Shown here in pieces: positions 1-64,000 of a stretch of 64,000 bases of DNA. Source of the stretch: Halostella litorea (lineage in GTDB: Archaea > Halobacteriota > Halobacteria > Halobacteriales > Natronoarchaeaceae); assembly GCF_004785955.1 (NCBI RefSeq), contig NZ_SJER01000004.1, positions 62,001 to 126,000 on the forward strand, written 5' to 3'. The position numbers were made by a program, and so were the translations under genes. A model generated the notes under the pieces. That model had not been told where the DNA came from. It did no database searches and saw only the letters and a program-made list of their open reading frames with translations. Positions within the stretch are counted from its first letter, which is position 1. The number at the start of each line of letters is the position of its first letter.

Positions 1-1248
1 GCCCGCGAGGGGCTGGACGTGGCGATGATAGAGCGGGGCACCTCGCCGGGCGCGAAGAACGTGTTCGGCGGCGTGCTGTACACGCCGACGGTCCGGGAAC
101 TCGTCGACCTCGACGACGCGCCGCTCGAACGCTACGTCGGCGAGAAGCGCTTCGGGATGCTCTCGCCCGACGACGAGACGGCCGTCACGCTCCGGCCCGG
201 CGAGTGGCGCGAGGAGCCCCACAACGACTCCTACACCGTGCTCCGCGGGGAGTTCGACGAGTGGTTCGCCGAACAGGCCGTCGAGGCCGGGGCGACGCTG
301 GTCACCGAGACGACAGTGACGGACCTGCTCCGGGACGGGACGGGGACCGTCGTCGGCGTCGACACGGACCGCCCGGACGGCGAACTGCGCGCGCCGATGG
401 TCGTCCTCGCGGAGGGCGGGAACTCGCTGGTCGGCGAGCGCGCCGGCCTGAAGGAGACGGCCGACCGCGAGAACGTCGCCGTCGCGGTCAAGGAGGTCCT
501 GGAGTTCCCGGACCGCGAGGACGCGATCCCCGAGCGCTTCCGGCTGGCCGACGACGCCGGCGCGGCCTACCACTACTTCGGGGAGGGGGCGGTCGGCGAC
601 GCCTTCGGCGGCGCGTTCATCTACACCAACGACGACACGCTGAGCGTCGGGCTGGCCTACCGGATCGAGGACGCGGTGACGGGCCAGCCGAAGCCCGAGC
701 GGACGCTGAACCGGTTCAAGTCCCACCCCGCCGTCGCGCCGCTGGTCCGGGGCGGGCGCACCGTGGAGTACGCCGCCAAGACGATCCCGGAGGGCGGCGC
801 GGAGGCGATGCCCGACCTCGTCCACGACGGCGCGGTCGTCGTCGGCGACGCCGCCGGCCTCGTGCTCAACAACGGCGTCCACCTCGAGGGGACGAACATG
901 GCCGTCGAGAGCGGCTACCACGCCGGCCGGACGGTCGCGTCGGCGCTGGAGAGCGATCGGACGGACGCCGGGGCGCTGCGGTCCTACCCGCGGAAGCTCG
1001 ACGAGTCGTTCGTCGTCCGGAACCTGGAGCACTACGAGTGGCTGATGGCGGCGGCCCGCGAGGACAAGGACCTGCTGTTCGGCGAGCTCCCGGAGGCGAT
1101 CGCCGACGCCGGCGAGGAGTACTTCAGCATCGACCGCAGACCGAAAGCGGACCACGCGGCCGACGCGAAGGAGCGGCTGCTCGGCACCGTCGGCGGCTGG
1201 CGCGGTGCCGCGAAGCTGGCCTGGCGCTACCGAAAGGTGATAGCATGA
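1..1248 (+). CDS. fixC: Electron-transfer flavoprotein:quinone oxidoreductase FixC, 5' end outside window
   Basis: FAD-containing dehydrogenase of the FixC/geranylgeranyl-reductase fold that passes electrons from electron-transfer flavoprotein to the quinone pool at the membrane. The frame is open from base 1 and the first in-frame GTG (19) looks internal, so the dinucleotide-binding N-terminus lies upstream. Visible are the VFGGVLY segment near the start, the second FAD-contact motif VVVGDAAG about two thirds along, and the following GVHLEGTNMAVESG stretch typical of FixC. The stop overlaps the fixX start by ATGA, so the two are co-translated. fixA/fixB would be expected just upstream. The family is firmly recognised; the electron donor is inferred. 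Confidence 0.9.
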   Translation, partial: AREGLDVAMIERGTSPGAKNVFGGVLYTPTVRELVDLDDAPLERYVGEKRFGMLSPDDETAVTLRPGEWREEPHNDSYTVLRGEFDEWFAEQAVEAGATLVTETTVTDLLRDGTGTVVGVDTDRPDGELRAPMVVLAEGGNSLVGERAGLKETADRENVAVAVKEVLEFPDREDAIPERFRLADDAGAAYHYFGEGAVGDAFGGAFIYTNDDTLSVGLAYRIEDAVTGQPKPERTLNRFKSHPAVAPLVRGGRTVEYAAKTIPEGGAEAMPDLVHDGAVVVGDAAGLVLNNGVHLEGTNMAVESGYHAGRTVASALESDRTDAGALRSYPRKLDESFVVRNLEHYEWLMAAAREDKDLLFGELPEAIADAGEEYFSIDRRPKADHAADAKERLLGTVGGWRGAAKLAWRYRKVIA

Positions 1249-1562
1249 GCACGCAACCCAAGACGCCGGACGTCGACAACTCGACGCTGGAGGACCGCCT
1301 GTACACCGTCAAGTACGAGGATCCGGGGGAGTCCCACCTCGACGTGAAGGTCCCGGGGTTCTGTGCGGACCGGTGTGACACCGACGACTGCGTCGAGGTC
1401 TGCCCGGCCGACGTCTGGCGGATCGAGGACGGCGACGACGTGCCGACGATCGCCTACGAGAACTGCCTGGAGTGTGGGAGCTGCCGGTTCGCCTGCCCGT
1501 ACAACAACGTCGACTGGGAGTACCCCGACAACGGGGCCGGCGTCACCTACCACTATGGGTGA
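1245..1562 (+). CDS. fixX: FixX-type ferredoxin
   Basis: A 105-residue 4Fe-4S ferredoxin that partners FixC in the ETF:quinone oxidoreductase complex. Two cysteine groups are visible: C40, C44, C49, C53, and C74-x2-C77-x2-C80-x3-C84 followed by proline, which is the canonical 4Fe-4S ligand spacing. The ATG at 1245 overlaps the fixC stop (ATGA), which fixes the start. The ordinary length of FixX and its position directly after fixC make the assignment secure. Eight bases at its 3' end overlap the acetyltransferase start, so that gene belongs to the same transcript. Confidence 0.93.
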   Translation: MSTQPKTPDVDNSTLEDRLYTVKYEDPGESHLDVKVPGFCADRCDTDDCVEVCPADVWRIEDGDDVPTIAYENCLECGSCRFACPYNNVDWEYPDNGAGVTYHYG

Positions 1563-2199
1563 GATAGCGCCGCAGGGCGGGACCGAACCCGTCGCGGACG
1601 GGGCATCGTGTGACCGCTGGCACCCCACCGACTGCGAGGGGACGGCCCACTGCCCGCCGCGGTGTCCCCGGTTCGTCGACCGGCAGGACGTCGCCTGGCT
1701 CGTGCGGCCGTTCGAGCCGGCCGACCGGGAGCCGCTGCTCGACATGTACCGGGAGTTCGATTCGATGGAGCGGGCACAGGGGATCCCCCCGGTCGACGAG
1801 GGACGGCTCGAACGCTGGGTCGACCGCCTCGTGGCGGAGGGCTGTAACTTCGTCGCGGTCCGGGACGGCCGGATCGCCGGTCACTCGGTGTACACGCCGA
1901 CCGAGGAGGACGAACCCGAACTCGCCGTGTTCGTCCACCAGGAGTACCAGGGCCGGGGGCTCGGGACGGAGCTGTGTCGCCACGTCGTCGCCGCCGCCGC
2001 GGCCGCCGGCCGCGACGCCCTGGTGCTGGAAGTGCTGCCGAGCAACCGGACGGCGGTCGGCATCTACGAGCGCCTCGGCTTCGAACCGGTCGAGCGGCGC
2101 GGCGGCGCGGGCCGGCGCTCCCACGCGATGCGGATGCGCCTGCCGTTCGAGGCGGACGGCCCACACGGGAGCCAGTTCCCGCCAGCGGTCAGGGGCTGA
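1555..2199 (+). CDS. GNAT acetyltransferase with N-terminal Cys/His cluster
   Basis: A 214-residue protein whose last ~170 residues are a GNAT N-acetyltransferase domain. The acetyl-CoA pyrophosphate loop reads HQEYQGRGLGTELC near residue 130 and is followed by the NRTAVGIYERLGF end motif. Before it is a ~45-residue segment with C19, C27, C33, C37 and nearby histidines, which resembles a small metal-binding knuckle. The ATG at 1555 overlaps the end of fixX by 8 bases, so it is translationally coupled to the ETF operon. The acetyl acceptor is unknown. An iron-sulfur or redox-linked role is only suggested by the Cys cluster and the operon. Confidence 0.85.
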   Translation: MGEIAPQGGTEPVADGASCDRWHPTDCEGTAHCPPRCPRFVDRQDVAWLVRPFEPADREPLLDMYREFDSMERAQGIPPVDEGRLERWVDRLVAEGCNFVAVRDGRIAGHSVYTPTEEDEPELAVFVHQEYQGRGLGTELCRHVVAAAAAAGRDALVLEVLPSNRTAVGIYERLGFEPVERRGGAGRRSHAMRMRLPFEADGPHGSQFPPAVRG

Positions 2200-2241
2200 G
2201 GGCCGCTGAGTCGCTATTTTTCCGCCGTGGGTCGACCGCCC

Positions 2242-2871
2242 TCAGTCGACCCGTGCGATCCTGGAGGAGCCGGTCGTGGCGTCGATGTGTACCCGGAAGT
2301 CGCCCGACTCGGCGGCGTAGGGGACGATCCAGGCGCTGGTGCCGCGGTACGGCTCGTCGCGGGGTTCGACGGGGTCGTGGCCGGCGTCGGCGATCGCGGC
2401 CGCCGCCCGGTCGGTCGCCGCCTCGGGCGTGTCGACCAGCGGCGACTCGTCGACCATCCGGACCGTGATCACCGGGACCGTCGCCTCCCGGACGACGCGC
2501 TCGGTCACGCTGCCGAGCAGGATCCGGTCAATGCCCGTGCGGCCGTGCGTGCCCATGACGATGGCATCCGCGTCGGCCTCGACCGCGGCGGCGAGTATCT
2601 CGTCGTTCGGCGTCCCGTAGCGCAGTTCCGTCTCGACGTCGACGTCGGCCCGGTCGGCCACCTCGCGCACGGAGTCCAGGGCCCGGTTGCCGCTCGTCTC
2701 GACCGCCTCGACGGCCGTGGCGGTTCCCTCGACGGCCTGGTACTCCGCCGTGTCGACGACGAACAGCGCGTGGATCGTCGCGCCGACCTCGTCGGCGACC
2801 GCGACCGCGTGCTCGATCGCCCGGTGGCTTCCGTCGCTACCGTCGGTCGGGAGCAGGATTCGGTCGTACAT
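2242..2871 (-). CDS. Universal stress protein UspA with C-terminal extension
   Basis: A 209-residue protein. Residues 1-145 are a UspA domain starting MYDRILLPTDGSDGS and containing the nucleotide-binding signature GTHGRTGIDRILLGSVTE. The last ~65 residues are an extension that is not part of the Usp fold, with GTSAWIVPYAAESGDF near its end; it looks like a small separate domain of unknown role. The start at 2871 gives the standard Usp N-terminus; a longer open frame upstream is antisense to the Mrp-like gene and is ignored. The gene is divergent from the Mrp-like gene. Probably an ATP-binding stress response protein; no specific process can be assigned. Confidence 0.88.
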   Translation of the reverse strand: MYDRILLPTDGSDGSHRAIEHAVAVADEVGATIHALFVVDTAEYQAVEGTATAVEAVETSGNRALDSVREVADRADVDVETELRYGTPNDEILAAAVEADADAIVMGTHGRTGIDRILLGSVTERVVREATVPVITVRMVDESPLVDTPEAATDRAAAAIADAGHDPVEPRDEPYRGTSAWIVPYAAESGDFRVHIDATTGSSRIARVD

Positions 2872-2983
2872 GGGGGTCCACGTTTGGACATACCCGACCC
2901 GTCCCCAAAAACGCGGTGTGGATTCCCGCGGGTCGGGAACGTCGCGGCTCCCGCGCCTTCTCACCGGGACCGGGGATCCCCAC

Positions 2984-2991
2984 AATAAAAG
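2984..2991 (+). promoter_or_regulatory. TATA box of the Mrp-like gene
   Basis: AATAAAAG centred about 26 bases before the ATG at 3013 and about 110 before the ATG at 3097. In haloarchaea leaderless transcription starts about 25-27 bases from the box, so this either supports the upstream start or implies an ~85-base leader. Confidence 0.5.
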
Positions 2992-3096
2992 GCTGTATTT
3001 CCCAGCCACACCATGGAGGCCGTGGCGGAACGATACTCCATACGGAGGACCACCGACCGCACCGGCGCGCTCGACGCCGGACCCACCCCAAGGACC

Positions 3097-4188
3097 ATGA
3101 CGATACCCGAATCCACCGTCTACGAACGGCTCGACCGGATCGAGGACCCGTCGCTCGACGGATCGATCGTCGACCTCGGGCTCGTGACGGACGTCCGCAC
3201 CGACCCCACGACTGTCCACGTCCGGACCGCGTTCCGGGCGCCGTACGCCCCGGAGGAGCGGCTGCTGGAGGACCGCATCCGCACCGCGCTCGCCGACCTC
3301 GACGCGGAGGTCCGGCTCTACGCCGACGACGCGGGACGGGGCCCGAGCGACCAGCACGCGGCGGCCGTCGGCAACCTCGTCGCAGTGACGGCCGACCGGC
3401 GTGGCGTCGGGACGGCCACCGCGACCGGCAACCTCGCGGTGGCGCTGGCCGACCGGGGCGCCCGCGTCGGCATCCTCGACGCCGACGTGGTCGGCCCGAG
3501 CGCGGCGCGTGCGGTCGGGGTCCCGGACGCCCCGGTCCACGACGCCGCCGGGACGCTCGTGCCGGCCGAGACGGACGGCGTGAAGGCGCTGAGCGTCGAC
3601 CGCCTCCACGACGGCGAGCACCCGGTCGGTCGGCGGCCGGCGAGCGGGCGGCTCCTGACGACCCTCGTCCGCGACGTGGAGTGGCGGCCCCTCGACTACC
3701 TGTTCGTGTGCCTCCCGCCGGGCGACGTGCCGGCGTCGCTGGCCGCCACGGTCGGCGTCTCGGGCGGCGTCGTGGTGACGGACGGGGCGGACGGCGGCGA
3801 CGCGGCGCGGGCCGCCTCGGCGTTCGCGGAGCGGGGCGTGCCGACGCTCGGCGTCGTGGAGACGGTCCGGGCCTTCCAGGGGGCCGAGGACGGCCCGGAG
3901 GGGCCGGACGACGAGCCGACGGTCGCGACCGACCTGCCGGTTCTGGGGACGGTCCCCGTCGACAGCGGGCTCCGGCCGTCCGAGGGCCCCGCCGCGGCGG
4001 GTGACGACGCGGCCGAGACGCGGGCGGCGTTCGCCGCGCTGGCCGACGCGGTCACGGACGCGGTCGGCCGGCGGCAGCGCCGGGAAGTTTTCATGCGGGG
4101 CGGGCCGAGCCCGGGGCCCTCCCCGAGTGAGTTCGCCCGGGCGGTCGAGGACGCCGGCCGTCGCTCCGGGCCGACCGGCGTCCGGTGA
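3097..4188 (+). CDS. Mrp/ApbC-like P-loop family protein lacking the P-loop lysine
   Basis: A 363-residue protein with an N-terminal MIP18/DUF59-like domain (about 5-75, EDPSLDGSIVDLGLV) and a ParA/Mrp-like domain from ~92. Mrp/Nbp35 proteins are ATP-dependent iron-sulfur cluster carriers. Here the region that should read KGGVGK[ST] is RRGVGTAT (101-108), so both lysines are gone, while the switch region ILDADVVGPS (127-136) is kept. The CxxC of cluster carriers is also absent; the only cysteine noticed is C205. It is therefore probably not a normal ATPase. Homology favours the ATG at 3097, but a TATA-like AATAAAAG (2984-2991) lies 26 bases before an in-frame ATG at 3013, so a 28-residue longer form is possible. 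Confidence 0.8.
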   Translation: MTIPESTVYERLDRIEDPSLDGSIVDLGLVTDVRTDPTTVHVRTAFRAPYAPEERLLEDRIRTALADLDAEVRLYADDAGRGPSDQHAAAVGNLVAVTADRRGVGTATATGNLAVALADRGARVGILDADVVGPSAARAVGVPDAPVHDAAGTLVPAETDGVKALSVDRLHDGEHPVGRRPASGRLLTTLVRDVEWRPLDYLFVCLPPGDVPASLAATVGVSGGVVVTDGADGGDAARAASAFAERGVPTLGVVETVRAFQGAEDGPEGPDDEPTVATDLPVLGTVPVDSGLRPSEGPAAAGDDAAETRAAFAALADAVTDAVGRRQRREVFMRGGPSPGPSPSEFARAVEDAGRRSGPTGVR

Positions 4189-4241
4189 CCGGGCGGTCCG
4201 GCGTCCTCGGCGTTCCGTCGGCGGTCGCCCGCCGCCGCGGG

Positions 4242-4250
4242 TACTTAAAA
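4242..4250 (+). promoter_or_regulatory. TATA box upstream of doxX
   Basis: TACTTAAAA lies about 73 bases before the doxX ATG. The transcript should have a ~45-base leader, and a Shine-Dalgarno-like GAGGTGAG sits just before the start, so this operon probably does not use leaderless initiation. Confidence 0.5.
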
Positions 4251-4318
4251 CCCTGTAAACTGGTGGGACGGTGATTCGGGGGTTCGGGCCGTACCTCTAG
4301 GTGTGAGGTGAGACAACC

Positions 4319-4843
4319 ATGTCATATCAAGCGGCCAACCCGCTGTCCGAGGAGTTCGAGTTCGAGCTATCGGGGCCGCTCGCGGGATACTGGCTGGCGT
4401 TCCTGCGGGTGGTCACCGGGTGGTGGTTCTTCCATTCGGGCGTGACGAAGCTGATAGAGGACGGCCTGGCCTACAGCTACGGCCCGGCGTACCTGCAGGG
4501 GATGGAGGGGACGGCGCTCGGTCCCATCCCCGTCTGGATGGGGAACAACCTCGCCTGGTTCATCGAGCCGATGGTGCCGCTCGGCGAGACGCTCATCGGA
4601 CTCGGGCTGATGGCCGGGGTGCTCGTCCGGCTGGCCTCCATGTTCGGGGTCTTCTTCATGACCCTGTTCTGGGTCGGCAACGCCGAGTTCGGCCACGGGC
4701 TGGTCAACAGCGACCTCATGGGCCTGCTGCTGTTCGTGACGATGGCGGTGCTGGCGGCCGGGCGGTACTACGGCCTGGACGCGATCATCGAGCGGCTGAG
4801 CCTCGTCGAACGCCATCCGAAACTCAAGTACCTGCTCGGCTAA
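4319..4843 (+). CDS. DoxX/DoxD family membrane protein
   Basis: A 174-residue, four-helix integral membrane protein of the DoxX/DoxD family, related to the small subunit of thiosulfate:quinone oxidoreductase and to many DoxX proteins of unknown function. Hydrophobic segments fall near residues 22-42, 85-105, 107-125 and 132-152, with the family motif RVVTGWWFFHSGVTKL in the first helix. A GAGGTGAG element precedes the ATG. It is followed after 14 bases by a small two-helix membrane protein and these two probably form a unit. The redox substrate cannot be read from the sequence. Confidence 0.85.
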   Translation: MSYQAANPLSEEFEFELSGPLAGYWLAFLRVVTGWWFFHSGVTKLIEDGLAYSYGPAYLQGMEGTALGPIPVWMGNNLAWFIEPMVPLGETLIGLGLMAGVLVRLASMFGVFFMTLFWVGNAEFGHGLVNSDLMGLLLFVTMAVLAAGRYYGLDAIIERLSLVERHPKLKYLLG

Positions 4844-4857
4844 GGAGGGACACAACA

Positions 4858-5154
4858 ATGAAATCACAGTTCGACACCGTCGACAGGGCGGCGATGGCAC
4901 TGAGCGGCGGCCTCATGCTGCTCGGCATCGTCGTCCTCGGTATCGTGGAGATACTCGCCGGCGAGCCCTACGGGGCCGCGCCGGTCACCAACGACGCGGG
5001 CGAAGTCGTGGCGTCGCCGGCCGTGGACCCGACGCTGCGGACCGGGCTCGTCATCGCCGGCCTCGTGGTCATGCTGCTGTGGGGCGTCTACCGGGTCGCG
5101 ACGCCGGAGGCCGGCGCCGACGACTCCCGCAGCGTCGAGATGGCGACCGACTGA
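4858..5154 (+). CDS. Small two-helix membrane protein downstream of doxX
   Basis: A 98-residue protein with two predicted membrane helices (about 13-33 and 64-84), separated by a polar loop and followed by an acidic tail. No named family is recognised. It starts 14 bases after doxX, with a strong AAGGAGGG ribosome-binding site in the gap, so it is almost certainly co-expressed. It may be the partner subunit of the DoxX protein, as small membrane proteins often sit beside doxX; this is inference from position only. Confidence 0.8.
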   Translation: MKSQFDTVDRAAMALSGGLMLLGIVVLGIVEILAGEPYGAAPVTNDAGEVVASPAVDPTLRTGLVIAGLVVMLLWGVYRVATPEAGADDSRSVEMATD

Positions 5155-5318
5155 CCGACTGACCGCGCCCGACAGCGGGCGAGTCGCCGCCGAAGCGGCA
5201 CGGCGGCACGCGACTGATTCCTGATTTTCCGCGCCGTTACCGCCTGTTCGCGCCGATTCCCACGAACGGAGAACAGCAACCGCGTATATTGGATGGGGAG
5301 GTTCAACTACTCGATGTG

Positions 5319-5945
5319 ATGATCCAGCACGCCACTGACGCGAGCGAAACCGCGCGGGGGGTCGGGCCGCTGGACGTACAGTTGGCGGTCGACGTCGAGT
5401 CCACGTCGGGGTGTCCGCTCCGCGGGCGCGACACCGACGGGGTCAGGCAGTCGATGAACCGGTCGGCCGCCGAGGAGCCCGAGACGTGTCAGGTCGTCGT
5501 CGAGGACGGCGGTGGAACGGACTACGAACGCACCGACATCGGCGACACCTGTCCCTGTTCCGTGATGGAGGGCCACGACTGCGTCGCCGAGATCGAGGCG
5601 GTGCGGGACGGTCGCCTGCTGTACTCGGTCGTCGTCCCCGACCGCGAGGAACTCCGGGCGGTCGTCGCCGACCTCCGGGAGGACGGCGCGTCGGTCTCGC
5701 TGGAGCGGATCCGGACCGACCCGGCCGCCGGGGGACCGAGGGCCGACGGCGTGGCGCTGACCGCGAAACAGCGCGAGGTGCTCTCGCTGGCCATCGAGGC
5801 CGGCTACTACGAGCAGCCGCGGGAGGCGTCGCTCTCCGACCTCGCCGACGAACTCGACGTGACGCCCTCCGCGGTGTCCCAGCGGCTGAACGCGGTCGAG
5901 CGCAAACTGGTCTGTGAGCGTGCCCGGGACTTCGACCTCCAGTGA
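5319..5945 (+). CDS. Bat-type HTH transcription regulator with cysteine-rich sensor half
   Basis: A 208-residue regulator of the bacterio-opsin-activator (HTH_10) family. The C-terminal ~55 residues (LTAKQREVLSLAIEAGYY, then SLSDLADELDVTPSAVSQRL) are the diagnostic HTH. The N-terminal half carries C32, C57, C78-P-C80 and C88 (TCPCSVMEGHDC), which may sense redox state or bind metal. The ATG at 5319 was chosen because a TATA-like GCGTATATT sits at about 5282-5290, too close for the TTG at 5289. GTG 5316 is also possible. Its targets are unknown; the neighbouring usp or doxX genes are candidates only. Confidence 0.83.
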   Translation: MIQHATDASETARGVGPLDVQLAVDVESTSGCPLRGRDTDGVRQSMNRSAAEEPETCQVVVEDGGGTDYERTDIGDTCPCSVMEGHDCVAEIEAVRDGRLLYSVVVPDREELRAVVADLREDGASVSLERIRTDPAAGGPRADGVALTAKQREVLSLAIEAGYYEQPREASLSDLADELDVTPSAVSQRLNAVERKLVCERARDFDLQ

Positions 5946-5986
5946 GCCGGACGACCCCGATTTAAGGGCAGACGGCGCGAACCGCC

Positions 5987-6889
5987 ATGCACGGTCGACC
6001 AATGTACGACACCATTCTCCTCCCGACGGACGGCAGCGACCACGCGGTGCGCGCGGCCGAGCACGGCCTCGCCCTCGCGCGGTGGTTCGACGCGACGGTA
6101 CACGTCGTAAACGTCATCGACCTGGCACGGGCCGGCGGCCTCTTCAACGCCGGCGGCGTGGGCGAGGAGTTCGTCTCGGAACTCGAAGCGGAGGCGAAGG
6201 AGCGGATCGGGACCGTCGAGGCCGTCACCGAGGGGGTCGACGCGGTCGAGACGGCGGTGGTCAGGGGGGCGCCGGCCGAGGCGATCCTCGACTACGCCGA
6301 CGAGCACGGCGTCGACCTGGTCGCGATGGGCACGCACGGCCGGACGGGCGTGGAGCGGTACGTCGCCGGCAGCGTGACCGAGCGCGTCGTGCGGCTCTCG
6401 GACGTGCCCGTGCTGACCGCTCAGGCGCTCGACGGCGGCGGGTTCGAGGGGTACGACGACGTCCTCGTGCCGACCGACGGCAGCCCCCACGCGGAGCGCG
6501 CGGCCGAACACGGGATCGCGATAGCGCAGGCGGCGGATGCCCGCGTCCACGCCCTGAACGTCGTCGACTTCGGCAAGGTCGCGGCGACGTCGAACCTCGA
6601 AGCCCCCGCCGAACTCCTCGACAGGCTCCGAGATGAAGGGGAGGAGGAAGCCGAGGCGGTCGCACAGCGGGCGCGCGATGCCGGCGTCGACGCCGTCACC
6701 GCCGTCGTCGAGGGGACCCCCTCGCGGGACGTGCTGGAGTACGCCGAGGACCGCGGGGTCGACCTGATCGCGATGGGGACGGCCGGGCGAACCGGGCTGA
6801 ACCGGATCCTGCTCGGCAGCACGGCCGAGCGAACCGTGCGGCGGGCGGCGGTGCCGGTGCTGACCGTCAGCGACCGGTCGGCGGACTGA
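5987..6889 (+). CDS. Tandem-domain universal stress protein
   Basis: A 300-residue protein with two consecutive UspA domains, the first beginning MYDTILLPTDGSD and the second YDDVLVPTDGSPH at about residue 158. Both keep the glycine-rich nucleotide signature: GTHGRTGVERYVAGSVTE and GTAGRTGLNRILLGSTAE. A TATA-like GATTTAAG at 5959-5966 lies 25 bases from the ATG at 5987, which supports that start; the more conventional Usp start is the ATG at 6002. The tandem arrangement forms a pseudo-dimer in characterised relatives. No specific stress can be assigned. Confidence 0.88.
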   Translation: MHGRPMYDTILLPTDGSDHAVRAAEHGLALARWFDATVHVVNVIDLARAGGLFNAGGVGEEFVSELEAEAKERIGTVEAVTEGVDAVETAVVRGAPAEAILDYADEHGVDLVAMGTHGRTGVERYVAGSVTERVVRLSDVPVLTAQALDGGGFEGYDDVLVPTDGSPHAERAAEHGIAIAQAADARVHALNVVDFGKVAATSNLEAPAELLDRLRDEGEEEAEAVAQRARDAGVDAVTAVVEGTPSRDVLEYAEDRGVDLIAMGTAGRTGLNRILLGSTAERTVRRAAVPVLTVSDRSAD

Positions 6890-6923
6890 CCGCGCACCCG
6901 CTCCGATACGCTCGGCCGGCCCG

Positions 6924-7295
6924 CTACGGCGTCGCCGCCTCGCGCCGCCGGATCCGCGTCGCGACGGCGGCCCCCGCGAGCCAGCACACCAGAAGCGCCG
7001 CGTACAGGACGAAATGCACCGGACTATCGGGCGTCACGAGCGTCTCGATCAGCGCCATGCCGACCACGTACGCGATGCCGCCGCCGAGGGCGAGGCTAGC
7101 GGGCGCCGCCCCGGTGCTGGCCGCGACCGCGCCCCCGACTGCGCCCGCGAGCAAGGCGACTGCGGCGAGCGTGGCCGGTTCGCCGACCGCGTCCGCCACC
7201 TCGGTCCAGTACACGTGCCCCGGCGGCCACAGGACGTAGCCGGCGGCGAGGGCGACGAGCACGGCGGTGACCACCTCGTTGCCCGTCCGTTCCAT
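6924..7295 (-). CDS. Small four-helix membrane protein, unknown function
   Basis: A 123-residue protein starting MERTGNEVVTAVLV, with four hydrophobic stretches at about 7-23, 38-58, 63-83 and 92-112 and a basic C-terminus (RIRRREAA). No family is recognised. A longer in-frame extension upstream would run into the iron-box promoter region and is rejected. It is divergent from the DUF5059-like cupredoxin gene and could in principle share the intervening regulatory DNA, though its start is about 90 bases from the nearest box. Confidence 0.7.
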   Translation of the reverse strand: MERTGNEVVTAVLVALAAGYVLWPPGHVYWTEVADAVGEPATLAAVALLAGAVGGAVAASTGAAPASLALGGGIAYVVGMALIETLVTPDSPVHFVLYAALLVCWLAGAAVATRIRRREAATP

Positions 7296-7385
7296 GCGGC
7301 ACCCATCGACCGCCGGACAGTTGTCAGTACCGCCGCGACGTCCCCATGCGGGGGAGGCCGACCCGGGCAGTGAACATCTTCGGTG

Positions 7386-7403
7386 TTTTAGGTCCGCCGA
7401 AAA
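7386..7403. promoter_or_regulatory. Upstream DtxR/Idr-type iron box, imperfect
   Basis: TTTTAGG-TCCG-CCGAAAA, an inverted repeat with one mismatch per arm pair, similar to the TTAGG...CCTAA operators of DtxR-family iron repressors. It lies 37 bases upstream of the perfect copy at 7423. Paired boxes would allow cooperative binding. Confidence 0.5.
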
Positions 7404-7422
7404 TCCGAAACGCATTTAGTGG

Positions 7423-7438
7423 TTTAGGCGAGCCTAAA
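7423..7438. promoter_or_regulatory. DtxR/Idr-type iron-responsive operator
   Basis: TTTAGGC-GA-GCCTAAA is a perfect 7-bp inverted repeat matching the core TTAGG...CCTAA of DtxR/IdeR and haloarchaeal Idr operators. It ends 4 bases before the ATG at 7443. With a leaderless start it would cover the transcription start, the geometry of a repressor site. Iron-limited induction of the downstream lipoprotein is inferred. Confidence 0.75.
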
Positions 7439-7442
7439 TCAC

Positions 7443-9908
7443 ATGGAGCGCACGAGACGAACCTGGCTGAAGGGTAGCGGAGCCGTCCTGGCGGGCCTCG
7501 CGCTGGCCGGCTGTTCCAGTTCCGACGACGGCTCGGAGTCGACGACGACTGACGGGACGGGGACGTCCGAGTCCGACGACGACGGAACCGAAAGCGAGGG
7601 CGTTACCGCCGTCGACGCGGCCGTCGGTGCCGAGTGGAACGCGATGCGGGCGCGGGTGTGGGACGCGCTCGCCCTGGGCCGTGGCGGATACGCCGGGGCG
7701 GGCGCAACGGTCGCAGAGGACGTGTTCGCGCGCTTCGAGAACGCCGCCGGCGAGAACAACGCCCACGAGGCGCTCGAAGCCGAAAGCGAGGACGCGTACC
7801 ACGAGTTCGAGGAGGCGCTCGGCGAACTGCGGACGGAGGGCCTCGAAGCGGGCGACGTCGGGCGCGCAAGCGAGGAAGCCGCCATCGCGACCACGCAACT
7901 GGCCGAGGCACAGGGCAGCCGCCTTGACGAGGGGACGGCGCGGGCGTTCGACCTCCAGACGTTCGGCGCGGCGCTCGAGGACGCCGCGGTGCTGGCCGCG
8001 ACCGGCGCGTTCGACGCCGCCGCGACGGTCGCCGAGGGCGCGGTCGGCCGGTTCGAGGACTCGGCGGCCCACGACGCGCTCGAAAGCGCCGACGGGGACG
8101 CCTACGAGCGGTTCGAGAGCGCCGCGTCGGACGCCGTCGCGGCGGCCGGGGACGGCGACGCCGGGGCCGTGCGGTCGAGCGCGGCCGACGCGCGGGCGGC
8201 GGCCGTCGACGGGTCGTACGCGCTCGCCTCGTCCGAGGCCGCCGCGGGGGCGGGCCACGTCGCCAGCTTCCAGGCCCGCGGGTGGAACGCCGCGGCGCTA
8301 GCCGGGATCGGCGGGCCGTCGACGGCGTTCGCGCACGCGTCGGTGCTGTCGGGCTACCGCGCCCGGGTCCACGACGCCGCCTGGCTGTTCGACCGAGGCC
8401 AGCCCGACGCCGCGGCCCGCGTCGTCGAGAACGTGTTCGCGCACTTCGAGGGGGCACGCGCCCACGAGGCGCTCGAATCGGCCGACGAGGAGGCGTATCA
8501 CGCCTTCGAGGACGAGGGGCTCGACGCCTTCCTCACGGCCGTCGAGAACGGCGACGCCGAGGGGGTCGCGTCCGCCGTGGAGACGGTCGACGGGGCGCTT
8601 GTGTCGGGGATCGAGGCGCTCGGGTCCGGCGTCGAGCCGGCGCTGCTCGAGGCGGGCTTTTTCCGGGCCCGGATCGCCGACGCGGTCCAGCGCTACCACC
8701 TCGGCGAGGGCGGCGTCGCCGCGGACGTCGCGAGCGGGCTGTTAGAGGCGTTCGAGGCCAACGAGGCGGACTTCCACGAGACCCTCGAAAGTACGGACGA
8801 GTCGCTGTACCACGCGTTCGAGGACGAGCACCTGACGGCGCTGATCGACGCGTTCGAACAGGGTGAAGACGCGGCGGTCGAGGAACACGCCGCGGGCGTC
8901 GACGAGGCGTTGCTCTCGTTCGAGACGATGGCGGGATCGCAAGCGCAGGTCAGCGGCGTCGAGAGCACCTACGTGGCCGCCCGGGCGTTCGACGCGGACG
9001 TGCTGGCGGTCCTCGGCGCGGACGAACGCGCCGAGTCGGCCGTCAGCGGGGCGTTCAGTCACTTCGAGGGCGGCGCGGGCGGCTTCCACGAGGCCCTCGA
9101 AGCCGCCGACCGCGACCGCTACGAGTCGTTCGAGGGCGCGCTCTCGTCCGTCGGCGGGGCGACCGCGGCCGACGGCGAGTCGGTCGCGGAGGCGGCCCGA
9201 GCGTTCCACAAGGAGGCCGTCGGCGCGACGTACGCCGTGGTGGCCGCGGCCGGCGGTTCGTACGCCGACGCCGCCGCGACGGTCGCACAGGACGCGTTCG
9301 CCGACTTCGAGTCCGCGCGGGTCCACGAACTCCTGGAGTCGGCCGACGGGGACGCGTACGAGGGGTTCGAGGCGGCGCTGGAGGAGTATGTCGCCGCGCT
9401 GGAGTCCGGGTCGGGCGTCGACGCGGCAGCCGCCGCGTTCGCGGACGCCGCCCTCCGTGCGCAGTTCGCCGTGGCCGGCGCGCCCGACGCCGCGCCGGTG
9501 GACGGCTCCGGCGAGGGCGGTGGCGGGACCGAGACGGACCTCAGCGGCGGGCCGAACGTCGTCGAGGGCGTCCCCGACGACGCCGACCACGTCGTCGACA
9601 TGACCGCCGTCGCCTTCGAGCCGACCGAACTGACGGTCGCGGCGGGCGACACCGTCGCCTGGACCCACGCGGGCGGTGAACCCCACTCGGTGACGGCGGT
9701 CGAGGACGACATCCCGGACGACGCAACGTACTGGGCCTCGGGCGGGTTCGAGGGCGAGTCGGCCGCCCGCGACGGCTGGGAGAGCGGCGAGGGCGCGGTG
9801 CAGTCCGGCCAGTCGTACGTCCACACGTTCGAGACGACGGGGGAACACGCGTACGTCTGTATCCCGCACGAGGCGGCAGGGATGACCGGAACGGTCGTCG
9901 TCGAGTGA
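7443..9908 (+). CDS. DUF5059-like six-repeat lipoprotein with C-terminal cupredoxin
   Basis: An 821-residue exported protein. The N-terminus has a Tat-like RRTWLK and a lipobox ending LAGC (C24), then an acidic linker to ~50. Residues ~55-690 are helical and Ala/Glu-rich, with six copies of a unit containing FE...HE.LE.....Y..FE at about 94-125, 200-228, 331-358, 433-463, 537-565 and 618-646. Residues ~707-821 are a halocyanin/plastocyanin-like domain with copper ligands H748, C806, H809, M814. Haloarchaeal proteins of this layout are, from memory, DUF5059 proteins. The iron boxes in its promoter suggest a role in iron acquisition or redox at the cell surface, loosely like EfeO; this is inference. 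Confidence 0.85.
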   Translation: MERTRRTWLKGSGAVLAGLALAGCSSSDDGSESTTTDGTGTSESDDDGTESEGVTAVDAAVGAEWNAMRARVWDALALGRGGYAGAGATVAEDVFARFENAAGENNAHEALEAESEDAYHEFEEALGELRTEGLEAGDVGRASEEAAIATTQLAEAQGSRLDEGTARAFDLQTFGAALEDAAVLAATGAFDAAATVAEGAVGRFEDSAAHDALESADGDAYERFESAASDAVAAAGDGDAGAVRSSAADARAAAVDGSYALASSEAAAGAGHVASFQARGWNAAALAGIGGPSTAFAHASVLSGYRARVHDAAWLFDRGQPDAAARVVENVFAHFEGARAHEALESADEEAYHAFEDEGLDAFLTAVENGDAEGVASAVETVDGALVSGIEALGSGVEPALLEAGFFRARIADAVQRYHLGEGGVAADVASGLLEAFEANEADFHETLESTDESLYHAFEDEHLTALIDAFEQGEDAAVEEHAAGVDEALLSFETMAGSQAQVSGVESTYVAARAFDADVLAVLGADERAESAVSGAFSHFEGGAGGFHEALEAADRDRYESFEGALSSVGGATAADGESVAEAARAFHKEAVGATYAVVAAAGGSYADAAATVAQDAFADFESARVHELLESADGDAYEGFEAALEEYVAALESGSGVDAAAAAFADAALRAQFAVAGAPDAAPVDGSGEGGGGTETDLSGGPNVVEGVPDDADHVVDMTAVAFEPTELTVAAGDTVAWTHAGGEPHSVTAVEDDIPDDATYWASGGFEGESAARDGWESGEGAVQSGQSYVHTFETTGEHAYVCIPHEAAGMTGTVVVE

Positions 9909-10021
9909 CTGCGTACGCGACTGACCCAGTAGGAGAGGTCAACCACGCCGGCCGGCGCGCCCGGAGCCGCGGGAGAGGGAGAACCCCGGACGTTACGTAG
10001 GCCCCGGCCGAGTGGGAACAC

Positions 10022-11242
10022 ATGACGTCGAGACGCCCGAACGGGACCGAGCGCTTCGCGTACGACCCGCCCGCGATACGCTTCGGCCGGGGGAGCGTCG
10101 CGGAACTGGCCGACGAACTGGCGGCGCAGGGCGTCGAGCGCGCGCTCGTCGTCTGCGGCGAGACGGTCGGGGACACGCCCGCGGTGATGGACCCGGTGCT
10201 GGACGGCCTGGGCGACCGCCTCGGGAGCGTCTTCGCGGAGACGACGCCCGAGAAGCGCCTGCGGACGGCCGTCGACGGCGCGGCGGCGATGCGCGCGGCC
10301 GACGCGGACGCCGTGGTGAGCCTCGGCGGCGGGAGCAGCCTCGACACCGCGAAGGCCGTCGCCGTCCTCGCGGCCTCGGACCGCTCGCCCGAGGACGCCG
10401 GCCGGGAGTTCGCTGAGCGGGGGACGCTCACGGTGCCCGACGGCGTCCCGCCGGTCGTCGCCGTCCCGACGACGCTCGCGGGCGCGGACCTCTCGCAGGT
10501 CGCCGGCCTCACCGCCGCGCCCGCCGGCGGGCTGGTCGACGAGCCGGTCGGTGGCGGCCTCGACGACCCCCAGCTCATGCCCGCCGCGGCGTTCTACGAC
10601 CCGGAGCTGTTCGCGACGACGCCGTGGTCGGTGCTGTCGGGGTCCGCGATGAACGGCTTCGACAAGGGGATCGAGACGCTGTACGCGCGCAGCGCCGCGG
10701 CCGTGACCGACGCGACGGCCGCACGCGGGCTCTCGCTGCTCGCCGACGGGCTGCCGGCGCTCGGTCGGGACCGCGACGACGCCGACGCGCTCGACCGCGT
10801 CGTCGAGGGGACGATGCTGGTCCAGTACGGCATCTCGCGGCCCGACGGAACGACGCTGTCGCTGATCCACGCGTTCGGGCACGGGTTGACGGCCCACTCG
10901 TCCGTCCAGCAGGGCGCGGCCCACGCCATCGTCGCGCCCCACGCGCTGCGCTACCTGTTCGAGCGCGTCGACGGCCGCCGGCGGCTGCTCGCCGAGGCGC
11001 TAGGGGTGGCCCACGAGGATCTGTCCGACCACGCGGTCGCCGAAGCCGTCGTCGACGAGGTGCGGACGGTCCGTGACGCGCTGGACCTGCCGACCCGGCT
11101 TCGGTCGGTCGACGACCTCCCGCGGGAGGCGTTCCCGGCGGTCGCGGACGACGTGGTGACGGACGGCTTCGTCGGAAACGCGCCGCCGGGGCTGGACCTG
11201 ACGCGGGCGGACGTCGAGGCGGTGCTCGACGACGCCTGGTGA
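10022..11242 (+). CDS. Iron-containing alcohol dehydrogenase family protein, metal site altered
   Basis: A 406-residue protein of the Fe-ADH/maleylacetate reductase fold. The nucleotide motif VVSLGGGSSLDTAK (about 99-112) is intact. The usual metal ligands are not: the DALxHAIE position reads NGFDKGIE, and the second histidine pair region reads HAFGHGLTAHSSVQQG, so Asp, His and His are replaced by Asn, Lys and Gln. Maleylacetate reductases of the family also lack the metal. The protein is therefore probably a metal-free NAD(P)H reductase of unknown substrate. It stands alone, with a TATA-like GTTACGTAG about 28 bases before the ATG. Confidence 0.83.
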   Translation: MTSRRPNGTERFAYDPPAIRFGRGSVAELADELAAQGVERALVVCGETVGDTPAVMDPVLDGLGDRLGSVFAETTPEKRLRTAVDGAAAMRAADADAVVSLGGGSSLDTAKAVAVLAASDRSPEDAGREFAERGTLTVPDGVPPVVAVPTTLAGADLSQVAGLTAAPAGGLVDEPVGGGLDDPQLMPAAAFYDPELFATTPWSVLSGSAMNGFDKGIETLYARSAAAVTDATAARGLSLLADGLPALGRDRDDADALDRVVEGTMLVQYGISRPDGTTLSLIHAFGHGLTAHSSVQQGAAHAIVAPHALRYLFERVDGRRRLLAEALGVAHEDLSDHAVAEAVVDEVRTVRDALDLPTRLRSVDDLPREAFPAVADDVVTDGFVGNAPPGLDLTRADVEAVLDDAW

Positions 11243-11275
11243 AAGCGGTTCCGCGCCGCCGTCGGCCCGGGCGGA

Positions 11276-12724
11276 TCAGTCGTCAGCCGGCGTCGGGTCG
11301 CCCTCGCCTGCCGCCCCCTCCTGGAGGACGAAGCCGCGGCCGGCTGCCGCCGAGACGAAAAGCACCAGCGGCGAGAGGAACGCGAAGAAGTAGTACGGCG
11401 CGTACTCCAGCGTGGCGACGCCGAAGACGCCGGCCATGTACACCCCGCCCGCGTGCCACGGGATGAGCGCGCCGGTCGGCGTCCCGACGGACTCGATGGC
11501 CTTCGAGAGCGACGCGGAGTCGAGGCCGTACTCGTCGTACAGTTCCCGGAGCGTCATCCCGGGGACGACGATGCTCATGTACTGCTGGGCCGAGAAGAGG
11601 TTCACCGCGAACGCCGAGACGCCCGTCCCGGCGACAAGCGACCCGCGGCCGCGGACGGCGCCGGCGAGGCGCGCGGCGAGCGTGGCGATGACGCCCGTCG
11701 ATTCGAGCAGCCCGCCCAGCGCGAGCGCCGCCACGACGACCGAGATGGTCCACGCCGACCCCTCCAGCCCGCCGCTCGCGAGCAGGTCGTCGACGAGTTT
11801 CAGCCCCGTCGTCGGCTCGGTGCCGCTCAGGAACACCTGCCAGGCAGCCGTGAACGACCGGCCCTGGACCGCCACGGTCGTCGCGACGCCGGCGAACACG
11901 CCCGCGACCAGCGTCGGGAGCGCTGGGTAGCCCGCAAGCGCCAGCCCGAACGTGACGACCAGCGGGAGAAAGACGAGCGCCGAGAGGCCGTACGTGCCCG
12001 ACAGCGCCGCCCGGATCGACTCGACCTGGCCGGCGGGGATCGCGCCGCCGGCCTGCAGGCCGAGCGCCGCGTACAGCGCGATCGAGAGGCCGAGCGCGAC
12101 CGCCGTCCCGTTCCGCATCGCGCGGATGTGGTCGTAGAGGTCGGTGTCGGTCACCGCCGCGGCGAGGTTCGTCGTGTCCGAGAGCGGCGACTGCTTGTCG
12201 CCGGCGTACGCCCCCGAGAGGATCGCCCCGGCGGTCATCGGCTCGGGGATGCCGAGCCCCGAGCCGATGCCGATGAAGGCCACGCCGAGCGTGCCGGCTG
12301 TCGTCCACGACGACCCGATGGAGAAGGCGACGACCGCCGCCAGCAGGGCGGTGACGGGGAGGAACACCTCGGGCGTCAGCGTCCCCAGCCCGTAGTACAT
12401 CAGCCCGGGGATGGTGCCGGCGCTGATCCACGTCGCGATCAGCGCGTAGATGACGAAGAGGATGAGGATGGCCTCCAGCCCCATCAGCAGGCTCTTCGCG
12501 ATCCCGTCGTAGAGGTCGTCCCACGTATAGCCCATCCAGTAGCGCCCGACCAGCCCGGTCAGGGCGACGCTCCACAGCAGCGGCCCGTGCGGTGCGAGCT
12601 TCAACACGCCCGATCCGATCCCCAGGAAGACCATGACGCCGAGCACCGGCACGATCGCCTGCCGGAGCGGCGGTCGCCGGTCCGCGTCGAAGGCGAACCG
12701 CGCCTCGTCGTTCGGTGAGTCCAT
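11276..12724 (-). CDS. nhaC: NhaC-family Na+/H+ antiporter
   Basis: A 482-residue polytopic membrane protein with about 11-12 hydrophobic segments. Characteristic NhaC stretches are visible: SSWTTAGTLGVAF, then GAYAGDKQSPLSDTTNLA in the middle, and NLFSAQQYMSIVVPG in the C-terminal half. Family members exchange Na+ for protons or, in some cases, exchange organic acids such as malate and lactate. The N-terminus is short and acidic, as expected for a haloarchaeon. Two inverted repeats lie directly upstream, one overlapping the likely TATA element, so expression is probably controlled. The transported ion is inferred from the family. Confidence 0.9.
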   Translation of the reverse strand: MDSPNDEARFAFDADRRPPLRQAIVPVLGVMVFLGIGSGVLKLAPHGPLLWSVALTGLVGRYWMGYTWDDLYDGIAKSLLMGLEAILILFVIYALIATWISAGTIPGLMYYGLGTLTPEVFLPVTALLAAVVAFSIGSSWTTAGTLGVAFIGIGSGLGIPEPMTAGAILSGAYAGDKQSPLSDTTNLAAAVTDTDLYDHIRAMRNGTAVALGLSIALYAALGLQAGGAIPAGQVESIRAALSGTYGLSALVFLPLVVTFGLALAGYPALPTLVAGVFAGVATTVAVQGRSFTAAWQVFLSGTEPTTGLKLVDDLLASGGLEGSAWTISVVVAALALGGLLESTGVIATLAARLAGAVRGRGSLVAGTGVSAFAVNLFSAQQYMSIVVPGMTLRELYDEYGLDSASLSKAIESVGTPTGALIPWHAGGVYMAGVFGVATLEYAPYYFFAFLSPLVLFVSAAAGRGFVLQEGAAGEGDPTPADD

Positions 12725-12746
12725 GGCCCCGGATAATAACCTGAGA

Positions 12747-12770
12747 GAATTAAACGGCTCGGTTTAATTC
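12747..12770. promoter_or_regulatory. Inverted repeat over the nhaC TATA region
   Basis: GAATTAAAC-GGCTCG-GTTTAATTC, perfect 9-bp arms with a 6-base centre. Its left arm lies 23-31 bases upstream of the nhaC ATG (minus strand), exactly where the TATA box should be, so a bound protein would compete with TBP. Confidence 0.6.
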
Positions 12771-12772
12771 GT

Positions 12773-12792
12773 GTGGTGTATTGCCACACCAC
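12773..12792. promoter_or_regulatory. Second inverted repeat upstream of nhaC
   Basis: GTGGTGT-ATTGCC-ACACCAC, perfect 7-bp arms with a 6-base centre, 2 bases beyond the first repeat. It could be an adjacent binding site in the nhaC promoter or serve the plus-strand amidohydrolase 92 bases away. Confidence 0.5.
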
Positions 12793-12884
12793 GGTAGCCG
12801 GGGGCTCGTGACCCGGGATCACCCGCCGCCCCGGTCGCGCCCGACCGCACCCTTCAAGCGGCGGGCGTCCCTGGTGCCGGTAGG

Positions 12885-13655
12885 ATGTACCTCGCCGACG
12901 AGGCCTGGCCGGACCTGGAATCGTACTTCGAGTCGGAGTCGCTCGCGCTGGTGCCGCTGGGGTCGACCGAACAGCACGGCCCGCACCTGCCGGAGGGGAC
13001 CGACCACCTGATCGCCGAGGCGTACGCCCGCGAGGCGGCCGAGCGCACCGGCTACCTCTGTACCCCGACCATCAACGTCGGCGTCAGCCCCCATCACCGC
13101 CAGTTCCACGGCACGATGTGGGCCGACGCGCCGGCGTTCCGGGCCTACGTCGAGTCCGTCGCGCGGAACCTCACGTACCACGGGATAGACCGGATCGTGT
13201 TCGTCAACGCCCACGGCGGCAACGTCGACCACCTCCGCGAGGTCGGCCGCCGCCTCCGCGACGACGGGACCGCCTACGCCGTCGAGTGGATGTGGGACGA
13301 GAGCATCCCGGACCTCGTCGACGAGGCGTTCGACCAGAACGGCCCCCACGGCGGGCCGAAGGAGACGGCGATGATCCAGCACCTCCACCCGGAACTCGTC
13401 CACGACGACCGCCTCGCCGACGCGCGGGACGGCGGTATCGCAAGCGTCGAGGACGCCGAGACGGTCAAACACGGCGCGCGGACGTTCTACGACGCCATCG
13501 ACAACACCAACAACGGCGTCCTCGGCGACCAGACCGACGCCACCGCCGAGAAGGGCGAACAACTGTTCGAGGCCGCCTCGGAACAGCTCGTCGCGCTGGC
13601 CGACTGGCTCGCCGACCAGCGGTTCGAGGACCTGCTCCCGCGCGACCACGTCTGA
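12885..13655 (+). CDS. Creatininase-family amidohydrolase
   Basis: A 256-residue member of the creatininase fold, which hydrolyses cyclic amides using two metal ions. Metal-ligand motifs are visible: GSTEQHGPHLP (about 27-37) with an Asp in GTDHLI, HHRQFHGT, and VNAHGGN (about 107-113), followed by GPHGGPKETA near 162. The family includes creatininase, the FAPy deformylase ArfB and MftE-type peptidases, so the substrate is uncertain. The start matches the usual MYLADEAWPDLE N-terminus. It is convergent with the SMC-like gene and stands alone. Confidence 0.87.
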   Translation: MYLADEAWPDLESYFESESLALVPLGSTEQHGPHLPEGTDHLIAEAYAREAAERTGYLCTPTINVGVSPHHRQFHGTMWADAPAFRAYVESVARNLTYHGIDRIVFVNAHGGNVDHLREVGRRLRDDGTAYAVEWMWDESIPDLVDEAFDQNGPHGGPKETAMIQHLHPELVHDDRLADARDGGIASVEDAETVKHGARTFYDAIDNTNNGVLGDQTDATAEKGEQLFEAASEQLVALADWLADQRFEDLLPRDHV

Positions 13656-13979
13656 CCTCGGGGTTGCGTCGTCGCAGTAGATAATCGTTCTGAGAGCTCT
13701 AACCTCCCATAATTGATCTGTCTACTACCATCAGTTCTTACGGGGAACCCGCGTTAACCACCATATTTCACCGGATGAGAGGTTTCAGTCGTTTGTAGTC
13801 GGTTTCAGTCGATCGCCAAGTCAATTTGATGAGCATCAAAGATCGCTGTCTGATACTTGGAAATGCGTTGTTTTTAGCCCGTTGAAACGCGCCAAACCAA
13901 GAATCTAACTTCGAAACCGCGATCTGAGTACCTCATCGCGAAGTCGGAAAATATCAAAGTCCGATCTATTCTCCGAATT
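13656..13979. other. AT-rich convergent intergenic region with a direct repeat
   Basis: 324 bases between two convergent 3' ends, clearly lower in GC than the neighbours. It contains GGTTTCAGTCG twice, at 13781 and 13801, exactly 20 bases apart. T-rich stretches could terminate transcription from both sides. No open frame worth calling and no tRNA-like fold was seen. Confidence 0.55.
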
Positions 13980-15932
13980 TTATGCTTCCTGTGCGCCGAC
14001 CTCGGCCACGCGGTGGTGGTCCACGTCCAGCGCCTCGGCGTCCTCGGGCAGGAGCGCGACCACGAAGTAGTCGACGTACGAGGAGAAGTAGTCGACGAGC
14101 GCGGCGATCCGGTCCGAGTCGATCGGCTCCAGCGCGTCCATGATCATGAACGGCACCGACTGGTGCATGTCGTGGACGAGGTAGCCCGCGAGGGCGAACA
14201 CCAGCCCCGTCACCTCGCGCTCGCTCTCGCTGAGGTGGTCGACCGTGTCCTCGTAGGCGACGCCGCTCTCGCTGCTGCGGACGACGTGGAGTTCGAACGC
14301 GTTCCGGGACGTCTTCCGGCGACCCTGCCGCACCTCGCGCTCGACGATTTCGATCCAGATGCGCTCGATGTTCTCGTAGTCGAGTATCGACAGCACCTGT
14401 TCGATGTGCTCGTTGAACTCCTCGACGGCCTCGGACTCGATCCGGTCGATCCGCGTCCGGAGGTCGACCAGTTCCTCCTGGAGTTCCTCCCGGCGCTCCG
14501 CTATCTCGCCCTCCCGTTCGAGTTCGCTTTCGATCTCGACTATCTCCGCCTCGACCTCGTCGCGTTCGTTCTCGAGTTTGCCGAGTTCGTACTCCAGTTC
14601 GTTCGCCCGCCGGTGGTGGTCGAGCACCTCCTCGTACGTGTCGGTTTCGAGCTCCTCGACCTCGGCCTCCAGCGCCTCAACCTCGTCCCGGAGCTCCTCC
14701 TTGCGGTCGGAGAGCATCTCGAGGGTGTCCTCGGCCGAATCGATCTCGGCCTCGGTGCGCGCGAGGCGGTTGCGGATCTGCTTGCGGTTCTCCCGCCGGC
14801 GTTCGTACTCGCGTTTGCGCTCCGTGTACTCGTCCAGTTCCGACTCGACCTCGTCTTTGGCGTCCATCTTCTCCATCCGCAGCGACCGGAGGTCCTCGAG
14901 GGTCTCCTCGATCCGGTCGACCGCGACCTCGGAGCCGCAGGTCCAGCAGACGGTGCGTTGCTCGTCCCCGACCAGCTGGTCGGTGAGCGCGCCGGGGGCA
15001 CCTCCGTCGGTCTCCGTCTCGATGGCCGGATGTGAGCCCTGCCGGGCGTCCTCGGCCATCTTCTCGTTGAAGCGGATCGTGTTCTGGAGCTCGCTGACCT
15101 CCGTGTTCAGCGACTGCCGGTCGCGTCGGAGCTCGTCGATGCGGTCCTCGATGGCCTCCAGCTCCGCGTCGGGCACCGCTTCGAGGGAGTCCTCGCGGTC
15201 GGCGAGTTCGCTGCGCTCCTCCCGGAGCGACTCCAGGCTCTCGCGTTTCGTCTCGATGTCGAACCGGACCTCCTCGAGCTCCGACCGCACGTCGCTCAGC
15301 TCCGACAGCTTCTCCTCGAGCTCGTTTTGCTCCTCGCGGCGGTCCTCGACGGAGGCGTCGACCTCCTCTAAGTCCGCCTTCGCTGTTTCGAGCTCCGAGC
15401 GCGTCTCCTCGATGTCCTCCTCGAGGGACTGCTTTCGGCGTTCGAGTTCCGGCAGGCGCTGTTTGAGCTGGTCGAGTTCGTCGAGTTCGTCGTCGAGCCG
15501 CGCGCGCTCGTCCTGCACACGATCGATCTCCGCCTGGATCGCCTCGGTGTCGACGGGCCGCATGATCAGTTCGCGCAGGTCCGCGCCGGTCTCGACGGCG
15601 CGTCGCGGCTCGTTTGACTTCAGCAGGAACGCGAACAGGTCCGCGAGCGCCGGGTCGTCGAGGTAGCTGTCGCCGTCGGCCACGACGTCGGAGCCGGCCC
15701 GGCTGAACGTCCGTTCGTACGTCTCGCCGTCGATGGCGAGTTCCACGGAGCCGGCTTCCGCGTCGCCTTTCAGCGAGACGCTGTCGCTCCCGAGGCCGCC
15801 CATGATCGCCTGCAGGAACGAGGTCTTGTTCGAAGCGTTCGGGCCCGCAAGCACCGTCACGCCCGGCGGAATCTCGGCCTCCACGGACTCGATCCCGCCG
15901 ATGTTCTCGATGTCTATTCGAGCAGGTTCCAT
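13980..15932 (-). CDS. Archaeal SMC-like ATPase (Sph family)
   Basis: A 650-residue SMC/Rad50-like protein. Walker A is the variant GPNASNKTS (30-38). Two long coiled coils (about 130-290 and 335-520) flank a zinc-hook C329-W-T-C332. The C-terminal head has the signature LSESERE (567-573) and a Walker B region MIMDALEPID (597-606) in which the residue after Asp is Ala rather than the usual Glu. This matches the halophile proteins called archaea-specific SMC-related (Sph1-3); in Haloferax one such protein lies beside the rod-shape factor rdfA. No rdfA-like gene is adjacent here. A role in chromosome organisation or cell shape is inferred. Confidence 0.82.
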   Translation of the reverse strand: MEPARIDIENIGGIESVEAEIPPGVTVLAGPNASNKTSFLQAIMGGLGSDSVSLKGDAEAGSVELAIDGETYERTFSRAGSDVVADGDSYLDDPALADLFAFLLKSNEPRRAVETGADLRELIMRPVDTEAIQAEIDRVQDERARLDDELDELDQLKQRLPELERRKQSLEEDIEETRSELETAKADLEEVDASVEDRREEQNELEEKLSELSDVRSELEEVRFDIETKRESLESLREERSELADREDSLEAVPDAELEAIEDRIDELRRDRQSLNTEVSELQNTIRFNEKMAEDARQGSHPAIETETDGGAPGALTDQLVGDEQRTVCWTCGSEVAVDRIEETLEDLRSLRMEKMDAKDEVESELDEYTERKREYERRRENRKQIRNRLARTEAEIDSAEDTLEMLSDRKEELRDEVEALEAEVEELETDTYEEVLDHHRRANELEYELGKLENERDEVEAEIVEIESELEREGEIAERREELQEELVDLRTRIDRIESEAVEEFNEHIEQVLSILDYENIERIWIEIVEREVRQGRRKTSRNAFELHVVRSSESGVAYEDTVDHLSESEREVTGLVFALAGYLVHDMHQSVPFMIMDALEPIDSDRIAALVDYFSSYVDYFVVALLPEDAEALDVDHHRVAEVGAQEA

Positions 15933-16230
15933 ACGAGGGCATTGGGATGTTTGGCATTAATACATTTTGGTTCGGGCGACGCACGGGCGATATCTACGGT
16001 GGTTTACAGACATATACCTGTAATTCGACGGCTCGCAGTTCCGTTCAGTAGAGACGAACACAGGCGTCGGCACTGGGGGCCGATCCACGGCCGAACCGGG
16101 GACGGTTCTGACCGTTCGACGGCGAATCTCGATTCTTCCGGTATCGGTCAGTCCCGATCGCAACCAACCCCAAGGCGTTCAGTAAAGGCGAACGGATAGA
16201 TACTTGTGACAAACGGCACAGGGTGAGCGT
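15933..16230. other. Divergent intergenic region, SMC-like gene / IclR gene
   Basis: 298 bases. An A/T-rich stretch near 15950-16020 probably holds the SMC-like promoter. On the right, AGATACTT (about 16196-16203) is 27-30 bases from the IclR ATG and fits its TATA box. No other gene is seen. Confidence 0.45.
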
Positions 16231-16995
16231 ATGGGCTCCGAAGCCGCAAACCCGGTGCGCTCCGTTGAGACGGCGTTCACGGTGCTGGAGACGCTACGCC
16301 GCCTCGACGGAGCGGGCGTCACCGCCGTCGCGGAGGAACTGGACATGCCGAAAAGCAGCGTCTACAACCACCTCGAAACGCTCGAACAGGAGGAGTACGT
16401 GGTCAAGGAGGGGTCCGAGTACTACGTCGGCCTGCGGTTCCTCGACCTGGGGCGGTACGCCCGCCAGCGCGACGACCTCTACGGGACGGCCCGGCCGGAA
16501 CTCGGCGCGCTCGCCGACGAGACGGACGAACTCGTCAACCTGCTCGTCGAGGAGCACGGGCAGGGCGTCTACCTCTGTCGGGTGCGGGGCGACCGGGCGG
16601 TCAACGTCGCGGCGAGCGCCGGGAACCGCGTCTACCTGCACAGCACCGCCCTCGGGAAGGCCGTGCTGGCGTACATGCCCGAGCGCCGCGTCGACGAGAT
16701 CATCGCGAACCACGGGATGCCGGCCGAAACCGAGCGGACGACGACCGACCCCGAGGAACTGAAGGCCCAGCTCGCGGAGGTCCGGGAACTGGGCGTCGCG
16801 TTCGACCGGGAGGAGCGGATCGACGGCCTCTGCTGTGTCGCGGTGCCTGTCCTCGACGACAAAGACCGACCGATCGCCGCGATCAGCGTCTCCGGCCCCA
16901 GGAGCCGCATGAAGGGCGAGCGACTGGTGTCGGAGATCCCGGAACTGCTGGAGAGCGCCGCCAACGTCGTCGAACTGAACCTCACCTACTCCTGA
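16231..16995 (+). CDS. xacR: IclR-family regulator, XacR-like
   Basis: A 254-residue IclR protein. The N-terminal winged helix-turn-helix (about 8-70) has the recognition segment MPKSSVYNHLETLE; the C-terminal ~180 residues are the effector-binding domain. It is adjacent to the pentose oxidation genes, just as xacR neighbours them in Haloferax, where XacR activates xylose and arabinose catabolism. A TATA-like element sits 27 bases before the ATG. It runs convergent to the dehydratase gene. The XacR assignment rests on context plus family, not on a residue-level signature. Confidence 0.8.
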   Translation: MGSEAANPVRSVETAFTVLETLRRLDGAGVTAVAEELDMPKSSVYNHLETLEQEEYVVKEGSEYYVGLRFLDLGRYARQRDDLYGTARPELGALADETDELVNLLVEEHGQGVYLCRVRGDRAVNVAASAGNRVYLHSTALGKAVLAYMPERRVDEIIANHGMPAETERTTTDPEELKAQLAEVRELGVAFDREERIDGLCCVAVPVLDDKDRPIAAISVSGPRSRMKGERLVSEIPELLESAANVVELNLTYS

Positions 16996-17090
16996 CCGCT
17001 CCGGAGCGCAGGGGGCGATTTCGTTCGGCAAGAATGAACGCCGGGTCCGGTTCGCGGACCGTTCCTGACGTCGAAAGCGACGTGACCGCG

Positions 17091-17954
17091 TCAGACCTCG
17101 ACGACCGGGTTCGAGAGGTCGCCGACACCCTCGATGGTGATGTCCACCTCGTCGTCGGGGCGGAGGGTGAACCCCTCCTCGGGGACGAGCGACGTGCCGG
17201 TGAGCAGGACGCCGAGCTCCGGCACGGCGTTGTGGGCGTTCCAGTAGTCGACCAGTTCCTCGCAGGACCGGGCCATCTCGCCGGTCGACGTCTCGTCCTC
17301 GTACATCGTCTCGCCGTCGCGGACGATGGACATCGACATCGTCAGGTCGTGGGGGTCGCCCACGGACTCCGCGGAGGCAACGCAGGGGCCGAGCGAGCAA
17401 CAGCGGTCGTACACCTTCGCCTGCGGGAGGTACAGCGGGTTCTCCCCCTCGATGGAGCGGCTGCTCACGTCGTTGCCGACCGTGTAGCCGACCGTCTCGC
17501 CGTCGTAGAGGACGATCCCCAGTTCCGGTTCGGGGACGTTCCACGAGGAGTCGCTGCGGACGCCGATGGCCTCCCCGGGGCCGACCGTCCGGCTCGGGGT
17601 CGCCTTGAAGAATATCTCCGGGCGCTCGGCGCCATACACGTCTAGGTACATCTCGGGCATGCCGCTCTCGGCCTCGCGGGCCTCCTCGCTGATCTCGTAG
17701 GTGACGCCCGCGGCCCACACCTCCTCGGGCACGACCGGGAGGGCGGCGTCGTCGGGCGCGAACTCGACCGTCGGCGCGTCGGCGGCCAGGTCGGCGGCCA
17801 GCGCGTCGACGCCCGCGTCCGCGACGTTCGCGGCCGCTGCGAGGTCGGCGAAGCCGTCCAGGCGCGGTTTCACGGCCGTCAGGTCGTAGGCGTCGTCACC
17901 GTCGACGGCGATCAGTCGCTGGTCGTCACCGGGGGCGAGGCGATAGTATCGCAT
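17091..17954 (-). CDS. xacE: 2-keto-3-deoxyxylonate dehydratase (FAH superfamily)
   Basis: A 287-residue protein of the fumarylacetoacetate-hydrolase superfamily. It would dehydrate 2-keto-3-deoxy-D-xylonate (or -arabinonate) to 2-oxoglutarate semialdehyde, the fourth step of the oxidative pentose pathway. The family metal-binding segment is clear: PEPELGIVLY, then GYTVGNDVSSRSIEGENPLY. It starts MRYYRLAPGDDQRL, as recalled for the Haloferax enzyme. It is divergent from the semialdehyde dehydrogenase that uses its product, with 113 bases between, and a TATA-like GTTTTATTGC 27 bases upstream. Function is inferred from similarity plus the complete pathway around it. Confidence 0.88.
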   Translation of the reverse strand: MRYYRLAPGDDQRLIAVDGDDAYDLTAVKPRLDGFADLAAAANVADAGVDALAADLAADAPTVEFAPDDAALPVVPEEVWAAGVTYEISEEAREAESGMPEMYLDVYGAERPEIFFKATPSRTVGPGEAIGVRSDSSWNVPEPELGIVLYDGETVGYTVGNDVSSRSIEGENPLYLPQAKVYDRCCSLGPCVASAESVGDPHDLTMSMSIVRDGETMYEDETSTGEMARSCEELVDYWNAHNAVPELGVLLTGTSLVPEEGFTLRPDDEVDITIEGVGDLSNPVVEV

Positions 17955-18067
17955 GGGCGAACCGAACACCTTGTCCGCAATAAAACTCCCGTCGCCGGCG
18001 ACGCGGCCGGGGGTCGGGACGGCCGCGAGGGTAAAGCGTTATGGGCGAACGCGCACAACGTCCGTGT

Positions 18068-19507
18068 ATGCCAACGGAGTACGCGAACTACGTGGACGGC
18101 GAGTGGACCGACGCGGAGAGCGGCGAGACGTTCGAGACGTACGACCCGGCGAACCCGGACGAGGTCGTCGCGACGTACCCGCAGTCCGACGCCGAGGACA
18201 CCGACGCGGCCGTCGCGGCCGCCGTCGCCGCCAGCGAGGAGTGGGGGTCGACGCCCGGTCCCGAGCGCGGCCGGATCCTCTCCCGGACGAGCGCGCTGCT
18301 GGCCGACCGCAAGGACGAACTGACGGAACTCCTCGTCCGCGAGGAGGGCAAGACGCGCGCCGAGGCCGGCGGCGAGGTCCAGCGCGCCATCGACATCTTC
18401 GACTACTACGGCGCGAAGGCCAGCGACCTGGGCGGCACGGTGAAAAGCTCCAGCGCCCGGAACACCAACCTCTACACGAAAAACGAGCCGCTGGGCGTCG
18501 CGGGCCTGATCACGCCGTGGAACTACCCCATCGCCATCCCGGCCTGGAAGATCGCCCCCGCGCTGGCGGCCGGCAACGCGGCGGTCATCAAGCCCGCGAC
18601 GCTCGCGCCCGGCGTGGTCCACGAGATGGCCACGGCGCTCGACGAGGCGGGGCTGCCCGACGGCGTCCTCAACGTCGTCACCGGCCCCGGGAGCGAGGTC
18701 GGCGACGCCATCGCCAGCCACTCTGACGTCGACGCGGTCTCCTTCACCGGCAGCACGGCGGTCGGCAACGGCGTGTACGACACCGCGACCGACGACGGCA
18801 AGCGCGTCCAGCTGGAGATGGGCGGCAAGAACCCGACGATCGTCTCCGACAGCGCGGACGTCGAGGAGGCCGCCGACATCGTCGCGTCGGGCGCCTTCGG
18901 CGTCACCGGGCAGGCCTGTACCGCCTGCTCCCGCGCCATCGTCTACGAGGACGTGTACGACGAGTTCGTCGAGGCGGTCGTCGAGCGCGCCGAGGCCATC
19001 GAGCCCGGCCACGGCCTCGATGAGTCGGACATGGGGCCCCACGTCAGCGAGTCCGAACTTGAGAGCACGCTCGACTACGTCGAGGTCGGCCAGGACGAGG
19101 GCGCGACCCTCGAAACCGGCGGCGCGGCGCTCGACCGCGAGGGCTACTTCGTGGAGCCGGCCGTGTTCTCCGACGTGGAGCCGGACTACAGGATCGCACA
19201 GGAGGAAGTGTTCGGCCCCCTGCTGTCGGTCATCCCGGTGAGCGGCTACGAGGAGGCAATCGACGTGTCGAACGGCGTCGACTACGGCCTCTCGGCCAGC
19301 ATCGTCACGGACGACCACACCGAGGCCAACCGCTTCCTCGACGAGGCTGAGGCCGGCGTCGTGAAGGTCAACGAGAAGACGACCGGGCTGGAACTGCACG
19401 TCCCCTTCGGCGGGATGAAGGCGTCCTCCAGCGAGACGTACCGCGAGCAGGGCGACGCGGGGCTCGACTTCTACACCATCAGCAAGACGGTGTACGACAA
19501 CTACTGA
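18068..19507 (+). CDS. xacF: 2-oxoglutarate semialdehyde dehydrogenase
   Basis: A 479-residue aldehyde dehydrogenase that would oxidise 2-oxoglutarate semialdehyde to 2-oxoglutarate, the last step of the pentose pathway. Visible motifs: PWNYPIAIPAWK (about 154-165), FTGSTAVGN, ELGG-like EMGGKNPTIV with the catalytic Glu, and GQACTACSR with the catalytic Cys. The ATG at 18068 is preferred over one nine codons upstream because the TATA-like AAAGCGTTAT is ~27 bases away. Divergence from the dehydratase supports pathway membership. Cofactor preference is not determinable. Confidence 0.9.
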   Translation: MPTEYANYVDGEWTDAESGETFETYDPANPDEVVATYPQSDAEDTDAAVAAAVAASEEWGSTPGPERGRILSRTSALLADRKDELTELLVREEGKTRAEAGGEVQRAIDIFDYYGAKASDLGGTVKSSSARNTNLYTKNEPLGVAGLITPWNYPIAIPAWKIAPALAAGNAAVIKPATLAPGVVHEMATALDEAGLPDGVLNVVTGPGSEVGDAIASHSDVDAVSFTGSTAVGNGVYDTATDDGKRVQLEMGGKNPTIVSDSADVEEAADIVASGAFGVTGQACTACSRAIVYEDVYDEFVEAVVERAEAIEPGHGLDESDMGPHVSESELESTLDYVEVGQDEGATLETGGAALDREGYFVEPAVFSDVEPDYRIAQEEVFGPLLSVIPVSGYEEAIDVSNGVDYGLSASIVTDDHTEANRFLDEAEAGVVKVNEKTTGLELHVPFGGMKASSSETYREQGDAGLDFYTISKTVYDNY

Positions 19508-19571
19508 AGTAGCGTCCGCTGCCGGCCGTTTTTCGCGGTTTTCGGGAACGATACGGGTAGCGGAGGGACGG

Positions 19572-20549
19572 TTAGAAGTAGTCGTCGAGGTACTGGCCCG
19601 CGTTCTCGGACGTGACCTCGAGCCCCTCTATCTGGTAGTAGTCGTCCAGGTCCTCGCCGTCGGCGGCCTGCAGCCCGTAGTCGACGCTCTTCCGGACCAT
19701 CTCCTCGGGCAACTGCGCGAGGGTGCCGTAGTGGTCGACGTCCTGTATCTCCTGGACCCAGGCCTCGCTCCCGTCGATCCCCGTGATCGCGATGTCGCCG
19801 ACGTCCGCGCTCTGGACCGCCTGATGTGCGCCGAGCGCCATCAGGTCGTTGTGCGCGTACACGCCGTCGATGTCGTCGCCGTGGCTGGTGATGAAGTCCT
19901 CCATCACGCTCACGGCCTCCTCCGTCGAGAAGTCCGCGCCCTGGCTGTCGAGAAGGTTCAGGTCGTCCGCGGAGTCGACGGCGTTGGACCCGCCTTCGGC
20001 CCGGTCGTTAGTGGTGCTGGCCCCCTGGGTACCCTGGAGTTCGACGACGTTGTACTGGTCCTTGTCCGCCAGGTCCGTCATGAACCCGCGACAGAGCTCC
20101 ATCGAACGCCGGCCGAGCGCCACGTTGTCGGAGGCGACGTAGGTCGCGATGTCGCCCTCGGAGATGTTCCGGTCGATGGTGACGATCGGGATGTCGGCGT
20201 CGTTGGCCTGCTGGACGACCGGACTGATCCCCTCCGCGGTGATCGGCGCGACCATGATGAAGTCGACCCCCTGCGAGATCGGCGTTTCGAGGTCGGACAC
20301 CTGCTGTTCCTGCGAGTTCCCGGCGTCGTAGAACGAGCCGCCGAGGTCGTCGCGCTCGTCGGTGACGGCCTCGAAGGCGTTCTGCATCCGGGCGAAGAAC
20401 GTGAACTCGAGGGTCGGCACGGAGAGCGCCGTCTGATTCTCGGCGTCGCTGTCGCCGCCGCTGCCGAGGTTGAGACAGCCCGCAACGCCGACGACGCCCG
20501 CCGTCGTGGCTCCTTTCAACACAGCCCGCCTGCTGGTGTGGGATGGCAT
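19572..20549 (-). CDS. Sugar ABC transporter substrate-binding lipoprotein (CUT2 type)
   Basis: A 325-residue ribose/xylose-type periplasmic-binding protein. The N-terminus has RRAVLKGATTAG (Tat-like) and a lipobox ending VAGC, so it is a surface lipoprotein. The type I binding fold shows DRNISEGDIATYVASDN near 120 and TGIDGSEAW near 270. It belongs with the permease encoded just upstream on the same strand and the ATPase beyond it. The position inside the xylose oxidation genes suggests it binds pentoses. A TATA-like TTATAAAAG lies about 27 bases before the start. Confidence 0.9.
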   Translation of the reverse strand: MPSHTSRRAVLKGATTAGVVGVAGCLNLGSGGDSDAENQTALSVPTLEFTFFARMQNAFEAVTDERDDLGGSFYDAGNSQEQQVSDLETPISQGVDFIMVAPITAEGISPVVQQANDADIPIVTIDRNISEGDIATYVASDNVALGRRSMELCRGFMTDLADKDQYNVVELQGTQGASTTNDRAEGGSNAVDSADDLNLLDSQGADFSTEEAVSVMEDFITSHGDDIDGVYAHNDLMALGAHQAVQSADVGDIAITGIDGSEAWVQEIQDVDHYGTLAQLPEEMVRKSVDYGLQAADGEDLDDYYQIEGLEVTSENAGQYLDDYF

Positions 20550-20621
20550 GCGAACAGTAGTTTACGTGGATCTTTTATAATTATGTCGGAAGACCATCCG
20601 GGTCCGTCAGAGGGACGGCGG

Positions 20622-21605
20622 TCAGTCGTCTCCGAGGACGTTTGCGAGGACCGCGACCATCAGCACGACGCCCTGGGCGACGAGTTGCCCCGCGGGGTCG
20701 ACGCCCATCAGGTTGAGCCCGTTCGACAGCGAGCCGAGGATGAGCACGCCGATGAGCGTCCCGATCATGTTCCCCTTGCCGCCGAACAGGTCGGTGCCGC
20801 CGAGGATGACCGCGGCGATCGGCGGCAACAGGAGGTTCGACCCCATGTTCGGCGTCGCGCTCCCGATGCGGCCCATCATCACGATCCCGGCGATGACGGT
20901 GAACGTGGCCGACAGCACCAGCACGCCCATCCGGACCATCTTCACGTTGATCCCCATCAGTTCGGCGGCGTCCGCGTCGCCGCCGACCGCGTAGAGGTAG
21001 AGTCCGAACCGCGTGTACGAGAGGACGAACTGCGACAGCGCGAGCAGGACGAAGAAGGCGATCACGATGTTCGGGAAGCCGAAGGTGCTACCGCTCCCGA
21101 GCCACAGCAGCGCGTCGGGGAGGCCGATGATCGGGCGGTTCGATGAGACAATCTGTCCGAACCCGTCGGCCAGGAACAACATCGCCAGCGTCGTCATGAA
21201 CGACGGAACGCCGAACCGGCTCGTCACGAAGCCGGAGAGGCCGCCGAGGACGATCGCCGCGGCGAAGGCGGCGAGTATCGCGACCGGGATCGGGACCGCA
21301 CTTGAGAGCAGCCCGCCGGTTGCGAGCGAGGCGATGAGCAGCCCGGTGAACTCCATCATCTCCGCGATGCTCAGGTCGATCTCCGCACAGAGGATGACGA
21401 ACGTGCTCCCGATGGCGAGGATGCCGATGATGGACACCTGCCGGAGGAGGTTCAACTGGTTCGGGTACGTGAAGAAGTTCGCCGTGTTGAGCGCGAAAAA
21501 CAGGTACAGGCCGACGAGGCCGAGTACCGGCCCGTATCGGCCGAGCGTCTGTACCGAGATGTAGTCGGAGATCGAGTTAGGGGTCGACGTAGACTCCGTT
21601 GCCAT
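20622..21605 (-). CDS. Sugar ABC transporter permease (RbsC/XylH type)
   Basis: A 327-residue membrane protein of the ribose/xylose permease family, with about 8-10 hydrophobic segments. The family motif region reads LLPPIAAVILGGTDLFGGKG (about 255-274). The start is MATESTSTPNS; an in-frame ATG nine codons upstream falls in the promoter and is less likely. A strong TATA-like CATATATATT is at 21632-21641. It precedes the binding-protein gene on the same strand; the ATPase is divergent, 99 bases away. Probable substrate: D-xylose or L-arabinose, from context. Confidence 0.9.
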   Translation of the reverse strand: MATESTSTPNSISDYISVQTLGRYGPVLGLVGLYLFFALNTANFFTYPNQLNLLRQVSIIGILAIGSTFVILCAEIDLSIAEMMEFTGLLIASLATGGLLSSAVPIPVAILAAFAAAIVLGGLSGFVTSRFGVPSFMTTLAMLFLADGFGQIVSSNRPIIGLPDALLWLGSGSTFGFPNIVIAFFVLLALSQFVLSYTRFGLYLYAVGGDADAAELMGINVKMVRMGVLVLSATFTVIAGIVMMGRIGSATPNMGSNLLLPPIAAVILGGTDLFGGKGNMIGTLIGVLILGSLSNGLNLMGVDPAGQLVAQGVVLMVAVLANVLGDD

Positions 21606-21682
21606 GGTCACCCATGTTAACCAATCGTTCATATATATTCGGGTTACGGCGGCGAAAGTCGGACGACCGTAAGGGTTTACTC

Positions 21683-21696
21683 GGTCCGTACGAACC
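21683..21696. promoter_or_regulatory. Near-palindrome before the sugar ABC ATPase
   Basis: GGTCCGTACGAACC, a 14-base palindrome with one mismatched pair, ending 8 bases before the ATG at 21705. A related element ends exactly 8 bases before the lactonase ATG (23699-23716). Possible operator of the pentose regulator. Confidence 0.4.
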
Positions 21697-21704
21697 GTAC
21701 GCCC

Positions 21705-22484
21705 ATGTCAACTGACGGCACGGCCGTGGAGATGCGGGACATCCACAAGCAGTTCGGCGAAATAATCGCGCTCGACGGCGTGGACCTCACCCTCCGTGAC
21801 GGGGAGGTGCTGGGCCTCGTCGGCGACAACGGCGCGGGCAAGTCGACGCTCATCAAGTGCCTCGCGGGTGCCCACGAGCCCACGAGCGGCACGATCCGTA
21901 TCCGCGGCGAGGAGGTCACCATCGACAGCCCCCGGGCGGCGAAAGACCACGGGATCGAGACGACGTTTCAGGACCTGGCGCTCGCGCCGAACCTCACCGT
22001 CGCACAGAACATCTTCCTCGGCCGCGAGAAGATGATCGGCCCGGACCGCGTGTTCGGCCTGCTGAACAAGTCGGCGATGCGCGAACGGGCCGGCGAACTC
22101 CTGGAGGACCTGAACATCGACGTCTCCCCCGACCAGACCGTCGGCGGGCTCTCCGGCGGCCAGCGCCAGCTCGTCGCGGTGTCGCGAATGCTGCTCTCCG
22201 ACCCCGACATCGTCATCATGGACGAGCCGACGAGCGCGCTCTCCGTGGAGGGCGCCGACCGCGTGCTGGAGCTCATCGAGCGTATGCGCGACCGCGGCAT
22301 CTCCGTGTTGCTCATCTCGCACAACCTGGAGTACCTCCAGCGCGTCGCCGACCGGATCAAGGTGCTCCACCAGGGCCACGACGCGGGCGTGCTCGACGCC
22401 GACACCGTCACGCGCGACGAAGTCGTCTCGCGGATGGTCAGCGGCCGGTCCGGCGTCGAGGAGACCGAACAGCAGCCCGCCTGA
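21705..22484 (+). CDS. Sugar ABC transporter ATPase, single-domain
   Basis: A 259-residue ABC ATPase. Walker A GDNGAGKST (about 42-50), the signature LSGGQRQ, Walker B DIVIMDEPTSAL and the switch histidine (ISHN) are all present, so it should be active. Bacterial ribose and xylose importers normally use a fused two-domain ATPase; this half-size form must dimerise. It is divergent from the permease and binding-protein genes but belongs to the same importer. A C-terminal acidic tail follows the domain. Confidence 0.9.
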   Translation: MSTDGTAVEMRDIHKQFGEIIALDGVDLTLRDGEVLGLVGDNGAGKSTLIKCLAGAHEPTSGTIRIRGEEVTIDSPRAAKDHGIETTFQDLALAPNLTVAQNIFLGREKMIGPDRVFGLLNKSAMRERAGELLEDLNIDVSPDQTVGGLSGGQRQLVAVSRMLLSDPDIVIMDEPTSALSVEGADRVLELIERMRDRGISVLLISHNLEYLQRVADRIKVLHQGHDAGVLDADTVTRDEVVSRMVSGRSGVEETEQQPA

Positions 22485-22553
22485 CCCGACGGCCGGCCGT
22501 GCCCGTCCCCCGGTAACGCAACGCATATTACGGCCGCCCGAGAGGATCGGCGC

Positions 22554-23636
22554 ATGGAGCTAGAGGCACTCGCCGACGACTTCGACCGACGGGACTGGCA
22601 GGAGATCACCGAGACGGACGACCCGGTCCGGTTCGCCATGGTCGGCGTCGGCTGGTGGACCCGCGAGCAGGCGATGCCGGCCGTCGCGAACGCCGACCTC
22701 TGCGAGACGACGGTGCTGGTCAGCGGCGACCGCGAGAAGGCCGCCGACGTCGCCGAGGAGTCGCCGACCGTCGAGCACGCGATCACCTACGACGAGTTCC
22801 ACGACGGCGCGGCGAGCGACGCCTACGACGCCGTCTACGTCGTCACGCCGAACGCGCTCCACCTCCCGTTCGTCGAGACGGCCGCCGAACTCGACAAGGC
22901 GATCCTCTGTGAGAAGCCGATGGAGGCGACCATCGAGCGCGCCGAGCGGATGGTCGAGGTCTGCGACGAGCACGACGCGACGCTGATGATCGCCTACCGG
23001 ATGCACACCGAACCCGCGGTGCGGCGCGCGAAGGACATGATCGACGAGGGGGTCATCGGCGACCCGATATTCGTCAACGGGAACATGACCGAGCCGATCC
23101 TCGACCTGGTGCCCGACCCCGACCAGTGGCGGCTCGACGGCGAGCTATCCGGCGGCTGTGCGGTCATGGACATCGGCCTTTACCCGCTGAACACGAGCCG
23201 GTTCCTGCTCGGCGAGGACCCCGAGCGCGTCCGCGGGACGGTGGCGTCGGTCCAGGAGGAGTTCGCGGACGTGCCCGACGAGCACGGCGCGTTCCAGCTG
23301 GACTTCCCGGGCCACGTGTACGCGGTGTGTACCGCCAGCCAGAACGCCTACATGGCGAGCCACATCTCCGTCATCGGGACCGAGGGCCGCGTCCGGGTCG
23401 AACCCGCGTTCTACCCGTGGGACGACCGCGCGCTCACCGTCTCCCGGGGCGGGACGACGTTCGACGTGGACTTCGAGGGGGCCGACCAGATGGAGGAGGA
23501 GTTCGAGTACTTCTCCCACTGCCTGCTGGCCGGCGAGGAGCCCTACCCCGACGGCGAGCACGGGCTGGTCGACATCGAGGCGATAAAGGCGGTGTACGAG
23601 GCCTCCGAGTCGGGCGAAACCGTCGAACTGGACTGA
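22554..23636 (+). CDS. xacA: D-xylose 1-dehydrogenase (Gfo/Idh/MocA family)
   Basis: A 360-residue NADP-type oxidoreductase. It closely resembles, from memory, the characterised Haloferax xylose dehydrogenase: FDRRDWQE at the start, VGVGWWTREQAMPAV as the nucleotide-binding turn, the CEKPMEA motif with the catalytic lysine, and SGGCAVMDIGLYPLN. It oxidises D-xylose (and L-arabinose) to the lactone, the first step of the pathway. A TATA-like GCATATTACG is ~27 bases before the ATG. Neighbours supply the lactonase, both dehydratases and the semialdehyde dehydrogenase. Confidence 0.93.
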   Translation: MELEALADDFDRRDWQEITETDDPVRFAMVGVGWWTREQAMPAVANADLCETTVLVSGDREKAADVAEESPTVEHAITYDEFHDGAASDAYDAVYVVTPNALHLPFVETAAELDKAILCEKPMEATIERAERMVEVCDEHDATLMIAYRMHTEPAVRRAKDMIDEGVIGDPIFVNGNMTEPILDLVPDPDQWRLDGELSGGCAVMDIGLYPLNTSRFLLGEDPERVRGTVASVQEEFADVPDEHGAFQLDFPGHVYAVCTASQNAYMASHISVIGTEGRVRVEPAFYPWDDRALTVSRGGTTFDVDFEGADQMEEEFEYFSHCLLAGEEPYPDGEHGLVDIEAIKAVYEASESGETVELD

Positions 23637-23698
23637 GCGACGGGACGAACGGCCGGCGCGCCGTCGCGAGCCAGCCGCTCCGCGGCATCAACGTTTTT

Positions 23699-23716
23699 GG
23701 TCCGTCCCGACGAACC
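23699..23716. promoter_or_regulatory. Near-palindrome before the lactonase gene
   Basis: GGTCCGTC-CC-GACGAACC, 18 bases with one mismatched arm pair. It overlaps the expected start of a leaderless transcript and shares both GGTCCGT and GAACC, plus distance to the ATG, with 21683-21696. Confidence 0.4.
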
Positions 23717-23724
23717 GCCGCGAC

Positions 23725-24591
23725 ATGATACGTTCAAACTGGGGCGACTGGTTCGTCGACGAGGAAGTCGAAGCGACCGACCCCGGCGACGGCGTGACCG
23801 TCTGGTATCTGGGCTGTAACGGCTTCGTCCTCCGGTCGGCGTCGACGACGCTGTACGTCGACCCGTACTTCGGGAACGGCGACCCGCCGAACATCGTCCG
23901 GATGATCCCGGTGCCGATGGACCCGGCCGACGCCACCGACTGCGACGGCGTGCTCGTCACCCACGAGCACATCGACCACATGCACCCGCCGTCGTACGGC
24001 CCGCTCGTAAACGACTGCGGCGCGGACCTGTACGCGCCCGCCGCCTCCTACGAGTCCCCGGACTACGAGGGCGGCCTCGACGCGCCCGGCGAGCGGCGCA
24101 ACACCGTCGCCGCGGGTGACGACTTCGAGGTCGGCGACTTCACCGTCCACGTCCGCGGCGCGAACGACCCGGACGCCATCGAGCCGGTGAGCTACGTCGT
24201 CGAGCACGACGCCGGGACGTTCTTCCACGGCGGCGACAGCCGGCCGGCCGACGCGTTCGCCGACGTCGCCGCGGAGTTCGACCTCGACGTGGGCGCGCTC
24301 GCGTTCGGCTCCGTCGGCGAGATATACAAGTACGACCTCGGCCACGGCGAGCGCACGCGGTGGTACATGGACGAAAACCAGATCATCGAGGCGGCCAACC
24401 AGCTCGAACTGGACCGGCTCGTCCCCTCCCACCACGACATGTGGCAGGGCGTCGGCGCGGATCCGAAGGTGCTCCACGAACACGCCGCCTCGTTCGAGTA
24501 TCCGCGGGTCATCGAGCCGCCCCACATCGGCTGCTCGTTCCGCCTCGGCGAGCACGGTATCCGCCGCATCGGCGCGCTCGACGGCGAGTGA
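23725..24591 (+). CDS. Metallo-beta-lactamase-fold hydrolase, probable pentonolactonase
   Basis: A 288-residue MBL-fold enzyme. The metal motif THEHIDHMH (about 76-84) is clear, with further ligands in FFHGGDS and PSHHDMW. UlaG-like proteins of this group open lactones. It lies between xylose dehydrogenase and xylonate dehydratase, so it is the best candidate for hydrolysing xylono- or arabinono-lactone, the role of XacC in Haloferax. The AACGTTTTTGG element at about 23690-23700 is a plausible TATA region. The lactonase role is inferred from fold and position. Confidence 0.82.
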   Translation: MIRSNWGDWFVDEEVEATDPGDGVTVWYLGCNGFVLRSASTTLYVDPYFGNGDPPNIVRMIPVPMDPADATDCDGVLVTHEHIDHMHPPSYGPLVNDCGADLYAPAASYESPDYEGGLDAPGERRNTVAAGDDFEVGDFTVHVRGANDPDAIEPVSYVVEHDAGTFFHGGDSRPADAFADVAAEFDLDVGALAFGSVGEIYKYDLGHGERTRWYMDENQIIEAANQLELDRLVPSHHDMWQGVGADPKVLHEHAASFEYPRVIEPPHIGCSFRLGEHGIRRIGALDGE

Positions 24592-24633
24592 GCCGGCGGC
24601 CGGGCGGTCCGCGGCCCCGCCGAAGCGGGTGGA

Positions 24634-24646
24634 TAGCTTTATTAGT
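24634..24646 (+). promoter_or_regulatory. TATA box of xylonate dehydratase
   Basis: AGCTTTATTAGTC lies about 27 bases before the ATG at 24668. It decides that start over the in-frame GTG at 24629, which overlaps the box. Confidence 0.6.
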
Positions 24647-24667
24647 CGCTCGGCGGAAGTGGGCGGC

Positions 24668-25843
24668 ATGGCACCGACGATAACGAAGATAGAGAGCCGC
24701 GAGTTCGAGTACCCCCTGGAGGACGTGGGGACGGACGAACACGGCTTCAACCTGGTGTACGAGCCCGGGGAGACGACGTACCGAAAGCTGTTCGGCGTGA
24801 AGGTCCACACCGACGAGGGGATCACCGGCGAGTACGTGGGCGGGAACTCGCCCGCGGCGGCCCAGTACAACATCATCGCGAAGTACCTGATCGGCAAGAA
24901 CCCGCTCAAGCGCGAGAAACACTGGTCGGAGATAAAGCGCGCGCTCCGGAAGTACGACCGGATGGGGATCGGCCCGATGGACATCGCGCTGTGGGACTTC
25001 GCGGGCAAGTACTACGCCGCGCCGATCCACGAACTGCTGGGCACCTACCGCGAGCGCATCCCGGCGTACGCCTCGACGTACCACGGCGACGAGGTCGGCG
25101 GCCTCGACTCGCCGGAAGCGTTCGCCGACTTCGCCGAGGACTGCCGCGACGAGGGGTTCGGCGGGTTCAAGATCCACGGATGGGGCGGCGGCGACGAGTC
25201 CCGCGACCTCACCCGCGAGGTGGACGCCGTCCACGCCGTCGGCGAGCGCGTCGGCGACGAGATGGACCTGATGCACGACCCGGCCTGCGAACTGGAGACG
25301 TTCGCGGACGCGCTCGAACTCGGCCGCGCGCTCGACGAGCAGGACTTCTTCTGGTACGAGGACCCGTTCCGCGACGGCGGCATCTCCCAGCACGCCCACC
25401 GGAAACTGGCGCGGAAGCTCGACACCCCTATCCTCCAGACCGAGCACGTCCGCGGGCTTGAGATCAAGTCGGACTTCGCGGCCAACGAGGCCACCGACTT
25501 CCTGCGGGCCGACCCCGAGTACGACGCCGGCATCACCGGCGCGATGAAGGTCGCACACATGGCGGAGGCCTACGGCCTGGACGTGGAGTTCCACGCACCC
25601 GGCCCCGCGCAGCGCCACTGCATCGCGGCCTGCCGCAACTCCAACTACTACGAGATGGCGCTGGTCCACCCCCACTGCCAGAACACCCAGCCGCCGGTGT
25701 ACGAGGGCGGCTACTCCGACATGATGGACGCCGTCGACGACGACGGGACGGTCGAAGTGCCCGACGGCCCCGGCCTCGGCGTCGAGTACGACTGGGACTA
25801 CATCGAGGACAACACCACCGGGAGCGTCCACACGTACGAATAA
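24668..25843 (+). CDS. xacD: Xylonate dehydratase (enolase superfamily)
   Basis: A 391-residue enolase-superfamily dehydratase that would convert D-xylonate (and L-arabinonate) to the 2-keto-3-deoxy acid. The barrel motifs are visible: KIHGWGG (catalytic Lys and His region, ~165), metal ligands in LMHDPACE, WYEDPFRD and QTEHVRG, and HAPGPAQRH near 310. The ATG is fixed by the TATA box 27 bases away. The gene completes the xylose pathway between the lactonase and the 2-keto-3-deoxyxylonate dehydratase. Confidence 0.9.
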   Translation: MAPTITKIESREFEYPLEDVGTDEHGFNLVYEPGETTYRKLFGVKVHTDEGITGEYVGGNSPAAAQYNIIAKYLIGKNPLKREKHWSEIKRALRKYDRMGIGPMDIALWDFAGKYYAAPIHELLGTYRERIPAYASTYHGDEVGGLDSPEAFADFAEDCRDEGFGGFKIHGWGGGDESRDLTREVDAVHAVGERVGDEMDLMHDPACELETFADALELGRALDEQDFFWYEDPFRDGGISQHAHRKLARKLDTPILQTEHVRGLEIKSDFAANEATDFLRADPEYDAGITGAMKVAHMAEAYGLDVEFHAPGPAQRHCIAACRNSNYYEMALVHPHCQNTQPPVYEGGYSDMMDAVDDDGTVEVPDGPGLGVEYDWDYIEDNTTGSVHTYE

Positions 25844-26328
25844 GGCGATAACGCGGCACGGCGCGACCGGCGGCGGTCGGCGGTCCGTCGCCGCTCCCCA
25901 CGACGCCGAACGCTCCGTTCGCGGGGAACCCACAGCCGACGGACCTGTACGGTCGAACTGTATTATCAAATCACGTTACTACGCCTCGAAGGGGTGACTC
26001 CGGTCCGTAGTCGCGACACGGTCCCGTGGAGCGGGAATTTCCTCATTTACGGTGGTACAGGCCCAGTTCATGCTGATTACGACGGACCACGCTTCGACCG
26101 CCTTTGAGGACGGAATGAGAACTGCGGGCAGCGAACCGCGGTTTCGCTGCCTCGTTTCCTGGCATTGGGGCGCTTAGCAGCATATTCAGGTCGATTTCTG
26201 CAGCGGGCGCGGTTCCGGCGTTCAGTCTCCGCGGCCCGACACCTTGGCTGCGACCACACGTTCGGAACCGAACTAGTTCCAACACTCACCAGTTTTTCGA
26301 TAGTTCTGTTGGCCGCCACGAACGCGAT
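25844..26328. other. 485-base intergenic region, possibly holding a decayed element
   Basis: No convincing gene. A perfect small hairpin TCCCG-TGGAG-CGGGA lies at 26022-26036. To its right, ~250 bases read open in two minus-strand frames (26043-26285 and 26077-26319) but match nothing recognised. It could be a remnant of an insertion sequence, with the hairpin as one end; this is a guess. An A/T-rich patch is at 25960-25980. Confidence 0.35.
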
Positions 26329-27300
26329 TCACTCCGGCGACCTGACCAGGTTCTCCAGGTCGGACGGCTCCGCACCGTCGTCGAGTCGCCGGACGTTCCC
26401 GGCGACGATGTCCGCGAGGCGGTCCCAGTGGGCCGGGCTGTGTCCGGCGTTGTGGGGCGTGATGGTCACGTTCTCGAACCGCCAGAGGGGGTGGTCGTGG
26501 GGGAGCGGTTCGGGGTCCGTGACGTCCAGCCCCGCGCCGCCGATGGCGTTCTTCCGGAGGGCCGTCAGGAGCGCGTCCGTGTCGACGATCGGCCCGCGGC
26601 CGACGTTGACGAGGTACGCGTCCGGCGGCAGCGTCTCGAACTCCGCCTCGCCGACGAGGCCGCGGGTTGTCTCCGTCAGCGGCGCGGCGACGACCAAGTA
26701 GTCGGTGTCGGCCAGCGCGTCGTGGAAGTCGGCGTCGTCGAACCCGATCACCCGGTCGGTCGGGCCGCCCTTCTCGGGCGTGTACCGGACGCCGACCGTG
26801 TGGGCGTCGAAGGCGGCGACCCGGTCCGCGACGGCTTTACCGATCGCCCCGAGGCCGACGATGGTGACGGTGCTCCCCTTGATCTCGCGGGCCCGGTAGT
26901 GTCGCCACTCGCGGCGCTCCTGTCGCCGTTTGGCCTCTTCAAGCCGTCGGGCGTCCATGAGGACGTAACCGAGCACCTGCTCGGCGATGTTCGGCGCGTG
27001 GATCCCCGAGGCGTTCGTCACGGCGGCCCCGTGCCCGGCCAGCGCGTCGAGCGGCAGGTGGTCGTACCCCGCCGCGACGCCGGCGAACAGATCCAGGTTC
27101 GGCGCGTCGTCGAGCAGGTCCGCGTCGAAGTGGGTCGAGGTGATGACCCTGGCTTCGGCCGCGAGCGACCGCTCCTCCTGTGGCGTCCTCGCTACCTCGA
27201 TCCGGTGGTCCGGGAGTCGCTCACGGAGTTCGGCCGCGTAGTCCGCCGCCGGCATCCCGTGGGTCCCCGCTCGAAGGACCAGTACGTCGATGGTGCTCAT
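26329..27300 (-). CDS. D-isomer-specific 2-hydroxyacid dehydrogenase
   Basis: A 323-residue NAD(P)-dependent oxidoreductase that interconverts 2-oxo acids and D-2-hydroxy acids. The Rossmann motif VGLGAIGKAV (about 152-161) and the three catalytic residues are visible: Arg in VNVGRGPIVD, Glu in DPEPLP, and His in TPHNAGHS. The GVAAGYDHLPLDAL segment is typical of the N-terminal catalytic lobe. A TATA-like GGAATTTG lies ~30 bases upstream and a 17-bp operator-like repeat a further 38 bases away. It probably reduces or oxidises a hydroxy acid of the sugar-acid pathways here. Confidence 0.9.
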   Translation of the reverse strand: MSTIDVLVLRAGTHGMPAADYAAELRERLPDHRIEVARTPQEERSLAAEARVITSTHFDADLLDDAPNLDLFAGVAAGYDHLPLDALAGHGAAVTNASGIHAPNIAEQVLGYVLMDARRLEEAKRRQERREWRHYRAREIKGSTVTIVGLGAIGKAVADRVAAFDAHTVGVRYTPEKGGPTDRVIGFDDADFHDALADTDYLVVAAPLTETTRGLVGEAEFETLPPDAYLVNVGRGPIVDTDALLTALRKNAIGGAGLDVTDPEPLPHDHPLWRFENVTITPHNAGHSPAHWDRLADIVAGNVRRLDDGAEPSDLENLVRSPE

Positions 27301-27375
27301 GCGCGTCCTGATGCTGGACGAGCGGCCACAAATTCCTTTCCCCGCCGGGGATCGACGGGTTCTCACCCCCGGAGT

Positions 27376-27392
27376 GTCCAACTATCTTGTCC
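27376..27392. promoter_or_regulatory. IclR-type operator, site 1
   Basis: GTCCA-ACTATCT-TGTCC, the weaker half being TGTCC. It shares GTCCAAC.AT with the other sites of the set. It sits about 38 bases upstream of the hydroxyacid dehydrogenase TATA element. Confidence 0.45.
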
Positions 27393-27558
27393 ACCGATCG
27401 GCCCCTATCTTACAACGCTATGGGTGTAATACAACGTTCGGCGGGCCGAATACTTCGGTATCCGGACCGGAAACCGCCGTTCAGGGACGTTTCGGCGACG
27501 GATTCGCGTGACGGAACCGCGCCGACGCCGGCGTCCACGGCGGTCCCGCGCCGTCGGC

Positions 27559-28908
27559 CTAATCGAGCAGCGGCGGCGCGGCGAACTGCCCGTCGTCGAA
27601 CTCGATCGGCGACGGCTCCTCGACGACGCGCAGGTCGTCCCGGTCGCGGGCGGCCTCGACCAGCGCGGCCGAGGCGTAGAGCCGGTGGAGGTGCATCGTG
27701 TCGGCCGCGCGAAGCACCCGGACGGTGTCCGGGTCGACGACGCCTATCGTCGAAAGCGCGGCGACGAGGCCGGCGCGGTCCGTCTCGACGACCGGCGGGA
27801 GCCGCACGCCCCGGATCGTACTCGCCGTGAGCGCGTTGATCAGCGTGGTCGGCGCGTCGAGTTCGGCGGCGATGGACTCGTGGATCACGTCGGCGGAGCC
27901 GACGCCCATCGCGTTGCCGTGGGTCGTCTCGGTCAGCCCGCGGGTGTAGATGCGTTTGATGTCGGGCGACTCCGGTGCAGGCTCGTTGATCGCGAACGGC
28001 CGCCGCCCGATGACGTTCGTGTCGATGCCCTGCCCGCTGATGTCCTTGCCCTGCCGGTCGAAGACGACGACGTCGAGTTCGTCGAACGGGAGCGTCGGCA
28101 TGCGGTCGTACGCGTCCTCCAGCAGTTCCGCCTCGCGGTCGAGGAACCCGCTGGGCGGGACGCCCTCGACGACGGCGGTGTCGTCGTGCTGGTCCTCGAC
28201 GATGGCGACGCCGCCGACGACCGGGAGCGAGTCGAGCAACTGGTCGGTGATCTCGGGGATCATCCGGCGGAACGACCAGTCGACGGCCCACTCGTGGGCG
28301 ATCTTCGCGCCGCGTTGCTTCCCCATCCCGATGACGAGCATCTTCGAGAGGCCGCTCTCGACGGCCCCGTCGAAGTCCGTGTGGGGCTTGACGCGGTTGA
28401 TCGGGACGATGGCGTCCGCGGCGGCGGCGTTGGCGTCGGCGACGACCGGGACGTCGCGGTCCGGGGTCCGGCCGACCTCCACGACGTCCATGCTCGACTG
28501 GATCTCACAGCCGATGGCGTCCTCGGTCACGCCGAGTTCGTTCAGCATCTCCCGTTGCCCCTCGCCGGTCGCACCGCCGTGGCTGCCCATCGCGGGAAAG
28601 ACGAAGGGTTCGTAGCCGGCCGCCGAGACGGCGTCGACGACGCCCGAGACGATGGTGGCCAGGTTCGCGATACCGCGGCTCCCGACGCCGAGCGCGACTT
28701 CGCCGCCGTCGGGGACGCCCTCGAACGACAGGTCGCGAACCGCCCGGCCCGCCGCCTCCGCCGTCTCCTCAGGCGGGATCGGGTCCGTCTCCCACACCTG
28801 TTCGACGACGCCCATCTCCGGCAGGGCGGGGTCGCCGCACGCTTCGAGTATCGTCTCCTCCGGCACCGACAGGTGGCTCGCCGCGCGCTCCGCGTCCTCG
28901 GAATCCAT
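27559..28908 (-). CDS. LarA-family (DUF2088) racemase/epimerase-like protein
   Basis: A ~449-residue protein of the lactate racemase (LarA) superfamily, whose characterised members use a nickel-pincer cofactor to epimerise 2-hydroxy acids, including D-gluconate in some. Conserved elements: MGSHGGATGEGQ (His) and VKPHTDFDGAVESGLSKM (His and the pincer Lys). The accessory genes larB, larC and larE are not in the window. Start 28908 is chosen because TTTATG at 28933-28938 is ~28 bases upstream and fits a TATA box; the ATG at 28935 lies inside it. Next to hydroxyacid dehydrogenase and SDR genes, it could be a sugar-acid epimerase; this is inference. Confidence 0.8.
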   Translation of the reverse strand: MDSEDAERAASHLSVPEETILEACGDPALPEMGVVEQVWETDPIPPEETAEAAGRAVRDLSFEGVPDGGEVALGVGSRGIANLATIVSGVVDAVSAAGYEPFVFPAMGSHGGATGEGQREMLNELGVTEDAIGCEIQSSMDVVEVGRTPDRDVPVVADANAAAADAIVPINRVKPHTDFDGAVESGLSKMLVIGMGKQRGAKIAHEWAVDWSFRRMIPEITDQLLDSLPVVGGVAIVEDQHDDTAVVEGVPPSGFLDREAELLEDAYDRMPTLPFDELDVVVFDRQGKDISGQGIDTNVIGRRPFAINEPAPESPDIKRIYTRGLTETTHGNAMGVGSADVIHESIAAELDAPTTLINALTASTIRGVRLPPVVETDRAGLVAALSTIGVVDPDTVRVLRAADTMHLHRLYASAALVEAARDRDDLRVVEEPSPIEFDDGQFAAPPLLD

Positions 28909-29068
28909 ACGGGAAGCATCGTCCGGCCGAGTCATAAACGTATCCGTCGGGGCGACCGCTCCGTCGGAGTCACGAGGGTATCAACACGCCGCCTCCGACG
29001 CTGGCCGGGAGGGCAGTCACCGGCGACGGCCCGCACGAGCGCAATCGCGCGTCGTTCCGCCGTCCGCC

Positions 29069-29085
29069 GTTCACTACTGTTGGAC
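29069..29085. promoter_or_regulatory. IclR-type operator, site 2
   Basis: GTTCA-CTACTGT-TGGAC, an inverted repeat with one mismatched pair. It lies 36 bases upstream of the TATA-like GGAATTATTCC (29121-29131) of the SDR gene, the same geometry as site 1. Confidence 0.6.
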
Positions 29086-29154
29086 GCAGTCGCAGGCGGC
29101 CCGACGCCGACGCCACCCGAGGAATTATTCCGTCGGGGGACGCACGGACAGCCG

Positions 29155-29898
29155 ATGTCGGAAGACCTGCACGACAAGACGGCACTCGTCGTCGGAGCGA
29201 GCCGCGGGATAGGGAAGGCGATCGCAGAGGAGTACGCCGAGCGCGGGGCAAAGGTTGCGGCGCTGGCCCGGTCAGCCGGGGACCTGGAAGCCCTCGTCGC
29301 GTCGCTGCCGACCGATTCGATCGCAGTCGAGTGCGACGTTCAGGACGACGAGAGCGTCGCGGAGGCCGTGTCGACGGCCGAAGACGCACTGGGCCCGGTC
29401 GACGTGGCCGTCAACAGCGCGGGGACGATCGCCCGCGGGCGACTCCACGAGGCCGACGAGGCGGACCTGACGCGGGTCGTGGACGTGAACCTCCTCGGCG
29501 CGTTGCGCGTCAGCAAACACGTCCTCCCCTCGCTGATGGAGACGGAAGGGACGCTGATCCACGTCTCGTCCGAGGCGGGGTCGGTCGGCGTCCCCGAACT
29601 GCCGGCGTACTGTGCGAGCAAGGGCGGCCTCGACGCCGCGATCCGACAGCTAGCGGTCGATTACGGGCCGGACGGGGTGTCGGTGGTCGGTATCGCGCCG
29701 GGGACGACGAAGACGTCGATGAACGAGGCCGTGAGGGAGCGGGACCCGTCGTGGGTCGAGGAGCGGGCGGAGGGGATCCCGTCCGGCCGCCTCGGGACGC
29801 CGGAGGACATCAGCGCCCTCGCGGCGTTTCTCGCGGCCGACCGGTCGGAGTACCTGACCGGCGAGGTGGTCCACGTCGACGGCGGATCGACCGCGTGA
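29155..29898 (+). CDS. Short-chain dehydrogenase/reductase
   Basis: A 247-residue classical SDR. The nucleotide motif GASRGIGKAIA (about 14-24), NSAG, catalytic Ser (VSSEAG) and YCASKGG with catalytic Tyr and Lys are all present, so it should be an active NAD(P) oxidoreductase. GGAATTATTCC centred 29 bases before the ATG is the TATA box. A putative IclR operator is upstream and the IclR gene follows convergently 9 bases after its stop. Substrate likely a sugar, sugar acid or keto-deoxy acid of the surrounding pathways. Confidence 0.88.
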   Translation: MSEDLHDKTALVVGASRGIGKAIAEEYAERGAKVAALARSAGDLEALVASLPTDSIAVECDVQDDESVAEAVSTAEDALGPVDVAVNSAGTIARGRLHEADEADLTRVVDVNLLGALRVSKHVLPSLMETEGTLIHVSSEAGSVGVPELPAYCASKGGLDAAIRQLAVDYGPDGVSVVGIAPGTTKTSMNEAVRERDPSWVEERAEGIPSGRLGTPEDISALAAFLAADRSEYLTGEVVHVDGGSTA

Positions 29899-29907
29899 GC
29901 GGCCGGT

Positions 29908-30681
29908 TCAGTAGTGTTTCGTCTTGAGTTCGATCACGTTCGCCGTGTTCTGTAGCTCCGGGACGAACTCGTTTTCGATGCGGTCCTCGTCGAAGTCGTG
30001 TTTCGGCCCGGCGACGGAGATGGCGGCGTCGGCGGTCACCCCCTCGCTGCTGACCGGCACGGCGACCGACTTGACGCCGTTGACGCGTTCCTCGTCCTCG
30101 GTGGCGTACCCCTGCTCCCGGACGGTCTCTATCTCCGCCTGGAGCGCGTCGCGGTCGACGATGGTGTGTTCCGTCGCCCGCGGGAGGCCGTGCTCGTCGA
30201 CGATCTCGGTGATCCGCTCGTCGGACTGCTGGGACAGCATCGCCTTGCCGAGCGCGGTCCAGTGCATCCGGGTGTACTCGCCGGTCGGCGCGTTGTTGAA
30301 GATGGCACCCATCGGCTCCGTCCGGTACAGCATCACCCGGTAGCCACACTCCTCACAGCCGATGGTCGCGACCTCACCCGTCTTCTGGGCCAGTTCATCG
30401 ATCTCGGTACGGCCGACCTGGTAGAGACCGTTGTCGTGCCGGACCCGGCCGCCGACCTGCAGGAACCGGAGTCCGAGCCGGTACTCGCCGTCCCGCCGCA
30501 CGACGTACCCGGCGTCCTCCAGCGACTTGAGGTAGACGTGGACCGTGCTCTTCGGCAGGTCCATGTGGTCGGCCAGTTCGCGGACCCCACAGCCGCCGAG
30601 TTCCTTCATCCCCTCGACCACCTCGAAGAGGTTCTCGACCGCCCCGATTCGGTTCGGATCGTTTCCCGGATTCCCGCCCAT
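29908..30681 (-). CDS. IclR-family regulator of the sugar-acid region
   Basis: A 257-residue IclR protein: winged HTH at about 12-72 with the recognition stretch MDLPKSTVHVYLKSLE, then an effector-binding domain. Its effector domain contains C119, C122 in a CEECGYRV segment. Two 17-bp inverted repeats lie at 30726 and 30755, just upstream of its promoter, and the same repeat occurs near neighbouring catabolic genes. It is thus the likely regulator of the set and probably controls itself. The effector is presumably a sugar acid or its keto-deoxy derivative. Confidence 0.88.
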   Translation of the reverse strand: MGGNPGNDPNRIGAVENLFEVVEGMKELGGCGVRELADHMDLPKSTVHVYLKSLEDAGYVVRRDGEYRLGLRFLQVGGRVRHDNGLYQVGRTEIDELAQKTGEVATIGCEECGYRVMLYRTEPMGAIFNNAPTGEYTRMHWTALGKAMLSQQSDERITEIVDEHGLPRATEHTIVDRDALQAEIETVREQGYATEDEERVNGVKSVAVPVSSEGVTADAAISVAGPKHDFDEDRIENEFVPELQNTANVIELKTKHY

Positions 30682-30725
30682 GCGTATATATCACGTACTC
30701 CCCCACAATATCACTTTCTAAAGCC

Positions 30726-30742
30726 GTCCAACAATAATGGAC
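30726..30742. promoter_or_regulatory. IclR-type operator, site 3 (perfect)
   Basis: GTCCA-ACAATAA-TGGAC, perfect 5-bp arms and a 7-base centre, about 45-60 bases upstream of the IclR start. The best example of the repeated motif. Confidence 0.65.
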
Positions 30743-30754
30743 TAGAAACGACCC

Positions 30755-30771
30755 GAACAATCATTATGGAC
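30755..30771. promoter_or_regulatory. IclR-type operator, site 4 (half-degenerate)
   Basis: GAACA-ATCATTA-TGGAC, one good and one degenerate arm, with the same 7-base spacing. It starts 29 bases after site 3, so a second dimer could bind beside it. Confidence 0.45.
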
Positions 30772-30855
30772 TTCCGGCGAGTGCGCTGGTCGGCGCTGGA
30801 CGGGGAGGTTCGACTCAAGAAGTGAGTCCGTGGAACCGGCGTAGTCGCTGCCGCG

Positions 30856-31815
30856 CTACGCGGTCTGTTCGAGCAGGCCGCGCATGTATCCGACCGCAAA
30901 GAGGCGTCCCTTGGTGTGGTAGCCGGGGTTCGAGTTGTCCTCGCCGACCATCGTCGGGACGTGGTCGGGCCGCATCACCACGTCGTCGTCGACGGCGTCC
31001 TGGTAGGCCTCCATCGCCGCGAGCATGTCCGTCGGGCCGTCGTCGTGCCACGTCTCGACGAAGTCGTCGGCGTCGCCGTCCACGTCGCGGAAGTGGACGA
31101 AGTTGATCCGGTCGCCGAACCGGCGGATCGTCGCCGGCACGTCGACGCCCATCGCCGCGAAGTTGCCCTGGCAGAACGTGATGCCGTTGTGCTCGCTGTC
31201 GTAGGCGTCGAGCACGCGCTGGTACGCCTCGGGGCTGTTGACGATCCGGGGCACGCCACCCAGCGACTCGCGGGGCGGGTCGTCGGGGTGGAGGCCGAGT
31301 TTCACGCCGGCCTCCTCCGCGACGGGGGTGACCTCCTGCAGGAAGTACTCCAGGGCCTCCCAGATCTGCTCCCGGGTCGCGTCGATGGCCTGTTCGCCCC
31401 CGTTCCGGTGCATCCGGTCGTCGGAGTAGGCGGTCACGAGCGACCCGCCGCGGTCCTCGACGTGGGCCTCGGTCCGCGCCCACCGGATGCCGACCATCCA
31501 GTCGTAACAGACCACGGGGATGTCGAGGCGGCCGCAGTCCCGGAGGAACTGCTTGAACTCGGCGATGTCCTCGTCGCGGCCGTCGAGCCCGAGCCTGACG
31601 CGGTCCGTCAGGGGGACGCTCCCCTCGATGACGCTGATTTCGAGGCCCGCGTCCTCGTACCAGTTCTTCAGATGCAGCAGGTCGTGATAGCTCCAGTCGG
31701 TCTTGTCGTCGCCGATCTCGAGCGTGTGCACCACGGCGCTGTCCACGCCCATCTGCTTGGCGAGCTTCCATCGATCGTCCGGTTGCGGCGGTAGGACTAC
31801 CGCTAGGTCGACCAT
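30856..31815 (-). CDS. uxuA: Mannonate dehydratase, short form
   Basis: A 319-residue UxuA-family enzyme that would convert D-mannonate to 2-keto-3-deoxygluconate in glucuronate catabolism. Metal and active-site motifs: GLHPDDPP (~190), FCQGNFAAMG, NFVHFRDVDG and MRPDHVPTM. It is shorter than the ~394-residue E. coli enzyme, as in other archaeal and Gram-positive forms. The start MVDLAVVLPPQ has a TATA-like TATTTATTC about 27 bases upstream. Divergent from an SDR that could be the fructuronate/mannonate reductase of the same route; that pairing is inferred. Confidence 0.87.
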   Translation of the reverse strand: MVDLAVVLPPQPDDRWKLAKQMGVDSAVVHTLEIGDDKTDWSYHDLLHLKNWYEDAGLEISVIEGSVPLTDRVRLGLDGRDEDIAEFKQFLRDCGRLDIPVVCYDWMVGIRWARTEAHVEDRGGSLVTAYSDDRMHRNGGEQAIDATREQIWEALEYFLQEVTPVAEEAGVKLGLHPDDPPRESLGGVPRIVNSPEAYQRVLDAYDSEHNGITFCQGNFAAMGVDVPATIRRFGDRINFVHFRDVDGDADDFVETWHDDGPTDMLAAMEAYQDAVDDDVVMRPDHVPTMVGEDNSNPGYHTKGRLFAVGYMRGLLEQTA

Positions 31816-31974
31816 AGAGTCACGAATTAGAACCACGAATAAATACCTTTCTTTTGGGCGGATTGCTGCCGGGTCGCCCGACGATACCCGACGACTTAGG
31901 GTAGCGTGGAGGCGTACCGCGGGGACAGGGGAAGATAGAAATACCGCGCCGTGCGAGCCCTTGACGGACCACGC

Positions 31975-32763
31975 ATGAGCGACACGTTCGAGGGAGAGGC
32001 GGCTATCGTCACGGGCGCATCGAGAGGCATCGGCAGCGGGATCGCGACCGAACTCGCAGAGCGGGGCGCGTCGGTGGTGGTCAACTACCGCTCCTCCGAG
32101 GACCGGGCGGAGGCGGTCGTCGACGAGATCAGGGACGACGGCGGCGAGGCCGTCGCCGTGCAGGCCGACGTGAGCGACGAGGACGACGTGGCGGCGATGG
32201 TCGAGGCGACCGTCGACCGCTACGGGTCGCTGGACGTGATGGTGAACAACGCGGGCATGACGACGCTCGGCCCGGCCGAGGAGATCGACCTCGACGACTG
32301 GCGGCGGGTGATAGACGTCGACCTGACCGGCGTGTTCATCGGCTGCCAGGCCGCGGGACGACAGATGCTGTCCCAGCCCGACGGCGGGTCGATCGTCAAC
32401 GTCGCGTCGATGATGGGCGAGATGGGCTTTCACATGCGAGCGCCGTACTGCGCGGCGAAGGCCGGCGTCATCAACCTCACCCGGACGCTCGCCGTCGAGT
32501 GGGCGACGGAGGACGTCACCGTGAACGCGCTGGCCCCCGGCTTCATCAAGACGGACATCACGGACCAGACCCAGGGGTCGGCGGGCTACACCGACGACGA
32601 CATCCGCCGGCGCACGCCGATGGCCCGGTACGGCACCGTCCAGGAGATGGCGAACTGCGTCGGCTTCCTCGCGCGGGGCGACACGTACGTCACCGGCGAG
32701 GTGCTTCGCGCCGACGGCGGCTGGACCTCCGACGCCTGGCGGTATCACGAGAACCGCGCGTAG
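31975..32763 (+). CDS. Short-chain dehydrogenase, sugar dehydrogenase-like
   Basis: A 262-residue classical SDR with GASRGIGSGIA (about 14-24), NNAGMTTLG, a catalytic Ser in NVASMMGE and YCAAKAG. The layout most resembles glucose 1-dehydrogenase- and rhamnose/fucose dehydrogenase-type SDRs. The gene is divergent from mannonate dehydratase and 93 bases upstream of a TRAP transporter on the same strand. It may be the first oxidative step for an imported hexose or 6-deoxyhexose, or a uronate-pathway reductase. Confidence 0.87.
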   Translation: MSDTFEGEAAIVTGASRGIGSGIATELAERGASVVVNYRSSEDRAEAVVDEIRDDGGEAVAVQADVSDEDDVAAMVEATVDRYGSLDVMVNNAGMTTLGPAEEIDLDDWRRVIDVDLTGVFIGCQAAGRQMLSQPDGGSIVNVASMMGEMGFHMRAPYCAAKAGVINLTRTLAVEWATEDVTVNALAPGFIKTDITDQTQGSAGYTDDDIRRRTPMARYGTVQEMANCVGFLARGDTYVTGEVLRADGGWTSDAWRYHENRA

Positions 32764-32856
32764 ACCAGCGAACGACCCGATACCGGTGTCGCGGGCGGAG
32801 ACATTCGCCCCAGGGGAAAGTTTTTTATCATTAACGCTGAACCAGTATGATGAACC

Positions 32857-33885
32857 ATGTCAGATGGGAATCCGCGGGTCAGTAGACGCTCGTTAGTCAA
32901 GGGACTCGGTACAGGCGCGATCGCGGCGACGGCCGGCTGCTCGATGCTCGGCGACCTCGGCGGGGGCGGCGGGGGCGACGGCGTCGAGATGACGATCGCA
33001 AGCACCTTCGAACCCGGCCACATCCTCGTGCAGGCCGCGGAGACGTTCAAGGAGGAGATCGAGTCGGAGTCCGACGGCGACGTCTCCGTCGAGATCAGCC
33101 CCGGCGGGTCGTACGGCTCCGAGGACGAGATCGGCGAGGTCGTCGCGCAGGGCGGCGTCGAGGCCCACTCCGCGGGCAGCTTCCCGTACTTCCAGTTCGC
33201 GCCGGAGTACTGGTTCTTCGGGTGCCCGTTCGTCCTCTCGGGCTACGACCAGTTGCTGTCGGTGCTGGAGAGCGACGAGATGCAGGAGGCCCACGACGCA
33301 CTCGTCGAGAACGGCGACCAGCGCCCGATCGGCCAGCAGATCTACCGCGGCGCGCGGAACTTCACATCCAACACGCCGATCCAGGGGCCGAGCGACGTCG
33401 ACGGGCTCAACCTCCGCCTGCCGGAGCTGGACCCGTGGGTGGCCATCTGGGAGGAAGTGGGCGCGTCACCAACGCCGGTCGCGCTGGACGAGCTGTACAG
33501 CGCGCTCGAACAGGGGACCGCGGACGCCTCCGAGGGCGGCGCGGAGCAGATCAGCTCGTTCAACCTCTACGAGGTCCAGAGCCACCTGAGCCTCACGGAG
33601 CACCTGATCGCCAACGGGAACATCTACATCAACGACACGTTCTACCAGGGCCTCGACGAGACCTACCAGGACATGATCATGGAGGTCGGCCAGTCGGCGA
33701 CGTCCTCCGCGGCGGAGCAGTCCCAGTCCCGCGAGGAGGAACTCATCCAGGGCCTCGCCGACGAGGGCATGGAGATAGTCGAGGACGTGGACGTCGAGGC
33801 GTTCCAGGAGCAGGCGGCACCGGCGGTCGAACAGCTGTTCGAGAACACGTGGGCGTTCGACTGGGAAACCGTCCAGAACATGTGA
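32857..33885 (+). CDS. dctP: TRAP transporter substrate-binding lipoprotein DctP
   Basis: A 342-residue extracytoplasmic solute receptor. N-terminus: RRSLVKGLG (Tat-like) and a lipobox ending TAGC (about residue 28). The DctP fold is clear, with the substrate-contact region YRGARNFTSN and LNLRLPELDPW, in which the Arg binds the carboxylate of the ligand. It heads a dctPQM set. The ligand should therefore be an organic or sugar acid, probably a hexuronate or aldonate given the dehydratases around. TTTTTTATC upstream is a likely TATA element. Confidence 0.92.
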   Translation: MSDGNPRVSRRSLVKGLGTGAIAATAGCSMLGDLGGGGGGDGVEMTIASTFEPGHILVQAAETFKEEIESESDGDVSVEISPGGSYGSEDEIGEVVAQGGVEAHSAGSFPYFQFAPEYWFFGCPFVLSGYDQLLSVLESDEMQEAHDALVENGDQRPIGQQIYRGARNFTSNTPIQGPSDVDGLNLRLPELDPWVAIWEEVGASPTPVALDELYSALEQGTADASEGGAEQISSFNLYEVQSHLSLTEHLIANGNIYINDTFYQGLDETYQDMIMEVGQSATSSAAEQSQSREEELIQGLADEGMEIVEDVDVEAFQEQAAPAVEQLFENTWAFDWETVQNM

Positions 33886-33938
33886 GCCGGCGGCAGTCGT
33901 AAAGGTAACCACCCGAGACACCCACCGTTTCATTTACA

Positions 33939-34505
33939 ATGGAAATCGACCAATCACTCGACCTGAAGCGCGACCGGCTTTTCGATAGGGTCGTCCTGTA
34001 CAGCGCGACGGCGCTGTTTACGATCACGATCGTTTTGACCACGCTCCAGGTCTTCATTCGGCTGTTGAACCTCCCCACGTTCGGCTTCCTGCACTGGACC
34101 GAACCGGCGGCGCGGTTCGTGCTCATCATCGCGACCTACCTGGGTGCCGCCGTCGCCGTCCGGAACAACGAACACATCGCGATCCGGTTCCTGCTCGAAC
34201 GGCTCACGAACTGGAAACCGTGGCTCGGCTACCTGGTTCAGGTGGTCGGGAAGCTGATCGTCATCGGCTTCCTCTGGATCGCCCTGGAGGGGACGATCAT
34301 CACGACCGTCGACGACTGGGCGACGTCGATCGGCGGGATCGGCTTCGTCACGTCGGGCCACCTCTACCTCGGGATCGGGATCGGCATCGGGCTGATGCTC
34401 ATCTACGCGGTGATCGACTTGGTGGGGCTGGCCCGCGAACTCCTGGCGATGCGGACGGCGGACACCGCCAGCGGCCAGATCGAGGAGGGGATGGCCGATG
34501 AGTGA
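33939..34505 (+). CDS. dctQ: TRAP transporter small membrane subunit DctQ
   Basis: A 188-residue four-helix membrane protein, the small subunit of the TRAP importer. Helices at about 22-44, 58-80, 100-122 and 140-163; family-typical EHIAIRFLLERL follows helix two. It lies between dctP and dctM and its end overlaps the dctM start by 8 bases, so the two membrane subunits are translated together, as needed for a 1:1 complex. Confidence 0.92.
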   Translation: MEIDQSLDLKRDRLFDRVVLYSATALFTITIVLTTLQVFIRLLNLPTFGFLHWTEPAARFVLIIATYLGAAVAVRNNEHIAIRFLLERLTNWKPWLGYLVQVVGKLIVIGFLWIALEGTIITTVDDWATSIGGIGFVTSGHLYLGIGIGIGLMLIYAVIDLVGLARELLAMRTADTASGQIEEGMADE

Positions 34506-35802
34506 ACTGCTCATCATCGGGACCCTGTTCCTCGGGACGCTGCTGGTGCTGTACGCGCTCGGCGTCCCGGTCGGGATCGCCATGGGCGCGACCTGCGTCC
34601 TGATGATGGTCTCGCCGTACGGGCGCGGCCTCAACTACGGCCTGATCGCCCAGCAGTTGCTGTACGGGCTCAACAGCTTCACGCTGCTTGCGATCCCGTT
34701 TTACCTCCTGTTGGGACGGCTGATGAACCGCATCGGGATGACACAGCGGATCTTCGCCCTGGCGAACGCCTTCGTCGGGCAGTTCCGCGGCGGCATCGCC
34801 CACGTCAACATCGTCGCCAGCATGATCTTCTCGGGCATGTCCGGCCTCGCCGTCGCCGACGCCGCGGGACTGGGCCGCGTCGAGTACACCGCGATGCGCG
34901 ACCAGGGGTACGACAAGGACATCTCGCTGGGCGTCACCGGCTCCTCGGCGATCATCGGGCCGATCATCCCGCCGAGCGTGCCGATCATCATCTACGCCGT
35001 GCTGGCCGAGGAGTCGATCGGCCAGCTGTTCCTCGGGGGGATCCTCCCGGGGATCCTCATCGGCGTGTTCCTGATGGCGCTCGTCTTCCTGTTCGTCCAC
35101 CTGCGCGGCTACGAGACGGAGGACTCCTTCGACCTCGGGGAGGCGTGGCGGTGCTTGAAGGAAGCGGTGTTCCCCTTGCTTGCCCCGATCCTCATCATCG
35201 GCGGGATCCTCACCGGGACGTTCACCGCGACCGAGGCGGGCGCGATCGCCGTCGTCTACACCGTCCTCCTCGGGATGTTCGTCTACAACGAACTCTCGCT
35301 GCGGGGGCTGTTCGAGGAGCTCCAGTACGGGATGGTCGAGACGTTCTCGCTGACGTTCATCGTCGGCGTCGCGTCGCTGTACGGGCTGGTCGCGCTCCAG
35401 CTCCAGCTTCCGATCCTGATGGCGGAGTCGATCACGAACTTCTCCAGCGACCCGACGGTCGTGATCTTCCTGCTCGTCGGGCTCCTGCTGGTGGTCGGGA
35501 CGTTCATGGAGACGATCGCGGCGATCACCATCCTCGTCCCGATCTTCATGCCGATCCTCGACATCGCGGGGATCGACCCGCTCCACTTCGGCATCGTGAT
35601 GATCCTGACGCTGATGCTGGGCCTGCTGACGCCGCCGTTCGGGGTCATCCTCTTCGTGCTGGAGAAGGTGACCGACGCGAGCTTGGAGGAGGCGATGAAG
35701 GCCGTGTTGCCCTACTACGTGCCGATCCTCCTGGTGTTGCTGCTCACCATCCTCGTCCCGGAGATCGTCACGTACCCGGCGACCGAACTGCTGGGCGCCT
35801 GA
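34498..35802 (+). CDS. dctM: TRAP transporter large permease DctM
   Basis: A 434-residue, about 12-helix membrane protein that uses the sodium gradient to import the DctP-bound acid. Visible family segments: IPFYLLLGRLMNRIGMTQR, GSSAIIGPIIPPSVPIIIYA and TPPFGVILFVLEKV near the end. The length is standard. It follows dctQ with an 8-base overlap. The next genes are dehydratase-like, which suggests an aldonate or uronate substrate. Confidence 0.93.
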   Translation: MSELLIIGTLFLGTLLVLYALGVPVGIAMGATCVLMMVSPYGRGLNYGLIAQQLLYGLNSFTLLAIPFYLLLGRLMNRIGMTQRIFALANAFVGQFRGGIAHVNIVASMIFSGMSGLAVADAAGLGRVEYTAMRDQGYDKDISLGVTGSSAIIGPIIPPSVPIIIYAVLAEESIGQLFLGGILPGILIGVFLMALVFLFVHLRGYETEDSFDLGEAWRCLKEAVFPLLAPILIIGGILTGTFTATEAGAIAVVYTVLLGMFVYNELSLRGLFEELQYGMVETFSLTFIVGVASLYGLVALQLQLPILMAESITNFSSDPTVVIFLLVGLLLVVGTFMETIAAITILVPIFMPILDIAGIDPLHFGIVMILTLMLGLLTPPFGVILFVLEKVTDASLEEAMKAVLPYYVPILLVLLLTILVPEIVTYPATELLGA

Positions 35803-35957
35803 CCGGGTAATCGGGTTCCGGTCGCGCCCGTTTTCGCGGCGGTCGTCGTGACCGCCGCCGTCGTCCGACCGCCTAGCCGTTCGGCCCCCGAAACCGACGC
35901 GGACGGGACGTTGCGGCGACGGAAACGCTTTTCCCCCGGCGACGTGGAGAGTCGCCC

Positions 35958-37145
35958 ATGCCAACGTTCGAGGGCTACCCGCGGGACAGCGGCCCCGCCG
36001 GGGTCCGGAACTACGTCGCAGTGATACCCACGTCGGTCGCCGCGTCCGCGGTCGCCAAAGCGGTCGCGGACCGCGCCGGGGAGCACGTCCGGGCGACGCC
36101 CCACCAGATGGGGATCGACCCGCCGGCCGGCGCGCGCGAGCAGATAGAGCGGACGCTGACGGGCGTGGGGCGAAACCCCAACGTCGGCGCGGCGGTCGTC
36201 GTCGGCCTCGGTCCCGAGTCCGTCGACGCCGAGTCGATCGCCGACGGGATCGCGGCGGCCGGCCGCCGCGTCGAGACGCTCTCGATCCGCGAGGCCGGCG
36301 GGACCGAGGCGGCGCTCGACGCGGGCGTCGACCTGGCCAAGGAGTGCTGGGAGGGGATCGCGGACGCCCGCCGGGAGGAGTGCGACGCGAGCGAACTCGT
36401 GTTCGGCGTCGAGTGTGGCGGCTCGGACGCGACCAGCGGGATCGCGGCCAACCCCGCCGTCGGCGCGGCCTGCGACCGGCTGGTGGAAGACGGCGGCACG
36501 GCCACGTTCTCCGAGACGCCGGAGTTCATCGGCGCCGAACACATCCTCGCGGAGCGCTGTGCCGACGCGGAGGTCCGCGAGCGGCTCCTAAACCGCGTCG
36601 AGCGCCGGGAGTCGATGGCGGAGCTGATGGGCGTCGACCTGCGGGGCGCACAGCCCAGCCCCGGCAACCAGGAGGGCGGGTTGACGACGATAGAGGAGAA
36701 GAGCCTCGGAGCCATCTCCAAGGGCGGGACGACGCCGATCCGCGGGATCGTCGACTACGCCGAGCGCCTCCCGGTCGGCGGCGGGCTGGTGCTGATGGAC
36801 ACGCCGGGGTACGACATCGAGAGCGTCGTCGGCAAGGTGGCCGGCGGGGCGCAGGTCGTCGCCTTCACGACCGGCCGCGGGTCGACGACGGGGAACCCGC
36901 TCGCGCCGGTGATCAAGGTGACGGGGAACCCGAAGACCGCGGACCGGCTGGCGTCGAACATGGACGTGGACGCCAGCACCGTCATCGACGGCGAGCCGGT
37001 CGAGTCGGTCGGCGACCGCGTGTACGACACCCTGCTGCGCGTCGCCAGCGGCGAGCGGACCGCCGCCGAGCAGCGCCGGCTGGAGGAGTTCGCGGTCAAC
37101 GAGTTGCAGCCGAACGAACTGGCGGAACTGCGGGGGGACGCATGA
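35958..37145 (+). CDS. UxaA/GarD-family dehydratase, large subunit A (C-terminal half residues kept)
   Basis: A 395-residue protein of the altronate/galactarate dehydratase large-domain family. The second half of the usual motifs is intact: VECGGSDATSG (151-161), ETPEF.GAEH, PSPGN.EGGLTTIEEKSLG (233-251), DTPGYD (281-286) and TTGRGS (304-309). The first-half residues are not: HQMGID stands where H.HGCG is usual, and GLGPE (83-87) where GLGCE is usual. It overlaps the SAF-domain subunit (ATGA-type, 4 bases), which in turn overlaps a second, complementary large subunit. It probably acts only as part of that complex. TATA-like CTTTTCC is 26 bases from the ATG. Confidence 0.85.
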   Translation: MPTFEGYPRDSGPAGVRNYVAVIPTSVAASAVAKAVADRAGEHVRATPHQMGIDPPAGAREQIERTLTGVGRNPNVGAAVVVGLGPESVDAESIADGIAAAGRRVETLSIREAGGTEAALDAGVDLAKECWEGIADARREECDASELVFGVECGGSDATSGIAANPAVGAACDRLVEDGGTATFSETPEFIGAEHILAERCADAEVRERLLNRVERRESMAELMGVDLRGAQPSPGNQEGGLTTIEEKSLGAISKGGTTPIRGIVDYAERLPVGGGLVLMDTPGYDIESVVGKVAGGAQVVAFTTGRGSTTGNPLAPVIKVTGNPKTADRLASNMDVDASTVIDGEPVESVGDRVYDTLLRVASGERTAAEQRRLEEFAVNELQPNELAELRGDA

Positions 37146-37456
37146 AAGGCACCGTCCTCGGCGACGTCGGCCTGCACATGGCGGACGCGGACAACGTCGT
37201 GACGGCCATCGACGACCTGGAGGCCGGCGCGGAACTGCCGTACGACGGCGAGACGGTCGAAGTCGCGGAGGCCGTCCCGTTCGGCCACAAGATCGCGCTG
37301 GTGCCTCTGGAACCGGGCGACGCCGTCGTGAAGTACGGCGAGACGATCGGGGAGGCGGTCGAGCCGATCGCCCCCGGCGAGTGGGTCCACACGCACAACT
37401 GCGAGAGCACGCGCGGGCGGGGCGACCGCGCCGCGGAGGACGGGGAGGTGGCCTGA
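37142..37456 (+). CDS. UxaA-family SAF-domain small subunit
   Basis: A 104-residue SAF-domain protein equivalent to the N-terminal domain of altronate dehydratase. Diagnostic segments: AVPFGHKIALVPL, then VVKYGETIG and GEWVHTHNCES at the end. In many bacteria this domain is fused to the large one; here it is a separate subunit between two large-subunit genes, overlapping both (ATGA upstream, TGATG downstream). This tight coupling indicates a fixed three-part enzyme. The dehydrated sugar acid is not known. Confidence 0.88.
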   Translation: MKGTVLGDVGLHMADADNVVTAIDDLEAGAELPYDGETVEVAEAVPFGHKIALVPLEPGDAVVKYGETIGEAVEPIAPGEWVHTHNCESTRGRGDRAAEDGEVA

Positions 37457-38592
37457 TGTCGGCACCCACCGGGCGAGAGGCGGCCGCGCCCCTCGGCGAG
37501 CGGTTCGACGCCTACCGGCGCGACGACGGCGGCCTCGGCGTGCGGAACCGCGTGCTGGTCGTCCCGTCGGTGATCTGCTCGCACATCGTCGCCGAGCGGG
37601 TCGCCGAGGCGAGCGACCGCGCCGTCTGCGCCCCGCACGACCACGGCTGCGGGCAGGTCGGGGCCGACCACGCACAGACCGAGCGGACGCTGCTGAACCT
37701 GGCCCGCAACCCGAACGTCGCGGGGGCGACCGTCGTCGGACTGGGCTGTGAGCACCTCCAGAGCGGGCCGTTCGCCGAGCGAGTCGGCGAGCACGGCGTG
37801 CCGGTCCGCGAGACGGCCATCCAGGACGCCGGCGGCACCGACGCGGCGCTCGACGCCGGCGTCGAGGCGACCGAGGAACTGGCCGACGCGGCGGCCGCGG
37901 CGGACCGGACGGAGGCGGCGCTCGCGGACCTGACCGTCGGCGTCGTGAGTTCGGACCTGGACCCGACGACCCGCGACGTCGCGGACCCGGTCGTGGGCGA
38001 GGCCGTCGACGCGCTGGTCGACGCCGGCGCGCGCGTCGTCGTCGCCGGGACCGAGCGGCTCGCACCGCACCGGGACGCGGCCGCCGGACGTGCGGCGCAC
38101 GGGGAGGTCGCCGAGGCGATGCGGGCGGCCGGCGACCGCGACGCCGGGCGACCGGGCAACGCCGAGCGGATCGCCCGCCGCGCCGCGGCCGCCGAGTTCG
38201 ACGAGGTGGTCGGGACGTGGGGGCACAGCGCGGTCGACGAGTTCGTGCCGTACGGCGGGCGGGCGACCGTCGAGGAGGGGCTGGCGCTGGTCGACTCCCC
38301 CTCGCGCTTCGAGGAGGCCGCGACGGCGCTCGCGGCGGCCGGCGCGTCCGTCGTCGTCCACGTCACCGCCGACGGGATCACGACGGGCCACCCGGTCGTC
38401 CCGGTCGTGAAGGTGACCGGCGACGGGACGACGGCGGAGGCGCTCGGGGGCGACATCGACCTCGACGCCCGCGCCGACGGCCCCGACGAACTGCTGGCGG
38501 AGCTTTCGCGCGTCGCCGCGGGCGGCCGGACGGCGAGCGAGGGCCACGGGCTGACGGCGTTCGCGATAAACCGCGTCGGCCCGTCGCTGTGA
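37456..38592 (+). CDS. UxaA/GarD-family dehydratase, large subunit B (N-terminal half residues kept)
   Basis: A 378-residue paralogue of subunit A. It keeps the first-half motifs missing from A: C41 in PSVICSHIVAERV, H61-D-H63-G-C65-G, GLGCE (95-99) and IQDAGGT (122-128). The second-half motifs are lost: CGGSD is VSSDLD, ETPE..GAEH and PSPGN..GGLTTI are gone, and DTPGYD is DSPSRF; only VVPVVKVTGD remains. A and B thus look like complementary halves of an ancestral homodimer. The start overlaps the small-subunit stop (TGATG). Confidence 0.85.
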   Translation: MSAPTGREAAAPLGERFDAYRRDDGGLGVRNRVLVVPSVICSHIVAERVAEASDRAVCAPHDHGCGQVGADHAQTERTLLNLARNPNVAGATVVGLGCEHLQSGPFAERVGEHGVPVRETAIQDAGGTDAALDAGVEATEELADAAAAADRTEAALADLTVGVVSSDLDPTTRDVADPVVGEAVDALVDAGARVVVAGTERLAPHRDAAAGRAAHGEVAEAMRAAGDRDAGRPGNAERIARRAAAAEFDEVVGTWGHSAVDEFVPYGGRATVEEGLALVDSPSRFEEAATALAAAGASVVVHVTADGITTGHPVVPVVKVTGDGTTAEALGGDIDLDARADGPDELLAELSRVAAGGRTASEGHGLTAFAINRVGPSL

Positions 38593-38610
38593 GGTCGGCG
38601 GGTCCCAAAG

Positions 38611-38618
38611 CATAATAC
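38611..38618 (+). promoter_or_regulatory. TATA-like element before the leader ORF and alcohol dehydrogenase
   Basis: CATAATAC is ~30 bases before the ATG at 38645, consistent with leaderless transcription starting at the small leader frame rather than at the dehydrogenase start 116 bases further on. Confidence 0.45.
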
Positions 38619-38644
38619 CCGGCCCCGACGAGTGTGCCACGACG

Positions 38645-38764
38645 ATGAACGAGGGACCGAAGCGTTCGGGAGAGCGACGGCAGCCAGAGGACCGGCCCGC
38701 CGGCGACGGGCGGTCGGATCGAAGCGACGACCGGAGGCGGGCGCGGCCGGGGTGGGCAGCGTGA
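38645..38764 (+). CDS. Possible 39-residue leader peptide
   Basis: A small open frame (MNEGPKRSGERRQ... ending PGWAA), very rich in Arg, Asp and Gly and probably disordered. A TATA-like element lies at the right distance for a leaderless ATG, and its TGA overlaps the GTG of the following dehydrogenase (GTGA). That is the arrangement of translational coupling. No homology is recognised. It may be a regulatory leader or a chance frame in the 5' leader. Confidence 0.4.
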   Translation: MNEGPKRSGERRQPEDRPAGDGRSDRSDDRRRARPGWAA

Positions 38765-39786
38765 GGGCGGCCGAACTCGTCGGTGCGAAGGAGTTCGAAC
38801 TGCGCGAGCGGGAGCGCCCGACGCCGGGCGAGTCGGAGGTGCTCGTCGAGGTGAGCGACGTGGGCATCTGTGGCTCGGACGTGCACTGGTACGAGCACGG
38901 CCGCATGGGCGACCGCGTCGTCGACGAGCCACTGGTGCTGGGCCATGAGAGCGCGGGCACCGTCGTCGAGACGGGGGCGGCCGTCGACGGCCTCGCCGTC
39001 GGCGACGCGGTCACCGTCGAACCCGGAGTCCCCTGCGGGGAGTGCGAACACTGCCGCCGCGGCGCGTACAACCTCTGCCCGGACGTGTCGTTCATGGCGA
39101 CGCCCGGCACGGACGGCGCGTTCCGGGAGTACGTCGCCTGGCCGGCGGAGTACGTGTACGCCCTCCCCGACGCGGTGTCGACCCGGGAGGGCGCACTGTG
39201 CGAGCCGCTGAGCGTCGGCATCCACGCCGTCCGCCGCGGGGAGGTCGGCGTTGGCGACGCGGTGCTGGTCATGGGCGCGGGGCCGATAGGGCTGCTCGCG
39301 GCCGACGCGGCGCGGGCGGCCGGCGCGACGGACGTCGCGGTGGTCGACGCGGTCGAGTCGAAGCTCGACCGGGCCGTCGAGCGGGGGGCCGACCTCGCGG
39401 TCGACAGCCGCGAGACGGAGCCGGCCGCGGCGGTCCGCGAGGCGTTCGGCGCGGGGGCCGACGTCGCCATCGAGGCGACCGGCGCGCCGCCCGCCATCGA
39501 GGCGACACTCGACGTGCCGCGGGCCGGCGGCACCGCGGTGCTGGTCGGCCTCGCGCCCGACGCCGAGGTGCCGGTCGACACGTTCGAACTGGTCCGGGGG
39601 CAACACGACGTCCGCGGGAGCTACCGCTTCGCGAACACGTATCCGACCGCCGTCTCCCTGCTCGAACGCGGCGCCGTCGACGCCGCGGGGCTCGTGGACT
39701 TCGAGGCCCCGCTCGACCGGATCGGCGAGGCGTTCGACCGGGCCGCCGAGCCCGACGCCGTCAAGGGCGTCATCGGCGTCGACTGA
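38761..39786 (+). CDS. Zinc-dependent medium-chain alcohol/polyol dehydrogenase
   Basis: A 341-residue MDR enzyme of the sorbitol/threonine dehydrogenase group. Catalytic zinc ligands: C in GICGSD, H-E in LGHESAG; structural zinc cysteines in CGECEHCRRGAYNLC; nucleotide motif GAGPIGLLA (about 170-178). It would oxidise a secondary alcohol of a polyol or sugar acid. The start is taken as GTG 38761, giving the standard N-terminus; upstream in-frame GTG codons at 38752 and 38632 are alternatives. It follows the dehydratase subunits and is probably part of the sugar-acid pathway. Confidence 0.87.
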   Translation: MRAAELVGAKEFELRERERPTPGESEVLVEVSDVGICGSDVHWYEHGRMGDRVVDEPLVLGHESAGTVVETGAAVDGLAVGDAVTVEPGVPCGECEHCRRGAYNLCPDVSFMATPGTDGAFREYVAWPAEYVYALPDAVSTREGALCEPLSVGIHAVRRGEVGVGDAVLVMGAGPIGLLAADAARAAGATDVAVVDAVESKLDRAVERGADLAVDSRETEPAAAVREAFGAGADVAIEATGAPPAIEATLDVPRAGGTAVLVGLAPDAEVPVDTFELVRGQHDVRGSYRFANTYPTAVSLLERGAVDAAGLVDFEAPLDRIGEAFDRAAEPDAVKGVIGVD

Positions 39787-39840
39787 CCGCCGGCGTCGAC
39801 CCCCGGAGGGAGAACATTTATATTCGAACGGACACCCCCA

Positions 39841-40272
39841 ATGCATATGGTTATCGTGGCAGCCATCAGCGGCTCCGACGGGTCGAAAGACGTCGCGGCG
39901 CAGGCGGACGAGCTCGCGAGGGCGTACGGCGACGAGCTCCACCTCGTCCACGTCATCGAGGAGACCGAGTACACACGCCGGGTCGAGAAGGAGTCCAGCA
40001 CGCGGGAGACGGACTCCGGCTCCATCGAGGCGACGGCCGCGGCCGAGGCGACCGCGGGGCTCGACGAGGTCATCGGGGACCACGAGGTCGTCGGCCGGGT
40101 CGGGAACCCGAGCAAGTCCGTCGTCGGGTACGCCGACGAGGTCGACGCCCGCTACCTCGTCCTCGGCGGGCGGTCGCGGTCGCCCGCCGGGAAGGCGCTG
40201 TTCGGCAGCGTCACGCAGTCGATCCTCCTGAACACGGAGCGGCCGGTCGTCACGGTCACGGGAGGGGAGTGA
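39841..40272 (+). CDS. Universal stress protein, small
   Basis: A 143-residue UspA-like protein. The nucleotide region is a variant, LGGRSRSPAGKALFGSVTQ, keeping the G-x9-G-S spacing. A TATA-like ATTTATATTC is at about 39814-39823; the ATG at 39841 or the second ATG at 39847 could be the start. It sits between the dehydrogenase and the lactate utilisation genes with its own promoter. Function is probably a general stress response. Confidence 0.83.
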   Translation: MHMVIVAAISGSDGSKDVAAQADELARAYGDELHLVHVIEETEYTRRVEKESSTRETDSGSIEATAAAEATAGLDEVIGDHEVVGRVGNPSKSVVGYADEVDARYLVLGGRSRSPAGKALFGSVTQSILLNTERPVVTVTGGE

Positions 40273-40374
40273 CCATTCCCCACCCCACCATGACGGCGCC
40301 GCCGCACTCGGCCGGGGCGAACCGTCGCCCGCCGACCGGTCACACCGCGACCGACGAACGACTCCGGAGGAACG

Positions 40375-40902
40375 ATGTCTGAGGGACGAGCGGCCACCGA
40401 TCCGGTCGCGGAGTTCCGGCAGTCGCTGTCGGACCTCGACACGCCGTCGACGGTCGTCGCCCCCGACGAACTGGGGGCGGCGCTCGAGGACGTGGTCGAG
40501 ACGCCCGCAGTCGGCGCGGAACTCCCCTTCGACGACCTCTCCCTCGCGGACGCGCCGGTAACGCTCGACCCGTCCCCCGCCCAGTTGCGGGCGGCGGCGT
40601 CGGGCGTGACGGGGTCGCGCATGGGGATCGCGTCGCTCGGCACGGTCGCCGTCGAGTCGCGGGCCGAGGGCGACGAGGTCGTCGGGCTGTACCCGTCACA
40701 GCACGTGGCCGTGATCAAGGCGAGCGACATCAGGGCGGACCTCGCGGACGCCTTCGACTGGCTCCGGGCCGAGTTCGAGGCCGGCCGGCGGTCGTTCGTC
40801 CTCGCGACCGGGCCGAGTTCGACCGGGGACATGGGCGCGCTCGTGCAGGGCGTCCACGGCCCCGAAGCGGTTCACATCGTCATCGTCAGGGACAATGAGT
40901 GA
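40375..40902 (+). CDS. lutC: LutC-type LUD protein, copy 1
   Basis: A 175-residue LUD-domain protein, the LutC component of the LutABC iron-sulfur L-lactate oxidation complex. The C-terminal signature FVLATGPSSTGDMGALVQGVHGP is split here as VLATGPSSTGDMGA and VQGVHGP; the ligand region SRMGIASLGTVAVES is also present. A Shine-Dalgarno-like GGAGGA precedes the ATG. It overlaps the lutBA fusion by 8 bases. Placed beside a predicted lactate-producing pathway. Confidence 0.88.
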   Translation: MSEGRAATDPVAEFRQSLSDLDTPSTVVAPDELGAALEDVVETPAVGAELPFDDLSLADAPVTLDPSPAQLRAAASGVTGSRMGIASLGTVAVESRAEGDEVVGLYPSQHVAVIKASDIRADLADAFDWLRAEFEAGRRSFVLATGPSSTGDMGALVQGVHGPEAVHIVIVRDNE

Positions 40903-43108
40903 CTCACAACGACCGGATGCCGACCGCATCCGCACGCTGCTGGCATCGGAGGGCGACGAGATAAAGGAGAACACCCGGCTGTTCAACGCCGGGCGGTACG
41001 ACGCCGTGAAGGACGTCGGGGAGGACGTCCACGAGCGGAACCGGACCCGGGCGCGGGAGATAAAGGAGGACGCCATCGAGCGCCTCCCGGAGCTCATCCA
41101 TCAAACGCGAAACGCCGTCGAGGCAAACGGCGGGACGGTGTACGTCGCGGACGACGCCGCCGACGCGAACCGGTACATCGCCGAGGTGGCGGAGGCGAAG
41201 GACGCCGGCTCAGTCGTGAAATCGAAGTCGATGACGACCGAGGAGATAGACCTCAACGAGGCCCTCGAGGACGGCGGGCTGGAGGTCTGGGAGACCGACC
41301 TCGGGGAGTTCGTCGTCCAGGTCGCCGAGGAGTCGCCGTCCCACATCGTCGGCCCCTCGCTGCACAAGTCCCGCGAGGAGATAACGGAGTTGTTCGAGCG
41401 GGAGTTCGACCCCGACGAACCGCTCGACTCCGCCCAGAAGCTGACCGCGTTCGCCCGGGAGTTCCTCGGCGAGCGCATCGACGACGCGGAGGTCGGCATC
41501 ACGGGCGCGAACTTCGTCATGGCCGAGAGCGGGTCCATCGCGCTCGTGACCAACGAGGGGAACGCCCGCAAGTGCGCGTCGATCCCCGACACGCACGTCG
41601 CCGTCGCGGGGATCGAGAAGATCATCCCCTCGGTCGCCGAACTGGAGCCGTTCGCGGAGCTCATCTCGCGGTCGGCCACCGGGCAGGAGATCCCCCAGTA
41701 CCTGTCGCTGCTGACGCCGCCGGTCGACACGCCGACGGTCGACTTCGACCGGCCGGACGAGCCCGGCTTCGGGGGCGGAGACGGGGAGCGGGACTTCCAC
41801 CTCGTGCTCATCGACAACGGCCGGCGGGCGATGCGCCAGGACGAAGACCTCCGGGAGACGCTGTACTGCATCCGGTGTGGCGCGTGTGCGAACTCCTGTG
41901 CGAACTTCCAGTCGGTCGGCGGCCACGCCTTCGGCGGCGAGACGTACACGGGCGGCATCGCCACCGGTTGGGAGGCCGGGATCGAGGGCAACGACGTCGC
42001 CGAGGAGTTCAACGACCTCTGTACCGGCTGTTCGCGCTGCGTGAACGCCTGTCCGGTGAAGATCGACATCCCGTGGATCAACACGGTCGTCCGCGACCGC
42101 ATCAACCGCGGGAAGGACCCGGGGTTCGACGACCTGCTCGTCGACGGGCTCGTGCCCGACGAGGAGGAGAGCGGCACGCCGCTGCGCAAGCGGTTCTTCG
42201 GGAACTTCGAGACCGTCGCCAAACTCGGGAGCGCGACGGCCCCCCTCTCCAACGCCGTCGCCTCGACCGGCATCGCCCGGAAGGCGATGGAGTCGGTACT
42301 GGGCGTCGACGCCCGGCGCGACCTGCCGGAGTTCGAGCGCACGACGCTCAAGGACTGGGCCGCGGAGCGCGAGAGCCGCGTCGCGGACCCCGACCGGCGC
42401 GTCGCGCTGTACCCGGACGTGTACACGAACTACGTCCAGACCGAGCGCGGCAAGGCCGCCGTCCGCGTGCTGGAGGCGCTGGGCTGTGAGGTGGTCGTCC
42501 CCGACGTCGGCGGGTCCGGCCGCGCACCGCTGTCGCAGGGGATGATCGCGACGGCCGAGTCGAAGGCCGAGGACGCCGCGGCGTCGCTGCTCCCGTACGT
42601 TGAGGAGGGGTACGACGTGGTCGTCGTCGAGCCGAGCGACCTGGCGATGTTCCGCCGGGAGTACGAGAAGCTGCTCGACGCCGGGACCCAGGAGCGCCTC
42701 GACGAGGGGAGCTACGAGGTGCTGGAGTACGTGTTCGGGCTGCTGGAGAACGGCGCGGACGCCGACGCGCTGCCGGCCGGCGACGGGCACGGCGTCGCGT
42801 ACCACAGCCACTGCCAGCAGCGGACGCTCGGGCTGGAGACGTACACCGAGACGGTGCTCGACCGGCTCGGCTACGACGTGTTGACCTCCGACGTGGAGTG
42901 TTGCGGCATGGCCGGCAGCTTCGGCTACAAGTCGGAGTACTACGAGCTGAGCATGGACGTCGGCGAGACGCTCGCCGAGCAGTTCGAGCCGGAGGCCGAC
43001 GAGCGTACGGTCGTCGCCAGCGGCACCTCCTGCATGGAGCAACTCGACGCGCTCCTGTCGCCGGGGACGCGCCACCCGGTCGAACTCCTCGACCCCGTCC
43101 GCCGCTGA
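40895..43108 (+). CDS. LutB-LutA fusion, L-lactate oxidation, copy 1
   Basis: A 737-residue fusion. Residues ~60-300 are a LUD domain (GITGANFVMAESG). Then come two 4Fe-4S motifs, CIRCGACANSC near 325 and CTGCSRCVNACP near 375, as in LutB. The C-terminal ~250 residues are LutA-like, with YHSHCQQRTLG and ECCGMAGSFG near 668 (CCG domain); the first CCG motif of normal LutA is replaced by GGSGRAPLSQG with no cysteines. It should transfer electrons from L-lactate, producing pyruvate, together with LutC. A paralogue is at 54750. Confidence 0.88.
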   Translation: MSDSQRPDADRIRTLLASEGDEIKENTRLFNAGRYDAVKDVGEDVHERNRTRAREIKEDAIERLPELIHQTRNAVEANGGTVYVADDAADANRYIAEVAEAKDAGSVVKSKSMTTEEIDLNEALEDGGLEVWETDLGEFVVQVAEESPSHIVGPSLHKSREEITELFEREFDPDEPLDSAQKLTAFAREFLGERIDDAEVGITGANFVMAESGSIALVTNEGNARKCASIPDTHVAVAGIEKIIPSVAELEPFAELISRSATGQEIPQYLSLLTPPVDTPTVDFDRPDEPGFGGGDGERDFHLVLIDNGRRAMRQDEDLRETLYCIRCGACANSCANFQSVGGHAFGGETYTGGIATGWEAGIEGNDVAEEFNDLCTGCSRCVNACPVKIDIPWINTVVRDRINRGKDPGFDDLLVDGLVPDEEESGTPLRKRFFGNFETVAKLGSATAPLSNAVASTGIARKAMESVLGVDARRDLPEFERTTLKDWAAERESRVADPDRRVALYPDVYTNYVQTERGKAAVRVLEALGCEVVVPDVGGSGRAPLSQGMIATAESKAEDAAASLLPYVEEGYDVVVVEPSDLAMFRREYEKLLDAGTQERLDEGSYEVLEYVFGLLENGADADALPAGDGHGVAYHSHCQQRTLGLETYTETVLDRLGYDVLTSDVECCGMAGSFGYKSEYYELSMDVGETLAEQFEPEADERTVVASGTSCMEQLDALLSPGTRHPVELLDPVRR

Positions 43109-43204
43109 CGGACGCCGGGCGCTCCTTCCGCCCGCGGACGACGACTGCGACGGCGGCCGGCCGCGTGGGCAAACTGTTTGTACCGGGGCCGCGACAGGCC
43201 GTTC

Positions 43205-44299
43205 ATGCACGATGCAGCAACGGCCACCGTGCGGAGCGTCGACACCAGCCTCTACCGCGTGCCGAACGAGGAGGTGCTGGAGGACGCGACCCAGTCGTTC
43301 GACACGCTGGAGATAGTGGCGCTGACCGCGAGGTCCGACGCCGGCCACGCCGGCCTCGGGTTCACCTACACCATCGGCCGCGGCGGGGCGGCGACGAAGC
43401 GCTTCCTCGACGACGTGCTCGCGCCGCGACTGGAGGGCCAGCCGGTCGCCCCGAAGACCGTGCGGGCGAACCTCCGGGGCGAGACCACGTTCATCGGCCG
43501 CGAGGGGATAAGCGAGTTCGCCGTCGCCGCCGCGGACATCGCGCTGTGGGACCTCCTCGGGAAGACCGCGGGGCTGCCGCTGTGCGAACTGCTCGGCGGC
43601 GCGCGGGAGCCGGTGCGGATGTACGAGACGGACGGCGGCTGGCTGCAGTACGACGCCGACGCGCTGGTCGAGAACGCCGAGGGGATCGCCGACGCCGGGT
43701 TCGCCGGCATGAAGATGAAGGTCGGGTCGTCGCTCGACCGCGACGTCGAGCGCGTCCGGGCCGTCCGGGAGACTCTCCCGGCCGACCTTGACCTGATGCT
43801 GGACGCGAACTGCTCGTACTCGGTGCCGGAGGCCCGCGCGCTGGCCGGGCGACTCGACGACGTGGCGATCACCTGGCTGGAGGAGCCGCTGCCAAAGGGC
43901 GACTACGCGTCGTACGCCGACCTGCGCAGCCGCGTCGACGTGCCGATAGCCACCGGGGAGAACTTCTACAACGAGACGCAGTTCCGGCAGGTTCTCCGGC
44001 GGGACGCCGTCGACTACGTCCAGCCCGACGTCTGCCGCGTCGGCGGGATTACGCCGTGGGTGAACGTCGCCGAGCAGGCGGCCGCGACGGGCGTCCCCGT
44101 GTCGCCCCACTACATCGAACCGCTCCACGCGCACCTCGCGTGTGCCTTCGACAACGTGCCCTACATCGAACACCACTCGACGGTGTTGGACGAACTGCTG
44201 GCCGACCCCGTCCCGGTCGAGGGCGGGGAGATAACGCCCCCGGACCGGCCCGGCCACGGGATGACCTTCGAGGGCGTCGAGACGTACCGGGCCGACTGA
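43205..44299 (+). CDS. Enolase-superfamily sugar-acid dehydratase
   Basis: A 364-residue member of the mandelate racemase group. Visible: the KMKVG Lys motif (~170), metal ligands in MLDANCSYS, WLEEPLP and ATGENFYN, and the SPHYIEPLHAH C-terminal motif with a catalytic-type His. Members dehydrate aldonates such as fuconate, rhamnonate, galactonate or gluconate to 2-keto-3-deoxy acids. Lying between lactate oxidation genes and a dehydrogenase plus FAH-family hydrolase, a 6-deoxyhexonate (fuconate/rhamnonate) is a good candidate. An upstream in-frame ATG nine codons earlier is less likely. Confidence 0.87.
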   Translation: MHDAATATVRSVDTSLYRVPNEEVLEDATQSFDTLEIVALTARSDAGHAGLGFTYTIGRGGAATKRFLDDVLAPRLEGQPVAPKTVRANLRGETTFIGREGISEFAVAAADIALWDLLGKTAGLPLCELLGGAREPVRMYETDGGWLQYDADALVENAEGIADAGFAGMKMKVGSSLDRDVERVRAVRETLPADLDLMLDANCSYSVPEARALAGRLDDVAITWLEEPLPKGDYASYADLRSRVDVPIATGENFYNETQFRQVLRRDAVDYVQPDVCRVGGITPWVNVAEQAAATGVPVSPHYIEPLHAHLACAFDNVPYIEHHSTVLDELLADPVPVEGGEITPPDRPGHGMTFEGVETYRAD

Positions 44300-44338
44300 C
44301 GGCCGCCTGCTTCGGTTGCTCGTCCGTCGGAACCGCTC

Positions 44339-44355
44339 GTCCATCGATGGTGGAC
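44339..44355. promoter_or_regulatory. IclR-type operator, site 5 (perfect)
   Basis: GTCCA-TCGATGG-TGGAC, perfect 5-bp arms and 7-base centre, 40 bases after the stop of the dehydratase gene. It is in a convergent region where no annotated promoter is expected. Confidence 0.55.
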
Positions 44356-44507
44356 AGTGCGTGTGAAGAAACGTTAGGAACCACTCCGTGAGAAATTACA
44401 GTATTAGGATTGTAAACCGAACGCCGTTTCGTCGGTTATACATAAAAGATAGATACATATAGAGCACCCGTGAGGCCGCGAACGGTGGCTTCCGCGGAAC
44501 AGCACTC

Positions 44508-44524
44508 GTTCAGTATCGTTGGAC
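44508..44524. promoter_or_regulatory. IclR-type operator, site 6
   Basis: GTTCA-GTATCGT-TGGAC, one mismatched arm pair; its reverse complement begins GTCCAACGAT like sites 1-3. It lies 37 bases before the 3' end of the minus-strand dehydrogenase. A/T-rich TATA-like DNA (44437-44465) lies on its left. Confidence 0.55.
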
Positions 44525-44560
44525 ACGCTTTCGGACCCGGCGAGCGTGGGCGACGGTCCG

Positions 44561-45589
44561 TCAGTCGAACGAGAACACCGGTTTACACGTCTCGGAGGCG
44601 AGGAACGCCTCGAACGCCGCCGTCGGTTCGTCGGCGTCGAACGACCGGTCGGCCATCGCGGTCGGGTCTATCGACCCGTTGTCCATCAGCCGTATCGCCT
44701 GCTCGAAGTTCCGCCAGCGGGACCCGTACGACGTCTCGACCCGGATCTCGCCGCGCACGACCGGCGTCACGTACATCTCGCTGGGTTCCCCGGGGAGGCC
44801 GACGACGACCACTTCGCCGCCCTTCCGGACGTGCTCGACGGCCTCCTCCAGGCCGGTGTGGTGGCCGGTCGTGTCGAAGACGACGTCGAACCCGCGGCCG
44901 TCGGTGAACGCGTCCATCCGGTCCCCGGCACCCTCCGCGGCAGCGTTGACGGTCGGGAGCCCCAGGTCCTCGACGAGCGGGAGCCGGTACGCCGTGTCCC
45001 GCCCGACGCCCGAGACCAGCACGTTCGCGCCCAGCGAGTCCGCGACCATCGCCACGAGCACGCCGATCGGTCCCGGCCCCTCGACGAGGACGTCGTCGCC
45101 GGGCGTGACGGAGGACTGCGTGAGCACCGCCCGCGTCGCGACGCTCGTCGGCTCCGTGAGCGCCGCCGCCCGCAGGGGGACGGAGTCGGGCACCCGGTGG
45201 ACGAACTCCTCGTCGACCGTCGTGTACTCCGCGTACGCCCCGTCCCGGTGCATCCCGGTGATCGAGAAGTCGGCGCACACGTTCGGCTGCCCGTTCCGGC
45301 ACTGGAAGCAGTCGCCGCAGTCGTGGACCGGTTCCTCGACCACGTGGTCGCCGACCGAGAACCGGGAGACGCCGTCGCCAACCGCGGCGACCGTCCCGGC
45401 GTACTCGTGGCCCATGATCCGGGGGATGGCGATCCACTCGTACCCGCCCTCGTAGCCGTAGGCGTGGGCGTCGCTCCCGCAGAGGCCGGCACTGTGGACG
45501 TCGATGAGCACCTCGGTTTCGCCCGGCTCCGGCGTCTCGCGTCGCTGTACCTCGACCTCCTTCGGTCCCGTCTGTACGATCGCCTTCAT
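44561..45589 (-). CDS. Zinc-dependent medium-chain dehydrogenase, sugar-acid type
   Basis: A 342-residue MDR dehydrogenase. Catalytic zinc ligands in [11 protein letters not shown] and GHEYAG, structural zinc cysteines in [15 protein letters not shown], nucleotide motif EGPGPIGVL (about 170-178). Related enzymes oxidise idonate, threonine, galactitol or 2-keto-3-deoxy acids. Convergent with the enolase-superfamily dehydratase, divergent from the FAH-family gene. It could be the 2-keto-3-deoxy-fuconate/rhamnonate 4-dehydrogenase needed before a diketo-hydrolase. ATG 45589 is preferred to GTG 45595. Confidence 0.87.
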
Positions 45590-45711
45590 GGTCACTGGTC
45601 TCGTCCGTCCCCCGGTTCGGGACCCGGTGCCATGAAGCTACTGCCGGCCGCCGCGGGCGCGACCACCGGGGCATCAGAATGTTTTTCACGGTTGGGAGTG
45701 ACACCGCACGT

Positions 45712-46443
45712 ATGCGAAAAGTCCGATTCGAAGACCCCGCGGGGAGCGTTCGCAACGGCACCTGGACCGACGACGGGATCGAGTTCGGCGGGCGGACGTA
45801 CGACCCGGAGGAGGTCGACGTGTTGCCCCCGACCGAGCCGAGCAAGATCGTCTGTGTCGGCCTCAACTACGCCGACCACGCCGAGGAGGAGGGCATGGAA
45901 CTGCCCGACCGGCCGCTGCTGTTCCTGAAGCCGCCGAACACGGTGTCCGGCCACGGGGACACGATCCCGCTCCCAGAGGGCAAGGAGACCGTCGAGTGGG
46001 AGGCCGAACTGGGCGTCGTGATCGGCGAGCAGTGCCGGAACGTCCCCGAGAGCGAGGCGATGGACGTCGTCGAGGGGTTCACCTGCCTCAACGACGTGTC
46101 GAACCGCGACGACCAGCGCGTCGAGCAGAACTGGGTCCGCGGGAAGGCGTTCGACAACGCCGCCCCGGTCGGCCCGGTCGTGGCGACGCCCGACGAGGTG
46201 CCCGACGACGCCGGCATCGAACTGCGCGTCAACGGCGAGGTCCAGCAGGACTCCGGGCGCGACCAGTTCATCTTCGGCGTCGAGGAACTGATCGCCGAGA
46301 TCACGACGTACATGACCCTGGAAGCGGGCGACGTGATCTCCACCGGGACGCCGGCGGGCGTCGGCCCGCTCTCCGACGGCGACGTCGTCGAGGTCGAGGT
46401 CGAGGGCGTCGGCACCCTCGAAAACGAGTTCGTCCGCCGATGA
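45712..46443 (+). CDS. FAH-family hydrolase, candidate 2,4-diketo-3-deoxy-acid hydrolase
   Basis: A 243-residue fumarylacetoacetate-hydrolase-family protein. Typical segments: [28 protein letters not shown] with metal ligand Glu, [13 protein letters not shown], and [11 protein letters not shown] near the end. This subgroup hydrolyses C-C bonds of diketo acids or decarboxylates oxaloacetate. With an aldonate dehydratase, a dehydrogenase and lactate oxidation genes close by, hydrolysis of 2,4-diketo-3-deoxy-fuconate or -rhamnonate to pyruvate and L-lactate is a plausible role. It overlaps the next gene by ATGA. Confidence 0.86.
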
Positions 46444-47537
46444 CGTATCGCGCGGGCATCATCGGCACCGGCGGGATCGCCGGCATGGGCATCCTCGGCA
46501 TGCACGACGAGGAGGCCATCGGGAAGGAGAAGATCCGCGCCAGCCACGCCGGCGGCTACGACGAGGCCGAGGGCGTCGAACTCGTCGCCGTCGCCGACGT
46601 CGACGAGGAGAAACTCGACACGTTCGGCGAGGCCTGGGACATCCCGCCCGAAGGCCGGTACGTCGGCCACGAGGCGATGCTGGAGGCGGAGGACCTGGAT
46701 GTCGTCTCGGTGTGTACGCCGTCGTTCCTGCACCGCGACCACGTGGTCGACACGGTGCGGGCCGCGGCCGACCCGGACGTGGTCTGGTGCGAGAAGCCGA
46801 TCGCCTCCTCGGTGACCGACGCCGAGGAGATGATCGACGCCTGTGACGACGCCGACGCGGAACTGCTGGTGAACCACTCGTTCCGCTTTACCGACAAGCT
46901 CCGCCGGCTCCACGACCTGATGCAGGAGGAGGACCTGCTGGGCGAGGTCCACTCGGTGTCGAGCCAGTTCCGGATGGAACTGCTCCGGAACTCGACGCAT
47001 CTGCTCGACACGCTCGTCTACCTGCTGGACGCCCGCGCGGACCGGGTGTCCGGCTACATCTCCGGGGAGAACGAGGCGGTCGACTCGCTCGACGCCGACC
47101 GGGACGTCGACGACGCCGCCGGCGGCGGCTACGCCCTCATGGACGACGGGACGTTCGCGACGATAGACTGTACCATCCCGCGGGACGACTCGTCGATGAC
47201 GCTCTCGTTCGTCGGGAGCGAGGGGAAACTGTACATGAACAACGACGACGGCGAGTGGCGCTACTGGTCGCTGGAGGACGGCGAGCACGTCGAGGAGCCG
47301 CTGCCCGGCATCGAGGGCGCGTGGACCTGGGACGACGACTACGAGTCGGCGTTCGCCAACGCGGCCGACCACGTCGTCGAACTCCTCGACGGCGATGCGA
47401 CGAACCGCTCGCCCGGACGGGAGGCCGCCCGATCGCTGGAGATCATCGCCGGGTTCTACATCTCCCACTACACGGGCGGCGACGTGTCGGTCCCGCTGGA
47501 CCGGCCGCTCCGCGACGTGACGATCACCTCCTGGTAG
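46440..47537 (+). CDS. Gfo/Idh/MocA-family sugar dehydrogenase
   Basis: A 365-residue oxidoreductase with a Rossmann start [12 protein letters not shown], the WCEKPIASS motif with catalytic Lys (about 117-125), and [13 protein letters not shown] where the active-site His follows. It is translationally coupled to the FAH-family gene (ATGA). Likely oxidises a sugar or inositol-type substrate with NAD(P), perhaps the first step of the diketo-hydrolase route. An ordinary length; the substrate is unknown. Confidence 0.87.
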
Positions 47538-47548
47538 GTCGGGGAAAT

Positions 47549-47562
47549 CCGCAGTCCTGCGG
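47549..47562. terminator. Hairpin after the Gfo-family gene
   Basis: CCGCAG-TC-CTGCGG, perfect 6-bp arms, 12 bases past the stop codon. No poly-T run follows, so termination function is uncertain. Confidence 0.3.
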
Positions 47563-47666
47563 TCTTCGGGGAAGTGATTTCGCTGTTCTCGCTCGGTCTC
47601 GACTGTCGCCGATGAGCCTCAACCGCCTCGAAACGGTGTCTGACCGAGCGCCGCCCGCGACCGTCG

Positions 47667-49349
47667 CTACTCCGTCGTGATACGGCCCTCGACCTCGGGC
47701 GAGATGGTCCCCTCGGCCTCGACCGAGTTCGCGACGATGACCGACAGCAGTTCACCCTCGTTGGCGTCGATGATCCGGGTCGCGTCCTGCAGCATGGTGT
47801 ACCCGTCGCCGCCCGTCGCGGTGAAGTTGTTCGTCGCCATGGTGTAGGTCGCCTCGGGGTCGAGCGCTTCGCCGCCGACCTGCGCCTCGACGATGCGGTC
47901 GCCCTGGTCCGCCTCGGGGTCGTACGTGTAGCTCATCCCGCTGATCTGGAGGAACCCGCCGCCGCTCATCGAGCCCAGTTCGAGGACCTCCAGCAGCGTC
48001 TCGCCCGACACCTCGACGGTGACGAGGTTGTTCCCGAACGGGAGGAGGCTGTACACCAGCCGCTTCGTGACGTCGCCCTCGGGGTACCGCGTGTCGGTCC
48101 GGATGCCGCCGCCGTTCTGGATCGCGACGTCCGTGTCGCCGCGGGCGCGGAGCGCGTCGGTGATGTAGTTCCCGATGTTGGCCTCCTCCTCGCGGACGAC
48201 CGACTCCCGCGCGTCGAGCGGGACGGTCGTCTCCCCGATCACGGTGTCCAACTGCTCGCTGAGCTGTTCCTCGTACCCCTGTGCGACCTCCTGGACCTCC
48301 GGGTGCGGTTCGACGTCGCCGCTCTCGACCGCTGAGGCGGTCTCGTGTGCCGTCAGGCTGTGGTCGGTCCGCTCGCCGTCCTCGACGGTGAGGGTGAGTT
48401 CGCCGACGTACTCGTACTCGTCGCCGACGAACGAAAGCACCGTGTCGTTGACGACCTCGGCCTCCTCGGAGAACGTCGCTGCGTGGTCGCCGACGATGGC
48501 GTCGATCCCGTCGACGTTCTCCGCCAGTTCCCGCGCGTTCTCGGCGGCCACGTGGGACATGACGACGACGAGGTCGGCCCCGTCGTCCTGCATGTCGCTC
48601 ACCGTCTCCGACACCGGGTCGTCGAGGCCCGGAACCTCGGTGGTCTCGCCCATCGACGTGATCGTCGGGGCCGCGACGTTGATGATCCCCGTGAGCCCGA
48701 CGGTCACGCCGCCGAGTTCGACGAGTTCGTACCGGCTCGCGCCCTGCTCCGCGCCGAACACATCGCCCGCCTCCGTGTCCCGGACGTTCGCGCTGACCCA
48801 CTGGAACTCGCTGTCCGCGATGCGGTCGCGCGTGACGTCAGGCCCCATGTCGAAGTCGTGGTTCCCGAACGTGTCGAACGCCAGGCCGCCCGCGTTGAAC
48901 GCGTCGGTGATGTGCTTCCCGTCGAACTGGGCCGACAGGACGGACGAGGCCAGGTCGTCGCCGCTTCCAACTTTGATGGAGTTTTCCGCGCCGTCGGCGA
49001 TCTGATTCATGAGCTGGAAGTACGTCGCCACGTTGACCTGGCCCTCCAGGTCGCCGTAGCTCCCGTGGACGTGCGTGTCGTGAACGATGGTCACCTCGCC
49101 GGAGACGGAGGGCTCCGACGTCGTCTCCTCCTCGGTCATCTCCGTCTCGGTGGAGTCGTCGGTGTCGTCGCCGCTCGGCTCAGTCGTCTCCTCTTCGTCG
49201 CCGTCCGACGAGTTACAGCCCGCGACCCCGGCGACGCCCACCGCCGCGGTGGTCGCGATGAACTTCCGCCGGTCGATACTGGGCGACCTCCCGGAGTCGT
49301 CGACGTCCTCGGTCCGCCCGTTTTCGTCGTTCGCACCACTATCTGACAT
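47667..49349 (-). CDS. 5'-nucleotidase/2',3'-cyclic phosphodiesterase lipoprotein
   Basis: A 560-residue surface enzyme of the UshA type. Signal region: DRRKFIATTAA (Tat-like) and lipobox ending VAGC near residue 45, followed by an acidic Thr-rich linker. The metallophosphatase domain shows IVHDTHVHG, GSGDDL, TFGNHDFD and VVVMSHVA; the C-terminal 5'-nucleotidase domain shows NIGNYITDALR, QNGGGIR and TNNF.ATGGDGY. The first metal motif is HDTHVHG rather than the usual DxHG. It probably releases phosphate from extracellular nucleotides. A palindrome lies between its TATA box and start. Confidence 0.9.
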   Translation of the reverse strand: MSDSGANDENGRTEDVDDSGRSPSIDRRKFIATTAAVGVAGVAGCNSSDGDEEETTEPSGDDTDDSTETEMTEEETTSEPSVSGEVTIVHDTHVHGSYGDLEGQVNVATYFQLMNQIADGAENSIKVGSGDDLASSVLSAQFDGKHITDAFNAGGLAFDTFGNHDFDMGPDVTRDRIADSEFQWVSANVRDTEAGDVFGAEQGASRYELVELGGVTVGLTGIINVAAPTITSMGETTEVPGLDDPVSETVSDMQDDGADLVVVMSHVAAENARELAENVDGIDAIVGDHAATFSEEAEVVNDTVLSFVGDEYEYVGELTLTVEDGERTDHSLTAHETASAVESGDVEPHPEVQEVAQGYEEQLSEQLDTVIGETTVPLDARESVVREEEANIGNYITDALRARGDTDVAIQNGGGIRTDTRYPEGDVTKRLVYSLLPFGNNLVTVEVSGETLLEVLELGSMSGGGFLQISGMSYTYDPEADQGDRIVEAQVGGEALDPEATYTMATNNFTATGGDGYTMLQDATRIIDANEGELLSVIVANSVEAEGTISPEVEGRITTE

Positions 49350-49666
49350 GCGAAAACCTATTCGAACATAGGTAATAAAGTCTCGCCTGCAATTCCCGGA
49401 AGAACGTTTAAAAATATGTGCGAACGATCGGAATACGTCCCGATGCCGGATTCGCTTCAGGTGCTCAGTTCGATGTTTAAAACACGATTCCTACGGGAGG
49501 GAGACGACTCGAGGACGGTCGATCGGCCGGACGCCAGCGGCCAGCGACCGCCGCTCTGCTTAAAAGTAAACTCCCAAGAGTTTATTCCGTCGGCGGGGAA
49601 GCCCCCGAACCTGCACTCGAACGGCGACCGGGAACTTATCCCGGATCCGACCGTAAGAGGGCACGA
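49350..49666. other. 317-base divergent intergenic region
   Basis: Between the 5'-nucleotidase and the DyP-like gene. Besides the palindrome at 49356 it has A/T-rich GTTTAAAA copies near 49407 and 49474 and CTTAAAAGTAAACTCC near 49559. None is at a textbook distance from the DyP-like start. No gene seen. Confidence 0.45.
49356..49373. promoter_or_regulatory. Operator-like palindrome before the 5'-nucleotidase
   Basis: ACCTAT-TCGAAC-ATAGGT, perfect 6-bp arms, lying 7-24 bases upstream of the minus-strand ATG and touching the TATA-like CTTTATTACC (49371-49380). The position fits a repressor site. Confidence 0.5.
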
Positions 49667-50974
49667 ATGACGAACGGCAACGGGGACCTGACCCGGCGGG
49701 AGGCGATCCGGATCGCCGTCGCCGTCGGCGGGTCGGCGGGGCTCTCCGCGTGTCTCGGCCTCGAAGACCGGTCCGAAGGCCCGACCGAGGCCGACCGAAC
49801 CACCGGCCGGCCGACGGACGCCGAACCGGACCCCGAGCCGCCGGCCCGACAGCACGCCTGGCACGAGTTCTCGCCGACCGACGAGCACGGCAACCCGGTG
49901 CTGGCCCGCCACCACGTGTTGCTGCTGGCCGACTACGCGGGCGACGGGCCGGTCGACGACGCCGACCGGACGCGGGCGGCGGACGCGTTCCGCGAACTGG
50001 AGCGGGCGTACGGCTGGGGGTCGGACGGACTCCTGTTCACCGTCGGCTACTCCCCGGCGTACTTCGACCGGTACGACGCGTCGCTGCACGAGTCGGTGGA
50101 CCTGCCGCCGCCGGAGGCGCTGGCACCGTTCGAGGACCCGGCGCTCGACACGCCGGACGTCCTCATCCACCTGGCGAGCGATCAGGGTTCGACTGTGATC
50201 GAGGCCGAGCAGGCGCTGTTCGGCGAGTCCGTGACGGCGAACGGGACCGAGATGGGCGAAACCGTCGACGGACTGCTCGAACGGGTCGACCGGCGGACGG
50301 GGTTCATCGGTGCGGGACTGCCGGCGGCACACGACGACGCCGACGGCGTCCCCGAGGGCGCGGTCCCGGAGGACGCGCCGCTGTTCATGGGGTTCAAATC
50401 CGGCTTCGCGAAGAACCAGGCGACGGAGGACGCCGTCACGATATCCGACGGCCCGTTCGCCGGCGGGACGACCCAGCACCTCTCGCTGATTCGCACCGAA
50501 CTGGACCAGTGGTACACCCAGGACTCCCGGGAGCAACGCGTCGCGAAGATGTTCTCCCCGACGCACGCGGCGGAGGACCTGGTGGAGGGCGTCGGCGAGA
50601 ACCTCGGCGACTCGTCGCTGGTCGAGGAGACCGGCATCGCCGACCGGGTCGAGGACGACGCGTTCGAGCAGGGTGTCGTCGGGCACACGCAGAAGACGGC
50701 GCGGGCCCGGGACGGGGACGGCAACCCGCGGATCCTCCGCCGGGACTTCGCGACGGTCGACGGCGGGCGGACCGGCGTCCACTTCCTCAGCCTCCAGGCG
50801 TCCATCGCGGACTTCGTGGAGACGCGGGAGGCGATGAACGGCGAGGACGTCGCGAACGTCGGGGGCGTCGGCACGAGGAACAACAACGGGATCCTGCAGT
50901 ACATCACGACGACGCGCCGGGGCAACTACCTGGTTCCGCCCCGCGCGAAGCGGGCGTTCCCCGAACCCCGGTGA
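49667..50974 (+). CDS. DyP-peroxidase-like exported protein
   Basis: A 435-residue Tat-exported protein (TRREAIRIAV at the N-terminus, lipobox-like LSAC at 27-30). The DyP fold is recognisable: MGFKSGFAKNQ (~241-251), GHTQKTARA with the likely haem-ligand H340, and RILRRDF (355-361). In active DyP/EfeB enzymes the first motif is GFKDGTxNP; here its Asp is Ser245, so peroxidase activity is doubtful. It is followed by a P19-like iron-protein lipoprotein, which recalls the EfeB/EfeO and P19 iron uptake systems. A role in surface iron or haem handling is inferred. Confidence 0.82.
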   Translation: MTNGNGDLTRREAIRIAVAVGGSAGLSACLGLEDRSEGPTEADRTTGRPTDAEPDPEPPARQHAWHEFSPTDEHGNPVLARHHVLLLADYAGDGPVDDADRTRAADAFRELERAYGWGSDGLLFTVGYSPAYFDRYDASLHESVDLPPPEALAPFEDPALDTPDVLIHLASDQGSTVIEAEQALFGESVTANGTEMGETVDGLLERVDRRTGFIGAGLPAAHDDADGVPEGAVPEDAPLFMGFKSGFAKNQATEDAVTISDGPFAGGTTQHLSLIRTELDQWYTQDSREQRVAKMFSPTHAAEDLVEGVGENLGDSSLVEETGIADRVEDDAFEQGVVGHTQKTARARDGDGNPRILRRDFATVDGGRTGVHFLSLQASIADFVETREAMNGEDVANVGGVGTRNNNGILQYITTTRRGNYLVPPRAKRAFPEPR

Positions 50975-51077
50975 CCACCGCGTAGAACGATCCCGCGTGC
51001 GGCGTCCGTCGGCCGGCGGCGGAGTATCGCGCTCCCAACAGTTTATGGTCGCCAGCGCCTAGTACCGACCCACACGA

Positions 51078-52244
51078 ATGCGCAAGGAGTCCACGCGCCG
51101 GTCGTTTCTCGCCGCGGGCGGGGTCGCGCTCGCGACGGCCATCGCCGGCTGTGCGTCGGAGGACGACGCCGACCCCGGGACGAACCGGACGACCGAACCC
51201 ACGTCGTCGACGGCGACGAGCACCCGCACGACGACGGAGACGACCGAGGAGGCGCCGGGGCGTGACCTCCCGAACGTCGCGCGGGACGACCGGGTCGTGT
51301 ACGTGCCGGCCCACCGGGACGGGATGCGGATGGCCGGCACGGCCGACGCCGGGCCGTACAGGGTGATGATGTCCTACACCCTGCTCCACGACTTCTGGGT
51401 GTTGACGGGCCAGGAGGTGAGCTACGTCCGCATCGAGAACGGCCGGGGGATGCATCTCATGGCGAGCGTCTGGGACCCGGAGTACGGGCAGGTGATCCCG
51501 CTCGGGAGCCCGCCGGTCGAGGTCCGGGACGCCGCGAGCGGCGACGTCGTGACCGAGAAGTCGCTGTGGCCGATGCTGTCCCAGCAGATGGGGCCGCACT
51601 TCGGCGACAACGTCGCGTTCCCGGGCGAGGGCGAGTACGCGGTGCGGCTCACGCTGGACCCCGTCTCGGCGCGCCAGTTGGGCGACTACAGCGGGCGGTT
51701 CACCGAGTCCGTCACCGCCGAGTTCGATCTGCCGTTCCGGTACGACATCATGAACAACATCCGCGAGCAGTTCCTGGAGGAGTCCGGACAGCAGGGCGCG
51801 CTCGAACCGATGGAGACGATGGGGCGGCCGACCGGAGCGCTGCCCGAACCGGCGGCGCTGCCGGGCCGCCACGGCGGCGTCGTCAGGAGCGGCGACGCGA
51901 CGTTCGCGGTGCAGGTGCTCGAACCGTCGCCGGCCGGGGTCGACAGTGCCGCCCCGTATCTGGCGGTGTCGGCCCGGACGCCGTACAACCGGTATCCGCT
52001 GCCGTTCATGGGCCTCCGCGCGACGGTCACCGACGGGAGCGAGACGCGGTTCCGCGACACCCTCCCCGCCGGCATCCACCCGGAACTGGGCTACCACTAC
52101 GGCGCGGCGGTTCCCGACATCGCGATGGGCGACGACGTCACCCTGGAGGTCGGCGCGCCGCCGCAGGTCGCCCGGCACCGCGGCTACCAGACGGCGTTCA
52201 TGGAGTTCGAGGCGATGACGCTCACGCTCGGCGACGGGAAGTGA
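51078..52244 (+). CDS. P19/Tp34-like iron-transport lipoprotein
   Basis: A 388-residue lipoprotein: RRSFLAAGG (Tat-like), lipobox ending IAGC (about 21-24), Thr-rich linker to ~60. Residues ~75-230 resemble the Fe2+-transport protein (P19/Tp34) fold: YVPAHRDGMRMAG, GPYRVMMSYTLLHDFW, GMHLMASVWD and GPHFGDNV, with His and Met residues at likely metal positions. The remaining ~150 residues form a second beta-rich region with PYNRYPLPFMGLRA. Directly downstream of the DyP-like gene and probably functionally linked with it. No iron box was found upstream. Confidence 0.78.
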   Translation: MRKESTRRSFLAAGGVALATAIAGCASEDDADPGTNRTTEPTSSTATSTRTTTETTEEAPGRDLPNVARDDRVVYVPAHRDGMRMAGTADAGPYRVMMSYTLLHDFWVLTGQEVSYVRIENGRGMHLMASVWDPEYGQVIPLGSPPVEVRDAASGDVVTEKSLWPMLSQQMGPHFGDNVAFPGEGEYAVRLTLDPVSARQLGDYSGRFTESVTAEFDLPFRYDIMNNIREQFLEESGQQGALEPMETMGRPTGALPEPAALPGRHGGVVRSGDATFAVQVLEPSPAGVDSAAPYLAVSARTPYNRYPLPFMGLRATVTDGSETRFRDTLPAGIHPELGYHYGAAVPDIAMGDDVTLEVGAPPQVARHRGYQTAFMEFEAMTLTLGDGK

Positions 52245-52363
52245 ACCCCTGCTCGGCTCACCTCCCCCTCGCCGGGGACCACGCCTCTGGTGGCAAATAC
52301 GCCGAAACGACCGCACAAGAGGGCAGTTAGCGGCGGATCGTGAAGCGGGCCGCCGGCCGGGCC

Positions 52364-54070
52364 TCAGAACAGCCCGGGAACCAGAACGTACGTCAGTAGC
52401 ATCCCGAACAGCCCGGCGAACACCGCGTAAACCGCCATCGGGACGACAGCCTTTCGCAGCAGGTCGCCCTCGTTTCCGGTGATCCCGACGACGCCGCAGA
52501 TGGCGGCGACGTTGAGCACGGACACCATGTTCCCGAGGCCGCCGCCGACGTTCTGGAGGCTCACGACGACCACCCGGGAGAGCCCGACCGTCTCGGCGGC
52601 GTTGTACTGCAGGACGCTGAAGAGGATGTTCGAGGACGTGTTGCTCCCGGTCATGAACGAGCCGATGGCGCCGATCCACGGGGAGGCGAGGGGCAGTAGC
52701 CCGCCGGCGCCCCTCGCGAGCGCCCGGCTGAGCGCTTCCATCATCCCGAGGAGGTCCGCGGTGTTCGTCTGCGACTGGATCATTATCTGCGTCATCGACA
52801 CGGCGATGACGAGCGTGAGTGCGGCCGGAGCGACCTGCTGGATCGAGCGCCGCCACGCCGCGCCCATCTCCGACGTGTCCATCCGGTGGAGGAAGCCGGT
52901 GAGGATGGCGATGGGGATGAACGGCATCGTCCCCGGGAGGTAGAGGTACTGGAGGGTGTAGCCGAGTTCGGTGCCGAGGATCGAGTCGAGGCTGACCGAG
53001 AAGCTCTGGATCCAGTCGAGGACGGCGACGCCCGCGACGGTGAGGTCCGGCCACCGCGTGACGAGCAGGGCGAGCGCGACGAGCAGGTACGGCGTCCACG
53101 CCATGAGGACGGACATCTCCTTCTGGGGCTCATCGCGGGACACCTCGTCGGGGTCGAGGCCGCCGAGCCACGTGTCGCTCCACGTCGACTCGTCGGGGAA
53201 GTCCCACTCGCGCTCGGGGACGAGCACGTCGTTGTTCGCGAGCAGGAGGCCGACCGCGAGCACGACGAACCCGGCGGCGATGTCGGGGAGCGCGGGCCCG
53301 ACGAACCACGCGATCACAAGCTGGGTGCCGCCCGTCACCGCGCCGAGGAGGAGCGCGAACGGCGCGATGGGGAGCGTGCTACGGACGGCGCCCCCGACGC
53401 TACGGTCGCCGTCCCCGAACCAGTAGGTCATGAAGAACACGCCGAGCAGCCCCCAGAAGACGTACGTGAGCCCCGTGACGATGCCGGACCACGCGGAGAC
53501 CATCGAGAGGAACTCGCCGACGGACATCGACCCGGAAAGCGCGGGTTCGATGACGGCGCCCGTGCCGCCGATGACCGGCGTCCCGGCCGCGCCGAACGGC
53601 GGGTTCGGCGCGTTGAAGTAGAGCCCGAACACCGCGGCGGCCAGCGGCGGGAACCCGAGGCCGATGAACAGCGGGGCGGCGAGCGCGCCCGGGGTACCGA
53701 AGCCCGCCGCGCCCTCGATGATGGTCATGAAGCCGAGACCGATAAGGAGCACCTGAATCCGCCGGTCCTCCTCGATCTGGCCGAAGTACCACCTGATGGT
53801 GGCGATGGCGCCGCTCCCTTCCAAGTAGTTCATCAGGAGGATGGCGCCGAAGACGATGAGGATGATGTCGACGGCCTGCAACGCGCCGTAGACGGCCGAT
53901 GCCACCAGCCAGTCGGGCTCCATGCTCCAGTACGTGAGTCCGATAGCGGTCGCGAGCAGCCAGCCGACGCCCATCGCGCGGGCCGCCGACCACCGTAGTC
54001 CGGCGAGCAACACGAACGCGACGCCGATCGGAACGATACCGACGAACGCAAGTGTAAGTACATCGGCCAT
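52364..54070 (-). CDS. lctP: L-lactate permease (LctP family)
   Basis: A 568-residue membrane protein with about 13-14 hydrophobic segments. Family landmarks: EGAAGFGTPGALAAPLF (~110-126), NAPNPPFGAAGTPV, and GSFMTGSNTSSNILFSVLQY with QNVGGGLGNMVS near 500. It imports lactate (or glycolate) with protons. It is divergent from lutC-lutBA copy 2, making an uptake-and-oxidation pair. An inverted repeat TCAACCA...TGGTTGA spans its promoter region. Confidence 0.93.
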   Translation of the reverse strand: MADVLTLAFVGIVPIGVAFVLLAGLRWSAARAMGVGWLLATAIGLTYWSMEPDWLVASAVYGALQAVDIILIVFGAILLMNYLEGSGAIATIRWYFGQIEEDRRIQVLLIGLGFMTIIEGAAGFGTPGALAAPLFIGLGFPPLAAAVFGLYFNAPNPPFGAAGTPVIGGTGAVIEPALSGSMSVGEFLSMVSAWSGIVTGLTYVFWGLLGVFFMTYWFGDGDRSVGGAVRSTLPIAPFALLLGAVTGGTQLVIAWFVGPALPDIAAGFVVLAVGLLLANNDVLVPEREWDFPDESTWSDTWLGGLDPDEVSRDEPQKEMSVLMAWTPYLLVALALLVTRWPDLTVAGVAVLDWIQSFSVSLDSILGTELGYTLQYLYLPGTMPFIPIAILTGFLHRMDTSEMGAAWRRSIQQVAPAALTLVIAVSMTQIMIQSQTNTADLLGMMEALSRALARGAGGLLPLASPWIGAIGSFMTGSNTSSNILFSVLQYNAAETVGLSRVVVVSLQNVGGGLGNMVSVLNVAAICGVVGITGNEGDLLRKAVVPMAVYAVFAGLFGMLLTYVLVPGLF

Positions 54071-54094
54071 ATTTCGGCTATGTCTCGACCTGGG

Positions 54095-54128
54095 TCAACC
54101 AGGCATATGTAACTTACTTTTTGGTTGA
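54095..54128. promoter_or_regulatory. Inverted repeat in the lctP-lut promoter
   Basis: TCAACCA-N20-TGGTTGA, perfect 7-bp arms, 25-58 bases upstream of the lctP ATG and surrounding a TATA-like TACATATG. Candidate site for a lactate-responsive regulator. Confidence 0.4.
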
Positions 54129-54246
54129 AATGAACCGTCAAATACCATCCGGGGCGGGGAGCGGTGTCAGTCGGTTCGGGCGGTAATTTTTGGCCCGGAG
54201 CAGTAGAGGAAAACACCCATTAGGCCGTGCGGTCAACGTCCACTAA

Positions 54247-54753
54247 ATGTCAACCGAACCACTCGCGTCGTTCGAGTCGTCGCTCGACGAGGTCGGCGTG
54301 GAACTCGTTCGGACGACGGCGGACCGGTTCGAATCGGCGCTCGCCCCGCTCGTCAGCACCCCCGCGGTCGGCGCGTCGCTGCCCTTCGAGGACGTCTCGC
54401 TGCCGGACGCCGTCGAGACGGACCCCACGGTCGCGGAACTCGACGCAGCGGACACCGGCGTCACCGCCGCCGGCTACGGCATCGCGGACTACGGCTCCGT
54501 CGTAATCCAGGGCGGGGCCGACGGCGAGGAGCCGGTGAGCCTCTACGCCGACGAACACGTCGCGGTCGTCGCCGCAAGCGACGTCCTGCCGGACATGGAC
54601 GCGGCGTTCGACCGACTCGCCGAGGACATCCGTGGCGGGACCGGACAGGCCATCATCGCGACCGGGCCGAGCGCGACGGCGGACATGGGTGCGCTCGTCA
54701 AGGGAGCCCACGGTCCGATGGACGTGACCGTCGTACTCGTGGAGGACAGATGA
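54247..54753 (+). CDS. lutC: LutC-type LUD protein, copy 2
   Basis: A 168-residue LUD-domain protein, the LutC component, paralogous to 40375-40902. The signature reads IIATGPSATADMGALVKGAHGP, here noted as ATGPSATADMGA plus VKGAHGP. Overlaps the lutBA fusion by 4 bases (ATGA). Divergent from the lactate permease, so this copy is the likely general lactate-oxidation set. Confidence 0.89.
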   Translation: MSTEPLASFESSLDEVGVELVRTTADRFESALAPLVSTPAVGASLPFEDVSLPDAVETDPTVAELDAADTGVTAAGYGIADYGSVVIQGGADGEEPVSLYADEHVAVVAASDVLPDMDAAFDRLAEDIRGGTGQAIIATGPSATADMGALVKGAHGPMDVTVVLVEDR

Positions 54754-56936
54754 GCGTCGACGACCGCCGGCGGAAGGCCGAACGGATCCGTCACCTCCTC
54801 GACACCGAGGGCGACAGCGTTCAGGGGAACACGCAGGTCTTCAACGAGGGCCGGTACGAGTCCACCGCTGACCTGGAGGACTACGAGGCCCTCAAGGACG
54901 AGGCCCGCGCGATCAAGGAGGACGCCATCGAACGGCTCCCCGAACTCGTCGACCGGGTCACCGAGGCCGTCGAGGCCAACGGCGGCACCGTGTACGTCGC
55001 GGACGACGCCGCCGACGCGAACCGGTACGTCACGGAGGTTGTCGACGGCCGCGACGTCGTGAAATCGAAGTCGATGACCAGCGAGGAGATCGAGGTCAAC
55101 GGGGCCCTCGAAGCCAGCGGCGCGGACGTCTGGGAGACGGACCTCGCCGAGTTCGTCCTGCAGGTCGCCGACGAGGCCCCCTCACACATCGTCGCCCCGG
55201 CCATCCACAAGTCCCGCGAGGAGATCGCTTCACTGTTCAACGAGGTGTTCGATCCCGACGAGCCCCTCGAAACCGCCGAGGAGCTGACGCGGTTCGCCCG
55301 CGAGCATCTCGGCGAGCGGATCCTGGACGCCGAGGTCGGCATGACGGGGGCGAACTTCGTCACGGCGGACACCGGCACGCTCGCGCTGGTCACCAGCGAG
55401 GGCAACGCCCGCAAGTGCGTGCAGGCGACGGACACCCACGTCGCGGTCGCGGGCGTCGAAAAGCTGGTCCCGAGCGTCGAGGACCTCCAGCCGTTCGTCG
55501 AACTCATCGGCCGGTCGGGGACCGGACAGGACATCACCTCCTACGTCTCGCTTTTCACGCCGCCCGGCGACTCGCCGACCTTCGGCGGGGACGGCGACCT
55601 CGGCTCCGGCGACGACCGCGAGTTCCACCTCGTGCTCATCGACAACGGCCGGATGGAGATGCGGGAGGACGACGACCTCCGGGAGACGCTGTACTGCATC
55701 CGGTGTTCGGCGTGCGCGAACTCGTGTGCGAACTTCCAGCACGTCGGCGGCCACGCCTTCGGCGGCGAGACGTACTCCGGCGGCATCGCCACCGGCTGGG
55801 AGGCCGGGGTCCACGGCGAGGACAGCGCCGCGGAGTTCAACGACCTCTGTACGGGGTGCAGTCGGTGCGTGAACCAGTGTCCGGTCAAGATCGACATCCC
55901 GTGGATCAACACGGTCGTCCGCGACCGCATCAACCGCGGGAAAAACGGGAACCTCGACTTCCTTGTGGAGGGGCTCACCCCCGACGAGGAACCGGGCGGC
56001 CTCGACCTGCAGAAACGCCTGTTCGGGAACTTCGATACGCTCGCGAAGCTCGGGTCGGCGTTCGCGCCGCTCTCGAACTGGGTGGCGCGCTCGTCGGTCG
56101 GTCGCACGGTCATGGAGCGAACCGTCGGCGTCGACAGCCGCCGCGAGCTTCCGTCGTTCGAGCGGGAGTCACTCGTCGAGTGGTTCGAGGACCGCGGGCC
56201 GCGGGTAAGCCCCGACGAGGCACGCCGTCAGGTCGCGCTGTATCCCGACGCGTACACGAACTACGTGCGCACCGAGCGCGGGAAGGCCGCGGTCCGCGTC
56301 CTCGAAGCGCTCGACGTCCGGGTCGACGTGCCGGCCGCCGGCGAGAGCGGCCGCGCACCGTTCTCACAGGGGATGGTGGCAACCGCCCGGTCCAACGCCG
56401 AATCCGTCTACGACGCGCTCGCACCCGCCGTCGCGGCGGGCCACGACATCGTCGTCATCGAACCCTCGGATCTGGCGATGTTCCGCCGGGAGTACGAACG
56501 GCTCCTCCCCGAGGACGACTACGTCGCGCTACGGGACCACAGCTACGAACTCATGGAGTACGTCTACGGCCTGCTGGAGAACGGCGCGGACGCCGACGCG
56601 CTCCCGGACGGCGACGGCCAGGGGGTCGCCTACCACAGTCACTGCCAGCAGCGCACGCTCGGCCTCGAACCCCAGACGGTGGCGGTGCTCGAAGCCCGCG
56701 GGTTCGACGTGACGACCTCTGACGTGGAGTGTTGCGGCATGGCCGGCAGCTTCGGCTACAAGTCCGAGTACTACGAGCTCAGCGTGGACGTCGGCGAGTC
56801 CCTCGCCGACCAGTTCACGACCGACGAAACCGCGGACCGGACCGTCGTCGCCAGCGGCACGTCGTGTCTCGAACAGCTCGACGCACTGCTCTCGCGTCGG
56901 CCCGCACACCCGGTTCGGCTGCTCGACACGCGGTAG
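54750..56936 (+). CDS. LutB-LutA fusion, L-lactate oxidation, copy 2
   Basis: A 728-residue paralogue of 40895-43108 with the same order: LUD domain (GMTGANFVTADTG), 4Fe-4S motifs CIRCSACANSC and CTGCSRCVNQCP, then a LutA-like part with YHSHCQQRTLG and ECCGMAGSFG. The first CCG motif is again without cysteines (GESGRAPFSQG), so this is a property of the fused form, not a recent mutation. Would oxidise L-lactate to pyruvate with LutC, fed by the divergent permease. Confidence 0.9.
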   Translation: MSVDDRRRKAERIRHLLDTEGDSVQGNTQVFNEGRYESTADLEDYEALKDEARAIKEDAIERLPELVDRVTEAVEANGGTVYVADDAADANRYVTEVVDGRDVVKSKSMTSEEIEVNGALEASGADVWETDLAEFVLQVADEAPSHIVAPAIHKSREEIASLFNEVFDPDEPLETAEELTRFAREHLGERILDAEVGMTGANFVTADTGTLALVTSEGNARKCVQATDTHVAVAGVEKLVPSVEDLQPFVELIGRSGTGQDITSYVSLFTPPGDSPTFGGDGDLGSGDDREFHLVLIDNGRMEMREDDDLRETLYCIRCSACANSCANFQHVGGHAFGGETYSGGIATGWEAGVHGEDSAAEFNDLCTGCSRCVNQCPVKIDIPWINTVVRDRINRGKNGNLDFLVEGLTPDEEPGGLDLQKRLFGNFDTLAKLGSAFAPLSNWVARSSVGRTVMERTVGVDSRRELPSFERESLVEWFEDRGPRVSPDEARRQVALYPDAYTNYVRTERGKAAVRVLEALDVRVDVPAAGESGRAPFSQGMVATARSNAESVYDALAPAVAAGHDIVVIEPSDLAMFRREYERLLPEDDYVALRDHSYELMEYVYGLLENGADADALPDGDGQGVAYHSHCQQRTLGLEPQTVAVLEARGFDVTTSDVECCGMAGSFGYKSEYYELSVDVGESLADQFTTDETADRTVVASGTSCLEQLDALLSRRPAHPVRLLDTR

Positions 56937-57007
56937 CCGGGGTCGGTGCTCACGCGCGGCCGGCCGGGGCGGGGCGGGGCGATGCCGTCGGCCCGACCCG
57001 TCGCCCC

Positions 57008-58675
57008 CTATGCCGACGCCGGCCGCTGGTCCTCGGGGACGACGCCGTCGTCCGTCCAGCCGCGGTGCTCGTAGTATTCGTCGAGCGCGGCCTCTAGCCC
57101 CTCTATCTCGTAGGGGAGCGCGTCCTCGCCGCGGTCGTAGCCGCGCTCGTTGTTGAACGCGCGTTCGAGGTCGACGATCCGCCCGCCGACGGCCAGCAGG
57201 TCCTCGTAGTCCGCGCCGAACAGCATCTCGTAGCGCTCGGGCGTCATGAAGTCCCGCGAGAACTTGCAGACGACGCCGCTGTCGTTCAGCGCCATCTGGT
57301 TTTCCTTCTCGACCAGCGCGGGCGGCTTGCCCTCCAGCCCCGCCGGGTCCATCGCCTGGTCCTTGCCGACGAGGGGGTACTCGTAGGAGTAGAACACGGC
57401 GTACATGTGGTCGGCCCCGCGGTTCGCGACCGCGTAGCTCAGCCCCTGGCCGTTGAGCTTCCGGCCGTCGTGGGCGGGGAACTCCATCCCCTTGACCGTC
57501 CAGTCCTCGACGCCGAGGTCGTCGTGGACGCGGGCGACCCCCTCCGCGAGGTCGTCGCCGATGCCCTCGCGGTGGGCGATCTTCTCGACCGTCTCGTGGA
57601 CCAGGTCGGCGTTGCCCCACTCGTCCTCGGCCGCGACGTACGCCGACACCACGTCGCCACAGGAGATGGTGTCGAGGCCGTACTCGTCACAGAGTTCGTT
57701 GGACTGCATCACGTCGACGATGTCGTCGACCATCGGGTTGCTGCCGAACGACATCACCGTCTCGAACTCCGGACCCTCGGTCTCGACCCCGCGCTCCTCG
57801 TCTTTCGTCGGGAGCTTGCAGGCGAACGCGCAGGCCGAGCAGGTCCCCTTCTTGTACTTCTTCTCCTCGACGCGGTCGCCGTTTATCTTGTCCGCGTCCT
57901 CGTAGGACTGGCGCTCGAAGTACTTCGTCGGGAGCGCGTCCATCGCGTTCGCGAGGTCGGTGACGCTGGTCGTCCCCTGCCGCTTCATGATGTGGTCGTC
58001 GGTCGCGGCCTCGCGGTGGATGTCCATCGCGGAGGACGGGATGTCGTACTCGTGTGCGGAGTCGCCGTCGAAGCTGACCGCCTTGACGTTTTTCGCGCCG
58101 AGGACCGCGCCGAGGCCGCCGCGGCCGAACGCGCGGTTCTCGCTGGTCATGATCGACGCGAATCGGACCCGGTTCTCGCCCGCCGGCCCGACGACGGCGA
58201 GGTTGTCGGTGCCGATGTCTCGGTCCGCGGTCAGCGCCTCGTTGGTCTCGCTGACGGTCGCGCCTGCCAGCTCCGGCACCTCCTCGAACTCGACGCCCTC
58301 GTCGGTGACGTGGACGGCGAGGAGTTCGTCGCTCTCGCCGGTGATCTCGACGGCCCCGTAGCCCGCATCGGCGAAGTTCCGCGACATGAACCCGCCGGCG
58401 TTCGAGGAGATCAGCCGGTCGGTCAGCGGCGAGATCCCCGTGCAGTTCATCCGCCCGGTGAAGCTCATCGTCGACGCCTGCATCGGTCCGGTCGAGAAGT
58501 AGAGGGCGTTCTCCGCCCCGAACGGGTCGGCGTTGAACGACAGCCGGTCGTAGGCGAGTTTCGTCCCGACGCCGCGACCGCCGACGAACGACTCCAGCAC
58601 CCCGTCGATCGATTCCGTTTCGGTCTCCCGCCGACCGACGTCCACCGAGAGCAGCGGCCCTTTCGCGTGTAGCAT
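57008..58675 (-). CDS. Aldehyde:ferredoxin oxidoreductase
   Basis: A 555-residue tungsten/molybdenum pterin enzyme oxidising aldehydes to acids with ferredoxin as acceptor. The N-terminal pterin-binding region shows GGRGVGTKLAY and TGISPLTDRLISSNAGG; the 4Fe-4S ligands are CSACAFACK (~290) and a distant Cys in DSGVVCKFS; pterin contacts LNGQGLSYAVANRGADH lie near 425. ATG 58675 is preferred to GTG 58681. No ferredoxin or molybdopterin gene is next to it. A 21-bp palindrome lies upstream. It may detoxify or use aldehydes from sugar breakdown. Confidence 0.92.
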   Translation of the reverse strand: MLHAKGPLLSVDVGRRETETESIDGVLESFVGGRGVGTKLAYDRLSFNADPFGAENALYFSTGPMQASTMSFTGRMNCTGISPLTDRLISSNAGGFMSRNFADAGYGAVEITGESDELLAVHVTDEGVEFEEVPELAGATVSETNEALTADRDIGTDNLAVVGPAGENRVRFASIMTSENRAFGRGGLGAVLGAKNVKAVSFDGDSAHEYDIPSSAMDIHREAATDDHIMKRQGTTSVTDLANAMDALPTKYFERQSYEDADKINGDRVEEKKYKKGTCSACAFACKLPTKDEERGVETEGPEFETVMSFGSNPMVDDIVDVMQSNELCDEYGLDTISCGDVVSAYVAAEDEWGNADLVHETVEKIAHREGIGDDLAEGVARVHDDLGVEDWTVKGMEFPAHDGRKLNGQGLSYAVANRGADHMYAVFYSYEYPLVGKDQAMDPAGLEGKPPALVEKENQMALNDSGVVCKFSRDFMTPERYEMLFGADYEDLLAVGGRIVDLERAFNNERGYDRGEDALPYEIEGLEAALDEYYEHRGWTDDGVVPEDQRPASA

Positions 58676-58718
58676 TGTCACGATCGTTTACCGGCGGGGA
58701 CCAAAGCGGTTACGGTAC

Positions 58719-58739
58719 GTGTACTCGATTATCGTACAC
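58719..58739. promoter_or_regulatory. Operator-like palindrome upstream of the aldehyde oxidoreductase
   Basis: GTGTAC-TCGATTATC-GTACAC, perfect 6-bp arms with a 9-base centre, 44-64 bases upstream of the ATG (minus strand). This is just upstream of the expected TATA position, the usual place for an activator. Confidence 0.45.
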
Positions 58740-58864
58740 AGTATTTTCAAATCTTGTAGAGCTGTGCGAGCGACGGTGACCGCGGTCAGCGGCGCACACG
58801 CGGCGGCCGACGGCATCGACGCGACATCGCCGAACACTATACCGTTCCGCCGGGACGTCGAGGC

Positions 58865-59239
58865 ATGCCGCTGCTTCAGTTCGACACGACCCTCTCGCCG
58901 TCGGACGAGGCGAAACGGGCGCTGGCGGATAGCGTGACCGACAGCTACACCGCCGAGATGGCGACTTCGGCCGGCCACGTCGCGGTGACGATCCGCGAGC
59001 GGGAACCGGCCGACATGCACCTCGGGCGGGCGGTCGATGGGCCGCTGCTCTTCCTCGACGCCCAGATACGGCGGGGGCGGTCGTTCGACCGCAAGCGCGC
59101 GTTCGCGCTCGACGTCTTCGCGTTCGTCGGGGAGCGGTTCGACGTGCCCGACGAGAACATGAAAGCCGTGTTCACCGAACACCCCGGCGAGTCGATGATG
59201 GGGGTCGACCGGGTCGGCGGCGAGTGGGACGGGGAGTGA
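58865..59239 (+). CDS. Tautomerase-superfamily protein
   Basis: A 124-residue protein starting MPLLQFDTTL, so the mature protein would expose Pro1, the catalytic base of the 4-oxalocrotonate tautomerase/MIF superfamily. The beta-alpha-beta repeats and the mid-protein HVAVTIRERE strand fit the longer, MIF-like subclass. Substrate unknown; it could act on a keto acid from aromatic or sugar-acid breakdown. Separately transcribed from the divergent aldehyde oxidoreductase. Confidence 0.78.
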   Translation: MPLLQFDTTLSPSDEAKRALADSVTDSYTAEMATSAGHVAVTIREREPADMHLGRAVDGPLLFLDAQIRRGRSFDRKRAFALDVFAFVGERFDVPDENMKAVFTEHPGESMMGVDRVGGEWDGE

Positions 59240-59325
59240 CCGGCGGACGGGCGACCGACCGCCCCGGCACGTGTCTCCGACTCCGGGAGAGTAAAGCGGC
59301 CGTCGGAGAAACGTCGGGGTAGCCG

Positions 59326-60522
59326 ATGGGTCGGACGTACTGGCGTACGGTCTCGCTCGTGACGCTGTGGCAGGTCGCGGCGAGCGTCTGTTACTACACC
59401 GTGTTTGCCGCCACCCCGTTCTTCCGGGACGCCTTCGACCTCTCGCGGTTCACCGTCGGCTTCGTCGTGACCGCGCTCACGCTTGGCTACGCGGTCTGGC
59501 TGCTGCCCGTCGGCGCGCTGGTCGACCGGTTCGGTGAGTGGCGTACGCTCGTGGTCGGTCTCGTCGGCCTCTCGGCCGGTGCTCTGATGGTCGCCGGCGC
59601 ACCCACGTACGCTCTCCTGCTCGCGGCGGCGTTTTTCCTCGGGTCGACGTACGCGACGGCCATCCCCGGGACGAACAAGGCCGTCTACGACAACATCCCC
59701 GCGGGACGACAGAACCTCGCGATGGGGATCAAGCAGGTGGGCGTCACGGCCGGCAGCGGGGTCAGTTCGCTGCTCGTGACCGGCCTCGCGGCCGTCCTGT
59801 TCTGGCAGGCCGGCTTCCTCGTCGCCGCCGGCCTCGGCCTCGTCGTCGCCGTCGTCTTCGCGCTCGCCTACCGCGGCGTCGGCGACGGCGGCGCCGCGGA
59901 GTACCCCGACTTCCGGGCCCTGGCCCGGAACCGGCCGTACCGTGTGCTCGTCGCCGCGGGCTTTTTCCTCGGCGCGGCGCTGTTCACGACGACGGGGTAC
60001 ACCGTCCTCTACGTCTCCGAGTCGGTCGGTACTTCGGTCGCGTTCGGCGGCGTCGTCCTCGCGCTCGTACAGCTATCAGGCAGCGTCGGCCGCCTCGTCG
60101 GCGGGTGGCTGAGCGACAACCTGCCGGGCGAGCCTCGGACCAGGATCGGCGCGGTCCTGGTCGTCCAGGCCGTCGCCGGCGCAGCGCTGTTCGCCGTCGT
60201 GGGGCGCGCGGGGAGCCCGTGGAGCGCCGCCGTCGCGTTCGCCGCGCTGGGCTTCTTCGTCCTCGGGAACACCGGAGTGTACTACTCCTACATGGCGACG
60301 CTGGTGACGGCGGAGGAGATGGGCGGCGCGACCGCCGGCGGCCAGCTAGCGCTGGTCGGCGGCTCCGTCGTCGCCCCGCCGGCCTTCGGTTACCTCGCGG
60401 ACGCCGTCGGCTACCGGGCGTCGTGGTGGCTGCTCGGGGCCGGCACCGCCGTCGCCGCCGGGCTGCTCGTCTACGGGGTCAGGATCGAACCGCCGGTCGA
60501 CGAGCCCGCGATGCAGGAGTGA
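59326..60522 (+). CDS. Major facilitator superfamily transporter
   Basis: A 398-residue, 12-helix MFS protein. The loop 2-3 motif reads GALVDRFGEWRT, and GIKQVGVTAG in helix 5 and GRLVGGWLSDNLPGEPRTR between helices 8 and 9 are typical of organic-acid or nitrate/cyanate-type MFS members. It may export or import a small anion. Standing alone between a tautomerase and a LUD gene, no substrate can be assigned. Confidence 0.88.
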   Translation: MGRTYWRTVSLVTLWQVAASVCYYTVFAATPFFRDAFDLSRFTVGFVVTALTLGYAVWLLPVGALVDRFGEWRTLVVGLVGLSAGALMVAGAPTYALLLAAAFFLGSTYATAIPGTNKAVYDNIPAGRQNLAMGIKQVGVTAGSGVSSLLVTGLAAVLFWQAGFLVAAGLGLVVAVVFALAYRGVGDGGAAEYPDFRALARNRPYRVLVAAGFFLGAALFTTTGYTVLYVSESVGTSVAFGGVVLALVQLSGSVGRLVGGWLSDNLPGEPRTRIGAVLVVQAVAGAALFAVVGRAGSPWSAAVAFAALGFFVLGNTGVYYSYMATLVTAEEMGGATAGGQLALVGGSVVAPPAFGYLADAVGYRASWWLLGAGTAVAAGLLVYGVRIEPPVDEPAMQE

Positions 60523-60541
60523 GCCGAAACGCGTCGACCGG

Positions 60542-61198
60542 TCAGTAGCCGAGTTGCTCGCGGACCAGCACGACGGTCGTGCGGTCGTCCTCGAGTTCCT
60601 GCCGGAAGATGAGCTGCTTTGCGATCGCCGACTCCACGCCGTAGGCCTCCTTCGCCCGCTCGTTTTCGAGCGGGTACGCGACGGATTCGAGGCGGTCGAG
60701 CGCGTCGGAAAGCGTCGGCACGACCTTGTTCACGCCGCTGACGATGACGACGTTGCTCGCGGCGAACGGGTACGCGCCGATCCGGCTGCCCGAGCGGTCG
60801 GCCGCGACGAGTTCGCCCGTCCGAGCGATCGCGTTGATGCCGCCCAGGAAGTAGTCGGCCGTCTGGGACTCGCGACGGGCGGCCTGGCGCTTTGCGTCGT
60901 CGTCGATGGACCAGATCTCGTCGGCGAGGCTCTCCCACTCGTGGTCGCCCTCGCTCAGGTACTCGGCGAAGCCGATCTCCTCAAGGGTCGTCGAGTGGCC
61001 GTTCATCACCGACGCGCCGGACGGGATCTGCGACTGTACCGCCTCCAGGGCCTCCTCGGCCGAGTCGACGACGACGACGTCGAACCCGTTGTCCCGGAGG
61101 TTTTCGGCGGTCGCCTCGACCGTCTCGTCGTCGGGCAGTTCGTCGAGCGATTCGTCGATGTCGGTGTCGGCCGCGTAGTCGGATTTCTGCTGTGACAT
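60542..61198 (-). CDS. LUD-domain protein, third paralogue
   Basis: A 218-residue DUF162/LUD protein. Visible: GASVMNGHSTTLEEIGF, YFLGGINAIARTGELVAAD and NVVIVSGVNKVVPTLSDAL. It is a stand-alone type seen widely and distinct from LutC; it has no iron-sulfur cysteines. It is probably a lactate/hydroxyacid- or nucleotide-related protein, but its partner is not nearby. Divergent from the small membrane protein gene. Confidence 0.83.
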   Translation of the reverse strand: MSQQKSDYAADTDIDESLDELPDDETVEATAENLRDNGFDVVVVDSAEEALEAVQSQIPSGASVMNGHSTTLEEIGFAEYLSEGDHEWESLADEIWSIDDDAKRQAARRESQTADYFLGGINAIARTGELVAADRSGSRIGAYPFAASNVVIVSGVNKVVPTLSDALDRLESVAYPLENERAKEAYGVESAIAKQLIFRQELEDDRTTVVLVREQLGY

Positions 61199-61350
61199 AG
61201 GTGATGTGTCGTACCCAAGTGTTGTCGCGGGACGGGCTTAAGCGCTCCCGGACATCGGTATCAGGTGGTTACACCGGTGTTACTTTGCCCCCGCATCGGC
61301 GCAACCACTTTTTTGTGTGACAACTACGATCGGGGCGACGTGAAGACAAT

Positions 61351-61950
61351 ATGTCACTAGCTGACGTGCAACGTCCGACGAATCGACGCGAGCGGTACCG
61401 GTTCATGACGACGGCAGCGAGCCGACCGTTCGCGGTCGGGGCCGTCGTCGTCCCCTTGATGCTTCCCGTCCTGGGCTATCTCTCGGGCGACATACGGCTC
61501 ATGTTCACCGTCCACCTCTTCCTCGGCGCGTTCTGGTTCGGAACCGCGGTGCTCGGGGCGGTCGTGCTCGGCCCGGTAATGGGCAGTCTCTCCGAGGAGG
61601 CGAACGCGGAGTTCGCCGGGGGGTTCGTCCCGAAGATGAACCTGCTCATGGAACCGGTGTCGGTCGGCGCTATCGGGTCCGGGGTCGGCCTCGCGAGCAT
61701 GATGCGGCTCTGGGCGAACCCGTCGCCGTCGCTGTGGGCGGCGCTCGCGCTCGCCGTCGCCTTGCTTGTCCTCGGATTCGGCCCTCTCCACGTGTTCACG
61801 GCCGGCATGTTCGACGAGATAGCGGCCGACGAGACCGACCACAAGCGACTCGCCTCGTTGAACAAGAAGTACGGAATGTTGAGCCTGGTGGAACTCGTCC
61901 TCATGGTCGCCATCGTCGCCACGATGTCCGGCCTCCGCTGGGGGTTCTGA
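61351..61950 (+). CDS. Four-helix membrane protein, unknown function
   Basis: A 199-residue integral membrane protein with helices near 28-46, 50-72, 103-122, 126-148 and 176-195. Its layout, with FLGAFWFGTAVLG in an early helix and KYGMLSLVELVLM at the end, resembles DUF2269/CopD-like haem-type proteins; no specific function can be given. A short palindrome ACACCGGTGT lies at 61271-61280, about 70 bases upstream. Confidence 0.78.
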   Translation: MSLADVQRPTNRRERYRFMTTAASRPFAVGAVVVPLMLPVLGYLSGDIRLMFTVHLFLGAFWFGTAVLGAVVLGPVMGSLSEEANAEFAGGFVPKMNLLMEPVSVGAIGSGVGLASMMRLWANPSPSLWAALALAVALLVLGFGPLHVFTAGMFDEIAADETDHKRLASLNKKYGMLSLVELVLMVAIVATMSGLRWGF

Positions 61951-62054
61951 ACGGGCCGACGGGCCCGGCGATTTCCCTGCCGGGAGCGTTAGAGCGTTTG
62001 CTCTCACTGGTCGCCGAAGACGCCCCCACCGCCCCTGGCCGCCCCGGGTAATTG

Positions 62055-62089
62055 CCGAGGGAGGACACTATGAAAACATTCTCCCTCGG
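62055..62089. promoter_or_regulatory. 9-bp inverted repeat upstream of the flavin split-barrel gene
   Basis: CCGAGGGAG-N17-CTCCCTCGG, perfect arms, ending 5 bases before the TATA-like TATTTA (62095-62100). Candidate operator; it could alternatively terminate the membrane-protein transcript. Confidence 0.5.
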
Positions 62090-62127
62090 TGAAGTATTTA
62101 AGACCGGTCGGTCCGCAGTCACGGAGT

Positions 62128-62577
62128 GTGAGAGAACTCTCAGCCGACGAGATAGACGGAGTACTGACTCGGAACGGCGTCGGCGTGCTCGCGCTCATCG
62201 ACGACGGACAGCCCTACGCCGTCCCGATGTCCTTTGGCTACGACGGGTCCGAGATGATGTTCCCGATGCAGTGGGGGACGGGATACGGCGGCCGAAAGGA
62301 GCAGTGCGTCGAGTCGAACTCGAACGTCTGTTTCACGGTTTACGAGCAGGACCCCGACGATCCGGGGGTCTGGCGCAGCGTCGTCATCACCGGCGAACTC
62401 CACGAGATAGACGAGGAGAAGACCCAGCAGGCCTACGCCAGTCTCGCGGCGAACGCCGAGTTCGCGCCGGAACTGGGCGTGTGGGGCGTCCCCTTCGACG
62501 AAGTCGAACTCCGCCTGTTCGGCCTCTCGCTCGGTGACTGCGTGGGCCGAGAGTTCCCGACTCAAACGTCCACGTAA
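62128..62577 (+). CDS. Pyridoxamine-5'-phosphate-oxidase-family flavin-binding protein
   Basis: A 149-residue FMN-binding split-barrel protein: NGVGVLALIDDGQPYAVPMSFGYD, here only cited by its ends NGVGVLALI and PYAVPMSFGYD, followed by VCFTVYEQD and RSVVITGELHEI. Such proteins bind FMN or F420 and reduce or bind small molecules. The start is taken as GTG 62128, because the TATA-like TATTTA is ~30 bases upstream and overlaps the longer alternative at GTG 62089. Confidence 0.8.
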   Translation: MRELSADEIDGVLTRNGVGVLALIDDGQPYAVPMSFGYDGSEMMFPMQWGTGYGGRKEQCVESNSNVCFTVYEQDPDDPGVWRSVVITGELHEIDEEKTQQAYASLAANAEFAPELGVWGVPFDEVELRLFGLSLGDCVGREFPTQTST

Positions 62578-63139
62578 CCCGTCGACCACGGCGAATCCAT
62601 CGCGCCGAGTGCCGCCGTCACGCCGAATCGTCCGCGCGCTTCCGGACCCCATATATTGCTGGTTCAGTACAATACACACATATCACCGGAATGGGGTTGG
62701 AGTGTATAGATATTCGAAATATGTACACAAATACTCCGTGTCGAATAGTAATACACATACTAAATCCCCTTAGTGCACATCTTTGCGCCAGTTCCAGATA
62801 CATTCCTCGGTGTAATATTGCTATATTAGTTGCAGACTAGATCGAGTTCCAGATCTAAAGGATCACGGTGTCGAAATCGCCTATAACATGCGTAAATCGC
62901 CGTTATTTTCAGAATCAACCGTCTTTTCGAATACCCACCCTGCAATATAGTATTGCTTTATATTTACACAATTGGCTGACTTTCGAGCGTCGGCCTCGAC
63001 TGTCAGACGGTTGGACCTTCAGCGTCGTTCCGACGACGGAAACTGCACCGCACCGAAAGCCGGTCCGCAGACGCGTCCGGCCGAACGCGGTGATTGTTAG
63101 GACCCCAATCTATTTGAGCCGAGTTTGTAATTCATACAC
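62578..63139. other. 562-base AT-rich intergenic region
   Basis: Markedly AT-rich compared with all its surroundings, with many short A/T runs and the small palindrome ATATT-CGA-AATAT near 62708. No plausible protein or RNA gene. The right end has the hyuA promoter: TCTATTTGAG around 63107-63116, ~28 bases before the ATG. It may be a junction of transferred DNA or simply a large regulatory region. Confidence 0.45.
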
Positions 63140-64000
63140 ATGGAGTCGAGAGACCGCCTAGCAGTAGACATCGGTGGAACGTTCGTCGACTCGATCAAGT
63201 TCGATCGGGACACGGGCGAGATCGACGTGGAGAAGGCGTCGACGACGCCCGACCGGCCACAGGACGGCGTGCTCAACGCCATCGACAAGGTCGACGCCGA
63301 CCTGAGCGGGACCGAGGCGTTCGTCCACGGGACGACGCTGGGGCTCAACGCGTTCCTCGAACGGGAGGGCGCACGGACAGGCATCATCACGAACGAGGGC
63401 TTCCGCGACGTCTTCGAGATCGGTCGGACGAACGTCGAACGCGAGTCGATGTACGACATCCGCTACGAGAAACCGGAACTCATCGTCCCCCGCCGGCGGC
63501 GGATCGGCGTCCCCGGCCGGATCGACGCCGACGGCGAGGTGTCGGAACCGCTCGACGAGGCGGCCCTCCGGGAGGCCGCACGCGAACTGGTCGACGAGCA
63601 CGACGTCGAATCCATCGCGGTCTGTTTCCTGCACTCGTACCGGAACGGCGAACACGAACGCGAGGCCGGGGAGATCATCAGGGACGAGGTGCCGGAAGTC
63701 AGCCTGTCGCTGTCGAGCGAGATCACCGGCGAGTACCGCGAGTACGAGCGCACCAGCACCGCGGTGCTCGACGCCTACATCAACCCGATCTTCGAGTCCT
63801 ACGTCGACCGGCTGGACGGCGCGCTGCGCGACGACGGCTTCGACGGCTCCTTCTTCATCACGCGCTCGGGCGGGGGGACGCTGACCGCAGAGAACGCCAC
63901 GACGGCACCGGTCCATACGATCCTCTCAGGGCCGGCCGGCGGCCTCATCGGCGCCTCGCAGGTCGGCTCCGTCACCGACCGCGACAACCTGATCGCGGTC
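63140..64000 (+). CDS. hyuA: Hydantoinase A/oxoprolinase subunit (HyuA), 3' end outside window
   Basis: First 287 codons of an ATP-dependent hydantoinase/oxoprolinase A subunit (acetone-carboxylase-like ASKHA ATPase), open to the window end. The phosphate-binding start reads AVDIGGTFVDS (8-18), then VHGTTLGLNAFLEREGA, GFRDVFEIGR and SEITGEYREYERTSTAVLDA; ILSGPAGGLIG near the end is the second nucleotide motif. Complete proteins are ~650-700 residues and are usually followed by hyuB. It probably opens hydantoin- or oxoproline-type rings using ATP. Confidence 0.9.
   Translation, partial: MESRDRLAVDIGGTFVDSIKFDRDTGEIDVEKASTTPDRPQDGVLNAIDKVDADLSGTEAFVHGTTLGLNAFLEREGARTGIITNEGFRDVFEIGRTNVERESMYDIRYEKPELIVPRRRRIGVPGRIDADGEVSEPLDEAALREAARELVDEHDVESIAVCFLHSYRNGEHEREAGEIIRDEVPEVSLSLSSEITGEYREYERTSTAVLDAYINPIFESYVDRLDGALRDDGFDGSFFITRSGGGTLTAENATTAPVHTILSGPAGGLIGASQVGSVTDRDNLIAV

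Follow-up and report, generated by a model that had tools for sequence, protein, structure and literature searches.

Complementary division of conserved residues between two UxaA/GarD-type large subunits suggests a split aldonate dehydratase in haloarchaea and bacteria

In a 64,000-nucleotide stretch of Halostella litorea DNA (the whole stretch analysed, here termed the window), three overlapping genes encode two UxaA/GarD-type large subunits, A and B, and a separate SAF small subunit, and residues conserved in this family are divided between A and B. The residues themselves, their complementarity, the co-occurrence of the genes, the recurrence of the split and its natural fusions are shown. 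Together, A, B and SAF are likely to constitute an obligate aldonate dehydratase, its composite site assembled in trans from both large subunits; the heterodimer, trans geometry, iron, mutual dependence and activity are all inferred. Searches of open-access literature showed no description of a UxaA/GarD enzyme that combines two different large subunits. If correct, the system would exemplify in nature how duplication, complementary degeneration and forced complexity act on catalytic residues, here in three phyla, with the fused form serving as an internal control. The UxaA/GarD-family active site is then predicted to be common to two chains, with each half assigned.

Locus and family membership

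The A and SAF genes overlap by 4 bases and the SAF and B genes by 1 base (window coordinates), and the three lie within a sugar-acid catabolic gene set (Table 1). Judged from gene context only, the enzyme would likely dehydrate a hexonate or 6-deoxyhexonate, yielding a 2-keto-3-deoxy acid.

Table 1. Coordinates of the A-SAF-B genes, key residues and neighbouring genes in the window
Feature	Positions	Strand	Remarks
Subunit A (395 aa)	35958-37145	+	UxaA/GarD-type large subunit; Pfam PF04295 and full PF20629
SAF small subunit (104 aa)	37142-37456	+	Pfam PF08666
Subunit B (378 aa)	37456-38592	+	UxaA/GarD-type large subunit; Pfam full PF04295, partial PF20629
A Cys153 (ECGGSD), fourth family cysteine	36414-36416	+	Kept in A, lost from B
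B Cys41 (SVIC)	37576-37578	+	Family cysteine
B Cys65 (HDHGC)	37648-37650	+	Family cysteine
B Cys98 (GLGCE)	37747-37749	+	Family cysteine
B Gln123 (IQDAGGT)	37822-37824	+	Arg in 40/40 haloarchaeal A compared
Surrounding sugar-acid catabolic gene set	30859-46443		Span around A-SAF-B
UxuA-like gene	30859-31794	-	Neighbour of A-SAF-B
SDR gene	31951-32763		Neighbour of A-SAF-B
TRAP DctP gene	32857-33885		Neighbour of A-SAF-B
Small permease gene	33939-34505		Named from syntenic Natrinema versiforme record
DctM gene	34498-35802		Neighbour of A-SAF-B
Zn dehydrogenase gene	38632-39786		Neighbour of A-SAF-B
Universal stress protein gene	39841-40272		Named from syntenic Natrinema versiforme record
LUD-type gene	40375-40902		Named from syntenic Natrinema versiforme record; no NCBIfam match at 1e-10
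LutB/LdhH-like gene	40895-43108		Neighbour of A-SAF-B
Enolase-superfamily dehydratase gene	43178-44299		Neighbour of A-SAF-B
Second Zn dehydrogenase gene	44561-45595	-	Neighbour of A-SAF-B
FAH hydrolase gene	45679-46443		Neighbour of A-SAF-B

The SAF, GD_AH_second and GD_AH_C domains of the UxaA/GarD superfamily (COG2721-type) are all present across the three genes, the GD_AH_C domain of B being partial, with a PF20629 match limited to profile positions 113-240. The best PDB match of A, by sequence and by fold, is 6u7l. This structure is also the top match for the AlphaFold models of both A (pLDDT 94.5, pTM 0.94) and B (pLDDT 94.9, pTM 0.93), with TM-scores by query of 0.77 and 0.73-0.76, respectively. 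Both subunits are thereby predicted to retain a GarD-like fold, the third-domain site being eroded in B. Neither A (218.6 bits) nor SAF (48.5) nor B (72.5) reaches the cut-off of 730.85 bits of TIGR03248, the NCBIfam galactarate dehydratase equivalog. Neither large subunit holds all four conserved cysteines; B has three and A one, and the set is complete only jointly. The GHK and HxHN motifs occur in 36/36 haloarchaeal SAF proteins shorter than 130 aa, also where only one large subunit lies next to SAF.

In the 11 haloarchaeal plasmid records examined, A, SAF and B are each annotated as 'UxaA family hydrolase'. In one of these records, the front of B appears as a separate hypothetical protein. 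A better annotation would treat the three genes as encoding one enzyme, and attempts to express any of them singly are expected to fail.

Division of conserved residues between A and B

Compared with E. coli UxaA, GarD and other relatives, window B contains C41, C65, C98 and Q123 and lacks the C153/E186/E189/P233/G240/K248/K255 set of A, with Asn at the N237 column; window A contains that set, with neither the three Cys nor the Gln. Among haloarchaeal proteins, the Cys153 column is Cys in 40/40 A and 0/39 B, and the columns of Cys41, Cys65 and Cys98 are each Cys in 39/39 B and 0/40 A. The four superfamily cysteines have been proposed as iron ligands in the D-arabinonate dehydratase C785_RS13685 (PMC6336799), and B Cys41/65/98 with A Cys153 match them by count and spacing: 39/35/68 in C785_RS13685 against 34-36/33-36/65-73 in thirteen rows measured, including E. 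coli UxaA and GarD.

The division is not absolute. Several second-half residues are common to A and B (e.g., the Asp of DTPG, T305, K320 and E371), and A retains the Glu after GLGx. The Arg occupying the Gln123 position in all 40 haloarchaeal A resembles a new role rather than decay and counts against a simple partition. In B, the third domain diverges more than the second (median identity 50.5% vs 59.6%), and no clear extra divergence of the second domain was seen in A.

The original prediction, made without database searches, fared as follows. Its central claim of two UxaA/GarD-like large subunits with complementary residue sets held, more widely than anticipated (haloarchaea and bacteria), and the proposed alignment to E. 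coli UxaA and GarD does reveal complementary Cys/Gln and second-half sets. The layout that it described, a SAF gene between A and B with overlaps of 1-4 bases, was also confirmed. The claim that A lost its first-half Cys/His residues was borne out only in part: three Cys and one Gln are gone, and His and the GLGx Glu remain. A first-half histidine as part of the partition is rejected, H49 being kept in 40/40 haloarchaeal A. The claimed loss of second-half residues from B is likewise partly correct, given the residues common to both subunits. The first refutation that it envisaged, that these residues are not active-site positions, fails for the cysteines, since published work on a relative proposes them as ligands of iron (PMC6336799). 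Its reading of an ancestral site partitioned between duplicated subunits is supported as the best fit; homodimer ancestry, interaction and obligate dependence are inferred. Partition is favoured because conservation is complementary, no intact lone partner occurs among the 51 haloarchaeal genomes with the family, the pattern recurs in two bacterial phyla with other gene orders and fusions exist in Actinomycetota.

Statistics of complementary conservation

An earlier column test used reference rows selected for keeping nine of the residues and was biased toward the result; a residue-blind test repeats it without that choice, using 127 single-copy relatives chosen regardless of residues and calling a column conserved at ≥80%. 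Among these relatives 74 columns qualify; in the window pair and the haloarchaeal pair, the columns divide into 37 kept in both subunits, 32 A-only, 5 B-only (including the three Cys and one Gln) and 0 lost from both, where independent losses in the haloarchaeal pair would give 2.2. A-only columns lie mostly in the third domain (31/32) and B-only columns in the second (4/5; Fisher p 0.00037). At the same cut-off, each of the five lineages tested has the three Cys and the Gln in B only. Columns lost from both, which weigh against a strict division, number 2 of 74 in Alicyclobacillus, 1 in Lysinibacillus, 5 in the actinobacterial loci and 11 in the fused lineage, where 12.6 are expected. Raising the cut-off to 90% excludes the cysteine columns, because 19/127 relatives lack these residues, and leaves the B-only class empty; loss of the first three Cys from A, seen also in these 19 relatives, is no proof by itself.

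A census of 272 rows separates into 109 with the full sets of 3 Cys and 6 second-half residues, 86 with 0 Cys and 6 second-half residues, and 68 with 3 Cys and 0-1 second-half residues. Fragments, broken genes and an undetermined base account for the remaining 9: two G040 A pieces (L034), one G189 B piece (L053), a cut ORF (L091), the G236 A/B deletion ORF (L077), two broken-gene pieces (L114), a broken frame (L186) and an undetermined base (L162). Rows were admitted only above score thresholds, and those from the Actinomycetota and Bacillota searches only if shorter than 560 aa. One Vulcanisaeta family gene read as two ORFs (L132) contributes one A-type and one B-type row to the census and to the Arg comparison below. 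Six rows are identical overall, and L087 and L089 duplicate genomes L051 and L068 (identical A proteins). The pair tests omit L034 A, L053 B, L042 B and L101 B, the last two being truncated by contig ends.

Distribution and recurrence

The family is present in 51 of 292 Halobacteria genomes searched, and 41 of these 51 carry A-SAF-B. The 41 genomes span six families of the order; they are kin and not independent observations. Leaving aside one deletion remnant (G236, A/B), one 93-aa fragment left unclassified (L083 in G185), and the G040 A and G189 B genes, each split into two frames, every intact A-type or B-type gene among the 51 is accompanied by its partner. B frames are open except in G189, G236 and the contig-cut G121. 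The identity matrix of A tracks that of B (r 0.88, 38 pairs). Among viral contigs, 37 pattern matches yielded 0 relatives.

Complementary residue states also occur at two Alicyclobacillus, one Lysinibacillus and three actinobacterial loci, with gene orders that differ from A-SAF-B; in 5/6 of these genomes the pair comprises the only PF04295 genes found. Counted as whole genes, pairs are rare in Bacillota, with two matches within 2 kb in 1/249 genomes (the Lysinibacillus centre only). Outside this count, Bacillota genomes G587, G589, G653 and G745 each carry a second family gene some 6-7 kb from the first, and G748 has two adjacent partial matches.

A natural single-chain SAF-A-B fusion is present in 16/246 Actinomycetota genomes. 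All 16 B halves have the three Cys, which no A half has, and the fourth Cys is present in every A half but absent from every B half. A purpose-built model detects SAF in 16/16 (27-40 bits). Counting against a clean division, 12/16 fused B halves retain Glu at the E186 column.

Origin of the pairs

A single clade of haloarchaeal and Lysinibacillus A is rejected (AU p 0.0015), which points to repeated origin. Other one-clade groupings are not rejected, including all A (p 0.189) and all B (p 0.204) in domain-2 trees, haloarchaeal with fused A (p 0.0665) and haloarchaeal with the other five bacterial A (p 0.051). These tests involve groups picked after sequence inspection, long branches and samples of rows only (81 and 53 rows). 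A single origin of all pairs is neither established nor excluded, and repeated origin, suggested by one rejected grouping, remains a possibility. A bolder reading, on which the evidence is evenly poised, is that the split of an iron-dependent site (three Cys and Gln versus one Cys and the rest) arose several times independently in one family, the halves being fused in Actinomycetota. In that event, the ordinary homodimer would build each site from two chains, and any duplication could fall into an irreversible obligate heterodimer.

Proposed mechanism

A and B are probably duplicates of one ancestral large subunit that would pair via the common fold retained in both. In GarD, the second domain makes the dimer contact. 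The second domain of B would supply C41, C65, C98 and Gln123, and the third domain of A would supply Cys153 and the E186/E189/N237/K248/K255 set, jointly rebuilding the proposed four-cysteine iron site of the family and further conserved residues, with SAF acting as usual. One of the two sites of the ancestral dimer would be complete and the other dead; it is therefore proposed that A or B would be inactive alone. Without a structure of any pair, the trans geometry is an inference from sequence alone.

Alternative explanations

The main rival, considered unlikely, is that A and SAF form a complete cysteine-independent lyase of the type of (2R)-sulfolactate sulfo-lyase (SuyAB), with B as a regulatory or stabilising pseudo-subunit. 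SuyAB is a reported exception to four-cysteine conservation (PMC6336799), 19 unpaired single large subunits lack the first three Cys and keep the second half, and the AU test does not reject a single clade joining haloarchaeal A and seven of these rows (p 0.46). However, the second-cysteine position is Arg in 19/19 unpaired rows versus 3/67 paired A-type rows, the remainder having T, G, A, I, S, V or a gap, and the seven rows form their own clade apart from A in the tree (support 99/88). Moreover, C41, C65, C98 and Q123 are invariant in 39/39 haloarchaeal B and 16/16 fused B halves, which is hard to explain for a mere scaffold.

It is very unlikely that A and B are two separate enzymes of different chemistry and substrates with a common SAF. 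Both are conserved with confident fold predictions, but they co-occur in fixed order and are naturally fused, and the residues missing from one are largely kept by the other. That B is a functionless decaying copy can be all but excluded: it diverges more in its third domain, and breaks are seen at a few loci (G040, G189, G236), yet B persists in 41 genomes of six families with an invariant half-site and, apart from the three exceptions given above, open frames.

Comparison with known systems

The composite A/B reading places the system beside D-altronate dehydratase UxaA and galactarate dehydratase GarD (6u7l), which it resembles in its SAF, second and third domains, in fold and, once A and B are combined, in conserved residues. 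In UxaA and GarD all residues reside on one chain, whereas here they are split over two large subunits with SAF separate. The D-arabinonate dehydratase C785_RS13685 likewise carries its four Cys on one chain, unlike A/B (PMC6336799). In SuyAB, SAF is separate from the large subunit and the cysteines are reportedly not conserved, as in A, but there is one kind of large subunit and no B partner. Absence of the first three Cys from the only large subunit, a mark of SuyAB, is not met, as the adjacent B has the Cys that A lacks; Arg at the second-cysteine position, a SuyB-like mark derived in this analysis, is also absent, window A having Ile. The SuyB label of the unpaired rows is itself inferred from sequence and neighbours, with no characterised protein among them.

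Heteromers of unequal paralogues are known elsewhere. Trypanosome deoxyhypusine synthase combines with a dead paralogue (PMC3663545). Mitochondrial processing peptidase is a paralogue heteromer with a divided or one-sided active site. As is proposed for A/B, both are homomers turned into heteromers of unequal paralogues, although their folds are unrelated to those of A and B. What sets A/B apart is that neither paralogue is complete, the two complement each other, and several lineages show the split.

Locus and domain organization

Coordinates of the three genes within the window
Feature	Position	Remark
A	35958-37145	4 bases in common with the SAF gene
SAF small subunit gene	37142-37456	1 base in common with B
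B	37456-38592	Large subunit

The window (G000:C3:62001-126000) derives from a 3.75-Mb genome assembled in 13 contigs, and its near relatives are haloarchaea. Pfam assigns GD_AH_second and a full GD_AH_C domain to A, SAF to the small gene between A and B, and GD_AH_second with only the later half of GD_AH_C to B; no PF04295 gene beyond A and B was found in a search of this genome. Both large subunits match a solved relative, 6u7l, the galactarate dehydratase of E. coli (E 7.8e-55 for A and 1.7e-14 for B), which is also the best structural match of their AlphaFold models (pLDDT 94.5 and pTM 0.94 for A; pLDDT 94.9 and pTM 0.93 for B). By its model, B is predicted to retain the fold while having an eroded third-domain site, a combination suited to a structural partner. 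Three weak matches of A to a designed repeat protein were rejected as noise.

Distribution in Halobacteria

Of 292 Halobacteria genomes, 51 have PF04295, and 41 of these 51 contain two copies approximately 1.5 kb apart, always in the order A, SAF, B (41/41) and with the trio on one strand in all 38 loci checked (two split-gene loci and the window left out). Nine of the other 10 family-bearing genomes have just one large subunit, which differs in type from A and B; such a gene is also found as an extra in G073, and G185 carries an additional, unclassified fragment. In the tenth genome, G236, a 295-aa frame (L077 7592-8479), beside which no SAF was found, joins the front of an A subunit to the tail of a B subunit and is regarded as a deletion remnant of the pair. 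The identity matrices of A and B are correlated (Pearson 0.88, 38 pairs), as expected of partners but equally of any two co-inherited genes. In 11 haloarchaeal plasmid records (L253-L263), the pair resides on large replicons of 281-891 kb, typed by PLSDB as non-mobilizable in 11/11 cases.

Inferred partition of the active site

A and B were aligned with their counterparts in other haloarchaea, with UxaA and GarD of E. coli, with relatives drawn from 80 named genome contigs (those most like A among at least 592), and with the Actinomycetota and Bacillota loci. The first column test used 109 reference rows selected for keeping three first-half Cys and six second-half residues; among 51 columns conserved at ≥95%, the haloarchaeal pair kept 25 in both subunits, 22 in A only, 4 in B only, and 0 in neither (Fisher p 6.7e-5). 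Because such a residue-based choice favors its own result, the test was repeated with 127 single-copy, near-full-length rows whose selection ignored the residues (all nine are kept in 106, the first-half Cys are missing in 19, and 2 are others). A column was scored as kept if 50% or more of the rows in a group keep it. At an 80% cut-off, the 74 columns were divided into 37 kept by both haloarchaeal subunits, 32 by A only, 5 by B only, and 0 by neither (2.2 expected; segregation p 0.00037). All but one of the A-only columns (31/32) lie in the third domain, and the B-only columns are three Cys and a Gln in the second domain plus one Val in the third. At a 90% cut-off, the Cys columns leave the conserved set and no B-only column remains.

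At 80%, B alone keeps the three Cys and the Gln in 5/5 lineages, and the columns of the 74 lost by both subunits number 11 in the fused proteins described below (12.6 expected), 2 in Alicyclobacillus (4.1), 1 in Lysinibacillus (3.6), and 5 in the actinobacterial loci (9.0). The low number of columns kept by neither subunit is weak evidence by itself; the strength lies in the segregation by domain and its recurrence.

In haloarchaeal A, the three Cys positions are occupied by A/T/S, T/A/I/R/S/V, and T/P, respectively, and the Gln conserved both in B (codon 37822-37824) and in ordinary enzymes is Arg in 40/40 sequences. The complementary residue sets of the original prediction held, and are more widespread than noted. 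Its claim that A had also lost the first-half His failed: H49 is kept in 40/40 haloarchaeal A. The Glu of GLGxE is likewise retained in A.

Recurrence and origins

Complementary A/B residue states also occur at six bacterial loci: two in Alicyclobacillus (A-SAF-B, one B truncated by a contig end), one in Lysinibacillus composti (B-SAF-A), and three in actinobacterial MAGs (SAF-B-A, with B shortened to 270-279 aa). In 5/6 of these genomes, some of them drafts, the pair comprises the sole PF04295 genes found. The family is present in 34/246 Actinomycetota genomes, 16 of which (L237-L252) encode a natural single-chain SAF-A-B fusion, an uninterrupted frame of 895-955 aa that contains PF04295 twice. 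Of the four Cys, every first half (16/16) retains only the fourth and every second half (16/16) only the other three; in the second halves, N237, K248, and K255 are deleted, and the Glu at the E186 column is kept in 12/16. A purpose-built SAF model detects the SAF stretch at the front of all 16 (27-40 bits), and a Pfam scan of one fused protein at E 1e-8 yielded no SAF match. The longer C1-C2 stretch of GarD is present in both fused halves but missing in haloarchaeal A and B.

Among 249 Bacillota genomes, 76 of them with the family, no whole-gene neighbors within 2 kb were found apart from the Lysinibacillus pair used as center; G653 (C48:5827-12194), G587, G589, and G745 are Bacillota with two PF04295 genes ~6-7 kb apart. 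In Vulcanisaeta distributa JCM 11216 (L132 4992-6166), each domain of the family gene lies in its own frame and the two frames overlap, possibly a true split and possibly a frame error in the draft.

In the domain-2 tree, fused A and fused B join one ordinary planctomycete protein (99/85), apart from the haloarchaeal pair, and appear as sisters with weaker support (94/47). The full-length tree again places fused A with this protein (97/91), sets Lysinibacillus A outside a group of haloarchaeal and other bacterial A (96/86), and unites seven SuyB-like rows in one clade (99/88). A single clade of haloarchaeal and Lysinibacillus A was rejected (p 0.0015). Not rejected were single clades of haloarchaeal A with fused A (p 0.0665), with other bacterial A (p 0.051), or with SuyB-like rows (p 0.46), nor, for domain 2, of all A or all B (p 0.19 and 0.20). 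These results are read as pointing to at least two origins of the split pairs and probably more, without proving a number. Division of the site several times independently is about as likely as not.

Alternative explanations

As the main rival reading, it is conceivable that A acts alone, like the large subunit of sulfolactate sulfo-lyase (SuyAB). Unpaired large subunits without the three Cys do occur (19 rows), and Arg replaces the second Cys in 19/19 of them versus 3/67 paired A-type rows (one of the 67, L132, is an ordinary gene in broken form, and two come from repeated genomes). This rival leaves the conserved half-site in B unexplained. One dehydratase composed of A, SAF, and B, i.e., the site partition and obligate heterodimer originally proposed, is the best available interpretation and a likely one, physical interaction and activity being inferred. 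Confidence in it and in repeated division is slightly lowered because the rows of the first column test were residue-chosen.

The SuyB-like unpaired rows are L072-L076, L078-L082, L140, L143, L155, L191, and L193-L197, and most haloarchaeal ones come from genomes without an A/B pair. A malate/L-lactate-type dehydrogenase lies near L140, and lactate racemase and a tripartite transporter near L155; these neighbors are consistent with sulfolactate-like substrates but offer no proof.

Gene context and putative substrates

The window cluster encodes UxuA-like, SDR, and TRAP proteins, an enolase-superfamily dehydratase, and two Zn dehydrogenases, and also contains LUD-type lactate-oxidation genes and a gene for an FAH hydrolase. 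The matches of this hydrolase include 2,4-didehydro-3-deoxy-L-rhamnonate hydrolase with a score under that model's cut-off. Gene order is similar in Natrinema versiforme. KDG-aldolase-like (dihydrodipicolinate synthase family), mannonate dehydratase, GH28, or FAH genes are nearby in 9/10 other haloarchaeal records; the Halarchaeum record has none of these nearby and contains a sugar transporter. Bacterial pairs adjoin alpha-L-fucosidase and an aldolase-family gene (Planktophila), KdgT permease (Lysinibacillus), or have an FMN-dependent dehydrogenase nearby, and one fused gene adjoins FAH, aldehyde dehydrogenase, and SDR genes. From gene context, the substrates are inferred to be hexonates or 6-deoxyhexonates, and may differ among lineages.

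Proposed iron ligands and comparison with D-arabinonate dehydratase

D-arabinonate dehydratase, a family member, is reported to be a brown protein kept with Fe2+, whose ferric high-spin EPR signal was likened to rubredoxin, the authors calling for further analysis; Cys-to-Ser changes were made (Fig. 2h), and conservation across the superfamily, sulfolactate sulfo-lyase excepted, is limited to Cys134, 173, 208, and 276 (PMC6336799). Four columns are 100% Cys across the 109 ordinary rows, as the way those rows were chosen makes inevitable, and just one more reaches ≥50% (65%). From count and spacing, with the protein itself unaligned, B C41, B C65, B C98, and A C153 are inferred to correspond to the four superfamily Cys. 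The four-Cys spacing measured in insert-bearing rows is 35-36/35-36/65-73, whereas that of D-arabinonate dehydratase is 39/35/68 (PMC6336799).
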